Positions 1 through 64,000 of a stretch of 64,000 nucleotides of DNA are shown here, in pieces. The stretch spans positions 186,001 to 250,000 of the forward strand of contig CAJNDS010002370.1 in assembly GCA_905221605.1 (NCBI GenBank), read 5' to 3'. Positions within the stretch are counted from its first letter, which is position 1. The number at the start of each line of letters is the position of its first letter. A program made the position numbers and the translations under genes. Source of the DNA: Symbiodinium natans (lineage: Eukaryota > Sar > Dinophyceae > Suessiales > Symbiodiniaceae). The notes below the pieces were generated by a model. The model was not told where the DNA came from. It did no database searches and saw only the letters and a program-made list of their open reading frames with translations.

Positions 1-1047
1 CCAGGCTTTAGACCTCGAAACATTGCCCACGCCAGGTCTGCGTCTCTTCTTGATTACAACAGCATTCCGCTGCACAGCTGTACATCGCTTTCATACCCGT
101 CTTGCCAGCTGCTAGGCTGCTAAGCATGTTTGTGATTGGCATCATGAATCAGGTAAGCCCGGCTGGTTCTTAAGGTCGAGGCCAAAAGGACATGTCCGAG
201 TGCTGTTGCCTGACATGCTGGCAGGGTAGCATGGTGGAGCGAGATGCGTGACACAAGATCACAAGATTGCTAAGATGTTGCCAAGTCACATTGTGATGTT
301 GCCACGCAGAAGCAACAAAGCCGCTGCGGGGCCTCTCTGGCCATCATGTCACATCATGTCACCATTGATCCCCCCTCCGAAGACGTGAGAGAGAGCACTC
401 TGGGCGGGACACCAAAGGAGATCATCCAAAGGCACATCAGCACTAGGAACAGGCCCGCACCTTGAAGTCCAGTGGCTCAGCTCACGTCGCATGAAACTTT
501 GAGTGTTCAACAATGTTCAAAACTGCTCAAAACTGCAAAGAAAATGCCAGCGAAGACCCCAAACAGTACGGAGGTAAACGATCCAAACCCGCAACCCGCA
601 ATACACCCAGCTCACGAGCCGCGCTCCACCCGTCCAAACCCGCAGGCTTACAGCTCCAAAAGCCACACTCCACCCATCCAGCCAAGCGCTCCTCCTCTTC
701 TGAGGAAAGGACCCCAAACATCGTTCAATGATCTTCAATGGCATATACACGGATGCATACGGGTGCTTAATCGCAGCTGCCTTGCCAGATTTTTCTCAGA
801 GTGTTCTGATGCACTGGCACTTCAGGCAGCCTCCATACTTCTCTTCAGCGATGGTCAGAACTTTCCGCGTCAAGGGGTACCTACATGAGCCATAGGTGAG
901 CAACACCACCCATCCACAGCGTTCCACAGCATCAAAAGTCAGTATCAAGAGAGAGGAGCAAGAGGCGGCGCACAGAATCCAAGAGGGCAGCAAAACAAAC
1001 ACAAACCAAGAGGGGCCATTGGGACACCTGCAAGCTTGCCAGACACT
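1..1047. other. Leading non-coding stretch
   Basis: I see no reading frame with recognisable domains here. The acyltransferase-like exon just to the right reads on the minus strand, so this stretch should contain its first intron and possibly later exons, but I could not assign any. The ORFs in both strands lack coding character (low-complexity, no motif). Confidence 0.4.
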
Positions 1048-1491
1048 TCACGTGTTGCCACCTGATGCCACCTGCTGCAAGTCGACTTGAGTGCAGCACC
1101 ACTGAAACCACTGCTCCAGGAAGACGGCACATCGAAGCAGATGTGATAGTGGTAGGTCCACTCCGCTTCGATGCAGGAGGTAAGCTGCCCAAAACAAGGC
1201 AATCCAAAAGGTTACAACCACCTTTCCAAGCCGGCGAACATAGAAGCATAGCAAGTCATGCCAAGTCTTGAAGACCTTGGATCCGTAAGCCCAGTGGGTT
1301 ACAAAGCCACTTGTGACCACAAAGAAGCACACCGCCACGTTCACACGAAAGACGGCATTGAACGATCCTTCGGATTTCTTTGGCAGATAATGAGCACAAA
1401 CGATCCACAGGGCCGCAAGACTTCTGGCCCCTGTCAGATGACTGAACTGTTCTCGATGTTGTGAGTTCTCGGTCGCCTTGACTGGCCTCAT
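1048..1491 (-). CDS. Acyltransferase-3-like membrane protein, N-terminal exon (partial)
   Basis: The frame starts at an ATG at 1491 and reads into a pattern typical of the N-terminus of the acyltransferase 3 family (integral membrane O-acyltransferases that modify sugars or lipids). A first membrane segment begins LTGARSLAALWIVCAHY, matching the family's LxGLRxxAALxVvxxH motif with the conserved His. A second segment, VNVAVCFFVVTSGFVTHW, matches the VdvFFvlSGFV motif. A basic VRRLGKVVVTFWIAL segment follows, corresponding to the family's RR-rich loop and third membrane segment. The conserved part ends about residue 130; the last residues before the stop at 1048 are probably intron, so the real exon end is likely near 1105. 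Full-length members have about 350-400 residues and ten helices, so most of the protein is missing and should lie further left. Substrate cannot be inferred. Confidence 0.55.
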   Translation of the reverse strand: MRPVKATENSQHREQFSHLTGARSLAALWIVCAHYLPKKSEGSFNAVFRVNVAVCFFVVTSGFVTHWAYGSKVFKTWHDLLCFYVRRLGKVVVTFWIALFWAAYLLHRSGVDLPLSHLLRCAVFLEQWFQWCCTQVDLQQVASGGNT

Positions 1492-1709
1492 CAAGCCCTG
1501 TGAGCAGCTAATCCGTTCGCCGCCAGCAGCGCCATCAGCTGCAGGGCACCGAACGTGGCTAGGATTTGACCTGCTGCAAACGGCAGCAGCTCATTCCTAA
1601 GTTGCCTTGATTGACAACATATATTGCTCGTGGCGTGACTGCACAATATTGCACAATACTGCACATCGTTAGCCAGCTCATCCAGACGATACCTATTTAC
1701 TTCTGGCAA

Positions 1710-4700
1710 CGCTTGGCGTGGTGCCAGGATGTACTAGCGCTCACTACGCTCGTTGCAGAGGTTCTGCAACACTCTGAGGCTCTAGTTCAGAGACATTCAT
1801 CACCCTTAGGGTGTGAAGCTCAGGAGAGTTTACCATGGGCGCGGTGCCACAAAGGATTCATGAGCACAAAATCCCTCCCAAGTTCCGCCAACCGCGTGAC
1901 TTGCAAAACGAGTACCAGGCGAATTATCTATACATGAGATATCCGGATAACACTCAATGTCTCACACTACGTCGGCCACGAAACCAAGACCTGTTTTCCT
2001 GGTCGTCGCAGGCGGCTTTCATTGACAGATTCGGGGCTGAAAGGACGCAACTTTGGCAGCTCATGCTGTTCACTGTGTTCACTCCTTGTTGGCGCCTCCC
2101 TTGCCAAAGAAGAGCCACCTGGAGATCACACTTGCATGAGGCTGCTGAAAGTGTCAAAAGATGTTTAAGGCCACAATACGGCGAGCCACAGCTCTCAGAA
2201 TCTCTCGGAGCCGCCTCAGGAAGGAGACCGGCTTCTGCCGCTTCCGCCGCCGCCGAGGCAGATCCGATGCCTCCTCGAAGCTCTGGAATTCGTTTCCCGA
2301 TGCCATAGCACTCGGGTCAGTCGCCGGGCTTCGGTTGCTCCGGTTGCTCCGTGCATCGCTACGAAGGCTGCGGTTGCTGTGGGAGCTGTGGAAGCTCGGG
2401 CGCCGTGGAATCGGCAAAGTCAGGGACTCCAGCTGCCTGCGTGAGGCTAGCCATACTTACAAAGAAGTTTGGAGGATAACTTCGAAGTCAGAAATCACAA
2501 ATCCGGCAAATCCTATGACTGACTCTCTGCAAGTTTTGCGGCTCTCCCGCCGCCAGCCTGGAGGCCCCAGCCTACAGCAAGTGCTGGCATGTACCATCTT
2601 GAATCATTTTTGAAACATCCTCCGCTTAGGCCCGAGCGAGCACAGACTCCACACCTAGACACATCGCATGATTTCCAAGTTCAAAGTGCCGACGCTCCGA
2701 TCTTCAGGCTGCTTCCAGGTGCCCCCACCCGCGGGCGTCTCCGATTGAATTTCCTCTCCGTCCTGGAGACTTCCAACACACGTCTGCCAATGTCTGCCAC
2801 ATTTGCCATATCCATCCATACATTCCCGTGCTCCTGCTGCTTCTCTTGTACTCCGAGTGTCTGTGAGCGAGCTGCCTGCTCGTGATCCTCGCCTCCCCCA
2901 TGACATGATAAATATCTCAACTGCAACTGCAAGCAACGGGCTCCTTCCAACACTTGCAGAGACAATAGGAGACAATAGGAGAGACAATGAACGCGATTGG
3001 ACGAGGACATGGGCGGAGGCGGTCAAGAAGCTTCGCAAGATTAAACCACCGCACGGTTGGGACACCGAAGAAGGGGAGGATGCAGGCATGGAACGGCCCG
3101 CAGGGCCGGGGAGGTGAGGCCCTGTACGGGGCAATGCGGAACGCGCACGAACGAGCAGAGGGGCCCCCGCCTTGCGCGGAGCTTGCGCCGATCTTGCGTG
3201 ATTTCGGCGTTTGTTTCGTGACCTTTGCGAGCTCAATGTCTTGGAACCATATAGAATGAGCAAAAGCCTGTTGTGGTGGCAGCGTGCTGCAGTGACGTTG
3301 TGTCGTTCAGGAGTTTGGGGAAATGGAGAAAGGAAGGAGGGAAGAAGTTGGCCTTCTGTGCGTGATGGGCTGAGGCCAACGTCATGAACTGCTTGAATGG
3401 ATAGCATGCTGGCCGGGGCGCTCAGCTAAGTGTTGGCGGCAAAATTGTGGCGGAGTTAACTACCCTCCACAAGTCTAAGAGAGTCTTAGTGCAAGACGGA
3501 CAACAGGTGATATATTAGCAGGTGTGTGACATTGGAATCGCGCAAAAGGAGGTGACCTTCAGCCTTCATATGCCAATGCTTCTTTTTGACATTCCACGTA
3601 GGGCAGTGCAGCTTGTTTGCACGTTTTGCTGGAAACACCTCCAGCACTGCGCTCGGCCAGCTACTGTATTTTGTCCTATAGCCGTCAAGGGTAGTAACCT
3701 TTGACTTTTGTATGCTGCACGTAGAACTTGAGGAAGCAGAGACACGCTGGTAATCGGGTTGGCTATAAACTCACTATCCAGAATAGCTCCAACACAGGCA
3801 GTGACTGCCAGCAACTGTCAGCCTATGCAACTGCGCCTGAATCCTTAGACGCCTTCGAGGGAGGCTTGTCTGCTGCGTCGATCTCAGCGAATAACCCAGA
3901 CAATGCACAAGGCCGTGGCGCGAAAGACGAAAACCACACGCATGATCTGAGAAGCACTCCACAGCATTCAGTCGGGCTTGAAGCTCTCGGGCCAGTTCTA
4001 CTCGCAACTGCGCCAGGTCAAACGGGGACATGCACAGAGCTCAAAAAAGTCAAGCGTAAGAAGAGCTCTAAAAATGCTCTAACAGATAAGAGCAAAAAGG
4101 CTTTTCATCGGAAATTTGTGCTTCAGCATGCTTCGGTGGATGTTGTTTCGGAAAGCTTTCGGCTAGCTTTGGAAGTGTTTCGGGCTAGGCTAGCTCGGCC
4201 TTTACCACGGCCATGTCAGGACTGGCATCCTGTGGATCCTGTCCTGTGAGTGCCCTTGACTTTTCCTTGCGATGCTTTACATATAACATGTATGTATGTA
4301 TGTTTGTATGTATGTCTGTCTGTCTTTGCTTGGCACCTCTTTTTTCTGCTATACCGACGCTTGTGGCATATCCTGTCTCTTTCTTACAGCAAGGATTCGC
4401 GGACACAACTGAGCACGTCATGATGGGAGCTCTGCTGACTTGTTCATCTGCGATTCAAGTTTTCCAACTGTGGATCGCTACAAGTGGGAAAACGAACATA
4501 CTCTGTGGTGTCACTGTACCACATAATCAACAAAAAGGGGCTTTCTCTAACAAGAGCAAATCGTAAAAGGACAGACACATGGTCTGAACCGAACCATGTT
4601 ACACCGCAGCAAGCTGGTTGCAAGCGAAAGAGGCTAGGTGACGCTTCAACCACTGCTGGCTCTAGCTCTACTCAGCTTCTGTTCTGCAACTCAAATGTAA

Positions 4701-6517
4701 CTGAAACCGAAGCATGGTCAGAAGAACTGCCAAGCGACAGCTACTTCAAGTCCATCAATCTGACGGCTTTGATGCGCTGTGTTCGGTCTTATGTTGGGAC
4801 TGTACATTCACAGCAATCTAGGAGGTGTGCCCAAGAGTTAGACAAACGAGTTGGCTCCTCTCACTTCGATTTCCGAATTGGGGCATGGCGTCTAAAAAAG
4901 GGAGGTCTGTGAAAAACATGACAAAACAATAGTTCTCAAAAGGTTCCGCAATTGTCGGGGCTCAAAGCACCACGAGCCGCTAGGCCCTTTAAGCTTTAGG
5001 CCCGTTAGGCCTTTTGGGGCCTTTAGGGCCAAGCAAATCCATAGAACCTGAAAGAGCGTATGCTGGGTTTCTGCCCACCGGAAAATTTTGTCCGGTCTCC
5101 GCTTCGCGGGATGCACACGGCATGTGAGATTCGGGCGTCGACCGGATAGCGCTGTGCGAATTTGTTGATCAACATGACTCGACTCAAGGACTTGTCGGTC
5201 ACTTCAAACTGCTGTTTTTTTCGTCGTAGTGGTAAATTGAATTTAAAGGATGTCAGAACCGTGGCGCCAACATGATATGCAGAATCGTGAGACGCACGGG
5301 ACAAGAAGCCCGGTTCCAACTTCCACATCCATTCAACACCAATACCACACCCATTCTACCTTGTCCGGCCTCTTTCAGAAGAACCTTGGGAATGCTCTTG
5401 GCCTCACAGTTGACAGCGTCTGAATGGAACCATCCCCAACCATGCACCACATACGCAACTGGCCTCATGCACTCCACGAACCTGATCACGGAACCAACTG
5501 ACTCAAATGATTCAACTCAAATGACTCAAATGACTCAAATGACTCACATGACCGCGACACTCTCGAAAAGAAAAACTGTCTAAGCAGGAGACATAAGCCA
5601 CACAGCAGTCAGGACTTGCTGCGACTGCCTCGATGCAACCGAACTCTGCCACAGCACACCAGCTGACAGGTTTGGGTGCTTTGGGTCTTGGCTTGGGCCC
5701 TGGCTGAGAAAGGCTCAGGAGCACCCCAGATGGGGAAAAAGCTCAGTGAGCAGAACCTCGTTGCATCCGAAACGCTACTACTGTACTTTGTCGCCTAACC
5801 TGTGGAGGCTCTCTTGGCATGGGGCATGTCCCCGGTCTTGAGGACTACGAAAGTGTCCTTTCTGCCCGAACGATAGAGAGGAACAAAGCAAGAAGGAACG
5901 AAAAGAGACTGAAAGAATTTGAGAAAGAAAGTACGAGAAGAGGAGGCTTCGACCCTCCCCTGCCGAGGCCTGGTTTCCAGGCTGCGTCCTTCGGCCAGAA
6001 GCAACGGTGAGTTCTGGGAAAAGGTTTGCTTTATAAGAGTCTGCAAGAGTCTTCAAGAGAGAAAAACGAAAAAACGAACAACTGTGATTTTCTCGTTGCA
6101 ACCATTCTCATGCTTTGGGAAGCTCAGATAATGTTGGGAGAAGACCCTGCCTCTCTTTGTGTTTTCTTGCTTGTTACTTCCCTCCAGTACAGTACATTAA
6201 CTCATTAACATTCGCTACATGTTTCTGGAGGTTTCAAGGCCGAACGAAGCCCACGAGTTGCGTGCGCCTTTGCCAACAGGCCCCATGCAAGAAGGATCAA
6301 GAAGGGCCCTGCCATGCCCTGCCGAAAAAGGATCGGGCAACTTCATGCTGAAAGCAGATTACGGGTTGTGGGGCTCATCTTGGAGCTGAAGCCAACATTT
6401 TCGCGACCTCGCCAAGGAATGTCGCGGTTGTTGATTCGGTGTTGAAGTTTCACCAAAGGGCTTAGTTTTGGCCACGACCCGAAATACCAAGACATGAGGG
6501 TCGAATGATATATGGTG
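1710..6517. other. Mostly non-coding stretch with weak ORFs
   Basis: No gene is recognised. A short arginine-rich minus-strand frame (ATG at 2306, stop at 2154; basic run DLPRRRRKRQKP) could be an exon but has no family match. Long frames on both strands at 2655-3407 and 2803-3117 overlap each other and carry no motif. A short direct repeat of GAGACAATAG occurs near 2961. A GT-rich tract (TATGTATG/TCTG repeats) lies at 4288-4325. The block at 4975-5035 is rich in AGGCCT-like palindromes. Confidence 0.35.
5506..5550. repeat. 9-bp tandem repeat (ATGACTCAA)n
   Basis: Four to five copies of a 9-base unit close to ATGACTCAA run head to tail. It is a small minisatellite with no visible coding role. 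Confidence 0.8.
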
Positions 6518-6813
6518 CAGCCCATGTTTTTGGCTGGATTTCCATCCCCGCCACCTTTCCTGTGCGGTTACGTGGAACATGTTGTGCCCCAACCCCCATA
6601 GGATGCCACCCTTCCTCTTCAGCCCATGCTTTTGGTTAGATTTCAATCCCCGCGCCAACCCCCCCCCCGTGTTGTGGAACACCCCTCTTCACACCATGTT
6701 TTTGCTTAGATTTCAATCGAAGCGACAGGCAACCATCTAACACCATGACAGGGGGGCAAGGGGGGGAGGCGCGGAGATTGAAATCTAACCAAAACATGGG
6801 CTGAAGAGGAAGG
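6518..6813. repeat. Dispersed 40-bp motif in direct and inverted copies
   Basis: A motif containing CCCATGTTTTTGG followed by TAGATTTCAATC occurs three times in direct orientation (about 6518-6552, 6610-6653 and 6683-6716) and once inverted (6771-6813). The 6610-6653 and 6771-6813 copies form a near-perfect inverted repeat of about 43 bp with a 117-bp spacer. It could be a small foldback or MITE-like element, or could fold as RNA. No open frame is associated with it. Confidence 0.75.
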
Positions 6814-6819
6814 TCAAGG

Positions 6820-7983
6820 GGGAGCGGGCAGAGGAGAGCGGGCATGTTCCACACCAAGAACATGGGCTTGAAGGGGGGATACGCGGGAGGGTTAGTCATG
6901 GCCGCGTGGGGTGTCCGATCCTGGCTCTCACTTCGCTCCTGCATGGTGGCTCCCAGTTGGCTCCCTTCATGGCGTCGTCTCTCCGTGTGGCTTAAATGGG
7001 CTGCGGCGCTCACGTGGCTCCCTTCATTGCTCCCTTTCCACGTGATTTTGATGGGTGATCTGGATGGGTCGCCGGATTCTGGTTCCCACTTCGCAGAAAA
7101 GGATCGGGACAGCGCTCAGGTACATTTTTTAAGCCAAACGTTGCAAAACCGCCATGACCAACAAACTGTGCCCACAGACCAGGTCTCGGGAAAGTTGCGT
7201 TTCTGTGCCGTATCCTTAGACTATTTCAACGCACGAACCAGTTTAGCGTTTCTTGCACGAACCAGTACGACGTCCATGCAAACAACAAGAACTTGTGCCA
7301 CCTATACATCTTACATATTTGTTAGTTTGAAGCGACCTAAGTCTACAGGCAAATGGCTTTTTCGACAAAATCCACGGGAAATGTGCGTTTAGCTATCTGG
7401 GAGCCCCGAAAAAGGAAATCAGCAGCATGGCAACCCCTCGGGGCAAAGACGAAAACATATATGTTAGGAGTGCCTCGCACATGACGGTCTGTGCGTGCAT
7501 GTTTCTGATAGCTGTGCAACCATGTCAACACCTTCTCATCATCCTTCATGTAAACCTTGGATCTGTTTGGGGTCTACGCAGTTACAATCTTAGAATCTTA
7601 GTCTTATGAGGAACATGAAAAATGATTCTGTGTCGCATTTTGGCACGCGTTAGCCTTCTATGGTATCCAGTATTGCCCTGGAGTACAAAAGTCTTCGGCC
7701 AGCTGGTTGGAGTACTCATGCTCTTACTTCCCTTAACCCGGAACTGTGCCTCAAAACCTGTCTTGATTTTCGGCTCAGACATGCAAGTTGAAGCGGTGAA
7801 GCCCTCAAAGCTTGAATAGCAAGCTGCTCCAATATGAAACGCCTAAGCTCATTTTTGTATGAGAGAGAGACAGATAGTTAAAACCTAAAAACAAAGTCAA
7901 AACAAAGTCAATCAGTCACATTGCATAAAGGTCCATGGCTCATGTATATAGAAGAAAAGAGAGACACACACACACACACAGAT
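6820..7983. other. Non-coding stretch
   Basis: A 182-residue plus-strand frame (6844-7392) has no motif and skewed composition, and I do not accept it as a gene. A short AC run lies at 7967-7980. Confidence 0.35.
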
Positions 7984-9250
7984 TCACGTATAGCATGAAA
8001 ACTGTGGGTTTAGGCTGAGTTGTTCGAGCTTCTTCTTGCATGCTTTAAGCAGCTCCTGAGCATAGGATCGGTGAACATCTCGGCTGAGGCCGGCCGACTG
8101 TAGGGACCTCGTCTCACCAGGACACATCCTTGCAAGGGCCAAGAAATCCTCAGCCAAGATGCCACACAGCAGGTCGGGCGAGAGCCACTTCCTGACACAC
8201 GTCACACGGATGTCACACGAAATTTAATTCAGATATCACAGGGATGCTACTTTATATTACTTTATGGTGAAGGGCCAGTGAAGGGCCTCCCGGGCCGCTC
8301 ACTCCAGGTGTCTTCGCCAAGGTGCTCGGGCGAGCCCGGCCTGGAGAAACGGAGAAGGTACTTCAACGGTGAAGAGACTTCACTGCTTTGGAGAATATCG
8401 GCCCCTTTTTAGGGGTCCTAGGGGGTCCTAGCGCTCTACTCGCGCCTGGCAGACGACAGCGTGCTCACCTGAGCAGGTTGATAGCCTTTGAGGTGGTCAC
8501 CCTGAGGACTCTGCAAGGCCAGGGCATACTCCAAAAGAACCTTGACATCATGTCTGATCACATCTGACTGCTATTGCCAGAAGAGCAGCTTCTCAGCATC
8601 TCAGCCCGAAGCTCGAATCTGTTCAATTTCTACTTCGTTTCGAGCAATTTCCTGCTCTTCAGGAGCCACCTGGCACAGAACATGAGGCCGAACATGAGGC
8701 AAGCTGGGCAAGTCACGCCAGGCAGGTGAGTGGTGAGAACACGTCACCTCACCTCAAAAATGTGAAAACACTGAGAAAACTATGTTTCCATTCTGCTTCA
8801 GTAGCCTGACGCAAAGGCCGGGCTTCTCGGAGCTCTTCATCCCTGACAATCTGATGAGCCGACTGCTTGAAGAGTTTTGAGCTGCCAGCGCCTTTTCAGA
8901 GCACGTTCCTTCTTCCTGAAGGCAGTCGTCTCCATGCGGTCTTTCAGCAAAGCCTCGTCTGAACATGACCAAGGAGCTCACAGAATCTTCGAACTCTACC
9001 AACACTAACTAAACATTCTCGTCTTGCCGGTGCCTTGTGATGACGAACTTTGGCTTCTTCAGGCGAAAGTTTCTTTTCCCGCGGCGGGAGGAAGTGGGAC
9101 GGGTCTGTCGTGAAGTGCCAAGACTTGACACACTGGAGACTGCTTGGCAATGTTCTTGGTGTCGGAAAGGGTGCCTGCCATGTACTCGTCTTCAAGCCGC
9201 TGCCGCATGGTGCCCTTCAACGCAGGCGGCAAGCCGATTCTCGGCCTAAC
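7984..9250 (-). CDS. Unidentified multi-exon gene, 3' part
   Basis: Several exon-like pieces line up on the minus strand. The last (8190 to the stop at 7984) follows an acceptor GTCAG|G and encodes a helical basic C-terminus with RKWLSPDLLCGILAEDFLAL and ending NPQFSCYT. A 42-bp exon candidate at 8469-8510 is bounded by TTGCAG and GTGAGC and encodes SPQGDHLKGYQPAQ. Further pieces read VAPEEQEIARNEVEIEQIR (near 8600-8670), VEFEDSVSSLVMFRRGF (near 8950-9005) and DPSHFLPPREKKLSPEEAKV (near 9060-9130). I could not reconcile all exon phases and do not recognise a family. The claim is only that a gene of several very short exons is likely here; its start may lie further right. Confidence 0.35.
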
Positions 9251-12200
9251 GTGCTCAACTCAACCATCAGTGCAACTGTGACCCCCACGCCCAACTCACA
9301 GTATCTCAGGGGTCGACAGACCTTCCTCATCAAGCTTTGGTGTGAAAGTCCTGTCTGTTTTAGTACACAACTTGCAATTCACAAGCCGAAACAAAAGTAC
9401 AAACCGACGAACATCGTCGACCTGGCGAAGTCCGGCAGCAGCAAGCACGTCACATCCTCAAGCCGAAAGTGACACTGCAAACCATGGCAAGTGTCGCTTA
9501 TTGTCGCTTGCACAGCACATCAGGAAGCTGGGCAGCTCCTGCGTGGTCACCTTTTGAGGTTTGCCTCACGGCTATTTGCTCTGAGCTAAAACCGCTTACG
9601 TGACTTAGCAATCCCATGCCTGTAAGGGGCCGTGTTGACAGGACATAAGCCGGATTCGCACTGGACATCCTTGGCCGGGCGCTACCACGCAGATGCACGC
9701 TGAAACAGTTGGGAGTTGGGAGAGGCCAAGCTGTTTTCGAAATCAACAAACAAGAAGCCCTTTCCTGCAGGAAGAAGCACCTGCCAGCATCCTATTCCTG
9801 GCATTTGGTTCACCCTGAGCCGCCCTGCAAAGTGCAAAGTGGTGGCGTGGCGCCAGGCCGCCACGGATTATGTGCGGGCTTTGTGTGGTCGTGCATTTTC
9901 TGCAGTGAGGCCGAGGGTCTTGTTGCCAGTGTCATCCAAGAGAAGCTTCTATCAAGGCTCCTGTCTAGGACATCCCAGGCTGGCTACGTAGTCACATGCA
10001 CATCGGTGCACTTTAGCAATCTGTTGGTCACACCCCAGTCTAGGGCTTAAGGCTTTCGTTTCGGGGCACCAAGGGTTTGCAGGGCCACGGCAGCTCGGGT
10101 ACACCCCGAATAGAGGGAGTGTGAAGGTTGGAGAGGGGTTAGCTGCAAGCTGCAAGCTGCAAGACGAACCACAAAAGGGAACACTCTCGCCACATTCAAG
10201 AGGTAGCGGGACATAGCGGGACACATGATGACTGAGCATGACGAGGTTGTGGATGATCAAGGAAACCCAAGAAAGAAAGCAAGACTCTTTCATATTGTTT
10301 CCTGATTTGTTCCTGAACTGTCAAAGCACAATATGGTCAATAAGTCTTGGCTACAGACTGATCTTCACCTATCATCATTGTCATCATTGAATCATCCAAC
10401 CAAAGCACTCTTGGCTCACTCGGCCAAAAATGGAGGGGGGCGAATAGGACATTCTAATAGCAGCTGGAACAACACAAGCATCGACAGCAGGGGCATTGAA
10501 AACAAATCGGCAGTATCAACAGCAACCACAACCGGGAACATTGTGACAACGATAACTGACGACAACGGCAAGGACATGCAAGGACATGCAAGGACATGCA
10601 AGGACTTGCAAAGACGAGCAAAGGCAGCGAGACAATGATATGACGATCTTTGACACATGATGGTGATGCAGAGGGCGGAGCTCAGCCTCACACCGGTACC
10701 GTCGCAGCTCGACATGGCCACGCTGCACCATGAAAACAGCAGGCTCAAGCCTTTGCACACAAAACTTGGAGAAACCAAGATATGCGAAAGCGCGCGAAAA
10801 AACGTGCTCTCAATAGTGTGCTACATGCTGGATCACGTTCATGATCTTCGGCAGCATGTCGCGTCAACCCAGGCTCTCGCGACACCATGCCTTCTTCCAG
10901 TAGACATTCCCTGGGCACGCATCTGTTGAATGCAATTGTGTCCACTGCAGAAGTTTGCACAAAGTTTGCACGCTAATGTAAGAGCCGGACCCCTCTGGTA
11001 TCACTTCCTGGGTTGAAACACTAAAGTCTGCAAAAGCCATTGGCAAGTGAGCCATGTGAGCCACAGGATACAATGGGCCAGATACTGATGTCAGATGCAA
11101 GCACTAATTACGGTCGAGAATTTAATGCACAGCCGACACAAGTAATTGCAGGAAAGTCTCTCGCTTGAAGAAATCATTCGGATGTGGCCTGTGTGATGAA
11201 CATGATTGAATCTCGAAATCAGGGTCATCCAACAACCCTTAGGGGGAGTTTTGTTTGCACGTCTGTGTGCTTCCAGGCTGCAGCTTTAAAGAGTGCTCCC
11301 GACAAGGATACTCACATCAAATATGTTTCCCCAACACTTCTTCCCTCACGTCACTAGGCCCTCTCAACGCAGATTGCAACACAAATATGGCAATTTAGTT
11401 CAGTGTAGCTATCGACTGGCGACTGGTTCCTGCAGATTGAACTGAGGAGTACTTTAGAAGACTGCAAGCTAGCGGGAACACACCACCCTATGCGGTCCAA
11501 TTCGACGCTGCCACTGGCTGCTTCCGCTATATGTCATTTCTTTTGGGCTGGCGGTTCTGCTCCATTCATGAAGGGTTGGCACGGCACCTTCAATTCCTGA
11601 GCCCACTTTCGCCGATCGCTGAAGAAATGCCCGGACGAGATCCCGATGCTGGTTCGGCACTCCCAGCGGCACTTGCTCAAGCTTTGCCTAATCCGATGAC
11701 GGCAAGGGTTGAATGGTTTCATGTCCTGTGGGAGTTTTGAGTCTGCCAGACACTGCCTCAGCTTGACTAAACGCAATTGAGGCCGAGTAGCCTGATGTTT
11801 CTGTTTTTGTTCAGGCCCGGCATGTAGAGGTCAAAGAACCGCTGATTCTCACGCATCCTTCAAAGGGCTGCGAATTGAAAACTCTACAGGCTCAAAAGAT
11901 GGACCGAGCTCAGCGCGTTTTGAGCGTTTTCTTGAATATGGAAACATTGATCCTAAGTGGTGAGCTTGCCCGTGGAATCTGATAAACACAGGCCTACGGT
12001 TCCACATCGGGCACAAAGGCATGAGCTTCGGGCGCTAAGAAGTCACAGTCCTTAATGCACCTGCAACGGCCAGGACTAAGCCATTGAAACGACATGTGTG
12101 ACATGTCACGAGGAATATTGTATCTGCAACAAAATTTCACAAGGCGCTTAGCAACTCGAGTACAAACCCAATCAGGAAAAACCTCTGGAGTTCGAAGTCC

Positions 12201-12449
12201 GACAAAGCCCGAGCAATTGGCGTCTGGCTCAGGCGTTTGGGGAAAAAGAACAACCCGCCCTCTTTCTCCCCCTCCTTGGCAACCCGATGCCAAGGTTCGT
12301 GTTGTTCGATGCCCAATGGTTTTAATCTTGAGGGCACCTCCGGCCTATGGAATCCTGTAGACCTTGCTGGACACCCCATGGACCCAACACTTCACGAACG
12401 ACGTGCGGTTCAGAAACTGGACGCGCGCGATGCACAAATTGAATTGGAC
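9251..12449. other. Mostly non-coding stretch
   Basis: No family is recognised. Weak exon candidates are a minus-strand piece reading GCWQVLLPAGKGFLFVDFEN (about 9720-9830) and a plus-strand piece at 11495-11740 ending VEWFHVLWEF. A triple GCTGCAA repeat lies near 10141-10160. I could not join any of these into a gene. Confidence 0.3.
10571..10624. repeat. 10-bp tandem repeat (GGACATGCAA)n
   Basis: Three perfect copies of GGACATGCAA are followed by two degenerate copies (GGACTTGCAA, AGACGAGCAA). Simple minisatellite. Confidence 0.8.
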
Positions 12450-12960
12450 GTGATTCGAGAAGCCTGGATTCAGGAAACTCCGATGATTCAGGAAACACTA
12501 GGAGATGCAGGAAACTACCCAAGTCAGGAAACCGGCTTCACGCAATTCAGGGAGCCACACGATTCAGGAAAACAACGTCAGAAAACCACGTGCTTCAGGA
12601 AACAACACCCAAGAAGTCACGCGATTCAGTAAACCATGCGATTCGGGAAACGGGCTTCACCGCAAACACCGGGGTGGCGGGAAGGGGGTGGGGGGGTGAG
12701 AGGGCATAAACGTTCATGTCACAAAACTTTACGATTCAAAGTCCGAATCAGCGCTTTCCCGAATCCGCGGGTTCGAGTATGCCGAACCCGTCGCTTCCAG
12801 TTTCCTGAATCTGCGGTTTCCGATTCCGCGTTTTCCAGATTCCCCCAAGCACGTCTCCAGATGTCTCCAGCTTTCGAAGCAGCAGTTTCTACTCTCTCGA
12901 TGCGTTTTCCAGTTTCCGGAAGCATGTTTTTTCCAGGCGAATCAGCGTGTTGTCACTTTC
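12450..12960. repeat. Mirrored array of GATTCAGGAAAC motifs
   Basis: From about 12450 to 12660 the motif GATTCAGGAAAC recurs many times at roughly 18-22 base intervals on the plus strand. From about 12740 to 12960 the reverse complement (GTTTCCTGAATC and variants such as TTTCCGATTCCG) recurs at similar spacing. A G-rich spacer separates the halves. The whole is a large, degenerate inverted array that could fold into a long imperfect hairpin. Confidence 0.7.
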
Positions 12961-13157
12961 CGAAATTGTTACTGAACGCCCTTAACTAGCACGTCCGATG
13001 GACCGCTATGTTATTCTGTGAACCCCTCCTGTGCACCTGTCTATGAGCTGCTGATAGACTTTATTGGACCCATGGACCCCTTTGGACCCTCTCTATGGCC
13101 GGTTCAAGCTACTCGATAGCAAAGGCCGCAACGGCGATCGGCCCCCTTCACAGGGGA

Positions 13158-14325
<1,168 letters not shown>

Positions 14326-15318
14326 TCAAGCGACGCTCTTCTCACTGGGAGCATCAAGTTCTTCAAGCGTGAACGCCTTTGTGCAAAGCAAAAAGTACCA
14401 CGGTGGACTGTTGACTCTCATGGGGCTGGCCTGAGGTACTATGGTCCGCCCACAACCCTGTAAAATCGCTTTCCAGATTTTGCGGGGATGCGTTACAAAG
14501 TAAAGTGTGGCGAGTACAGCAGCCGAGCGTCTTCTCGCGGCGTCACGTGAAAAGTAATCAAAGCTGCGGCCAGTGACAGGACACCTCAAGCTCTGAAACT
14601 CTGAGAAGAACAGTCAGCACATCGCACACTCTCTCTCATGCGCGGCGACTTCCCCTTGCGTGGGCAACAGCTGTTGCAGTCACGAAGCCAGACGCAGAAT
14701 ACACAAATTCCATGCCTTGGGCTCAAAGCACGCAAGGCATCGTCGCTGTCATGGTCGGAAGTGTGAAAACCACTCAAACCGAGTTGCCATAGGAACGTTG
14801 CAATAGTGGAAATACCGCAGTTCCGATGAAAGCACCTACTTTGCCGCTGGCTGCGGACATGCCGTGGCAGCTTGCCCGGACCTCAACTGTGAAGGAATCC
14901 AGCTGACATGGTTGGTCAAGACACAGGCAAGACTTGCAGAGCTGTCGACGCAAGTTGGAAAGATCTCTGCCGGGATGATGTATGTAGTCAGATTGGGTCC
15001 AGCATTCAAGAAAAGAAACCTCAAAGCGCACGTGCCAAACTGGAAAGCTAACATGACCTAACATGCATAAGTGCAAATGATGTCGTGTCTGAGTTGCATA
15101 AATCCCAGAGCACCCACGTGCAATAGGACCGGCGGATTTCCACTGAGCGACAGCAAGCCAGCGACCTGGGTTACACGCTTGGGTTCCAGAAGGCTCAAAA
15201 GATCTCCGAAAAGATAAGCATTGCTAGCTACAACACTGTCGCTCACCGCTGTTCCGACTGGATGCCACAAAGAAGACAGCTGCAATCGCCAGGAATCCGT
15301 AGAGTTGCATCGCGTAAC
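14326..15318 (-). CDS. Transporter C-terminal exon cluster
   Basis: Splice sites can be read directly here. Exon 15318-15247 follows an AAG acceptor and ends at AGCG|GTGAGC. The intron 15246-15048 ends GTTAG. Exon 15047-14950 carries FLNAGPN and IIPAEIFPTC. A 68-bp GT-AG intron (14949-14882) follows. Exon 14881 onwards carries VRASCHGMSAASGKVG and runs to about 14790. Joining across the 68-bp intron restores the family block IIPAEIFPT-C-VRASCHG exactly, with matching phases. A hydrophobic segment AAVLATLYFVTH near 14480-14530 is a tentative penultimate exon; the final exon gives FTLEELD, the usual tail of sugar/phosphate porters, then TGA. Confidence 0.75.
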
Positions 15319-18300
15319 CTTGGTCATGTTGAAAAAGATAGGGCAAGGTGACAAGACAAGGGACTTGTCGAGACAAGTGCTGTCTCCTCACTGTAATAGA
15401 AGCTTGGAAGCGGCTTGCGGCACTTATGAGGCAAAAGCCTGCTCCAAAGCCAGCAATGGCAAAGCAGCTCCTGAGCGAACCCGTTCCAAACACATCTACA
15501 CTCACGTGCACCATGACTCGCTGCCCAGTTGCGTAAGCGCCGCGAACTTGGCATGCTGAAACACCTACGCGCTGTCATGTACGTCTATGTCGCAACAGAT
15601 TCGCCCATTTATTTCCCTTGCACACGCAGAAGGGCCAAAAGGCAGGGCCTACCTACAAAGCCCGAGGGAAGCCGAGAGAAGGACCACAGACGGGGAGATG
15701 AAGAAGCCAGGCGGGAGGAAGTCAAATGATCTGGGAAGTATTCGAAGGCTTCGCACGCATATATGCTCAAGCATGCTTGAGCTGGCAAGGAAGGCCTGAA
15801 AATACCATCAAGCAGCTGACACCAGGTATCAAGAATGGGACAACTCGAAGCTTGGAAAAGTCGAAGCTAGGACTGCCAAGGTCTGGATTCGATGAATTCG
15901 CCTCGGCTTCCTGCCGAGAAGCGTCTGGAACAAGCAGACCCGGATCGGGCCTCCTTCCCCCTAACCCAACCCTTCCCCCCGTGCCAAATTTTTTGACGCA
16001 ACCCCCCCCCCCCCCCCGCCCTGGGGGACCCCCCCCAATCCCCTGGAGGAGCTGCAAACCGATGCCTTGAGTGGAGGTCCCGCTTGGCAGGGGGAGGGCC
16101 TCAAAAACCCCCCCACCCCCCACCCCAACCCCACCCCCCCCCCACACCCCCACCCCACCCCCCCCCCCCCCCCCACCCCCCCAACCCCCCCCCACCCCCC
16201 CGACCCCCCCCCCCACTTTTTTTGCGAAACCCTCTTTCCTCCTTTCCTGTCCTGGGGCCGGCCCGGCTGCCGAGGCGGCGCGCGCAAGCGTTTACAATTA
16301 ACATGGATTGCGGCCTCGAGCTCCTACGACGTACGCGCCATGGACAAATGCACGGACCCGTTTGCTGGTTTCACAGAGATGAGATGCGAGAGATCATGTG
16401 GGAGCCATGCAGGAGCCCTACAACACTTAACATGTTTACCTAGTTTGACTTCCTTTGACCCAACATCAGATGTGCCTCCGCAGCTGGTGCAAGACTGCTT
16501 GTATGGATCACTGCATTGAAGATTGTGCTCTTGAAGGACCCGAGGCTGTAGGCAAACCTGAGCAGGGGCGGATGCCGAGTTTATGCCAGTAGTTGGGGTA
16601 TCAAGATGTGTCCAAAGCAGAGTTGAGCTCTGTCGGGAGTTGGGACGGGGTTGCAAAGTTGGGGACGAAGTCAACACCAGTCAAGACTCGAACCCTCGAC
16701 AAACAGCACGCGAAACAAAAAACACAACTCGGCACATCATTGCTCTTCTGCCAACGTCCCCAATTGTACATCAACGCCCCTACAGCTCATGAGTTTCAGA
16801 ACCTGCAAATCTGTACGAGCGTTGTTCACAATGCATGCCTGCTGGTGAAAAGTCGACAGCTTTGCAGAATCTTAAGCTGCAGGGCTTTCTGTGGCCTGAA
16901 TAGAAACATGAGTCAGACAGAGACAAGGACGCAGGCGCGCGAGTTTCCCACAGCGCCCTGACAAGCAGTTCCCACATAGCAGCTTGCTGAAACTACGCTG
17001 CCAGCCGTGCATCTCATGCTTTGCAACACTGAACATGCGGACATCCCAATACATGCGTGGTGCGCGGGAAAGTTGTTCTGCATCTTCTCAAGACCGATTT
17101 CTTCTCTGACACGGGGTCCTGTGGTGTGTCTCAATCTGATCGAGTATGCAAAGGGTTCTCGGATGCTGCCTGTGATGCGTGTGATACTTTGATAACATCA
17201 GAGCAATGCAGCCATGGGTCCGATGTTTCTTCTGAAGAAACCGAGCGAGCAGAGTTAGTATAGGGTTGACGTAGATAGAGTTGACCTGTCTCAGTTTCAG
17301 ATTGGATTATGGCTTGGGTTAGTTGTATCGAACTGGTGTCAAGACTATATTGCACGGTGAACATTTCACGGTAGCCTCCAAGATAAGTATGGGAGTAGGA
17401 TGAAACGCTAGGCAGCGTGCTGCTGATTCCTTCAGCTTTACAGTCGAAAGGAGGAACAAGGCGCATCGTGAAAGTTCTAAAAGTCAAAGGATCCTGTTCG
17501 AAGGTTTTTCACTCGTACCTCTGTTTGTGTGTAGTTGACGCCTTTCCTAGAAAAAACTGAGCTGAAATGCTTCGCATTCCACTCACGTTGGTTTCGTTAT
17601 GTTGTGTGAAAAATTTTAGTTCCTGACTGTTGATGTTGGATGGAAGATCCAGTATTAACATCTTCAACCGTTCTGTCTTGCCCATTCGGCCTGACTTCAC
17701 GCGTCGTTTGACATGCTTTATTGTTGTAACATCAACATGTCATGCAAATATCCTTCGGATATTAACCTGAGGATGCTTCTAGTTTTTTCAAAACCAAGTC
17801 TGAGCGAGTTTGGATTGGGATGGGCATCAACTTGAAGAATATTTCGCTATCTCAACTTAACTTGGCCTTTGGCCGAGTTAAGGCTGAGTAGGAATAATAC
17901 TGAGCAAGGAGAGGATTGCCATGTTCAAGATTCACTGGCCTACATTTCACTCACTGGTGTTCGAGGTGAACAAGCCTTCGGCCAGTTCATCCTCGAGCTC
18001 AGTATTTTTTCCACGACGGCCTAAGAGAGACACTAAATCTAGCATAGCGAGTACTACGAAAGCCGACAGTACTTTCAGGATCAATACATGTGGGCCAGTT
18101 ATCATCAAGCCAGAAACTGAGAAAGACCACCGTGAAATCCAAAGTTACGATTAAAAGCACCCAAAACAGTTCATCGTGGCTTCTCGCTGGTAGTGCCTAC
18201 CAACACTACCATCGTAGAGCTTGACAATGGAAACACTGCAGATGATTAGAACTCTCCACACCTCTAGCCAGCTAGCAAGCACGGGGAAGTATACCGCCTG

Positions 18301-21300
18301 CAAGCAAGCAGGTCGTTGATGTTTGTCAATCTATCTTAAAGCTACTTATAAATCGAAATATTTACTTGGACCACAAGCGACTCTAATTAATTCTTGTAGC
18401 TGTCAGATGTTTAAACTGCATGCAGATACATGCAGATAGAAATGAAATAGCTACCAGCTACTCACTAAGAAAATATCTATTTGCCACGTTTGAAATAATA
18501 CTATTTGTCGGCCGGGGCAGATTTTATGATAAGCTCTGGGTAGATTGGCGTAGATGCTCGGGCAGATGCTCTGGGCAGCTGATCTGGGTAGACGTTCGGG
18601 CTTGCTTTGACGCTTGTATTCTAGAATTCTGGCTGAGGTTTTAACTGGACGTGTTAAGAGTGATGTTCTGGTGAACATGCCCTGACGCATCTAAACAAAA
18701 GCTTTAACACATGCTAACATTAAGACATGTTAACATGTGTTAGGATGGGAGGAATTGCACTTCCCAGAAGAATTGTTGCCCGCTTTACCTTGCCAAAGCT
18801 CAGGACCGGGGCGAAGAACTGGGTGAATATATACATATACAGTGTAAGGGTGTAAGTTGCAATAGGTCCAGTAGTATCCCTACCAACGGGTCAATAGAGT
18901 GGCCAAACTCTACCAACAAGAACCACCCACAGCTCGCGATCACTGTGAGGATAACTTCAGGGTGCTACCCTGAAGGGGTGAGTGCACTATATGAAGGATA
19001 TCTGCCGGTTTCCCGTTCGTACAGTCTATCCCCTCTATACACACTCTCACTCCAGCTCTATCCGCCGTGATCCCGGTTTCCCAGTTTGTAACCTCCAGCG
19101 AAGTCAAGCTGTATGTGCGATCTCGGGTAAAGGATCTGTACACGCAGTTGGGCTGCTACAAAAGGATATTTTCCTGTGCTCAAAGAGCTCTTTGAGCCGT
19201 GCGCACTGCGGATATTCGCACAATGCCGCTCAGAACTCTATAATTCCATTCATCTGTCAATAACTTTATTTCCCTTCTCCACGGGTCAAGCCCCAAAACA
19301 AACCTCACCTACCAAGTCATCAAGCCCACTGCTAACTTGTTTGACGCGCGAAACAACATGTAAACATGTACTTTCTAAGTGAACATCAGGTAGCAGCACC
19401 AAACACTTGAAACAGCATGAAACGCTTCGTGAAAACAAGCCAATTTAACTTGTCGCTATGGTTTTTCAAGGTCCGGGAGTGGATAGGCGCCAGAATTTAA
19501 ACTAAAGAAGACATTGATCCACTCACCGTTCTTCAGTTTTTCGTGTTGTACCACTCTCCTACCGTGTTTTGGCTGCTCACTACAGCGCTACCAATCAAGC
19601 ATTGCTAGCTACCAGGAACTTGAACACGAGAAATCTCTCTTTGAATAGACACGAGCTACAAACAATTCTCTTTAAGTAGACACGACTTACACCTCATTGA
19701 GCTATAGAAGGATTTGCACCGATTGTGGAACCGCAGCTGCTGCCATTGAAATAACGACTATTTATCTGATTGCTTACTTGCCTGAAGCTGTACAAGAGTG
19801 AGGGAAACCATAGGATTTCCTCGTCCAATACCACACGCCAAGGACGAGCTATCTGAATCCAAGTGACAATTACAGATAATACGGGCACACCAGCCACTAC
19901 AACCAGTCCTTAGAACATAAGGTATCTAGCAAAAAATAAATTAACAACACTCATCTCCTCAAAAATGCGAGATGACACTACTTGCATTCCACTAGCGAGA
20001 ATCCCAGACTGTCTAGGAGCAGCAAAGCGGGCTAACAAATAAGATCTCGTCAGAGGATGAGAAAGGGCGGCAGTCCCTAAGACCCCTAACGAAGAACATT
20101 GGCGTGACAGTGTGGCACGTTTGCTTGGGCGCCACAAAATTCACGAGTGAGGCAACCTCAAAAGATGGATTCATTTGCAACCTCCAGAACGAGCGCACAC
20201 AGCAAAAATGGCTGTAACAAGGTGGCGCTTCTTTCCAATACAAACGACATCTTATCTATTCTTGTGGCTCCAGCGCATGCCCCTGACAAGCAGAACATGG
20301 CAACACTACCCACTACAATGTCACTACAAAGTGGCGCATTTTTTGGCGCAAACATTGCCATCTAGCAATGACAGACACCCAGCCGCACAAATCCCATAAC
20401 AAAACGGCGGCGCTGTTGCATTACCTCTCCAATCAGCACACAAATCCCGTAAAATGGCGTTGTCTTCGACACGTTCAACATGCAGGGGAGAAAGCAAAAA
20501 AACAGGAGGAACAAGTGGAGACACCCGTCAACAGGAGACACTGGCCACGAAAACCCGGTAGACCCATCCAACATGAAGGGTGACGAGCGGAGTCACAAGT
20601 CACAGCAAACTCGGCAAACCCATCCTACGTGAAGGAAGACAATAGGAGACAAGCAAAGACACAACCCAAGGGAAACCCGATAGACCCATCCGTCATGAAA
20701 GGACACAAAGGCAGAATGGAGACACCCAACATGAAGGAAGACAAGTGGAGACACAAGCCACCGCAAATCCGCCAGGCCCATCCTTAGAAGGAATTGAGGA
20801 CCCCAACAATCTACTGTTTTGGGGAGCTCCTTGAAAACAACAACCAAGAGCAAGTAGTGGGGCGTAGATGAAAATTATCATGTGGGGTCAAGGTAATCAA
20901 AAAAAATTCGGATTATAACAAAGTTCGTTATGTTGTGATGATTCGGGAGTTTACGCTGTGTTGTTTCGGGAGTTTATGCTGTGATGTTTCGGGTGGAGGT
21001 GTACACAAGTCAAGGGTTTTTGGCACATTGACAGTTCGGGACATGGGCGTTTGCATTTTAGGCTTCGGGATTTGGGTGCTTGCATTTGGTGTTGGGAAGT
21101 AGTAGGATTGGCTTAGGCTTGGTGTTGGTTAGTATTGGGGTTAATAGTTCATGGTCTATGTGTTGGTAATAGTAGGTTGTGTTGGGCAGGTGGTGAATAA
21201 CGTTTGTTTAGGTGGTAGTTGGGGTCACACACATTTCTCATTCCGCTTCCTCTCCAAATGGCACTAGGGCGGTTCTTTGCCATGTTCAGAGTAAACAACC

Positions 21301-23132
21301 GAAACTGCATCAGGTTGTTCAACTCCCTAGCTCTTGTCTCCAGCATGGCGCGTCTTGTCTCGTCAATGCTTTTTCTTCTGGGTCTAACCTAACCCAAAAA
21401 CCTTTCATGTGTTGGACCCCACATGATGGCCCCACATGGCCTTTTCAACATCCAATTGGACTCAGAAAGGCGAACTTTGGGTAAGTGTTTGTGGCATGTT
21501 CGGCCTGTAAAGGTAGCGGATTGCAAGTTCACAATGCCTCCCCCAAGGTGCTGCTAGATGCTGCGAGGTGCTGCGAGGTGCTGCAACGTGCTGCAACGTG
21601 CTGCAACGTGCTGCAATGTGCTGCAATGTGCTGCAAGCGACTCTTCATGAAGTGAAGCAATGAAGCAAACTCCGAGCACCGGGCATATTCATAAGCAGCC
21701 AGGTAGAGGCGGTGCCAAGCAGCGAAAGCCAACAACCGGAGGCGATGTCAAACATCTGTCTTTGTGCATAAACTTTGCCATCCACCTGAACTCAAAGCAA
21801 TTGCGAATAACTGCGATCATTCTGCAAATTTCCGTTGAAGGCTGGCCGGGCCTCCTTGTGCCTGCTGTTCTCAAAAATTGCCGATTCAGTGAGAGACCAT
21901 CGCATGCCTGAGTGCCCAGATATATCCAATATGCCGGAAGAATGCCGATCAAGGCGACTGAGTTCTTGTGCCGACTCGGGTTGCTGCAGAAGGCAATTGC
22001 AGACGGAACTGCTCCGAAGCCCAGGAGAAATCTCCATATAGCCTCAGACCGTTCAGATATGTTCGAAAGTACATTGCCTTCTTCTCCTCCTGCTCTGAAA
22101 TTTTTTTGTACACGTACTTGGGCTGCGATCGCACGGTGTGGATGGCTCCGATTAGGCTGCTTTCCCTAATACAGGACCTGATCTCTCTCTAAGTCTATCG
22201 GTGCAAACGAGAAGCCTCCAGAGAGACCGGCATGCTCAGGAGCAACATGGCCTCGGCAAATCTCACAGAGCCACGTCAGGCCTCACAAGCCACAAATACA
22301 GAGAAAGACTACGGGAACGGCACTTCAGCATGTTTGTAAGGCAGCACTGTGAGGTGACGGCCATCATCGCGGAAGTCAGCATTCCAAACCCCTGCGTCAA
22401 AGTGCTGAATTTCATGAGCAGGCTGTTTTACAACATTTTACAACATTTTGCAACAGCTGTGTCCTGCATGGACACTACCAAAGCCATGGCTCGGCCGCGT
22501 CCTGCAGCTGTGATTAAGCAGCGAAGCACTTGCAAAAAATCAAATACCTTGCGCCGAGAATAGAGCAAACCCTCATTGCTGGAAAGATGCTGTTTGCATC
22601 TGTCATCGTCTCTGCCGTTACCTTGGGTGCTTGATTGCGGACACAAAAACTCGCTCTCAGTGGGCGACAATGACCAATGAGCTGATGGTCGAGGAGCTGT
22701 GGCTGACAACGGATATTCGCCACCCACGCCAAGTCCCAAGAAGAAGCGACAAACAGACATTTGGATCGGAGCTCCAGAGCAAAGTGCGCAAGAGAGAGCT
22801 CCGAGTATCGTCAAAGCTGCCGTCGTCACGAATGACCACTTCCGGCCCAGCCAATCAGCGATGTACCCGAAGGATAACTGCCCAATGACAACTCCAGCAA
22901 GCATCGCACTGACCATCATAGATTTAGCTCGGGCAGACACCAACTCTTCGCCATGCTCGAGCTGCAATATCAATACCACGATGTCGATTGTAAAAAGGTC
23001 GTAGGAATCTGCAAGGAATCCAACACAAGCAGCCAGCACGCGCCAAGTGCTCTCCGCACTAGCAGGGTGTCGAGTGGGAAGAAGGGGCTGACTTTCCCGA
23101 CTTTCCAAACGTTCCCCCTCCTGGGGCTTCAT
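14326..23132 (-). CDS. MFS phosphate:H+ symporter-like transporter (multi-exon)
   Basis: This gene encodes a 12-helix major-facilitator protein resembling the PHS family (Pho84/Pht1 type), which import phosphate with protons across the plasma membrane. Pieces in order are: exon 1 (23132-22698) with helices 1-4 and signatures FLADSYDLFTIDI, GYIADWLGRK and GLGVGGEYPLSAT; a 50-bp exon (22507-22458) with GRGRAMALVVSMQ; an exon near 22042-21985 reading AIWRFLLGFGAVPSAIAF; then, after about 6.7 kb, 15318-15247 (MQLYGFLAIAAVFF), 15047-14950 (FLNAGPNLTTYIIPAEIFPT), 14881 to about 14790 (VRASCHGMSAASGKVGAF) and a last exon 14376-14326 (AFTLEELDAPSEKSVA, stop). Some middle exons were not found. Apparent donors include GT and GC. 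The Asp in FLADSYDLF and the IPAEIFPT-RASCHG block are family hallmarks, so the family call is strong; phosphate specificity is inference. Confidence 0.8.
15958..16216. repeat. Poly-C-rich low-complexity tract
   Basis: Long runs of C, interrupted by A, T or short words (CCCCACCCC), fill this stretch. Proline- or glycine-rich frames on both strands are artefacts. The complementary strand is G-rich and could form quadruplex structures; the exact length is likely unreliable in an assembly. Confidence 0.9.
20510..20800. repeat. Degenerate 60-80-bp tandem repeat
   Basis: About four diverged units share the words GGAGACA, AAACCCG(G/A)TAGACCCATCC and ACATGAAGG. They run head to tail. No coding role is seen. 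Confidence 0.7.
21548..21637. repeat. 10-bp tandem repeat (GTGCTGCAAC)n
   Basis: Nine units of a 10-base word close to GTGCTGCAAC/GTGCTGCGAG run head to tail, with sub-variants clustered (GAG, ACG and ATG versions), suggesting recent local copying. It lies in or next to a transporter intron. Confidence 0.85.
22698..23132 (-). CDS. Transporter exon 1 (helices 1-4)
   Basis: The exon begins at an ATG at 23132 and encodes 145 codons in phase 0. A hydrophilic N-terminus of about 30 residues precedes four hydrophobic segments: about 31-48 (VLAACVGFLADSYDLFTI), 75-92 (MLAGVVIGQLSFGYIADW), 100-118 and 125-142 (CRFFLGLGVGGEYPLSAT). The loop between helices 2 and 3 has the MFS signature DWLGRK. The reading frame continues past 22698, but the family similarity stops sharply after SAT, at ACA|GCTCCT, which looks like a GC-type donor. 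Confidence 0.8.
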
Positions 23133-23443
23133 TGCGGGTTCACCACATGGTCATCAAGGGGAAGCTTTCCCTAACAACTACTGAGCTCATCGCCCTTGAG
23201 CCGACTCTTGCATCCAGCAATCTGAAAACAAGGCCAAACAAGGCCAAAGCGGCTGAGGCCCCTTGAGGTGGCTGAGGGCAAATGAAATCAACCATGAGCA
23301 ACCGTCAAACTTGGCAGCGAGACCTTGCTGAAAGTACTGTGCCCCTCAAGTGTCCGAAACCTGCGAAGAGAGCACCGAAGCACGAGAGCAGCAGAATCCG
23401 CCTACAAGCTGAAGTTATCAAAACCTGTGAGATGCTACAAGGC

Positions 23444-24764
23444 TCAACTTTGCCTTGGTGTAGACTCCTCGTCTCTGGCCATGTGCACATACTCTTTCAA
23501 GGTTGGGTATCTGGATGGATCGTGCTCAGTGCGAGGTGTGGGGAGCATAGGTCGCGTTGATGCCTTTGCGAGCTTCGTCGGGCTGCTCGGGCTTGCATCT
23601 GTGTCCATTGGATGCCACCCGGATTGCTTCAAGAAATCACGATCACAGGAGTACATCTGAACCGACCCCGAAAGCTGCACATACGAGCAGCATGCAGGAT
23701 CGCCTTCCCGATACAAGACTTGTCCGGCAAGTGCTGAAACATAGGAAAGCGAGTCAGCCTCCACCAGGAGCTTTATGAATCCTGCATTCTGATGTTCCAG
23801 CTTCTGGAGCAGCGGGACCTCCAATGCAATTTGGTAGGGAGTCTGTCCATTCGGACCTTTGGAAAGGAAGCCATCCGCCACGATTGCTGGGGGCTTTCGC
23901 GTGGACCGAGCGTGTTCACTGATGATGTCCATGCCACGAGGACGGCGAAACGAAATCGTCGACCAGAGTCCAGTGAGGGCACGAATATCATCTTCTCGTT
24001 TCAATAGCCTGTAATCCGAACAGCTCACCGCGGCTTTGGAGACCATTCCCTTTGCAATGAGGTCCGTGCGCTCGTTTGGTTCTGGCTGTGGCTCTGACTG
24101 CACCGACCCAGGTGCAAAAAGCTCGTTCCACGAATCTGACGCTAGGTAGCCAGTAGTGAAAGACTTGACAGACGCTAGCGAAGCCGACGTCCAGGGACGC
24201 GCCGCGGACCTTGCGAAACGACCACAGGGATGGGTCAAGACTCTGGTAAAAGGGTACCTTTCTCTTTGTTGCCTCAAGGAGTGTTCACCAGGCGCGTCAC
24301 CAAGGTGTCCGGCCTCTGATAATTTCATACTTGTCCGAAATTGTGCTAGCCAATACATTAACACACCTTTGCACTGCGAAACCAAACAGCAATCGAGGCA
24401 ACCACTGGAGAAGAGTTTGGACGCAGAGTCCTTCTGCAGAGCGCTCATGTTGTTTGCAGCAAGTACGTGTCGTGGGTTTGCTGATTCTAGAGTTGCCTCG
24501 CATCTTCTGCAAGAAATATGCGGCTGTTGTCAGTGTCTGTGATTGAGCATTGCCAATACTCGGTCTTGCATGTGTTATATTTTTTATGGCGGGGGCAAGC
24601 ACGAGAAAGCCACTACAACTGCCACTTCCGCTGAGCAACCTGTCAAGGCTTCGGCGGAGGACCTGTGATGCTATTTGATGCGGACGAGCGAAACCACGCA
24701 AATTGTCGAAGTCTGCAACAGTCAAGGTCCTACGCAGATCTGCGTCGTCGGGCTGTCCTTCCAT
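23444..24764 (-). CDS. Protein with partial cyclic-nucleotide-binding-like fold
   Basis: A probable first exon starts at an ATG at 24764 (MEGQPDDADLRRTLTVADFD...) and runs to about 24615, near GGAAGTG|GCAG. A long open frame (24448-23444) holds the rest and ends at a TGA. Within it, residues about 220-265 read LLVEADSLSYVSALAGQVLYREGDPACCSYVQLSGSVQMY in pieces: LAGQVLYREGDPACCSYV and VQLSGSVQMY match the first strands of the cNMP-binding beta-roll (pattern G-x-x-L-Y-x-x-G-D and L-x-G-x-V-x-M/L-Y). The phosphate-binding cassette (GExAL) is not visible, so the fold is incomplete or continues in exons not found. It sits 0.3 kb upstream of the transporter, same strand. Family call is tentative. 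Confidence 0.45.
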
Positions 24765-26291
24765 GAATCACATTCAACTCGAGCCATTCCTTGTCACCGC
24801 TCTGACTGTGACTAGTGCCTGGTTGGGATTGCCACGTGTCATAATGACCTGCGAAACATGAAGACCATGATGTTTCAAAGGCTGTGTGCAGCATATCTGT
24901 TCACTTCGCAACACGCAAGAACAAATTGGTACCTTCCAAGATATGCAAAAGACCCACCGAGCCTCGCAGAGATGGCGACAACCTCAGCGTGCACAGCCAA
25001 CAACACCAAGAAGTAAAAAAATCCCAAGCACATTGAAACATACTGAAGCATGCTGTGGTCAAGGCGGACGAGGAGCTTTCGGCCTTGATCAAGCGCTGAA
25101 GCGTGCTTCTCGTCAAGCACATAACAGTTCTCAGCAAGTCGGCATGGCACCACACGAGCATTGCATTGCCGGGAACAGCCTGGTGATGGCGTCATACTGC
25201 GCCGGCATGCGCCAACTGTTGTCTTATTCCACAGCCATGGGCAACGTTTTTGAAACAAAAGCTGCTTGTTGGTTGATGCGCATCACCTGCAAAACAAACC
25301 ACTCGATGCCTTGACAAGAGGGTCCATGATTAAAAGGTGCCCGATACGTATTGTTGGTGCAAGAAAGCATGTTGCAGGGGCATATCAGCTACAAATGCTG
25401 AGTTCGGTGCACAATGTCAACTTTGCACGTAAACAGAATTCCCAATCTCGTCCAGCAATGCACATCTTAAACCCAAGTTATAAGCAGAGAGGAATGTCCG
25501 GTGTAAAAACTCCACAGCTTTCCCAAAGCACCTGTAGGCCCAAGGAAAAAGCGTGCAAAAAGCAATTGACAGCTTTGAAAGTGTTTGCCGCGCAAGCTTC
25601 CGTGCTATTAAGCTGCGGCTTATGCCTCGTGGGCAGTGTAAGCCGAAAGGCGTCGGTGTTTCTGAATTGTAAACTCCCAACACCCCTTAGCCCGCATTTT
25701 TGTGAAGACGGGAGCGTTATGAAACACGTGCATGCTGTGGGATATTCATGCTGTGCAGCCTTCTATTTCTGCATTGTGAAAGCCTTCTGTCATTCAATCT
25801 TCCGTCGTATTCTCATATATTCCAGATTGCGTCTTTTTTGCGGCACTAAGAGGCACACTCTTTCTCTCTGCACACTCCGTGTGCTGCGCGCGCTCTGTGC
25901 TCTCTGTGATTTTGGCGGCTTTGTCCTTCCGGGTTTCCGGCGTGTGGCCCTCGTCAACAGGCTTATTCCCAGCATGGCACGCGAGCATACTGTCAAGATG
26001 TCTGTAAAGATCCTATCAGTCTCGAGAATTGGAGGTCTCTCAACGGCACAAGGGACACTCAAGCTCAGCTTCTGAAGCTGAAGTCTGCTCGGAGCATGCA
26101 GCTCCAAAGGCCACAGAACCCTTTCATTAGCTATGCTTGGACACCCTACCCGACAGCTGGCGGGTGGCCAACGTGCACTTTTTGACATCAGCTGCTCAGG
26201 ATTGCCCCATTCAGTGGACAGGTCCATCGCCCAGGTGTTCCTGGGTGGCCTACAGACCAACAGGTCTACAGACTAACAGACCAAGGAGTTT
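24765..26291. other. Interval with weak exon candidates
   Basis: On the minus strand a piece near 24930-25080 encodes a hydrophobic segment (YVSMCLGFFYFLVLLAVHAE) with plausible coding flanks. A 269-residue plus-strand frame (25266-26075) and a 156-residue minus-strand frame (25790-26260) overlap each other; neither has a motif. Given that all recognised genes here read on the minus strand, the minus-strand pieces are the likelier exons, but nothing firm can be said. Confidence 0.3.
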
Positions 26292-26461
26292 GCATGCAGC
26301 ACACATGCCTGTGCAGGTGATACTCGCCATTCAGACATGCTTTCAGCATACTGACGTTATTCACCAAACAAGACAGACCAACAGTTGGCATTCAGCACAC
26401 ATGCCTGTGCAGGTGATACTCGCCCTTCAGACATGCTTTCAGCATACTGACGTCATTCACC
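26292..26461. repeat. Two tandem copies of a 96-bp unit
   Basis: The word GCAT(G/T)CAGCACACATGCCTG... at 26292-26365 recurs at 26388-26461 with three or so mismatches over 74 bases, giving a 96-base period. It lies just beyond the 3' end of the membrane protein gene that stops at 26611. Confidence 0.85.
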
Positions 26462-26610
26462 GAAGAAGATTTTGCCGACGACGGTCAAGGCTGCAGCAGC
26501 AAAGTAAGCCAGCAAAGACTTCTGAAGCGCAGGGTTCAACGGCATGTAGAACATCGTTGTCTGGAAATCACCTCTCCGGCATCACATCACTGTCAGGCAA
26601 CTCCAGAATC

Positions 26611-28071
26611 TCACGCAGCAAAACCCCTGCCTCCGGAGGAGAGCCTCTTCACCATGACATCAATGAACGACCGGACATACTGGACATCCGGGCCAACAGT
26701 GCGCAGCAAAGAAGCCTCATAAAGAAGGCGTGCATCAACGAATAGAATGGAATAGAATAGATGTGGCATGAGCAAAAACGCGTGCCGTCGGGTGCATGCG
26801 GGTGGGCCTGCCTCCTTCATCTCCAGCAAGGACTGTAGGTGGCTTTGTTGCGCATAATGGCATCCGACCGCTGCATTGATGCAGAGCCACGTGGAGATAG
26901 CAAAGACGAGCGTCAAGTAAGCTCCCCCCGCGTTGGGGGGCTTGTTAAAGACAACATACTGGACCACAGCATCGGAGATGAGGAGCACGCAGACAAACAA
27001 CAATGACATGACAACTTGCTCAAATCTGTCCAGGATGAAGCGGACGTCGTTGTGAAGGAGGGAGGCTCTGGCCATCTTCCAAGCCTCCAAGTGCCAACTT
27101 GAAAGCCGCTGTTGATGGATCCAGCGCTTGAGGATCAGATCCAGGATCTTCATCGGATGCTGTGCCATCCGCAACCCCTGCAAAGTTTTCATAATGGTGA
27201 CTCCGAAGAGGGAACCCATGATGCAGAAGATGAGCGCCTTCATTGCGAGGCATACCCACACAAGAGGAGTGTCGGGAACTCCATGGTGGACAGGGGGCAA
27301 GGTCATCCGGGTCAGCGTTATCTCCTTGCCAGCGATGCACCATGGGCTGTAGGAGTCGGTAGTATTTGTCAGCATGCATCGGGTGGCTTGCAGCGCTGGC
27401 TTGTCCAGCACGTAGTATGCTAGAGCCCAGGAGTCGCCATGCGGAACTAATGAGATCATCAGAGCAAAGCCGGTTAGACCGAAGATTGTCCCCAAGACAT
27501 GATGAGCCCGAAGACTCCCACAACAGGCGCCCTTGTCGACTGCAGCATCCTTGGACGGAGGCTTCCTGAAGGACTGAATAACGGGACAGAACCAATAGAG
27601 CTTGAAGATCTCAATCTTGGTCATCCTGGCTGCACTGAGATGTTCTTCCAACTGCCGCTCGGCAACTGCAAACTCCCTTTGGGCATCTTGTGTTTCCTGT
27701 GTGCCAGGTTCACCTAGGAGTCTTGTCTCCAACTTCGCACGCTGAAGCAAGAATTCTTCCGGGCCCTGCAAGCCGCTGGCATCCTCCTCATTCTCTATCT
27801 GAGCCATCCGCGCATCAAAGTCATGGATCAACCTCAGAGGACCTGTTTCCTCGCCATCTACCTCCTCTGCCCCCATCAAGAAGCGAAGGATATCCACGCC
27901 GATCAGCATGGCATTTGCGAGGCTTGAGTTTTGAACCCTGCTGGCCTCACGCATCACGTGCATCTGATGGCGAACCAAAGCCTTGAGCTCCACAGCAGCT
28001 TTCGTTAACCTGTTCACTTTGATCACATTGAAATCGGTCCACTCATCGAGCATGTTCTGCTCGCGCATCAT
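26611..28071 (-). CDS. Multipass membrane protein of unknown family
   Basis: An uninterrupted frame of 487 codons starts at tandem ATG codons (28071) and stops at 26611; it stays open to 28131, so an upstream exon is possible. Residues 1-150 are hydrophilic and helical, rich in Glu/Gln (EEHLSAARMTK), and may form a coiled coil. Four strongly hydrophobic segments follow: VLGTIFGLTGFALMISLV, VCLAMKALIFCIMGSLFGVTIM (in part), VVMSLLFVCVLLISDAVVQYV (in part) and LTLVFAISTWLCINAAVG. The loop between the first two has Cys residues and NTTDSY, a possible glycosylation site, suggesting a luminal or outside loop. Composition and length argue for a real gene. I do not recognise the family and infer no function. 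Confidence 0.7.
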   Translation of the reverse strand: MMREQNMLDEWTDFNVIKVNRLTKAAVELKALVRHQMHVMREASRVQNSSLANAMLIGVDILRFLMGAEEVDGEETGPLRLIHDFDARMAQIENEEDASGLQGPEEFLLQRAKLETRLLGEPGTQETQDAQREFAVAERQLEEHLSAARMTKIEIFKLYWFCPVIQSFRKPPSKDAAVDKGACCGSLRAHHVLGTIFGLTGFALMISLVPHGDSWALAYYVLDKPALQATRCMLTNTTDSYSPWCIAGKEITLTRMTLPPVHHGVPDTPLVWVCLAMKALIFCIMGSLFGVTIMKTLQGLRMAQHPMKILDLILKRWIHQQRLSSWHLEAWKMARASLLHNDVRFILDRFEQVVMSLLFVCVLLISDAVVQYVVFNKPPNAGGAYLTLVFAISTWLCINAAVGCHYAQQSHLQSLLEMKEAGPPACTRRHAFLLMPHLFYSILFVDARLLYEASLLRTVGPDVQYVRSFIDVMVKRLSSGGRGFAA

Positions 28072-28219
28072 CACAATGGGCCTCGGAAGCACGGCTGTTC
28101 TACACTGTTGGCGCACAGCTGCAGGCTGCACATGTCGGGAAGATTCAAGAGCAGGAACGCTGCTACTATGGAAAGCCTGAGCATGTCTTCAGCACATGCT
28201 TCGCTACACAATGCTACAC

Positions 28220-28540
28220 TCAGCTCCTCAGCTCCCTGACGAGCGTCAAGGCAACATATTCTTGAGGATTTTCAGGACAGATGTAAACGTCACTGTCGTT
28301 GTCACCACTCGCGTTGAGATTCTTGTCCACGATCGTGGCAGCGCTGGATCGCGGCAAAATGCCCAAAGCAAAGAGCTGGAAGGCAGCTGTGATGTCTTGT
28401 CGGCGCGAGGCCTGTGACTTTTCTTTGGTATTCAAAAGCAAGGCAGCGAAGTCCTTCCAAACTTCCTCTTCACACGACCTGCAGGGCATACATGAGTCTA
28501 CGTGTTGAAGGTTTGGCGGAATCTGACAGTTGAGCGGCAA
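28220..28540 (-). CDS. Possible exon, unknown protein
   Basis: An open minus-strand frame of about 106 residues, without an ATG at its start, reads as plausible coding sequence (CRSCEEEVWKDFAALLL..., ending VALTLVRELRS). It ends 150 bases before the membrane protein frame starts. It could be the 3' end of a separate small gene. No family is recognised. Confidence 0.3.
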   Translation of the reverse strand: MPLNCQIPPNLQHVDSCMPCRSCEEEVWKDFAALLLNTKEKSQASRRQDITAAFQLFALGILPRSSAATIVDKNLNASGDNDSDVYICPENPQEYVALTLVRELRS

Positions 28541-29138
28541 GCATCACGTTTGGAAGGCTGAAGCGGCTCTTGATGCGATCTTTAACTTCAGTTGAGGCTA
28601 GGCCCTGCCTCAAGTTACAGAATTACTGGTAGTCCGGTGGCACCTCAAGGCTTGGACAAGCTCATAGTAATGTTGGGCTCGGTATAGCTACAGGGGCCGT
28701 TAGCAATCAAGCGTTCTTCCGGAAAACTTATAGTGGACCCCCCCCACTGATGAGGGTGGTCCGCAAGTATGCGACGTGCGTGGCCCGGCGGGGATGAAGG
28801 GCGGGGGGCCGGGGAGCCAAAAACTGAAAACTATTTTGAATAAGAAACTCAGGAACTTTTTGGTGTCCGGCTATATTTAAATTCCTGTTTAAAGCTTCAT
28901 TACGAAACAGGCACCCTGAGCCGTTTTTAGTCAATTGTTTCGGTTAACCGCATTAATCCGCAACCCCCTTGGCTACAAAGCCTGGAAGGCTTAGACCCTC
29001 AAGCTTCAAGGCTTCCCCTCGGCCCTCGACCCCTCGCCGCCCTACCCCCAGCCCCCGTCCCAGCCTTTCGAGGATCCCCGAAACCCAATTGTTGGGGAGG
29101 GGGGGAGCGGGGCCCTGGACACTAAATCGAGCCCAACA
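28541..29138. other. GC-rich intergenic stretch
   Basis: Between two membrane-protein genes. It contains C- and G-homopolymers (28738-28746, 28800-28812, 29095-29110) and no gene. Confidence 0.5.
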
Positions 29139-30855
29139 TTAGCGCACGTGTGCGAAGCTGGGCCTTCGGCTCTCGCGGTCCTCCTTAAGCTCGGCGGGCT
29201 GCGACTCTTTCAGCTTCAAGTCATTCAGGCCCCTGGCCTCCAAGAATCTTTGCAAGCCCAAGCCTCCTAGCTCGCGGTCCACAATCCTCCTGGCGGCCTC
29301 CCGGGGCATAGGTCGTCCAAAATCCTGCCTTGCATAGTCACACAAACTCGTTGCGGTGTGCCTCGCATAGTCAATCGTTGTCATTACTTTCTCTACACGC
29401 ACGAGAGCGTCCGTAGGCTTGGGGCGCAAGAACGAGCATGGGCAAAACCATTTTGATGGCTTTTGAGCTGTTGAGGCCTTCGTCACCGATAAGGGTAGCG
29501 TCACCACCGAACCTGACAAGGACAGACGAGTCTCCCCTGGGCAAACGCACAAAGAGCATGCCAAATTGAAGGCCAGCTGCTTTCTGCGAATCCCTTGACA
29601 ACAAACTCCTCCCATGTCTTCTGTCGCTGCTCGGCGTTGAGCTCCTTCTCGCGAGCTTGTCGTAACCTTGGCGCTGCTTCGTACGTGAGGTAAGAAAAAC
29701 ACGGGCCAAAATCATAAGCGACTAAGCGACGAAGCAGCAGAAGAACCTCCATCCTGCCCAGAAGCTGTTGCGTCCCGATGACCCCCTGGTCCAATAAAGC
29801 ACCGATGAAGCACAAAGCGTATATGATGAGGAACACCGGCCATCCCTGCTCAAGATACGCTCCTGTCGCAAATTGGCAAAGCACTGAGGACGTCAAGAAG
29901 CTGTGTGACATGTGTGCTGGTCCTGACTCTGTCTTAGCTACTGTGCACGGCACACGCTATCACATTCTTGCCGTCCTGCTGGGCACACATCTTCCAACGC
30001 GGACCAATTTCCAAATCTAATGCACGCATTGTCATACCCACCCGCGTCTGGCTGGGCAGCAAAACGCACCAAGACTGAGTGCAGAGCGCACATAGAAATG
30101 AGAATGACGATGACGATCAAGTGATTATCATCGTATCCGGCTCTCGAACAACCAATGAAGTGAGCGATGTCGGAAGTCTGGCGCGAATAATACTCGTCGC
30201 GGTCAACACCCCGGCCTCTGCGCCAAGCGTACACGATGGTGAGAATGAACCAGGAAAACCACACAATGGTCGTCCACATTGGGCTGAAACCGCAAACGAC
30301 AGGGCAGACGGTCTGGCGCGTCAAGACGTCAACTGTCGGGTCCCCAATCGTGCAGCCGCTGATGGTGCCATTGACATCTTCCATTTCTGGCTTTGTCTCG
30401 CTGCAAACCACGGGTGAATCCGTTGCAAAGGACATCAGCAAGCAAGGCAAGAACAACAGTGGCTTGTAATTCCGCTGAGCCTTAAAGCGGAGGCTCACGA
30501 GATCGTCACCAGGCAACTGATGGTTCTCGAAGTGCTCCCACCAGTCCCCGGCAAGACTCGGTGACCAAGATTGGTCTTGGCCCTCTTGGCCCTCTTGGCC
30601 CTCTTGGCCCTGTTGGCCCTCTTGGCCCTCTTGGCCCTTTTGTTGCTGCACTTCCCCGGCAGACGGGGCTCCTATGTCTAGCTCTGGCGAGCTTGCTGGA
30701 AGCGTGGGCCGGGGTATCACGTCAGGCTCACAGGGAAGTGGAACCACAGCCACGGACATGATGAAAGCTACCAGGAGCGCAAGCCTTGACTGTGAGTGCT
30801 CTTCTACCAGCTCATGGCAAGTGAATGGGTCCTTTTCTGGGTTTCCACTCTGCAT
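29139..30855 (-). CDS. Membrane protein with Gly-Gln-Glu repeat, broken by frameshifts
   Basis: Starting from the ATG at 30855, the first frame has a signal-anchor-like segment (LALLVAFIMSVAVVPL), a low-complexity GQEGQ repeat and then hydrophobic segments (PLLFLPCLLMSFA, TIVWFSWFILTIVYAW, LIVIVILISMCALHSVLV). It stops at 29938 with no visible splice site. A second frame from 29953 adds another membrane segment (WPVFLIIYALCFIGALL) and a charged stretch (EKELNAEQRQKTWEEF). The coding character then moves to a third frame near 29583 and back near 29424, to the final stop at 29139. Both later shifts fall in short homopolymers (AAA and CCCC), where one base fewer restores a continuous frame. That pattern suits either a recent pseudogene or consensus errors. 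The family is not recognised. Confidence 0.6.
30573..30645. repeat. 9-bp coding minisatellite (CCCTCTTGG)n
   Basis: About eight 9-base units, with CCCTGTTGG as one variant, lie in frame within the membrane-protein gene and encode the repeating tripeptide Gly-Gln-Glu. Because the unit is a multiple of three, copy number can change without breaking the frame. Confidence 0.9.
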
Positions 30856-30870
30856 GCGACATGTTGTCAC

Positions 30871-31904
30871 GGGTTCTTAGCACCTACCAACACTCGTCGC
30901 ACTACGCTATTTATCACATTGGAGCCAAAAACCTTGACAAGAAGCATCTCCATGTCCATGACCGAAGTTGACCCTGTGCTTCCGAAAAGCTATGGCAGCT
31001 ATCAGAAATACTGTAGCCGCAATGTCAACCCGGACAGCTTAGGAGCGAAGCTCAAACTGAGCAAGCGACTCACGGGACAAAGCCCAAATGCGCCTGCGGG
31101 GAGGGTAAAACAATGTCCACAGCCCGGCGGAGCAACGCCTACACAAATCAATCCAGGCTCAAAAGCCCACAACACTGCGCAATGAAGTCTGTTTTACGCT
31201 TGGTGAAATTTTTGCGCAAATGAGGTTCAATCTTTCCGGTTCAGGTTCGCACCGTCTGTGAAGCATGACTGACAACCGAAGCCTATGCCAACCAATCCGT
31301 CGGCAAGGATTTGGCTGGGCTGGTACTTGTGGAGGGCTTATCTCACATCAGGCCGCGAGAATACACATCCCCCACCGCGGACGCTGCGCATCGGGAAAAC
31401 ATCAGCGGCGGAATTTCAAGTGGACGCTGGTTTGATGGCAAGCAGCCAACATCGGTCAATTGGTCAAACTACCGGATTTGCTGCGGACGCCAGCGTTCTT
31501 AGGACGTTTTTACAGTATATTGACCATGTTTCAAACGCATATCACCATGTAGACACTAGAAAAACAGGCCTCAGGAATCTCTCTTTCGATTCAACATAAA
31601 CTGCCAATTAGTTCAGTTGTGGCGATGGGGGGTGACTGAAGCCACCCTCATCAATCTCTATTACATACCTTGCAACTCTCGAAGACATGCAAAGCCTGCA
31701 CGACGCCGGCTTCGACGCAGAATCACTGGTCACTGTATGTTTCCAAACACGTGAGAGAAGCGCATCGCTTTGAGCTGCAGGTGAGAGGACACGCGGGCTG
31801 CAGGCAAAATCGAGCGACACCCGGAATTGTGGCGCATCAGGTGTCGCAGAACTTTATCTTTATTGGTTTATAAATGTTCCCTATATCGCCTTGAGCAACC
31901 AAAT
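30871..31904. other. Intergenic stretch
   Basis: A 104-residue plus-strand frame (31285-31599) and shorter ones are open but without a motif. No gene is supported. Confidence 0.35.
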
Positions 31905-32032
31905 CACGAGGCCCTAACCCCTAAAATTTTAACACCCAAACCATTCAGCCCTGAACCCTAAAACCGTAATCAAGGTCCAAACACCCAAACCCTAAACCCC
32001 TAACCATTAACCGTTAACCTTTGGCTTAAACA
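31905..32032. repeat. Degenerate telomere-like CCCTAAA block
   Basis: CCCTAA(A), CCCAAACC and AACCATTAACC words run through about 125 bases. The 7-base CCCTAAA unit matches the plant-type telomere repeat also reported in dinoflagellates. The block is interstitial and heavily diverged. Confidence 0.65.
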
Positions 32033-32114
32033 TAGGGTTGCAGGGCAGCCTAGCAAAAATCGGTTACGGCTACGGCAAAAATCGCTGGTTTTTGATCCTC
32101 AGTTTAAGTTTTCG

Positions 32115-32240
32115 CACCGCGCCGCACCGCACCGCTCCGCACCGCACCCCCGCACCGCGCCGCGCCGCACAGCGGCGCTTAAGATCCGCAGCTCCCCCAC
32201 ACGCCCACGCCGCACCGCGCCGCACCGCCGCACTGCGTCA
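32115..32240. repeat. CGCACCGCGC low-complexity repeat
   Basis: A GC-rich array of CCGCACCG/CCGCGCCG words. No coding role is seen. Confidence 0.8.
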
Positions 32241-32446
32241 CAACCCTACACGCCACGCCCAAAAAAGCAAGTTGCGAGGTTGCGTGATGCAGAAAAGACT
32301 ACCGAAGACTGCAGGGCTGAGTCTTCCAGGGTAAATACCCCGCAGAAACTGAGTGTTTAACCGAGTCTTTCAGACAAAAAACGCGGTTTCGACAATAAGT
32401 GCATCCGCACGACAAAAATGACGAAACTGCGTCGCGAAATAAAATG

Positions 32447-32680
32447 AACGCGTTATGCGACATGCAACACACGACACGTTGCGCGACATGCAACGCGCGA
32501 CGCGGAACGTGACATGCAAGCATGACGCGAAACGCGACATGCAGATGAAACGCGTTGCGCGACATACATATGCGACATGCAACACACGACGCGTTGCGCG
32601 ACATGCAAACGTGAACGCGTTACGCGACGTCAAAACGTGAACGCGTTGCGCGACATGCAAGCGTAAACGCGTTGCGCGAC
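32447..32680. repeat. Array of GCGTTGCGCGACATGCAA units
   Basis: Roughly nine degenerate units of 20-30 bases share the core ACGCGTTGCGCGACATGCAA; CG dinucleotides are very frequent. The array abuts the left arm of the 32.7-kb foldback. Confidence 0.8.
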
Positions 32681-32682
32681 GT

Positions 32683-32864
32683 CTCTCTCTGAGGCAGGCC
32701 TCAACCCTTGCTACAACACAGCTGAGAGGATCGAGGATCTACGTTACAGCTCCGCAGCTCAGAACTGAATCCTGTTGCGATTCCTCCTCTTTCCTCAAAC
32801 GTAGATCCTCGATCCTCTCAGCGGTGTTGTGGCAAGGGTTGAGGCAGAACTGCCTCAGAGAGAG
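32683..32864. repeat. Strong foldback: 63/67-bp inverted repeat, 52-bp spacer
   Basis: The left arm 32683-32745 and the reverse complement of the right arm 32798-32864 match along their whole length except for a 4-base insertion and about three mismatches. The inner 22 bases (ending GAGGATCTACGTT) match perfectly. A further diverged copy of the outer right-arm sequence follows at about 32865-32912. It could be a foldback MITE, a hairpin RNA source or a terminator-like structure. Confidence 0.9.
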
Positions 32865-33100
32865 GCTGTGTTGTGGCACGGGTTGAGGCCTTCTGCCTCA
32901 GAGAGAGGCTGGATGTCTGGATGATTGTCTCTACCCCTTACCCCTTTGAGGCGGGAGAATCACGCGGCCAAGTAGGCACCGGAGGTTCTCCGTCGCACCA
33001 TCGCTGCCTGGTAGGGTACCGCATGTGGGAGTGGTTCTAGCTGAAAGCCATGCCTCGGCAGGTCCCCGATCATGCTTGACAGACGCGACTGGAAGTACTT

Positions 33101-33268
33101 AATTTTGTTCTCAAATTCACACCATGAATATATTCTCCATCCTTTCTATCACTCAGCACTACACATTCAATCCAGTCGATCCATTTTCCGAGGAAGGGCA
33201 CAGAACCGATCGCCTGTCTGATGTGCAGGTCTTCTGTCTCATTGGGTGCAAAACACGAAAAGCCCCTA
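33101..33268. repeat. Duplicated block, copy 1
   Basis: About 168 bases recur at 34417-34585 with about 98% identity, in the same orientation. Both copies hold the same plus-strand frame starting at an ATG (33124 here), beginning MNIFSILSITQ and containing FSEEGHRTDRLSDVQVFCL. After the shared part this copy reads CCTACAG|GCATGT, which resembles a GC-type donor. It may be a duplicated exon or a short element. Confidence 0.75.
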
Positions 33269-33314
33269 CAGGCATGTGAGAAACGGAGTTCCTTGCTACA
33301 CTCAGAGGCTCCGC

Positions 33315-33650
33315 CTAAGTAAGCGTCCTGTCAGTGGGTGAGTCGAAGACTGAAGTGCGTGCAAGTACCGGGACGCAACGGCAAGTCGCTGAGGTTCGTG
33401 CTAAAGGGCACACGTCGGCCCTGCAGCTCCAGGCAAAAACTGGAAGTACGTAAATCATGCCCAGTGCGATGCCACACATCATCAGCAACCGCAAACTTGA
33501 TGTCGTCGACTGTTCCTGTAGTGGCCACTCTACACTACAAAGCACAACATCCACAATCGGAACATTGGTGACCATCACCGCCAGCCAGTGGACCCTCGAT
33601 TCTCGGTTTGTGTTCTCATCAAGACCCGCTGTTTCAGCATCTCGTTTCAT
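33315..33650 (-). CDS. Possible small membrane protein or exon
   Basis: The minus-strand frame has an ATG at 33650 and stops at 33315. It contains two hydrophobic stretches (LAVMVTNVPIVDVVLC and MMCGIALGMIYVLPVFAW) separated by a polar segment. No family is recognised, and it sits between the two copies of the duplicated block. Confidence 0.3.
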   Translation of the reverse strand: MKRDAETAGLDENTNRESRVHWLAVMVTNVPIVDVVLCSVEWPLQEQSTTSSLRLLMMCGIALGMIYVLPVFAWSCRADVCPLARTSATCRCVPVLARTSVFDSPTDRTLT

Positions 33651-33882
33651 CCCAGAGGCCAAGCGCCCGTTGCTATTTGAAGCTCCTCAAAGACAGACAA
33701 CAGTTAGCCTCAGACGTTCTTGAGCCTTAAACGCAGCACATGACAAAACGACTGGGGAGCTGGCGCAGGCATCACTGCTCACTGACAGTGAATGATCGCA
33801 CAACACAGATGCACGCAAGCAAACACCTTTTGTACTTCCCTTCGCCTGCCAAGCAGACTTTAATAGAATGGATGGGGTCGGC

Positions 33883-34170
33883 CTACTGTGGGTCAAGAAA
33901 CTCCCAAGAGTTGTCACGAGACGCAGAGCTGGGATGCTGTGAGTTCGGCTGATTATCTTGCTGCGCAGAAGATGAGCTCGCAGCCTGTGAGAGCGACGCA
34001 TTCAGCTGATCACGCCTGGCTTGCAAGCGACCACGGATTTCCAGCTCCCTGTCTGCCAGAACATCCTCGATTCGTTCTGCCACCGTGACAAGTTGGTCCA
34101 CACTCAATGTACGGACCCACATCTCAAACGCTCTCATCTGCAACGCGGTGACCCTGGGAGGTGCGTCCAT
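33883..34170 (-). CDS. Small unknown protein, 95 residues
   Basis: A complete frame from an ATG at 34170 to a stop at 33883. Residues 1-60 are predicted helical and charged (ERIEDVLADRELEIRGRLQ) and could form a coiled coil; residues 62-90 are Ser/Gln/Asn-rich and disordered (AASSSSAQQDNQ). Composition is protein-like. It could be an exon of a larger gene or a retroelement remnant. Confidence 0.45.
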   Translation of the reverse strand: MDAPPRVTALQMRAFEMWVRTLSVDQLVTVAERIEDVLADRELEIRGRLQARRDQLNASLSQAASSSSAQQDNQPNSQHPSSASRDNSWEFLDPQ

Positions 34171-34416
34171 TGCAAAGCAAGTTGAGAAGAAGCTTGGGCC
34201 GCCACACTACGAACTCAGGGGAGATGTGAGCCAGGTCGTAGGACTGTCACTGTACAACAGCACCGATCCTTCAATGCTGAGTGGGAGGGCGGGACTTTTT
34301 ATTCTGCTCACCTGACTCTCCAGGTGCTCTCTCAGGCTGAGCCAAAATTTTCTCACACATTCCATGGTGAAAAATTTTGTCTCAAAATAAAGGTTTGTAC
34401 TCAAGAGCACAATGCC

Positions 34417-34585
34417 CTTATTTTGCTCTCAAATTCACACCATGAATATATTCTCCATCCTTTCTATCACTCAGTACTACACATTCAATGCAGTCGATCC
34501 ATTTTCCGAGGAAGGGCACAGAACCGATCGCCTGTCTGATGTGCAGGTCTTCTGTCTCATTGGGTGCAAAACACGAAAAGCCCCT
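34417..34585. repeat. Duplicated block, copy 2
   Basis: Near-identical to 33101-33268. Here the shared frame starts at an ATG at 34441 and the shared part is followed by CCTAG|GTAAGG, a canonical-looking GT donor, where copy 1 has CAG|GCATGT. Confidence 0.75.
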
Positions 34586-35376
34586 CCTAGGTAAGGGGAG
34601 AAAAGAAGACAGAAGTCCTTTCCTCGGTCAAGTAGCCTGGTTAACAAAGCGGTGCGCTTGTCTCAACACCTCACACAAAGTTTCCACAACAACGTCATCG
34701 TGAATCCTGCCAGAATTTGGAAGACCCAAGAAGCAGCCGCGACTCGGTGCATCATTTTTCATTTCACACGCTGCACGAGAGTCTCGAGTCGAGCGGGCGC
34801 AAATCCTTAGGATTTGTTGGACACGAATGTCCCGCCGGGAGCAGCACGGCGCCGAAGCGCAGCGTGCCTGAGCATAACAAGGTGCTTCGAAAAGCCGACC
34901 TTGAAGCTATCCTCCACAGGTCTAACTGTACAGAGAGAAGCCCACAAGTAAGCAAAAAGCTGACAGCAAGAAATTAACTAAATAAAAGTGATAAGGAGGG
35001 CCGAAGGATGGCACCACGTGTGACAACACTGGAGTCGAGTCATAAGCCACACTCCGTTGCTTTCTCGATTGCGCAAGCACATGCAGGACCCCATGGACTG
35101 AATGTCATGACGCCAGGTGGGCGAAGACACAGCACTGGCCCCACGCTTTGGGCGTGTAGCCATCACCAGCAGGCACATTGGCACATTGTCCTGCTTTCAC
35201 TCCACTGTGCGAAATGTTGGCCGAAATGAAGGCCGCCAGTATTGTTCCTACAACTCCACCATGCGTGCAGCCAAAGCACCAGCTGATAATAATGCCAACA
35301 ATGAAGTAACTGTAAGCAAGCCAAAACGTAGAAAGCCAAAAGCGTAACACCCATTGTCAAGAAATTGGCGCGCGAA
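34586..35376. other. Interval beside the DIRS remnant
   Basis: A minus-strand frame (35350-35105) encodes a long hydrophobic stretch (YSYFIVGIIISWCFGCTHGG, VVGTILAAFISANIS) that may be a membrane exon. A plus-strand frame at 34717-34977 is Ser-rich without motif. Neither can be assigned. Confidence 0.3.
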
Positions 35377-36814
35377 TCACCAGTCCAGAGGAAAGTGGTA
35401 CGGAAGAGAGACTCTTTTGCCGTCCAAACAACCCAGCGTCTTACCGTACACCTTTCCTTTACGCAGCCGTCTGAACATCAATAGTGCTGCTGTAATGACA
35501 TCGGCGTCATGCACGTGGACCTTCCCATGAGACTCGAATGCCATGTTTATAAGGCTCTGGCTCAGATCGTCGATGGGCCTAAGTTCGTGGCCCTGTTGGA
35601 CGCCAAACCTCTTGCTGATCAATGCATCCTCCGGTAGGTCAGCCAAACGGAATGGACCTTGTGACCATCCCTTGTCTCTCTCCTGAATGGACTTATCCCA
35701 TAGTTCCTGAACAAAACTGCCATTTCCGGCAACTTCTTGTATGATCTTGTCATTGTTGTCGCTGTTAAGCGTACTCAGATCTGCTTGCATCATGAGCGCC
35801 GGGCGAACATCCGGCTCCCATCCTTCCGGGGGAAACCTTTGAGAATGTCCTCCCCGATAGCCTTGTCAGGGTATGCCGATGCACTCAACATCTCCTGGAA
35901 AAGGAGAACACGTTTGCTCCGAAGTGATTCACGGATATGCTGGGGTAAGGCATGCTTCACTGCTCTTTGCTGGGTTTCCAAGGCCTGAGCTCGTTGCATC
36001 CAGCGCTTGCACCCTGGTCTGAACGACGCAGCTGTGGGATTCCACCTGCTCTATGGTGCGCTTCAGAGGATCCGGGAGTCCCAGGTCGAGGTGACTCGGG
36101 CGGCCCACCCTACGTGCCTGTGCACAGAATTCTGAGCATGTCCAGGGAACAGAGACATAGACTTCGTGGTCCTTCGAGAGGTAGGGCTGATCAACACCTC
36201 TTGAGCTGCCGGCAGCCAGTTTGGTCGTCGACAAAGAACTGTCGCTGGATGCCAGCCCTTGCTGTCCAACAAGTTCCTGGTCCTGGACCTGAGTTGGGCC
36301 TTGAACTCAGTCACAAGCCTCTGATTTGCCTCTCGTCGAGTCGGGTTCCCCGCAGTCAAAGACGCCATCGAAGGCAAGCTGCCCCTCGACTTGACGGTTT
36401 GCTGAGGCTCTGGCAACGCTCCCTGTTTCAGCAAGACTCCCACTGTGCACTGAGCAGCCGCTCGACAAAATTCGCCTGGACGCGCGGCCTCCTCGGACCG
36501 ACAGAAGACACCATGCTCATCTCTCCATGGCTCATGATCGTGTGTCTCGTCACAGTGTTGAGCAAGTACATCGAACTCCTAAGGCCATGCGCCTCTTGCG
36601 CGCGGCACCAAACACACACGCATGGCTTTCGAGCACCTTGGTATTTCCCATGCTCAGGACGCCGACCATTTCCTGGACAAACCACATCCAACTGCGGTAG
36701 TGTGACGCACATGATGCCCAAACTGCAGCACAATTGCCATACTGTCGAGCTGAAACTATAAAACTCATTTGCCGCTCGCACCCTATCCAGCTCATCGTCC
36801 CTTAAGATCGGCAA
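35377..36814 (-). pseudogene. DIRS-like element: methyltransferase-like region and N-terminal RT
   Basis: In minus-strand order, a frame at 36814 starts PILRDDELDRVRAANEFYSF, resembling the methyltransferase-like domain that precedes RT in dinoflagellate DIRS-type polyproteins. Decayed linker frames follow (36443-35790; SAYPDKAIGEDILKGFP). A frame from 35793 contains GWSQGPFRLADLPEDAL, RFGVQQ and RPIDDLSQS, the fingers region of reverse transcriptase (pattern RFG-x-x-Q...RPIDD), and ends at 35377. The palm with its catalytic Asp pair is absent. At least four frame changes make it non-functional. Such elements copy themselves through RNA and integrate with a tyrosine recombinase. Confidence 0.65.
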
Positions 36815-36835
36815 ACCTTCCGGGTGTTGAGCTCC

Positions 36836-38025
36836 CTAAGCGGGGTTGAACTCTGGGATCCGGGCAGCTCGCGCGCCCTCGAACTGGTGCCAAAAGGTGG
36901 TGTTATCCACACCTGGTGACCTTATCCACCTGAGGACCATGCTCTGACACTGTGGTTTGAGCAGGTCAAGCTCCGCCATTGCTTTCCAAAACCGTCGTGT
37001 CATCATCCGCAACGGCGGGAGTGCTTGTCCATTGGTTCCAGCGGCGACCATCCTTTTGGCCCCAATAGTCTTTGCCTCCACCGGGCGTCTTACCGCCCTT
37101 GTCCTTGCCTTTTCCTCGTCCTTTCCCCCATTGCTCAAGTCTGGCGAACTTTTGCGACTGGGCACCTTTGCCATCCCACATGGCTTGAGAGGGCTTTGTG
37201 CCCTCAGGACCTGCGCAAGGTAGACCGGGGCGTAACCCGGGATCGCTGGATCTTGCAGTCGGCTAAATGCCTTCTGCAGCCACTTCTCGTGAACCTTGTA
37301 GCTCAGGACACCGACCAAGTCAAAAGCTAGGCTGCGCCTCTGCATCGCAGGGTACGTTGCCATTTCTGTGCCCAGTTTAGCCTGGGCGGAGGAGGCCTTC
37401 TCCGTGATGGTGAGGTTTGCTCCTGAGGTGTCAAGCGCCAGCTCTTTGGTCCCTTTTGTCTGCAGCTCCTGCTGACGAGTCGGAATTCTTGACGGGCGCA
37501 GGTACTTGATGGAGTTGTGCTCCACCATCGTGGCGATAGCATCGTACACGGAGTGGGCTGGCTCCAAGTCATTCTTGATCTCGATCCCTGCCAGTCTGTT
37601 TGCTTGACACGTCATCCTCTGATGGCGCTCGGCCCCTGGCATGTGTCGAGCGATCGACTCGGGCTTCTGTCCCACCACCGATTTTAGATGAGACAGAGCC
37701 ATGGTCTGCGACTCGAAAAGCAGCCTCTTTGTCTGGGTCACCAGCGCCAAAGCTGGGTTGGCCTCCCCGACCTTGGCCAGGAGGGTCTCCACAGACGCAT
37801 CCGTGAGCGGCTGCCCGGCGGGGACGCTGCGTAAGCCGCCTGGCTTACAGTCTTGATTCCTTGCGCTACGAGTTTATTGATAACCGCTTCAACCATTCCC
37901 ACTCTGGGGAGCATGTTGTTTGAAGAAAGCCTCCGAATCTGCCACGCTGGCCGAACACTAGCTTCTCTACTCGGGCCCGGAGTCGCAAACTCGAGGCAAA
38001 AACTGCTCAAGCCCACCTTTGTCAC
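36836..38025 (-). pseudogene. DIRS-like gag region
   Basis: A 318-codon frame (37792-36836) continues, after one frame change near 37830, from a frame starting about 37912 (MVEAVINKLVAQGIKTVSQ). The content (GQPLTDASVETLLAK, KRLLFESQTMALSHLK, a basic Gly/Lys tract near 37050-37160 and a C-terminal helix) follows the gag-like N-terminal part of dinoflagellate DIRS polyproteins. The frame change falls in a CCCC run. It begins only about 50-150 bases after the recombinase frame ends. Confidence 0.55.
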
Positions 38026-38072
38026 TCGAAGAACATGCCTCTACAAAGCATCGCTTACACAAGACTGTACCT

Positions 38073-39579
38073 TCAAGAGTGTGGGTCACTCGGGATCTCT
38101 GTTAGGGACACTGCACCCGGCCTACGCAGGCGCACAACGGTTGCTTTGGTGTTTCTCACTGCCTCAAAACCGTCAGGCAAGGCCTGGCTGCCCGTCTCTT
38201 CCTCCAAGGACGTGGAACTTGCGGAGTCGGAATCGGAGCTGGGCTCGGGTGACAGGATCTCGGTCGGCACCAGGTCGGGACCCGAGCCTGCCGTGCCCTG
38301 CTCGTCCTCTGCTGCGTCATCACCCCCTCTCGCTTCGGTTTGCTGGTCTGTTTCAGCATCCACACTGACCTCTGCAGCCGCTTCTGGGCTGTGGCCATCG
38401 CCCTCGTTCTGACTCTTAGGTCCTGCTTCCGGAGCGCCGGGCCTTTGACTTGTCCTTTCCATTTGAAGCCACCTCTTGCGAAAGTTGGTGCCACACGATC
38501 AGGCTCCAGCCGTAGCTGCTGCCGGCTTCTCTTCCCGCAGATCGCCATCGCGTGCTTTCGAAATAATAACCGCTCCTGGTGGAATCTGGGAGAAAAGATC
38601 CTTCACGTATTTGCTGAAGCATTTGCTCCAGTTGACGGACTGGACCGCTCAAGGCATCGCGAGAGTAAGCCAAGTCACTCAAGGGTCCTGTGCTGTGGTG
38701 CGCCAGGAGCGTCTGCGTCTCACCGTGGACCCCGAACCGCCCAACACTGTGTGTTCAAGACAGTGCGAAGTCGTGCGCTGTCGGGTAGGGTCACTCCTCA
38801 GCAAGAGACCACGCAGCCAGTCTGACGCCTCCGCAGTATCTATGTGTCGCTTCAGGAAGGTCCCATCTGGCCCGGGCGCTGGCGAAAGCGCCCCGAGTGG
38901 TCGCCTTGTCAGGTCGATGCCCGCCAGTTGGGCGGCCCGGCGCCATTCAAGTGCCCAACAAAAATCCGGGCTGACACCCTGGATCGGTGCCATCAAGGGC
39001 ATGAACATCGCTTTCTTCTTCTTAGCTTGGCTGCTTTGCTTGACATGGCGGGACCTGGCTTCAACGTAGCCAACTGGGCATCCAGCTACTTCGGTCATGT
39101 CAAAGAATAGGCTGTCGATGCACGCTACATCGCTCCAGCAGTTCCGAGCAGGTCCGAGCAAAAATCTGGAAGCACATGACTCCTGCAGCAAACCTGTCAA
39201 TTGGATCAACGCCCTGCGCACGTATGGCTTCCTCCACCTGCCGAACCTCGCTGACTGTCAGGCCCCGGGCCTGATTCTGAGGCAAGTGCTCTCCCGCTGA
39301 CCTGTCTGCTGCTCCAACAATCCGTGGTGATAACACAGGCTCCAAGTTGTGACACCTCAGTACGTGTTGAAACAACCGGAGAGCTTGGACGACTCCCAGC
39401 GCTGCCAGCTTGCCCTTTGGCGGGACATCACCAAACAGAGCTCTACCCGGACCCCGACCGCCCGACCCCCACTGAGGGAAGGCGACAAGGTCGACGACCA
39501 TAACAGCCCGGCAGACAGAACGAACTTCTGTTGTCTTTTCCACGAGATGCGACAGTGAGCGGCGCAAGCGGGGAAACAT
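38073..39579 (-). pseudogene. DIRS-like tyrosine recombinase
   Basis: Three overlapping frames make up a recombinase. 39579-39100 carries the N-terminal part (LTVSEVRQVEEAI, DRFAAGVMCFQIFAR) up to the catalytic Arg region. 39221-38679 carries VEARSRHVKQSSQAKKKKA and TSEASDWLRGLL-like sequence, then TRQRTTSHCLEHT (box B, R..TSH). The next frame supplies LLAHHSTG and AYSRDALSGP, where Tyr of YSRD is the expected nucleophile, followed by an acidic tail to 38073. A short tandem duplication (CTGCTCGGA) causes the first frame change near 39135; a second lies near 38730. The catalytic R, H, H and Y are present in the pieces, but no single frame encodes them. Confidence 0.7.
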
Positions 39580-40279
39580 TTGAACACAGCTTCAGTGAAG
39601 TGAGCCTCTGCACGCATGCACTGCACGCAGCTCAAGGACGCGGGTACATGTCCACAGTGCATCCTCAAATATTAAAGAAGGGCGGGAGGGCTGGGGTTTC
39701 GAAAATATTTGAGCAGCGAAGCACTTCAGCATGCAAGAACAGCATACTGAAAAAATAGGAAGAAAAGCACGCATGCTCAAAACAAATCATGAAGACTGGA
39801 AAAAAACCCGCGGCGCACGCTGCGGGTATCCAAACAATATTGAATATTGCTTTCGGGCACAATCTCAAGAAAAGTTCCCCAAGGAAGAAGCAGCCTGCAT
39901 AATAACAGTGACATGAAACGTCCGCGAGCGGAAGTATTCCAACCCTAGGCCCTAGGCCCAAGGCCAAAGTGGGCATGAGAAGAGACCTGCCCACCTCTAA
40001 GGGACCCCAGACCGCCCACCCGGCCCACCCAAGGAAGGGGAAAAAGTGAAGTCCCTCTAAGATACACGAGCGTGGGACATCACCAAACAGCCCTACCCGG
40101 ACCCCGACCCCCACCCCGGGAAGGCGACAAGGTCGAAGACCATAACAGCAGACAGAACGAACTTCTGTTGTCTTTTCCACGAGATGCGACAGTGAGCGGC
40201 GCAAGCGGGGAAACATTTGAACACAGCTTCAGTGAAGTGAGCCTCTGCACGCGTGCACTGCACGCAGCTCAAGGACGCG
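39422..40279. repeat. Two direct 210-bp copies flanking 430 bp
   Basis: 39422-39642 and 40073-40279 are about 93% identical, differing mainly by small indels in C-rich runs. They flank a 430-bp piece with a short inverted repeat (CTCAAATATT...AATATTTGAG at about 39663/39704). The repeat lies between the RNase H and recombinase parts of the DIRS-like remnant. Confidence 0.8.
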
Positions 40280-40325
40280 AAGCATCAAGAGATCCCCCGC
40301 CGAAGGCCTATGCGGCCGATATGGC

Positions 40326-40672
40326 TCACTGCCACGGGTCTCGAGCCCTGAGCGTTTGGTCCTTAGGGACCTTGCACGCGGGACCGAACCAACCGTCCAC
40401 CTTTTGTTTCTTTGCCTCTTTGATTTCCTCGTAGAGCTCCTTCCCGGTCTCTATGATGTCATGGAAGACATAACCCCTGAAAGAGGCGAAATCAAAATGA
40501 CATCTAAGCTGTGGGTTGAAAGAGGAAAATCACCATTGCTCACGGCGTCAGCCAGCTTGTTTTGAAGACGCGGCGTCCAGCGCGCAAAGAGAAGGCACTT
40601 CTTGTCCTGCAACTGGCAAGCCAGCTCCATTAACGCCGCGCAAAGCGGCCATTTGGTAGTAAGCCACCGTTT
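40326..40672 (-). pseudogene. DIRS-like RNase H, 3' half (split by copia insertion)
   Basis: Immediately after the copia element the minus strand resumes TIKRWLTTKWPLCAALMELA, then FARWTPRLQNKLADAVSNGDF, a typical RNase H C-terminus with the final Asp of ADAVSNGDF. One base change of frame at about 40530 leads to SSFNPQLRCHFDFASFRGY and a stop at 40326. It joins to the 5' half at 48713-49245. Confidence 0.75.
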
Positions 40673-40677
40673 GATGG
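40673..40677. repeat. Target-site duplication (right of element, minus-strand sense)
   Basis: GATGG (CCATC on the minus strand) directly abuts the LTR and is repeated at 48713-48717. A 5-bp duplication is the norm for LTR retrotransposon integrases. Confidence 0.9.
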
Positions 40678-40808
40678 TGCTAACATTTTGAACACTCAAA
40701 GGCCTGCGGAGTCACTCAAGATTCATCGGGCTCAACTACAGGGAGCAAAGTAAAAACACAAATTAGTACAACAAAATGTGGGCTTCTACACAAACGGAAA
40801 TCTTAGCA
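40678..40808 (-). repeat. 3' LTR (131 bp)
   Basis: It begins TGCTAAGATTTCCG and ends TTAGCA in the sense orientation. It is identical to the 5' LTR except for two missing single bases near its start. It is unusually short for a copia LTR. Confidence 0.92.
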
Positions 40809-40818
40809 CCCCGCCTCA
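40809..40818 (-). promoter_or_regulatory. Polypurine tract
   Basis: GAGGCGGGG (minus strand) directly precedes the 3' LTR, the expected position for the primer of plus-strand DNA synthesis. It is short and has one C. Confidence 0.6.
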
Positions 40819-41318
40819 CAGTGCTTCGAGGTTCGGAGTATCTGTGTACATAAGGATTTCCGCCCACATTGACTTCAACAAACCAGACAACTTAGCTCAG
40901 GCTCCCTTTCGACTACGGTCAGCTGTTTCGCTGATCTGCCCTAGCCAGCTCAAGGCCTTTGTGACAGCTGCTGCTTTTGAGCAGGAAGTTCAACTACGCT
41001 ACGGCTGAACTACGGAATGCATGCTTGTTTGCCCAAGCGGAGGCCACAGGCAACAGAGTTGCCATCACTTAGCCATTGAGGCTCGTAGTAAAAAGATTGT
41101 GATGGCCTAGCTGCCATCGCACGAGAGATGAGTCGGCTACTCAAATCAAGGCATTCGGAGTAACACATTCGAAGTGCGGCATAAAAGGGATTGGTTCCAA
41201 AATGGAACATAACAAGTTTCGGCTAGCCCGGGCAAAGTCAAAAAGCATCATGAGCATTACCAAGCATAGCACAACAAGTTGTTGGGTTCGGATTGCCAAT
41301 CTACTGCATGTCATCGCG

Positions 41319-41828
41319 TCAGGGTCTGCACACTCGGCACGGTGTGTAACCCTTCTCCACTGCTTCTCTGCGGCTGATTTCCGTCACTCCATCTGAATGC
41401 TTCAGCTTGGTGCATGCGATGCGATGGAACGCATAGCCTTGTCTCGTGGATACCCAGACATCGGGCACTCGGGCCGGTCTAGCAGCTGCCTTGGGGCGCC
41501 AACGGGCTTGCGGCACCTCCTCGATGACTTCGGAACTCTCGGATGCTGCATGCTCGTCACTTCCTCGAGCTTGCTCATCACGGTTCCGCGGACTCGACTT
41601 TGCCTTTGACCTGGCACCTCTGGCTGCTGCCTTTCTGTGCTCTTCAGGCACATCACTATCATCAGAACCAAGAGGCAAAGGCCGGGCAGGCGTTCCTGGA
41701 GCACTTTCCTCTGGTGCTTTCAGCACTTTGTGAAACCGACCGGCAGTACCCGTGCGTGGACCTTTGCTCAACCTTACATCGGCTTCTACGTAGTTTGCGT
41801 AGTTTCCAACCTGCAATTGCACCGACAA
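41319..41828 (-). CDS. Copia C-terminal ORF with Cys-rich motif
   Basis: Following RNase H, in a different frame, about 169 codons encode a low-complexity charged linker (SDDSDVPEEHRKAAARGARS) and then a compact end: VWVSTRQGYAFHRIACTKLK, SRREAVEKGYTPCRVCRP. The arrangement H-x3-C ... G-Y-x-P-C-x-x-C resembles small zinc-binding domains seen at the ends of some polyproteins. It is not part of the standard copia gene set. Whether it is made as a fusion or separately is unknown. Confidence 0.55.
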   Translation of the reverse strand: MSVQLQVGNYANYVEADVRLSKGPRTGTAGRFHKVLKAPEESAPGTPARPLPLGSDDSDVPEEHRKAAARGARSKAKSSPRNRDEQARGSDEHAASESSEVIEEVPQARWRPKAAARPARVPDVWVSTRQGYAFHRIACTKLKHSDGVTEISRREAVEKGYTPCRVCRP

Positions 41829-41846
41829 TGCTTCTGGCTCATGATG

Positions 41847-43436
41847 TCAGCAACAGCCAGATGCGGCAAACATGCAAACGATGAGCAACATCACTTGCAA
41901 CCCAGCGCTTGCGACGGACGGATACTGGCTCAAAAATTCCCCGAAGCACTCAAGAACTGTGAAGCAAAACATCAGGCACTGATGGAACAATCCTGTGTTC
42001 TCATCACTGTCGTCATCCTGATCAGGCTGACCAGACGATGGCGTCATCTGAAGTGCAAGAAGCATGATCGACAGCATCTGAGCACTTGCTTCACCACGTT
42101 TGGCAAAATGCTTCAAGTCACGACACACTGCTCTGACTGCACGTGCATTCTCGATCATGGCTGCATGCGCTTGTCCAAGAGGGGCATAGCCGTTGTCTGC
42201 ATCTTTGATGCCCATAAGCCCCAAAAGGTATTCGGTGCGACCTGGGTTCAAGTACTTGGTACCCACATCACTCACGTTGCAAGCCGTCTCAACCGGGACT
42301 ACATTTACCAAACCATCAGCTACTTTGGACTGCAACCATAACAGTTTACCGTCAAGGTGGCGCACACGTCCAACACCTGTGCGCATGCATATCGCACGCG
42401 CTGCGGCGTTGTCGATTAGCAGCTGGATGGGTGCAACGGGCCCGAACATGAAGGTCACGGCGCGATGCAACAGGATGGCGTCGATGCAGCCACCGACTGC
42501 ACTGTGGAATTCACTCTCTGCAGATGACAAGGAAACCACCTGCGTGCGCGATGAGGCATGAAGGAGCTGTGAGTTCAGCAGCACCACGCATCCAGACACG
42601 CTCCGGCGTGTCAGCCGGCAACCACTCCAGTCTGAGTCAGTGTAGCACTCAACGATATGTTCAGCCTTCTGGACCTTAAGGCCTACACCGACTGCCGGTG
42701 TGGAAATGACCAAACGATGATGCTCATGCTGGGCCAAGTACGAAACCAGGTGCTTAAGCAGCTTCCAGGTGCCATATGTCGGCTTCTGCATGAACCCTGC
42801 CAGGAACCTTATGCTGAACTGGCATGCAACGGTATCGGACTGCAAATCGAGTAAGATGCCCGTTGCGGACCGGTATGTGGATGCCATGTCGCTTGGCAGC
42901 TCGGTGTCACCAGGGTCATCGGTCGGCAATCTACCTGAAGGAAACGGGGTTTTCCTGGGCCGAAGTTTGGCACCTTTGAGGTTGCACAACTCGAGCAGTT
43001 TATCCACATGCTTAGGTGGCACCTGAATCTCCAATTCAGTGTCCGAAATCAAGCGATGCACTCGTTTTAGGAACGTCAATTCGTCCCCAATGTCTTTGAT
43101 CCACTGTACAGCGATGGTGTAGCGCTCACTTAGCTTTGCAACGACATGTTCAAGCGTATCACCGTGGGCAGTTGCAAGAAGGTCATCAACATGCATGAGG
43201 CCTCCCCCAGTGGCACCTGGGTTCGGCTCAAACTCCCCGCCTGCGCCTTCACTGCTTTCACTTGGAGGCATACGGAACAGCGATGGCATCTCAGGAAAAG
43301 GTTGTACACAGCATTGGCTAACCAGCACATCCTGGAAATCCCGAAACCATCTTGCAGAGCCGTCACGCTGTCCCGGCAGGCATTTGTGTAATTTAAACCA
43401 GACCACTACACCATTACCCACCTTAACTGACGTCAC
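41847..43436 (-). CDS. Copia RT (C-terminal part) and RNase H
   Basis: The frame contains the second half of RT: LHKCLPGQRDGSARWF, then GGLMHVDDLLATA, the copia active-site box (usually YVDD; here HVDD), and later the thumb with YRSATGILLDLQ. RNase H follows with CYTDSDWSG, VSGCVVLLNSQLLHASSRT, SLSSAESEF and LLIDNAAARAI, so the catalytic D, E and D are kept. It ends with a hydrophobic stretch and a stop at 41847. The first half of RT is in another frame upstream. Joining region: the upstream frame ends DAYLTEVKRLIR and some RT sequence seems to be missing. Confidence 0.8.
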   Translation of the reverse strand: MTSVKVGNGVVVWFKLHKCLPGQRDGSARWFRDFQDVLVSQCCVQPFPEMPSLFRMPPSESSEGAGGEFEPNPGATGGGLMHVDDLLATAHGDTLEHVVAKLSERYTIAVQWIKDIGDELTFLKRVHRLISDTELEIQVPPKHVDKLLELCNLKGAKLRPRKTPFPSGRLPTDDPGDTELPSDMASTYRSATGILLDLQSDTVACQFSIRFLAGFMQKPTYGTWKLLKHLVSYLAQHEHHRLVISTPAVGVGLKVQKAEHIVECYTDSDWSGCRLTRRSVSGCVVLLNSQLLHASSRTQVVSLSSAESEFHSAVGGCIDAILLHRAVTFMFGPVAPIQLLIDNAAARAICMRTGVGRVRHLDGKLLWLQSKVADGLVNVVPVETACNVSDVGTKYLNPGRTEYLLGLMGIKDADNGYAPLGQAHAAMIENARAVRAVCRDLKHFAKRGEASAQMLSIMLLALQMTPSSGQPDQDDDSDENTGLFHQCLMFCFTVLECFGEFLSQYPSVASAGLQVMLLIVCMFAASGCC

Positions 43437-44520
43437 CGTATCAACCTCTTGACTTCAGTCAAGTAGGCGTCGCTCACGTCGAGCGACAGCATATGCCATC
43501 CCTGGCTCCGGTGTGTCATGTACAGGGCCGGTACGAGCCTTGTGGTTAGACTGCTCGAAGCTGGCGAGTATAACCCAGTGCGTCCTGGGCCCAGGAAGTG
43601 GTATTCCCGGGCTACTAGGCGGGCACGTCGAATCCACCCGAACGATTTCAAACGCCATGTCACCACGAATTTCGTGGTCAGGGTCCTGTGTCCCGGGATC
43701 GGACCATCGACTTGGGCCAAGACTTTCATGCGCCCGAGCCGCTGCAGCTCGTACTCCATGGCGATCTGATCGATGCGTGCCAACTCTTCGTCGGAAAGTT
43801 CCGGTTCACCGTGGTCCAAAGGAAGTATCAAGGATTGGGGCATGTCAAGGGTTTGCTCTTGTCCATCATCAGCAATCTCAAGATCACCGTCACCAAGATC
43901 CGCCTCGATGTCTTCATCAGGTGATTCGCCATCCACATGATAAAACTCCTGGTCTCCAATTTTCGTGACTGCCATCAGACGAAGCTTCTTTCGCACAGGC
44001 GCAGGCTCACTGCTTCCGGGCGCAACATGATCTGCAGGGGTCTCGGGAGGACTACGGCCAGCCTGATTAGAACCACTAGACCCACTGGAACTAGAACCAC
44101 TAGGGCTGGCCCCTACACCCGCAGGGCTTGGTTCTGGCATTGCGACATCTTCATTGACTGCATCAGCTGAGGCAATCCCCGCCTGGTGAGGCGTTGGGGG
44201 CTCTGGCGTTCCCGCTGCAATGCTTGGACGAGGCAATTGAGGAACAAGTTCGGAAAGCATTGCGTCGTCAGGCAGGAGCCGCTGCTCTGGTGGAGGTGCC
44301 TCGGGCGGCACCACCTCTGCGTTGACAGCTGGCCCGTCATCACCCGCAGGTGTACGCTGCGCACGTGCTTGTCCAACATGGCCGGCGAGGAAAGCTGCTT
44401 GCGAGTATGGCATCTCTCGCAACACAGTGCAAAGCTCATCACTGAAACGCTCGGGGATGCGTCTCACGACCAAGAAGCCTCCAGGCGTCACGCCGACATA
44501 ATGCTTCCTCTCGAAGGCCT
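43433..44520 (-). pseudogene. Copia post-integrase region and N-terminal RT
   Basis: From the inversion breakpoint near 44520 the frame reads HYVGVTPGGFLVVRRIPERF, the region after the integrase core, then a Pro/Ser-rich acidic linker. RT starts at about 43790 (MEYELQRLGRMKVLAQVDG), with the conserved WRLKSFGWIRRARLVAREY and MLSLDVSDAYL (first catalytic Asp). A stop at 43433 then separates it from the rest of RT by a frameshift or small deletion. Frame continuing upstream to 44740 is the antisense of the inverted block and is not real coding sequence. Confidence 0.75.
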
Positions 44521-45024
44521 CAACGAAGATCGTGATGCGATTGAAGATCAGGGTGCAAGCATTGGACATGACGAAAATCAAGAGAGTGACGAGCAAAGAG
44601 CTGCAAATCCGAATGCTGAGTATGTTGCGGTTGACGGCGTACGTCTGAACATGGACTGCACTTTGGCCACCCTTAGGGCAGCATGCGTTACGCTTGGATT
44701 GGGCAAGAGCGGGGGGAAAAGCAACGGTCCTCAAACGCATGCAGGACCACCTTCGCCGGCATGAGCTTTTGGAAAGGCATCATGCAGAAGCCGACGACGG
44801 CGCAGCTGTGCCACGTGAGCAAGCGCCGGTTCGCATGCCCACCGATGAGCAGAGGCGTGCTCATTCCTTGACACATGTTCCTTATGAAGCCTGGTGTCCG
44901 TTTTGTGTCCAGTTCCGTGCTCGCAGCGATCGACATGAAAGGTCAGGTGGCAGTGAACGTACATGTTCCACGTTGTCCTTTGACTTTGCTTACACTGGTC
45001 GTCCGAAGGACCCCGCAAAGAAGC
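44520..45024 (+). pseudogene. Inverted block: pre-integrase and integrase N-terminus
   Basis: This block reads on the plus strand, opposite to the rest of the element. It encodes LEGLNEDRDAIEDQGASIG, VDGVRLNMDCTLATLRAAC, RRHELLERHHAEADDG, then SLTHVPYEAWCPFCVQFRAR (the HHCC zinc-binding part of integrase) and the start of the core, CSTLSFDFAYTGRPKDP, ending at AAGCTT. One frame change lies near 44715. In an intact element it would lie in this place but in the opposite orientation, followed by the core that is now inside gag. Confidence 0.8.
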
Positions 45025-46655
45025 TTGTGGTCCCCTTCAGGGAACAGGTCAAGCATGTTCACACGGGCGGAAGTGGCAATGGTGATGATCTCATGCAACC
45101 TTTCAATCCCTTGGTGAGGCAAAGCACTCTCAGGATCATCAAGACGTGCCACTTCTGCATTCAGCTCGTGCAACTTCCAACCTTGTGGCCCATTTATGAG
45201 CGTCGTACGAAACCTGACATCATGCGCTGCAAGAGCAGTAGCACAGTCGATCAAGCACGAAGAGTTGCATCGGTTGGCATGCACACCTTCAGACAACACC
45301 TGGAACCTCTCGGTGAGTGCAAGGAACGGACCATGAAGCTGCAAAGCGCGCACATCACAGGTGGGGTCACTCATCACAACACGGATGTCACCACGCACAC
45401 ACAAGGAATTTTGCTTCAGGTACACAGGAATCTTGATGCCATCGCGTTCAAGCACAAGATTGTCGTCTTGATCTCTGCCAACACTCCACCCGACACGGTA
45501 GAGCTTGCCGAGTGACAACAGGGGACTCGTCACAGGTGCAATGAGCCAGCGATCCTTCACAGATGCACCGCTGAGCGCAAGGACGGCCTCACGGATGCCA
45601 TGCGATTTCAGAGGGTTTCCCTGAGCATCCCGGTACCAGTGGTTGGAAGATGCAACCTTGCGACCCACATTGGCATAGGCGCCTGAGTCCAACACGATTT
45701 CCACCTGCTGGTGGAGCACATGGTCACCTTGCCACTGGAGGGCACGCACATCACCCGGTGGAACAGGCTCCTGGGTATCATCGTCCCATGACAACCAGTG
45801 TGCATCATCATCACTATATGTCATGTCGTAGCACACACACGAAGAAGGACACATGGAATGCTGCGCGGGCGCTTGAACAGGTGGAGGCCGAATCTCGCGA
45901 TTTCCTTGAAAATCGGACAATTTCGCCTGGGAGGGCGGAATCTCGGGTTTTTGCTGGAAAACGGACAATTTCGCCTGGGGCGGAATCTCGGGTTTTCCCT
46001 GGAAAACGGACAATTTCGCCTGGGGCGTCCTGGCTGAGAACCCAAGAGGAGAGTTTGCAACCGCATGGGCTCCCAGCAGAGGAGCACTTCCTGAGATGGC
46101 ACAGACCTCCATGGCCCTGGAGGCTCGGGCATGCAAAGCGCTAACAAGCTGCACAAACTCATCGTTGCGCCCATCACGCACCATGCGCACATGCCCATCA
46201 CTTGCATCCAGCTGGCAAAGGTCAACTTCAACACGGCGCACAGAGCCCGGGACTGCAGTGCTGGACGACGGCACCGCGGAGGATGTCGCGGCTTGCGAAG
46301 CAGAGCCACCCACCGAGGTGACAGTCGTGGATGTCTCAGCGCCGACGACCTGATTCACTGAGGACTGACCCTTAGATCTCCAGCACTCCTGCGCATAGTG
46401 GCCCTTGCGCCCGCAATTGAAACACTCAATTTGCGACTTGTCGGCCTTGCCTTTGCCCTTGCCTTTACCTTTCTCATCTTTGCCACCTCCCTTTTTATCC
46501 TTGCCCTTAGGTTTCCCTTTAGGATTCTTGCCTCCATCACCCTTAGGCACCCTTGCCTTTAGAGTTTCCGCGACCACCTTTGCGCTTACCCTTCTGAACT
46601 GCATCCACTTCCATTGGCACGACATCAGGATTGACAGGAGGGTCCACGATGCCAA
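44943..46655 (-). CDS. Copia nucleocapsid and protease
   Basis: The frame opens with a Lys/Gly-rich tract and then a CCHC zinc knuckle CFNCGRKGHYAQEC (about 46426-46385). A Ser/Thr linker, three tandem copies of a QAKLSVFQGKPEIPP-like peptide and an aspartic protease follow; the protease active site is VLDSGAYANVG (about 45697-45665). Sequence after the protease (RTTLINGPQGWKLHELNAEV, LFPEGDHKLL) runs to the inversion breakpoint at about 45024; the last 27 codons beyond it are antisense to the inverted block. It is entered from gag by a +1 shift. Confidence 0.75.
   Translation of the reverse strand: MASWTLLSILMSCQWKWMQFRRVSAKVVAETLKARVPKGDGGKNPKGKPKGKDKKGGGKDEKGKGKGKGKADKSQIECFNCGRKGHYAQECWRSKGQSSVNQVVGAETSTTVTSVGGSASQAATSSAVPSSSTAVPGSVRRVEVDLCQLDASDGHVRMVRDGRNDEFVQLVSALHARASRAMEVCAISGSAPLLGAHAVANSPLGFSARTPQAKLSVFQGKPEIPPQAKLSVFQQKPEIPPSQAKLSDFQGNREIRPPPVQAPAQHSMCPSSCVCYDMTYSDDDAHWLSWDDDTQEPVPPGDVRALQWQGDHVLHQQVEIVLDSGAYANVGRKVASSNHWYRDAQGNPLKSHGIREAVLALSGASVKDRWLIAPVTSPLLSLGKLYRVGWSVGRDQDDNLVLERDGIKIPVYLKQNSLCVRGDIRVVMSDPTCDVRALQLHGPFLALTERFQVLSEGVHANRCNSSCLIDCATALAAHDVRFRTTLINGPQGWKLHELNAEVARLDDPESALPHQGIERLHEIITIATSARVNMLDLFPEGDHKLLCGVLRTTSVSKVKGQRGTCTFTAT
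45889..46026 (-). repeat. Three tandem peptide-coding repeats in the copia ORF
   Basis: Three units of about 45-51 bases encode variants of QAKLSVFQGKPEIPP between the zinc knuckle and protease. The units are in frame, and two are almost identical. Confidence 0.85.
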
Positions 46656-48165
46656 GACTCTGGTGAACCTTGGTCACACTCCAAGACGTGGTGGTGATCT
46701 CATAAGCAAGGATGTAAGACCTGACGGATTCATAGGTGGACTCTTCGGTCATGCTCAGCTGCACGTGCTGACGGATGGCCTGAGGGAGACACCTCATTAG
46801 GCTCCCAAGCATCACGTTGGGGTCGATTGCACGACCACTGACGTGTTCGTACTCTCCACAAACACGCTCTAGCCCATCTACCTGCTCCCGAAGTGTCTTA
46901 GACTTTTCAAATACCGGATATGCCATCACGGCATTTAAAAGAGCCATTGCACGAACTTTTGATCGCGGGGCGAAAACGTTGTTTAATTGTCTCCATACTT
47001 CGAAACCAGAACGTTCCTGCACTTGCTTTAGAATCGACTTCGGTTTGTGATGAAGAACGGTGGCCAGTATTGCGTATAGGCGACGCGAGCGTGCGTCGGA
47101 CACAGTCAGCTTGCCCAGCCACAGCATTCTAACCCATCTAGGATGACCCTTGACTTTGCTACGGATGCGACCAAAGCAGGTCTCACCAAAGGATATGATC
47201 TTCCCGTTGTACGGACGACCTGTGACCAACTCAAAGCTGGTTATCCCATGGCTCTTCACGAACCTGTGTGCCATCCATCCGGCGTGCCGCCAGGCCCATC
47301 CATGGATGGGATCAAGAGATCCAATTGCGGTCTTTGCCTCCTTTTCATACTCAGCAAGGATGGTGCATGTCAACTGGCGCAAGAACTCGATGGCCTGTTC
47401 AGCAGGATTGCTTTGGTGGTCTCCAGGCTCAGGGGCTTCTCTGTGTGTTTTCAACCCAAGCTTGGTGCGATACGCCTTCACTGCCGCCTTCAACGCCAAA
47501 CATGTCGGCTCATTGTCACTCTTCAAGGTGACTTCATTGTGCCCCAAGACATTGAGATAGCGACAGAGCTCGGCTGTAGCATAGCGCATCGATTCAGTGC
47601 CTCCTTTCCGGGGCAAGGCCCACGCATTGCGAGATCCAGTGTGGCTGTCAGCAACAACAAGGCAATCCCTGCCCCGGCACAGCCAGTGCCAGTGCGTGCT
47701 GAATCGGATGATGACGACCCGGGTGCTAAGGTGGGCCTCAACATGAGCCAACTCTTCCTCGTATCTGCCATCGGCAAAGATAAGCCAAGTGCGAAAACTA
47801 TGCGCCCAATCTTGCCATTGGGACAGGTCAAAGCCATGATCAGTGGAACCGAAGTTGGCTGGCCTGCTTAACACTTTGTTGGCGTCACTGAAGCCTGACA
47901 CACTAGATGCACCTGCATTGCCTGAAGTCCCGCCACGGACTGCCTGCACGGCGGCAGCAGCCGCTTGCGCTGCAGCCTCAGATGTCATCATCATTTGCTG
48001 CATCATCGCTACCATCTGACTCATATCCACACCACCTGCTGTCGGTGACCCTACAACAGGACTGAAAGGATTCGGGAACGGTCCCTGAGGACCCGCAGTG
48101 GCACCTCCAGGGGTTGCATGCGGTTGCAACTCTGGATCAGAGATGTCATCATCAGCATCAGCCAT
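46543..48165 (-). CDS. Copia gag with embedded integrase core (chimeric ORF)
   Basis: Translation from the ATG at 48165 gives MADADDDISDPEL..., a Met/Gln/Ala-rich segment and a gag segment (FDLSQWQDWAHSFRTWLIFA, EAHLSTRVV). From about 47690 to 47095 the same open frame switches to an integrase core: CLVVADSHTG (first catalytic D), TLKSDNEPTC (second D), HQSNPAEQAIEFLRQ (E), then FGETCFGRIRSKVKGHPRW and WLGKLTVSDA. It then returns to gag: RSRRLYAILATVLHHKPKS through GRAIDPNVMLGSLMRCLPQ and MEVDAVQKG, ending at the TAA at 46543. The DDE triad is preserved, and the switch points keep the frame. A Gag protein carrying this insert is unlikely to assemble normally. Confidence 0.8.
   Translation of the reverse strand: MADADDDISDPELQPHATPGGATAGPQGPFPNPFSPVVGSPTAGGVDMSQMVAMMQQMMMTSEAAAQAAAAAVQAVRGGTSGNAGASSVSGFSDANKVLSRPANFGSTDHGFDLSQWQDWAHSFRTWLIFADGRYEEELAHVEAHLSTRVVIIRFSTHWHWLCRGRDCLVVADSHTGSRNAWALPRKGGTESMRYATAELCRYLNVLGHNEVTLKSDNEPTCLALKAAVKAYRTKLGLKTHREAPEPGDHQSNPAEQAIEFLRQLTCTILAEYEKEAKTAIGSLDPIHGWAWRHAGWMAHRFVKSHGITSFELVTGRPYNGKIISFGETCFGRIRSKVKGHPRWVRMLWLGKLTVSDARSRRLYAILATVLHHKPKSILKQVQERSGFEVWRQLNNVFAPRSKVRAMALLNAVMAYPVFEKSKTLREQVDGLERVCGEYEHVSGRAIDPNVMLGSLMRCLPQAIRQHVQLSMTEESTYESVRSYILAYEITTTSWSVTKVHQSLGIVDPPVNPDVVPMEVDAVQKGKRKGGRGNSKGKGA
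47095..47690 (-). mobile_element. Relocated integrase core segment inside gag
   Basis: This 0.6-kb segment should lie between the integrase N-terminus and the post-integrase region (near 44520-45024). Its right junction, reading SDA|RSRRLY, seems to share a few bases with both neighbours. Its orientation is the same as gag. Confidence 0.75.
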
Positions 48166-48567
48166 ATCACTCACAGTGTCACAGGTACGGCAACGCCTCA
48201 AGACTCAAGCTTGCAAATGCACGCCAACAAAGGATCTCGTGGAAAGGAAACAACAAGGGGTATGCTGCTTGTCACGCAATCCTATGGCACAATGCACCGA
48301 TGCAAGGTCACGGAGGAAAAGGTGGCTTGCCTTCCACCACACACTATGGCTCTTCGGCACGGCCGCCGGAACTGCACACTACGAACTCAGCTTACAAGGA
48401 TCTGTAGAAACCCGAACGGCGGAACCTAAGTTCAAAGCCTGGGCCCCTGAACACAAACCCCAAACAAAGTTCCCACGTGTTCTTGTCACTACCTCCCTGT
48501 GTCGGGATTGGGTCCTGTCCCGCACGAGCCACCTCACAGCCCTGACCAAGGGAAAGGACCGCCAGGC

Positions 48568-48579
48568 GCTCCGCTACCA
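48568..48579 (-). promoter_or_regulatory. Primer-binding site
   Basis: TGGTAGCGGAGC follows directly after the 5' LTR. The start TGGTA and GAGC match the common copia site complementary to the 3' end of initiator methionine tRNA (TGGTATCAGAGC) apart from two bases. Confidence 0.75.
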
Positions 48580-48712
48580 TGCTAACATTTTGAACACTCA
48601 AAGGCCTGCGGAGTCACTCAAGATTCATCGGGCTCAACTACAGGGAGCAAAGTAAAAACACAAATTAGTACAACAAAATGTGGGCTTCTACACAAACGGA
48701 AAATCCTTAGCA
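48580..48712 (-). repeat. 5' LTR (133 bp)
   Basis: It begins TGCTAAGGATTTTCC and ends TTAGCA in sense orientation. It should contain the element's promoter; no TATA box was recognised, as expected in dinoflagellates. Confidence 0.92.
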
Positions 48713-48717
48713 GATGG
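48713..48717. repeat. Target-site duplication (left of element, minus-strand sense)
   Basis: GATGG, matching 40673-40677. Removing the element and one copy restores the RNase H frame: ...NSF-TI-KRWLTTKW. Confidence 0.9.
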
Positions 48718-49245
48718 TAAAACTGTTTCCAGCGTTGTCCGTCCCCGCTGAAATGTTGACCCAAGCTTGTCCATGCGACGACGGCTCAAAGAGAACCACG
48801 GAGATTAATGTGGCCAGCATTTCAAGTGTGGCGATGAGGCGACAGTTCTCGCCCGAGACGTAAAGCCATGGGCAAGTGGCCGGGCTGAGCCTCACCGAGA
48901 ACCACCTACAAGCCTTGGGATCGACGTCGTCAATGGCAGCCCAACCTCCCAGGCAGACATCATTGCCCTCCGCCTTTGCGTCAGCACAGAAGAATGTTTG
49001 CGCTTGTTGCTGCAGCGGCGGTATCTCAGCCATGGACGTGCCGCCTTCTAACGCCCGAGACAAGAAGCGCAGAATCAAGGAGACAGCATGAGGAAGGCGC
49101 AAGGTCTTGCAGTGTGCCACCGCCGTCGTCCAAGCGTACAACGGGCCCAGGAACGGACGAATCAGCGGCAAAGCGGTGCATGCGAAAGCAAGCCTCCCAA
49201 GCACGCTTCTCATGTCAGGTACTTGGAGGAACGCCCTGGTTATAA
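48713..49245 (-). pseudogene. DIRS-like RT thumb and RNase H, 5' half
   Basis: The frame reads LGRLAFACTALPLIRPFLGPL (connection after RT), then TFFCADAKAEGNDVCLGGW (first RNase H Asp), ENCRLIATLEMLATLISVVL (Glu) and NISAGTDNAGNSF (Asp), where the copia element interrupts it. The RT palm is missing: similarity stops near 49245-49260, next to AT-rich repeats. Confidence 0.75.
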
Positions 49246-49289
49246 GTGTAAAGCCAACTTAGCATGTAGATGACGGACTTGTTTTGTAG

Positions 49290-49465
49290 TTGTTCTACTT
49301 GCCATAAGTAGACTTAGACCACTTAACTTCCAAGGCTTTGTGACGAACTTATAAGTACACTTACGGGTCACATAGCCAAGTGGGCTAAGTGGTTTATCGG
49401 CCCCGTGGCTAAGTGGGCCAAGTGGGTCGTTGGCCTACTTAGCTAAGTAGGCTAAGTGGGCCCTC
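49290..49465. repeat. GGCTAAGTGG-type repeats
   Basis: The words GGCTAAGTGG, GCCAAGTGGG and GCTAAGTAGG recur about ten times, some inverted (CCACTTA, CCTACTTAGC). The element's boundary with the DIRS remnant is near here. Confidence 0.7.
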
Positions 49466-50698
49466 AGACACACCATATCTGGACCACAAGAGCAAGGCAG
49501 AGCAGCAAATAGAATGCGGCGACAAGGTCCGCGAAATCGCAACAATGCAACTCAAATAAGTTATACGCAAAATCTTAAGAGCGGCAAGAAAGAAAGTCAT
49601 GTTGCGGGCACACGCGGAAAACCCCTATTAATAAGAACTACAGACCATCGAGCACGGAACACGCGCGCCACATATAGATACACAGCGACACACAGAAAAC
49701 ACAAAGCCTTATATTGCTCTATCAACCACGGCCCTTCTGGAAGTCCAAGAGCTGGATGAAGCGCCCGCCTCCGGCAGGATAGATTGAGGAAAGCTCAGAA
49801 TATGGAAAGGCTTGAGTTGGGGCTTGGGTTGAGGTTTGCTTATTTGTGGCACTTGCAGGATGGGTCTGCTTGTAGTATAATGCAGCCCTATATATATATA
49901 TATATATCTATGTATAACATTTAAAGGATTTGCGGGATAAGGACAGGGCTTACATGGGAAACTATATCTGTTTACAGAAATGTTTATACTGTTTGGGCAT
50001 ATATATGTATATAGGGTTGCAAAAGGTTAGATCGGGTCATGTGTGGTCACATGCATGGTGTGGGTTTGCACAAGGGTTTATACGGGGTCACATCCATGGA
50101 GAGGGTTTCTCCAAAGATTGCAGGGCTCAGGCATTACATGTATACATGGGCCACATAGGCGCACCCCTCCCCCTCCCCCCCCCACGGCACCCCCTGCCTG
50201 TGGTTCATGGTGGGTTTTGGGTTCCCCCGCCTGTTGTTCATGATCTGTGGTTCATGAGTTTATAGGGTTTATAAGGGTTTAGGGTTAGGCTGTCTATAGT
50301 GTTCAGGGTTTTCACTCTGGTCCATTGGTTCACTGTGGGTTTAGAGTTTGATTAGGGTTCAAGGTTTGGGGTAATGATAGGTTTACGGTTTCCTCTCTCC
50401 CCCTTGTGGTTCGTGCTGGGTTTACGGTTGAGGGTTCAGGCTTGAAGCAGCAAGGGTTTCGGGTCTACGTTTCTCCCTCCCGTCGTTCAATGGCGGGTTT
50501 AAGTTTTATGGCTGAGGGTTCATGGTTGGGGTTCAGGCTGAGGCTTTCCCGTCCCCCCCCCACCCCCCCCGTGGTCCGTGGTGTTTTTTAGGGTCAACAG
50601 GCAGGTTGCCATGGGGGGGGGCGGGGGATTAAGGGTTCAAGGTTTGGGATGCAGGTTATATAGGTCCCTTCTGCGCGGCGTGTCGCCGCATACCTGGG
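49466..50698. other. Non-coding stretch with telomere-like GGGTTTA words
   Basis: There is a TA run at 49891-49910. From about 50190 to 50650, GGGTTT(A), GGTTTATAGGG and AGGGTTCA words recur, a diverged telomere-like block in the TTTAGGG sense. Frames here have no motif. Confidence 0.5.
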
Positions 50699-50989
50699 CC
50701 CCTCCCGGATGTTTGGAAAGTAGTATATTTTTTTTTTTGGACGAAGGTTTGCTGCGAGAAACCTATATTAAAAAAATATCTACATAATAATGATGATAAT
50801 AATAATAATAAATATATATATATATATATGTATTTGTATTTATATTTATATCTATATTTATATTTACATAGCGTGTCCGGCCCCACCCCCCCCCCTTGCA
50901 TGGTATGCATGGTCAGGCATATAGGGGGAGGGGGGCCTACTGTGAGCACACCCTCTGCAAAACCTGTGTAGTGTTGCGCCTTGGGTTGA

Positions 50990-51140
50990 GGGCCCTTAAC
51001 CCGAAAACCCGAAACCCGAAACCCTAAAAAAGAAACCCTATTATAAACCCTATAAACCCTAAACGCAAGAAACCACCACAACCCCACAGGGCCCCTAAAC
51101 CCTAAACCCTCAACCCTAAACCCAAAACCCTAAACCAACA
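50990..51140. repeat. Telomere-like CCCTAAA block (copy A)
   Basis: ACCCGAAACCCTAAA, CCCTATAAACCCTAAA and CCCTAAACCCTCAACCC words. Also present in copy B at about 60860-61010. Confidence 0.75.
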
Positions 51141-52799
51141 CAACCGCCATGCACCCCGCAGGGCCACAGGGGGGGGGCGGAGGAGCCACGGGGGGGGTTC
51201 CAGAGCATTGGGGGGGGGGGTATAGGGGGGGCCGCGGAGCGCTGCAGGACCATATAGATAGCAGAAGAGCGGTAAGCGCCCCAAGTCCGAAATCTTAGAC
51301 ATATGTAGGGCTGCAATTGCAAATGCCATGGACGGCTGGCGACGCTTCAAAAGCGCTCTGAGCCGTGGCGGGAAAACAAGAGCGCGCGAGAATTCACAAC
51401 TCCCTGCGCGCAGGCTTTACGCGAGATAGCTCCCTGCGTAGCACATGTCTCAGAACATGCTGCGAAGCGGAATGACCAATGCAACATTGGGATCATCATC
51501 TTCCGGTCTGTAAATGCACAATGCACAGTCGCTCAATGCTCGTCGTTGGCACAAAGATGGCCCCCTCGGTCAATGAGAAACGATTCTGCCGATCACGGCG
51601 CTTGGCCCATGGAGAGAAGCATGTGAACAAGGTTCCTGCGTCTGAGACATGAAAGTTCACTTGGCCGACTTGCCTTTCTCCAGTGTTCACTACAACCATG
51701 TCGCCTCTCTTGCATGTCCGGCCATGTCCAAAAAACATGTGGCAGACACTTCCAGAGCGAGGGCAGGACGGCCGGAGAAACTGCGGAAGACAGCGCTGAT
51801 CTCCCGCGCGGCCGGCTTGGGGTCCACGAGCCCTGCTGCGCAAGCCATCAAGTGCGATAGGGAGCTCAAAGCTGACCTTGAAAATCAGGGCCTAATGGTC
51901 AGCACCACCAAAACCGCCTTTATCTGCAGTAACAAAGCCTCGGCCAGAGAGTTGCAGTCCTTGTTGGGAGAAAACGAACCTCCCATCCAAACCCTGGGCA
52001 AAGTCGGCCTGGACTATGCAGCGGGCCAGAGGAGGCGCGTCACTGTGGCCAAAGGGAGACATGGCAAAGGTGGGCGCCGAGCAGGAAAACTGCTCAAGCT
52101 TAGGGTCAAAGGGACGGGCATACGGGTAAGACTTTTCAACGGGTCTATCCGTTCGTCCGCCCTTTATGGGCATGAAGGTGTAGGGGTGGCACCTAAACGG
52201 CGGAAGTGGTTCAGGGGTCTGCTTGCTGCTGTTTTGGGTAGACCCACCCTCGCCAGTACAGACTCCACCATCGAGTTCCACTCCCACAAGGTTGCAGATC
52301 CGACCTGCACCATCATGGCACAGCATTTCAGGGCTGTAAGGCGACTCATTCTCAGTATACTCCTCCAGGGACTGGAAATTCTTCTCCAGCGCCAGCTCCA
52401 TGACATGTTCCTCCGATCCAGAAGTCATGGACGTCAGCTGGTTCGCGTACGTCGCGTACCGTTTCAGTTCCTTGCGCCGCCGCTCGTGCACGAAGCACGA
52501 AAACAGAGCCCCATGCCGTTCCAGCATGTCGCGCAGATGCACATTGAAGTGCTCCTTCGGCAGGAGCCTGTCTTCGCCGTAGAGGGCTTTAAAGCTGCGC
52601 AAATGCTGCAGCACGGCGCGGCGCAAATCGCTGCCCTGTAGGTGACCTGTGGATGCGCGGGACAGCAAGTCCAGCACATCGCAGAGACGATAAAAGCACT
52701 CAGCTGCCAACAACATCCGCCGGTTAGGGAACTGAGGTTGCAAGTCTTCCAAGAATCCTCGCAAAGCTGGGTACACTGAGAGCCTCGGAAACTCGAACA

Positions 52800-52994
52800 G
52801 ATGCTGCGAGGGAAACTCTCAGCAACCCTTGTCCAGCTCGTCTTGTGCTGTCGAGATCGCCCCCGGAGGACGAGATGCTGATGGCCCCCCTCACATAGGT
52901 CCTCAACCTCCAAACCAGCCATGCACGGTTGACACCGCAACCAACTGTTCTCTGGGTTTTCGACCCAGAACGGGATCTCAAGGGCAACAAGCAA
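52800..52994 (-). pseudogene. Retroelement methyltransferase-like fragment (copy A)
   Basis: The frame reads PFWVENPENSWLRCQPCMAG, EDLCEGGHQHLVLRGRS and WTRVAESFP. The VENP...SWL pattern is that of the methyltransferase-like domain of dinoflagellate DIRS-type elements, not of the transposase. It lies between the transposase pieces. It is open here, but has lost one G in copy B (near 63041). Confidence 0.5.
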
Positions 52995-53319
52995 AGCCGG
53001 GAACGAATGAAGCGTGGGAGTTTCCCTGGATTACTTTCAGCTGGAAGCTCGGAGTGAGGTTTTCAATTCCTTCTGGCTGCGGCACTTCGGATTGCAGGAG
53101 TCACGGCAGTGGAGAAGGACGAGCAAATGGGCGACAGCCCCACAGATGAGAAAGCCCCGGCCTTCACCGCTTCAATGACTCTTAGGCACGCGGTCGATGA
53201 CGACCATATCGTCAATGACGATGCCGATGCACGGATAGAGCCGGCTCGGACGTCCATGAAGAGTCAACAGCCGTTGCAGAGAAACTACATCATGCGAGAA
53301 CAAAATTTCAGTTTATACA

Positions 53320-53341
53320 TAATATATATATATATATATAC
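53320..53341. repeat. TA microsatellite within the transposase-like gene
   Basis: A short (TA)n run at the 3' end of the first transposase piece, probably inside an intron. It extends an open frame as a Tyr-Ile repeat. Confidence 0.8.
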
Positions 53342-53901
53342 AGACATAAATACACACCCTTTCTAGACATCATACATAAATCTGCACCAAAATGAACATT
53401 TGCGAGCGCTGAAATCCATGGTCCTTGAGGACATCTAAGAGCAAATTCCTCGACTTGGAAAATACCAGATACGAGAAAGTTATGCATCCAGTCGAACATG
53501 GTCCAGGAGATGGGGAAAACCTCGCTCTCCAGAGTCCCATCGAAAAGCACACCGTGAGGCGCATACCTCATTCCGAGACTGGTTTGCCGCTTTTGGAAGG
53601 CGGCTTGACTAAGCACGTGCCTGTGCCTTGCCAGGTCTTTCGCAGTTGCCCAAAGCCGTGCATCGTTCTGCAAATGGAGCGTCGAAAGGTCATCTTCAGC
53701 ATGGCTCACGAACCATCCACTGGCGTCTGTCACGTGAAGTTGCGAAGAAGCCTTGACCACATTTCTGCAAAACAAGCGCAAACGAAGGCCCGAAGCACCC
53801 ATCGCCTCCCAAGTTTGTTTGATGGCGGCTTCGTCGGCAATGAAACATCCTCGGTTGAACGAGCTGTATTCTGGCCTGAATTTAAACAGCAAAGTTCGGA
53901 A

Positions 53902-53940
53902 CCCTAAACCCTTATATAAACCCTAAACCCGAAACCCATA
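53902..53940. repeat. Telomere-like CCCTAAA block
   Basis: ACCCTAAACCCTTATATAAACCCTAAACCCGAAACCC marks the end of the comparable part of copy A. The same block sits at the window's right edge in copy B. Confidence 0.75.
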
Positions 53941-55594
53941 TAGAAATGTCACGACACACTTGTCATAAAGAGCAAACAAGCTTAATGCAGGTGGGAGTTG
54001 CCCACCCGAGCAACGAGCACGAAACGTTCCTGGTCAGGGCTGGTGAGTGCCAACCCCACAAAAACCTGACCACACGCTTCATCAGCTGCGACATGCCGCT
54101 GGCCATCCTGGTAACGTCCACGCTGCGTGCAGCCAGCGGACGAACCAGTGACTCTTCTTTGGCAAGAGCCACGCCGGAAGGAGTTGCAAAATTTCGCTGA
54201 GGCCTCGCTGGGTTACGAAGGTTCCGCTTGGCATTCAAAATTGCAGTAGCCATGACGCTGCGAGTCGTCACCCTGCAGCAGTCGCACTGCGATCTCTTAG
54301 ATCTGCAATGCCGAAATTTAATGCAAGGACTGCCCCTGCACACCCTCAACAACGCTCTGCATGCACCGACATGTTTAGAATGTATATCTGCACCAATTGG
54401 CACCCCTCTCCAAACTGTATAACCCCTATAAACCCTGTGTAAACCTTATATGCGTGATACATGCATACCAACCCTAAACCCTTCTGTATGTGTATATTTG
54501 TCGACATATACCAGACGATAGTCACATAGTAAATAATAGCTCTATACTTGATTTATCCATTGATTAATACTTGTGTTATATATCAAAGCCTTTTGACAAA
54601 AATGCGCCAGTGTATATCTATCTATCAACATATAGATATAGAGTAAGACTCCAGCATTCCCTTATGTAGAAGGCTTATGCAGTATACATACGCTATACAT
54701 GAAATTTCTGCACCTGAGGATCGAAAATAGACACGGCGCAGACCTGGCTTCACAAAAAGCCATACGCATCAACGTCGCCAAGAAGCATGACCTGCATCTG
54801 CGCAGGGTTCAGAGTTTCGGGTTTCGGGTTGAGGGTCATATGCATGTTCACTACGATTTCTCATGCGCCATGATGTCGAACCTCATGGCGCCCCAACTTC
54901 TTGCCTCTGCGTGTTTCGATCTCGAGGTGCATGGATTCCTCGTGTGCAAAGACCTGCAAGCGAAAGGAAACTATGTATGATTGTTTCTGTTTCTGCATGT
55001 CGCAGATGGCAATAGCATTTTGAATGCGCAAAAGAGTGCCGAGCATGTGCAACCGGCCGCACTGCATGGCCTCCTGGAAGCATCTTTTTCAATTGATTTC
55101 TCAAGATCCCATGGCAGCTGCACGGGTGCGTTGAAGGGGTGTGTTGCGCTTTGCTGGCTGCTGCTGCGCTTGTCAGATGTCGCGAGTGGCGCAGAGGCAG
55201 GCCCTGCAAAGAGGCCCGGGTAACCGCTCGCATCTGCACCTCATGCTTTATTGCAACAGGAACGGTTGAAGCCAACAATCCCACAATGAGTGGAGAATGC
55301 ACCGTGACAGTTTTAACGCCAAACACAGCACCAGCAGCACACCCTGCGCAAGGGATTTACGGAACAGCAGAAGTCATCGACAGAACAGACAACGCGAGGG
55401 GCAACAAAAAGACACAAACCAAACACGGACAAAATAAAATCCGTCCTCACTCCTGTTTCCAAGCCTTGAACTCACCCCTCAACCCCGCACCAGATCTTGC
55501 CATTCGGCAATGAAGTTGTTCAATGTCTCCGATCCGCAAGGCTGCGTACTCAGACGAAATCGGTGAAGGGGGTTCGCATACTTGGACAACACGG
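53941..55594. other. Interval without recognised genes
   Basis: A minus-strand frame from an ATG near 54252 (MATAILNAKRNLRNPARPQR) and another at 55326-54883 (HSPLIVGLLASTVPVAIKHE) could be exons but lack a family match. A CCCTAAA-like block lies at 54420-54480. The 54490-54690 stretch is AT-rich. Confidence 0.3.
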
Positions 55595-55852
55595 TTAGTA
55601 TTAATATTACCCCGTGAGCACAATATGAATAGAATTATAGCTCACGGCATTAATATTAAGATAACGGGCCTAATTAGTATATTTAACTGGCCCGTATAAT
55701 AGTATATTTAATTTGTCTTTTCTTCCAATTTATTTTTTTCACTTTTCTTTCTTCGTTTATTACAGCATAAATACAATTAATAATATTGTGTTCTCTTCTC
55801 TGATTAAAATGTAGATTAAATGTACTGAATGAATGAGAGAAAGAATGAATGA

Positions 55853-55913
55853 AGAACGAAGTGAATGAATGAATGAATGAATGAATGAAGGAATGAATGA
55901 ATGAATGAATGAG
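55853..55913. repeat. GAAT tetranucleotide repeat
   Basis: (GAAT)n with a few changes; a Ser-Phe-Ile-His frame read through it is an artefact. Confidence 0.9.
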
Positions 55914-56449
55914 CGAAGAGAAGCGAAATAATATTTTATATTGCAAGTTCATTTCATGCTTTCCTAAATTTCCCCCTTTGTTACGCTCATTGGTTAACTT
56001 ATTCCTTATCCCACAGTAAATCACCTCTTTAAACCTGTAGAATATTATGTGTCAGGGAATTAATGGCTTGGAAAACGGCCGTATCTTGACACACCACTTT
56101 TAATGCTCACTGGATAAATTTCCTAACAAGATATTGGATTTCAAGAAGATATGAAAATCACTCCTTAAAGGCTGGAATAATATGAATGTTGCTCGCTTCG
56201 CTTGTAAAATACAAATCATGCATTAAAAGCACTAATTATAAATCTAATATTAAATCCTGTTAATTTTTCGTACTTCTTTTTCATTTATTGTTCAATTTTT
56301 ATTTGCATTTGAAATATTTTTCTTGTTTAGTTTTCTTATCTTCTTGTTTTAACATTCTATTAAAAGTGAAGAGAAAGAGGGAACAAGATTATAAGTGCAC
56401 GAAGTAAGCGCATGAATCTTGCGAGCGATTGAACGAAACAAAATTTGGA

Positions 56450-56518
56450 ACGAAGTGAGAGATAAAAGACCAGAAAGATAAACAACCATAAGATTTCAAG
56501 AAAATGCCAATAAAAAAG
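56450..56518 (-). pseudogene. cox3: cox3-like C-terminal fragment
   Basis: In the frame 56602-56360 the segment FYWHFLEILWLFIFLVFY matches the end of cytochrome c oxidase subunit 3, where YWHFVDxxWLF is nearly invariant (the His-containing last helix). Upstream residues in the frame do not match, so only about 20-25 codons are preserved. Fragmented cox3 copies are typical of dinoflagellate mitochondrial genomes. Confidence 0.6.
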
Positions 56519-57015
56519 TTTTAGATTTTCAAATTTAGGAATTTCCAATATTGTAAAGTTTAAAAAGGTGTACTTCGTTCTCACCCTACGTATGATATTC
56601 ACGCACTTCGTTCACTTTGTTCACTGCAATTGTTAACTAGTGTTTTCTCTTCGTAGTAATTTAGTACTGTTTTAGCGGGCACAATGTGTTCTTAATTTGT
56701 GCCCGCGTGATAAAAGCCCTAATTTTCTAATTGAATTTTCATGTTTCGTTCATATTATTCCGGCGTTTCGTGCATTTGTTTCACTTCTTGACAAACGTCG
56801 AAATAAACTTATTCTGTTATTATGTGGGTGTTAATGGTTGTTTCGAGAGCTTTTGGAAAGAACTGGATGGTGAAACAGATGTACGTCCAAAAGGTCCTTT
56901 TGACAGAGCCAAAAAATAGGTCAATGATGGAGAACCCTTGTCCGCCATTAAACTTAAGTTTTTTTTGCTTGTGGGACCCACCATTCCGATTCTGCATAAA
57001 GTTCAATTTGGGAAC

Positions 57016-57207
57016 ATGTCGCGCCGGCTGCTGGCTCAATGTCCAGCCTGTTCCGCATCTACCGCAGCTGAGTCTGCTCAAAAGGCCCTAAATCCCCCTG
57101 AAGCCAACAACATTCGGTCAAGCCGCATCAAAGGTCAAACGAGCAAAAAGCCTCTAAAGGTTAACTTTGGAGAAATTAAGAAAAACAGCGGGCGCGGAAA
57201 CTCTTGA
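57016..57207 (+). CDS. Possible small plus-strand ORF
   Basis: An ATG at 57016 opens 63 codons (MSRRLLAQCPACSASTAAES..., basic C-terminus KVNFGEIKKNSGRGNS). Composition is protein-like, but there is no family match, and it would be the only plus-strand gene besides the inverted copia block. Confidence 0.25.
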   Translation: MSRRLLAQCPACSASTAAESAQKALNPPEANNIRSSRIKGQTSKKPLKVNFGEIKKNSGRGNS

Positions 57208-57584
57208 ATTGTTCCCAAACAGTGCTTGCACAATAAAGTTCTTTGTCCAGAGTAAAGAAAGCTTCACGCTCCGTTGCGTTTCGATGGCATTTCAATGGGT
57301 TCATGCAGGGGCATCCCAAGGCTTGAATGGCTAAGTGTTTCTCTTCTCTCTTGTGTTCATTTCCTCTTGCAGTCCAGGTCTTACTGCCTTCCTCCGTGAT
57401 GAAACTGAATCTCTCTATGATGTGAGAAGCTTGGTAGCCAGATCATATGCCAGGTTTGAAGTCTGGGCTGCTTTGGTTGCACGTGAAGAGTGACCTGCGC
57501 TTTACTGGATTGACAATGATCCAGCCAGGTTCGCTCTGGCAAGGGGTAGCTGATTTACAGTCTTACGGCGGGTGATGAGCCCAG
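57208..57584. other. Interval without recognised genes
   Basis: No motif or repeat of note was seen. Confidence 0.4.
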
Positions 57585-57830
57585 AGGTGGAAACGACCCC
57601 TCGTTGGAAACAGCCCGGGGCTGGAACCAGGCTGCTGCTGGAAAATACCCAGGCCCGGAACATGCCGAGAATATTTTTCACAAGCTTCTGCCTGGAACAC
57701 ACCCTTTGCTGGAGAATGCCTCGAGCTGGAAGAAGCCCCAGGCTAGAAAACGCCCTGGGCTGGAACCAGCCAGGGGCTGGAAAACGCCCTGGCTGGAACA
57801 AGCCCTCGGCTGGAACAAAGCCTTCTGTCT
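57585..57830. repeat. Degenerate GCTGGAA repeats
   Basis: About twelve units of 15-24 bases built on GGGCTGGAACCAGCC / GCTGGAAAACGCCCTGG. Both strands stay open as Trp/Pro- or Phe/Gln-rich frames because of the repeat. Confidence 0.8.
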
Positions 57831-57877
57831 TGCGAAACCATGCAAAAGCCACAATCTCTGTTCTTTCAAGTTTTGGA

Positions 57878-60243
57878 TGACAAAAAGCAACACTTTCAAA
57901 GCCAGCTTACCACAATACTGTCAAAACTGCTCTACCCCAACTGCAAGAGTTGATACAGCACGTTTTGTTGATCTCGAGGGCTTCGCTCTTTCAGGTTGAG
58001 GATGACAAAAAGCAACACCAGCAAACACTGCTCTTTCAAAATTCAGCCAGCATACCACAATACTCTCAATACCCCTCTGCCCTTTCAGGTTGAGGATGAA
58101 AAGAAGCAACACCAACAGGCCAAAGCCTGAAGCCTTACCGCCAGAGACTGCCCGGGCCTGGAACCTTAAGTCAAAGACTGCCTGGCCTAGAGCCCTAGGC
58201 CAAAAACTGCGCGGCCTGGAGCCTCAAACCAAAGACTGCCCTTAAGCCAAAGTCTTAAGCCAGAGACTGCCCAGCTTGGAGCCCTAAGCCCAAGACTGCC
58301 CAGCTCTGCCTGCAGCCTTAAGCCAGAAACTGCCCGGCTTGGAGCCTTAAGGTTAGGGGTTGGGGGTGGTTCAGGTACAGGCCAGCCCGACCCCTTTACT
58401 ATTCTTCAAAACTCAGCGAGCATACCACAAAACTGTCAAAAACGCTCTGCCCCAACTGCAAGAGTTGATACAACACGTGCTTTTTGATCTCGAGGGCTCT
58501 GTTCCTTCAGGTTTAGGATGACAAAAAAGCAACACCAGCAGACGTTGCTGTTTCGAACTTCTGCCAGCATACCACAACACTGTCAAACCGCTCTGCCCCA
58601 ATTGCAATTTTTGATACAACATGTTTTTTTGATCTTGAGGGCTCTGTCCTTTCAGGTTTAGGATGACAAGAAGCAGCACCATTGTTCAAAACTCGGCCAG
58701 CATACCAGAAAACTGTCAAAACCGCTCTCACCCAACTGCGATGTTTGATACAGCACGGTTTTTTGATCTCGGGGGCTCTGCTCTTTTCAGGTTTAGGATG
58801 ACAAAAAAGCAACACCAGCAGACGTTGCTGTTTCGAACTTCTGCCAGCATACCACAACACTGTCAAACCGCTCTGCCCCAATTGCAATTTTTGATACAAC
58901 ATGCTTTTTTGATCTTGAGGGCTCTGTCCTTTCAGGTTTAGGATGACAAGAAGCAACACCATTGTTCAAAACTCGGCCAGCATACCAGAAAACTGTCAAA
59001 ACCGCTCTCACCCAACTGCGATGTTTGATACAGCACGGTTTTTGATCTCGAGGGCTCTGCTCTTTTCAGGTTTAGGATGACAAAAAAGCAACACCAGCAG
59101 ACGTTGCTGTTTCGAACTTCTGCCAGCATACCACAACACTGTCAAACCGCTCTGCCCCAATTGCAATTTTTGATACAACATGTTTTTTTGATCTTGAGGG
59201 CTCTGTCCTTTCAGGTTTAGGATGACAAGAAGCAACACCATTGTTCAAAACTCGGCCAGCATACCAGAAAACTGTCAAAACCGCTCTCACCCAACTGCGA
59301 TGTTTGATACAGCACGGTTTTTTGATCTCGAGGGCTCTGACAAAAAAGCAACACCAGCAGACGTTGCTGTTTCGAACTTCTGCCAGCATACCACAACACT
59401 GTCAAACCGCTCTGCCCCAATTGCAATTTTTGATACAACATGTTTTTTTGATCTTGAAGGCTCTGTCCTTTCAGGTTTAGGATGACAAGAAGCAGCACCA
59501 TTGTTCAAAACTCGGCCAGCATATCAGAAAACTGTCAAAACCGCTCTCACCCAACTGCGATGTTTGATACAGCACGGTTTTTTGATCTCGAGGGCTCTGC
59601 TCTTTTCAGGTTTAGGATGACAAAAAAGCAACACCAGCAGACCTTGCTGTTTCGAACTTCTGCCAGCATACCACAACACTGTCAAACCGCTCTGCCCCAA
59701 TTGCAATCTTTGATACAACATGTTTTTTTGATCTGTGGGCTCTGTCCTTTCAGGTCCTTTCAGGTTTAGGAGGAGAAGAAGCAACACCATTGTTCAAAAC
59801 TCGGCCAGCATACCAGAAAACTGTCAAAAACCGCTCTCACCCAACTGCGATGTTTGATACAGCACGGTTTTTTGATCTCGAGGGCTCTGCTCTTTTCAGG
59901 TTTAGGATGACAAAAAAGCAACACCAGCAGACGTTGCTGTTTCGAACTTCTGCCAGCATACCACAACACTGTCAAACCGCTCTGCCCCAATTGCAATTTT
60001 TATACAACATGTTTCTTTTGATCTTGAGGGCTCTGTCCTTTCAGGTTTAGGATGACAAGAAGCAGCACCATTGTTCAAAACGCCAGCATACCAGAAAAAA
60101 CTGTCAAAACCGCTCTCACCCAACTGCGATGTTTGATACAGCACGGTTTTTTGATCTCGAGGGCTCTGCTCTTTTCAGGTTTAGGATGACAAAAAAGCAA
60201 CACCAGCAGACGTTGCTGTTTCGAACTTCTGCCAGCATACCAC
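57878..60243. repeat. 280-bp dimeric tandem array
   Basis: Half-units of about 145 and 134 bases alternate. Type A starts ACAAAAAAGCAACACCAGCAG, type B starts ACAAGAAGCA(G/A)CACCATTG; both contain CCAGCATACCA, ACTGTCAAA, GCTCT and end GCTCT...TTTCAGGTTTAGGATG. Type A starts are near 58520, 58799, 59080, 59338, 59620, 59908 and 60187; type B near 58665, 58945, 59224, 59483, 59774 and 60055, so the period is 259-288, mostly 280. The first, older part (57878-58110) is diverged and separated by another repeat (58125-58350). Confidence 0.93.
58125..58350. repeat. 33-bp tandem repeat within the larger array
   Basis: Six to seven units built on AGCCTTAAGCCAAAGACTGCCC-GGCCTGG interrupt the 280-bp array. 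Confidence 0.85.
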
Positions 60244-60558
60244 GGTCTCACCAAGCCAAAAAGAAATCTGCACTGCCTGACATGTCCTCGTGCCTATGCT
60301 TCACACTTATAGCAGACGACTTAAGTGGTCAACTGGTAACTAGGAGGGTTACATTCATCAACTGCAACAGAAACTGATGGCGAAACTGGGCACAACAGGC
60401 AACAACTTGAAAAGCAAGGTGTTCCAACACGCTTTTAAGGTTGCTTTTCTTAACTGGATTCAACCAGGTTCCAGTGTTGTCCAGTTTCCAACCGAATCTT
60501 TGAGAAATTTCCATTCACAACAATATTAATCTTGGTTTCCGCCACGGTGCAGATCCAG
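60244..60558. other. Spacer between array and copy B
   Basis: The array stops abruptly at CATACCAC. No gene or repeat is recognised up to the duplication border at 60559. Confidence 0.5.
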
Positions 60559-60859
60559 AACCCCTCCCGGATGTTTGGAAAGTAGTATATTTTTTTTTTG
60601 GACGAAGGTTTGCTGCGAGAAACCTATATTAAAAAAATATCTACATAATAATGATGATAATAATAATAATAAATATATATATATATATATATATATGTAT
60701 TTGTATTTATATTTATATCTATATTTATATTTACATAGCGTGTCCGGCCCCACCCCCCCCCCCTTGCATGGTATGCATGGTCAGGCATATAGGGGGAGGG
60801 GGGCCTACTGTAAGCACACCCTCTGCAAAACCTGTGTAGTGTTGCGCCTTGGGTTGAGG

Positions 60860-61012
60860 GCCCTTAACCCGAAAACCCGAAACCCGAAACCCTAAAAAAG
60901 AAACCCTATTATAAACCCTATAAACCCTAAACGCAAGAAACCACCACAACCCCACAGGGCCCCTAAACCCTAAACCCTCAACCCTAAACCCAAAACCCTA
61001 AACCAACACAAC
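60860..61012. repeat. Telomere-like CCCTAAA block (copy B)
   Basis: Same as 50990-51140, nearly identical in sequence. Confidence 0.75.
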
Positions 61013-61362
61013 CGCCATGCACCCCGCAGGGCCACAGGGGGGGGGCGGAGGAGCCACGGGGGGGGTTCCAGAGCATTGGGGGGGGGGTATAGGGGGGGCC
61101 GCGGAGCGCTGCAGGACCATATAGATAGCAGAAGAGCGGTAAGCGCCCCAAGTCCGAAATCTTAGACATATGAAGGGCTGCAATTGCAAATGCCATGGAC
61201 GGCTGGCGACGCTTCAAAAGCGCTCTGAGCCGTGGCGGGAAAACAAGAGCGCGCGAGAATTCACAACTCCCTGCGCGCAGACTTTACGCGAGATAGCTCC
61301 CTGCGAAGCACATGTCTCAGAACATGCTGCGAAGCGGAATGACCAATGCAACATTGGGATCA

Positions 61363-63960
61363 TCATCTTCCGGTCTGTAAATGCACAATGCACAGTCGCT
61401 CAATGCTCGTCGTTGGCACAAAGATGGCCCCCTCGGTCAATGAGAAACGATTCTGCCGATCACGGCGCTTGGCCCATGGAGAGAAGCATGTGAACAAGGT
61501 TCCTGCGTCTGAGACATGAAAGTTCACTTGGCCGACTTGCCTTTCTCCAGTGTTCACTACAACCATGTCGCCTCTCTTGCATGTCCGGCTATGTCCAAAA
61601 AAACATGTGGCAGACACTTCCAGAGCGAGGGCAGGACGGCCGGAGAAACTGCGGAAGACAGCGCTGATCTCCCGCGCGGCCGGCTTGGGGTCCACGAGCC
61701 CTGCTGCGCAAGCCATCAAGTGCGATAGGGAGCTCAAAGCTGACCTTGAAAATCAGGGCCTAATGGTCAGCACCACCAAAACCGCCTTTATCTGCAGTAA
61801 CAAAGCCTCGGCCAGAGAGTTGCAGTCCTCGTTGGGAGAAAACGAACCTCCCATCCAAACCCTGGGCAAAGTCGGCCTGGACTGTGCAGCGGGCCAGAGG
61901 AGGCGCGTCACTGTGGCCAAAGGGAGACATGGCAAAGGTGGGCGCCGAGCAGGAAAACTGCTCAAGCTTAGGGTCAAAGGGACGGGCATACGGGTAAGAC
62001 TTTTCAACGGGTCTATCCGTTCGTCCACCCTTTATGGGCATGAAGGTGTAGGGGTGGCACCTAAACGGCGGAAGTGGTTCAGGGGTCTGCTTGCTGCTGT
62101 TTTGGGTAGACCCACCCTCGCCAGTACAGACTCCACCATCGAGTTCCACTTCCACAAGGTTGCAGATCCGACCTGCACCATCATGGCACAGCATTTCAGG
62201 GCTGTAAGGCGACTCATTCTCAGTATACTCCTCCAGAGACTGGAAATTCTTCTCCAGCGCCAGCTCCATGACATGTTCCTCCGATCCAGAAGTCATGGAC
62301 GTCAGCTGGTTCGCGTGCGTCGCGTACCGTTTCAGTTCCTTGCGCCGCCGCTCGTGCACGAAGCACGAAAACAGAGCCCCATGCCGTTCCAGCATGTCGC
62401 GCAGATGCACATTGAAGTGCTCCTTCGGCAGGAGCCTGTCTTCGCCGTAGAGGGCTTTAAAGCTGCGCAAATGCTGCAGCACGGCGCGGCGCAAATCGCT
62501 GCCCTGTAGGTGACCTGTGGATGCGCGGGCCAGCAAGTCCAGCACATCGCAGAGACGATAAAAGCACTCAGCTGCCAACAACATCCGCCGGTTAGGGAAC
62601 TGAGGTTGCAAGTCTTCCAAGAATCCTCGCAAAGCTGGGTACACTGAGAGCCTCGGAAACTCCGCACTTGAACTCTCCGCTTTTTCGGCCATGGACTGAC
62701 TTGCCGCCAGTGAAGTACGGCCAACAGCAGGTGCTGCGCTACGTCGGGGAGGGCCTGGAACCTTTGTCTCGCCGATCCTAGGACTGGCATCACGAACGCA
62801 AGAACTGATTGTAATCCCCAGTCGGAGATGAGATGAGCTCGCAGAATCGCACCTGCTAGCTTCGAACAGATGCTGCGAGGGAAACTCTCAGCAACCCTTG
62901 TCCAGCTCGTCTTGTGCTGTCGAGATCGCCCCCGGAGGACGAGATGCTGATGGTCCCCCTCACATAGGTCCTCAACCTCCAAACCAGCCATGCACGGTTG
63001 ACACCGCAACCAACTGTTCTCTGGGTTTTCGACCCAGAACGGATCTCAAGGGCAACAAGCAAAGCCGGGAACGAATGAAGCGTGGGAGTTTCCCTGGATT
63101 ACTTTCAGCTGGAAGCTCGGAGTGAGGTTTTCAATTCCTTCTGGCTGCGGCACTTCGGATTGCAGGAGTCACGGCAGTGGAGAAGGACGAGCAAATGGGC
63201 GACAGCCCCACAGATGAGAAAGCCCCGGCCTTCACCGCTTCAATGACTCTTAGGCACGCGGTCGATGACGACCATATCGTCAATGACGATGCCGATGCAC
63301 GGATAGAGCCGGCTCGGACGTCCATGAAGAGTCAACAGCCGCTGCAGAGAAACTACATCATGCGAGAACAAAATTTCAGTTTATACATAATATATATATA
63401 TATATATACAGACATAAATACACACCCTTTCTAGACATCATACATAAATCTGCACCAAAATGAACATTTGCGAGCGCTGAAATCCATGGTCCTTGAGGAC
63501 ATCTAAGAGCAAATTCCTCGACTTGGAAAATACCAGATACGAGAAAGTTATGCATCCAGTCGAACATGGTCCAGGAGATGGGGAAAACCTCGCTCTCCAG
63601 AGTCCCATCGAAAAGCACACCGTGAGGCGCATACCTCATTCCGAGACTGGTTTGCCGCTTTTGGAAGGCGGCTTGACTAAGCACGTGCCTGTGCCTTGCG
63701 AGGTCTTTCGCAGTTGCCCAAAGCCGTGCATCGTTCTGCAAATGGAGCATCGAAAGGTCATCTTCAGCATGGCTCACGAACCATCCACTGGCGTCTGTCA
63801 CGTGAAGTTGCGAAGAAGCCTTGACCACATTTCTGCAAAACAAGCGCAAACGAAGGCCCGAAGCACCCATCGCCTCCCAAGTTTGCTTGATGGCGGCTTC
63901 GTCGGCAATGAAACATCCTCGGTTGAACGAGCTGTATTCTGGCCTGAATTTAAACAGCAA
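61363..63960 (-). CDS. Transposase-like gene, copy B
   Basis: Pieces are as in copy A: 63960 to about 63445 (GVLFDGTLESEVFPIS, FDWMHNFLVSGIF), 62692-61760 and about 61705-61363. The middle piece here opens with an ATG at 62692 (MAEKAESSSAEFPRLSVYPA) and has FSCFVHERRRKELKRYA. The last piece is continuous through the T run that is one base short in copy A (SATCFFGHSRTCKRGDMVVV). A splice acceptor GCGCAG near 61707 would join the last two pieces. This copy is the better preserved, although the neighbouring VENP fragment is frameshifted here. Long plus-strand frames at 51649-52641 and 61550-62509 are antisense shadows of this gene. Confidence 0.6.
62663..62863. other. 201-bp segment absent from copy A
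   Basis: The segment contains the ATG of the middle transposase piece. Its ends do not form GT/GC/GA...AG on either strand with the observed junction, so it is a deletion in copy A (or insertion here), not a spliced intron. The junction shares 2 bases (TC). Confidence 0.8.
62870..63062 (-). pseudogene. Retroelement methyltransferase-like fragment (copy B)
   Basis: Counterpart of 52800-52994; a one-base deletion near 63041 separates LVALEI from VENPENSWLRCQP. Confidence 0.5.
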
Positions 63961-64000
63961 AGTTCGGAACCCTAAACCCTTATATAAACCCTAAACCCGA

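Follow-up and report, generated by a model that had tools for sequence, protein, structure and literature searches.

A copia-type retrotransposon of Symbiodinium natans with canonical ends and a re-ordered interior, probably shuffled by end joining after insertion

A Ty1/copia-type LTR retrotransposon of Symbiodinium natans possesses canonical ends around an interior that was broken at six places and re-ordered, probably by DNA end joining and most likely at the present locus after insertion; we give this reading a probability of about 0.6. The element lies in a stretch of 64,000 nucleotides (G000:C2058:186001-250000; G+C 51.7%), hereafter the window, in the interior of a 466-kb contig. It is a single rearranged copy, ordinary in kind and unusual in its neatness, and what makes it worth describing is a balanced multi-break shuffle that can be resolved to the base within one transposon with close collinear relatives. 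The host being a dinoflagellate, the case bears on break repair in a genome of this kind.

The element has the paired LTRs, the TG...CA ends and the short target-site duplication by which Ty1/copia LTR retrotransposons are recognised. Its outer features, and the host reading frame that it splits, are as follows.

48712 to 40678, minus strand: copia-type element, the whole window copy
48580..48712, minus strand: 5' LTR, 133 bp
40678..40808, minus strand: 3' LTR, 131 bp
48713..48717, no strand: target-site duplication at the 5' element end, GATGG on the plus strand (CCATC in element sense)
40673..40677, no strand: target-site duplication at the 3' element end, GATGG on the plus strand (CCATC in element sense)
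48550..48579, minus strand: primer-binding-site-like sequence directly after the 5' LTR, starting TGGTAGCGGAGCG, with TGG as its first bases
48713-49258 and 40451-40672: host ORF split by the element, member of a repeated family

The LTRs share an exact stretch of 123 bp, two single-base indels are their sole differences, and the element terminates in TGCTAA/TTAGCA. These re-measured values agree with a preliminary description of the locus, which had reported LTRs of 131 and 133 bp separated by two single-base indels, the same termini, a CCATC duplication and an adjoining primer site, and had called the element copia-type; the duplication is now backed by the continuity of the host ORF as well. 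Indeed, if the element is taken out together with one of the two duplication copies, a host frame of 255 codons reads through the rejoined flanks, and its product aligns without interruption over the insertion site with a relative on C2485 (49% identity, 223 aa). A protein probe of the host ORF gave 89 matches in the assembly, its own locus counted. Since the host frame is continuous and has relatives, the element represents a canonical insertion into a copy of a repeated host family. The joined flanks, used as a nucleotide probe of the assembly, matched only the window's own two flanks (2/2 candidates), with no empty site or second allele.

The assembly searched comprises 759,417,921 bases in 2,543 contigs, and repeat counts obtained from it are lower bounds. 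Within it the element belongs to a low-copy family: an LTR probe gave 13 matches, which include both LTRs of the window copy (13/13 candidates scored), and a protein probe of the reverse transcriptase (RT)-RNase H region found five loci at 97-100% identity, the next following at 45% (best 81 of 2,040 candidates scored). Besides the window copy, four copies with a coding interior were recovered (C2476, C44, C791 and C171), of which C791 and C171 are interrupted by other sequence and C171 was recovered without its 5' part; C992, C1723, C1780 and C463 hold partial or degraded matches. C2476, C44 and C791 are independent insertions, because each has its own 5-bp duplication. All four copies are collinear across the integrase break points of the window copy. 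Similarly, the gag site that received a block in the window is uninterrupted in C2476, C44, C791 and C992, the copies where it was seen, because the flanking matches lie 39 bp apart in each. Two copies have open frames, with a gag of 598 aa and a pol of 1,829 aa that overlap by about 315 nt. In the overlap of C2476, GGGAAAA heptamers begin at the second codon position; a classical -1 slip needs a heptamer that starts at the third.

The C2476 copy (L009) served as the reference for a block map. Read along the plus strand, L009 has the blocks X1, B, A, C, X2, g, X3; the window copy has X1, A inverted, X2, B, C inverted, X3 and lacks the 39-bp piece g.

40678..44499, minus strand: block X1, integrase C-terminal linker, reverse transcriptase, RNase H, 3' region and 3' LTR (L009 474-4311)
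44500..45029, plus strand: block A', 530 bp, inverted in place (L009 4886-5414)
45030..47091, minus strand: block X2, rest of gag with CCHC knuckle, protease-like region and start of the linker (L009 5471-7569)
45886..46027, no strand: 45-bp tandem repeat of about 3 units, in the gag/pol overlap
47092..47664, minus strand: block B, second integrase part, 573 bp, relocated into gag in element orientation (L009 4313-4885)
47665..47720, plus strand: block C', inverted 56-bp piece of pol whose source lies immediately upstream of the integrase part, 100% identical to L009 5415-5470
47721..47721, no strand: unmatched base at junction J5, fitting neither side
47722..48712, minus strand: block X3, 5' LTR, leader and N-terminal part of gag (L009 7609-8598)

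Block A' holds a SAP-like part, a motif that we take to be zinc-finger-like, and the start of the integrase core; the protease-like region of X2 is likewise presumed from a motif. Compared with the reference, block A has an additional one-base indel. The 39 bp of gag absent at 47721 are present in C2476, C44, C791 and C992. That the integrase gene is split, with one part (A') inverted in place and the other (B) moved into gag, had been seen correctly in the preliminary description, which overlooked the inverted 56-bp C', the unmatched base at 47721 and the loss of the 39 bp.

At junctions J1, J2 and J4 there is no homology (0 bp), at J3 there is 1 bp, and J5 contains the unmatched base. L009 positions 4312 to 5470 are each used once and none is duplicated, one base at J3 being assignable to either side. 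Because the rearrangement is balanced and its junctions lack homology, we infer cutting and rejoining rather than copying, and two steps would suffice. The 585-bp stretch A plus C (L009 4886-5470) would have been inverted in place, which would create J2 and J4; a 630-bp block (B plus inverted C) would then have been excised, the gap sealed, and the block placed in gag in exchange for the 39 bp, which would create J1, J3 and J5. Chromothripsis-like local multi-break rearrangements are repaired by end joining, and the window copy resembles these in its near-blunt junctions, its small inverted or relocated pieces and its little net loss; it differs in that six breaks fall in ~3.3 kb of one transposon whose ends and duplication are unaffected. 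It speaks against our reading that four breaks were rejoined without loss of bases, which is unusually clean for end joining, and that all six breaks fall within the element. By eye, about four of the six break sites have a T|G step, which is too few to use. The C791 copy has a deletion of ~240 bp (L011 about 4868; L009 about 4895-5133) that starts ~10 bp from a break point of the scramble.

The scrambled form was found at a single locus. Junction probes of 951 bp (J3-J5) and 901 bp (J1-J2) matched in full at the window locus only (11/11 and 8/8 candidates scored), and the other copies matched them as separate pieces in collinear order. The preliminary description had proposed a mobile non-autonomous derivative, for which further copies with the same breakpoints were to be expected; as the junction probes match fully only here, a multiplying scrambled derivative is not supported. 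Non-autonomous LTR derivatives such as TRIM, LARD and deletion derivatives occur as families of copies, and the window copy is like them in having canonical ends around a presumably non-working coding region, but they are multi-copy and this form was found once. Judged from its sequence, the copy would instead be a dead end, since the scramble would abolish the integrase and interrupt pol. Within gag, the relocated block leaves the reading frame of gag intact to either side, with block B in its own pol frame, in an ORF of 553 aa. By our own reckoning such frame retention has a chance of ~1 in 9, stops in the inverted 56 bp being left uncounted, and we treat it as coincidence; it is nevertheless a point against our reading, and alone among the features it would suit a scrambled form that could still be translated.

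As to the origin of the pieces, 14 sites divide the compared copies into two groups of two or more, in a comparison where some segments do not contain every copy. At 10 of them the window copy agrees with C791: with C791 alone at seven (four in X1 and one each in A, X2 and X3) and with C791 and one other copy at three (the 3' end of X1, elsewhere in X1, and B). Spread over X1, A, X2, B and X3, these sites suggest that the scramble took place within one element that had already diverged from the collinear C791, and that the pieces are mostly of one ancestry. Against this stand the other four sites, where the window copy goes with C2476 (one, at the 3' end), with C2476 and C44 (one, in X2) or with C44 (two, in X3).

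The age of the insertion is less easily read from the LTRs than had been thought. The element had been called freshly inserted, and what stands of this is that the LTRs show 0 substitutions in 131 bp (upper bound of divergence 2.3%); against it, the indels are shared with other copies, 131 bp is short, and the private substitutions exceed those of both open copies. A 131-nt 3' LTR together with a 5' LTR of the longer type also occurs in C2476 (L009) and C791 (L011), at other target sites. The indels are therefore no clock, being common to the 3' LTRs of these copies, and LTR identity alone is a poor one, since the sole differences between the LTRs are found again in copies inserted elsewhere. 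In standard reverse transcription both LTRs derive from one template. An LTR asymmetry common to three copies points to gene conversion among their 3' ends or to a collapse in the assembly. Moreover, no difference separates the window copy from C2476 in the last ~740 bp at the 3' end, and zero private substitutions in this stretch have a P of about 0.01, the stretch having been picked after viewing the data. Gene conversion is described as disturbing LTR dating (PMC7251063).

Over 7,958 aligned columns the window copy has 44 private substitutions, C2476 14 and C44 18; for these counts 41731-41739 and 45881-46029 were excluded, as was any column that holds a gap or three or more different bases. 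The 44 are inflated, because the nearest copy, C791, is not comparable in A and part of X2; without those two segments the window has 33, against 14 in C2476 (P 0.008) and 17 in C44 (P 0.03). Six segments are represented in all five copies; there the counts are 25 in the window, 9 in C2476, 11 in C44, 18 in C791 and 17 in C171, and the excess over C791 (P 0.36) and C171 (P 0.28) is not significant. The window copy further carries a single private stop together with frameshifting indels; the two open copies are without a break in gag or pol. Silent changes make up 12/24 of the private substitutions in pol of the two open copies, an excess (P 0.004), and 12/35 in the window, no clear excess (P 0.10), and silent versus amino-acid-changing substitutions do not differ significantly between window and open copies (Fisher P 0.28). 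The window copy is thus neither clearly young nor clearly older than C791 and C171.

We favour a scramble that post-dates the insertion over one that pre-dates it. A rearrangement of cDNA outside the chromosome, or at a source locus that has since disappeared, with subsequent insertion by the enzymes of a relative, would account for the canonical and untouched ends, LTRs and duplication, for LTRs without substitution although the body has 44 private ones, and for a flanking host frame that is still open over its 255 codons; the assembly also contains copies whose gag and pol are open. However, the junction probes found no second scrambled copy in the assembly, LTRs of 131 bp without substitution are expected in 23% of cases even if all private changes arose after insertion, and the 3' end, its LTR included, appears homogenised with C2476, so that we regard such an origin as a tentative and rather doubtful alternative. 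Its more specific form, a linear cDNA that was broken, religated outside the chromosome without loss at four breaks and then inserted in trans, is unlikely; if true, a scrambled cDNA would have been repaired by the cell and then accepted by the integration machinery. Autointegration was considered and rejected, as the junctions are without any LTR end. Template switching during reverse transcription, the other origin offered by the preliminary description, is very unlikely: strand switching could yield inverted and displaced pieces of this type, but copying should leave duplicated or missing sequence at the switch points, and here none is duplicated and only 39 bp are lost; furthermore, junction homology is 0-1 bp and four strand changes would be required.

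Misassembly or a library artefact is likewise unlikely, and clearly less plausible than an origin before insertion. The S. natans CCMP2548 assembly is described as a PacBio and Illumina hybrid made with MaSuRCA (PMC8045281). Repeats can be misjoined, and the identical 3' end that the window copy shares with C2476 could represent a collapse. Assemblers, however, join via long overlaps, and the five junctions overlap by 0-1 bp; the locus also sits well inside its contig. In addition, pieces A and B carry 7 and 3 substitutions, respectively, that are absent from the other compared copies (C791 not being among them in A), and because of these substitutions of their own they do not appear to be borrowed from another assembled copy. 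End joining at this locus after insertion thus remains the reading that we prefer.

We file the element as copia-type with moderate confidence; this assignment is supported, several of the family tests being only partial. It resembles Ty1/copia (Pseudoviridae-type) elements in the TG...CA LTRs, the 5-bp target duplication and the CCHC gag and, in the collinear copies, in the order gag, protease-like, integrase-like, RT and RNase H, blocks A and B lying between the protease-like region and RT. It differs in that the window integrase is split with one part inverted, and in that the RT has no RVT_2 match of its own and is linked to the family via homologues in the same genome. Neither RVT_2 for the RT nor an integrase profile of Pfam was matched directly in seven locus or edge ORFs, three C2476 pieces and the three nearer relatives L038-L040, and we take the integrase identity from motifs. 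The C2476 RT piece matches 5/5 of the tested loci that score over the RVT_2 cut-off (L041-L044 and L032; E 5e-19 to 2e-31), and RVT_2 has at least 150 matches in the assembly (150 of 2,237 candidates scored). In L032, an RVT_2-matching RT (C44:25299-26021) lies ~0.8 kb from the C44 copy. The C2476 gag matches zf-CCHC over the cut-off and Retrotran_gag_2 with an E of 0.00095, below the curated cut-off, and the part before the integrase core gives a sub-threshold SAP match; the Pfam search gave no profile match for the protease. A PDB sequence search with two C2476 pieces found no match, PADLOC gave nothing for the RT-RNase H ORF, and neither this ORF in viral_contigs and genome_contigs nor the gag ORF in viral_contigs found relatives, near records possibly having been left out. 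Single-sequence structure prediction of the RT-RNase H ORF gave no usable fold (mean pLDDT 37).

Among the papers found on rearranged LTR elements, titles and abstract openings showed none that we recognised as the present case, from which we make no claim of absence. A search of the window for the spliced leader, allowing ≤3 mismatches, found nothing. Repetitive sequences occur elsewhere in the window: 58401-60243 is a tandem array with a unit of ~280 bp in 6.6 copies, and 50699-53932 and 60561-64000 are two direct copies with ~99% identity, one of which reaches the window end.
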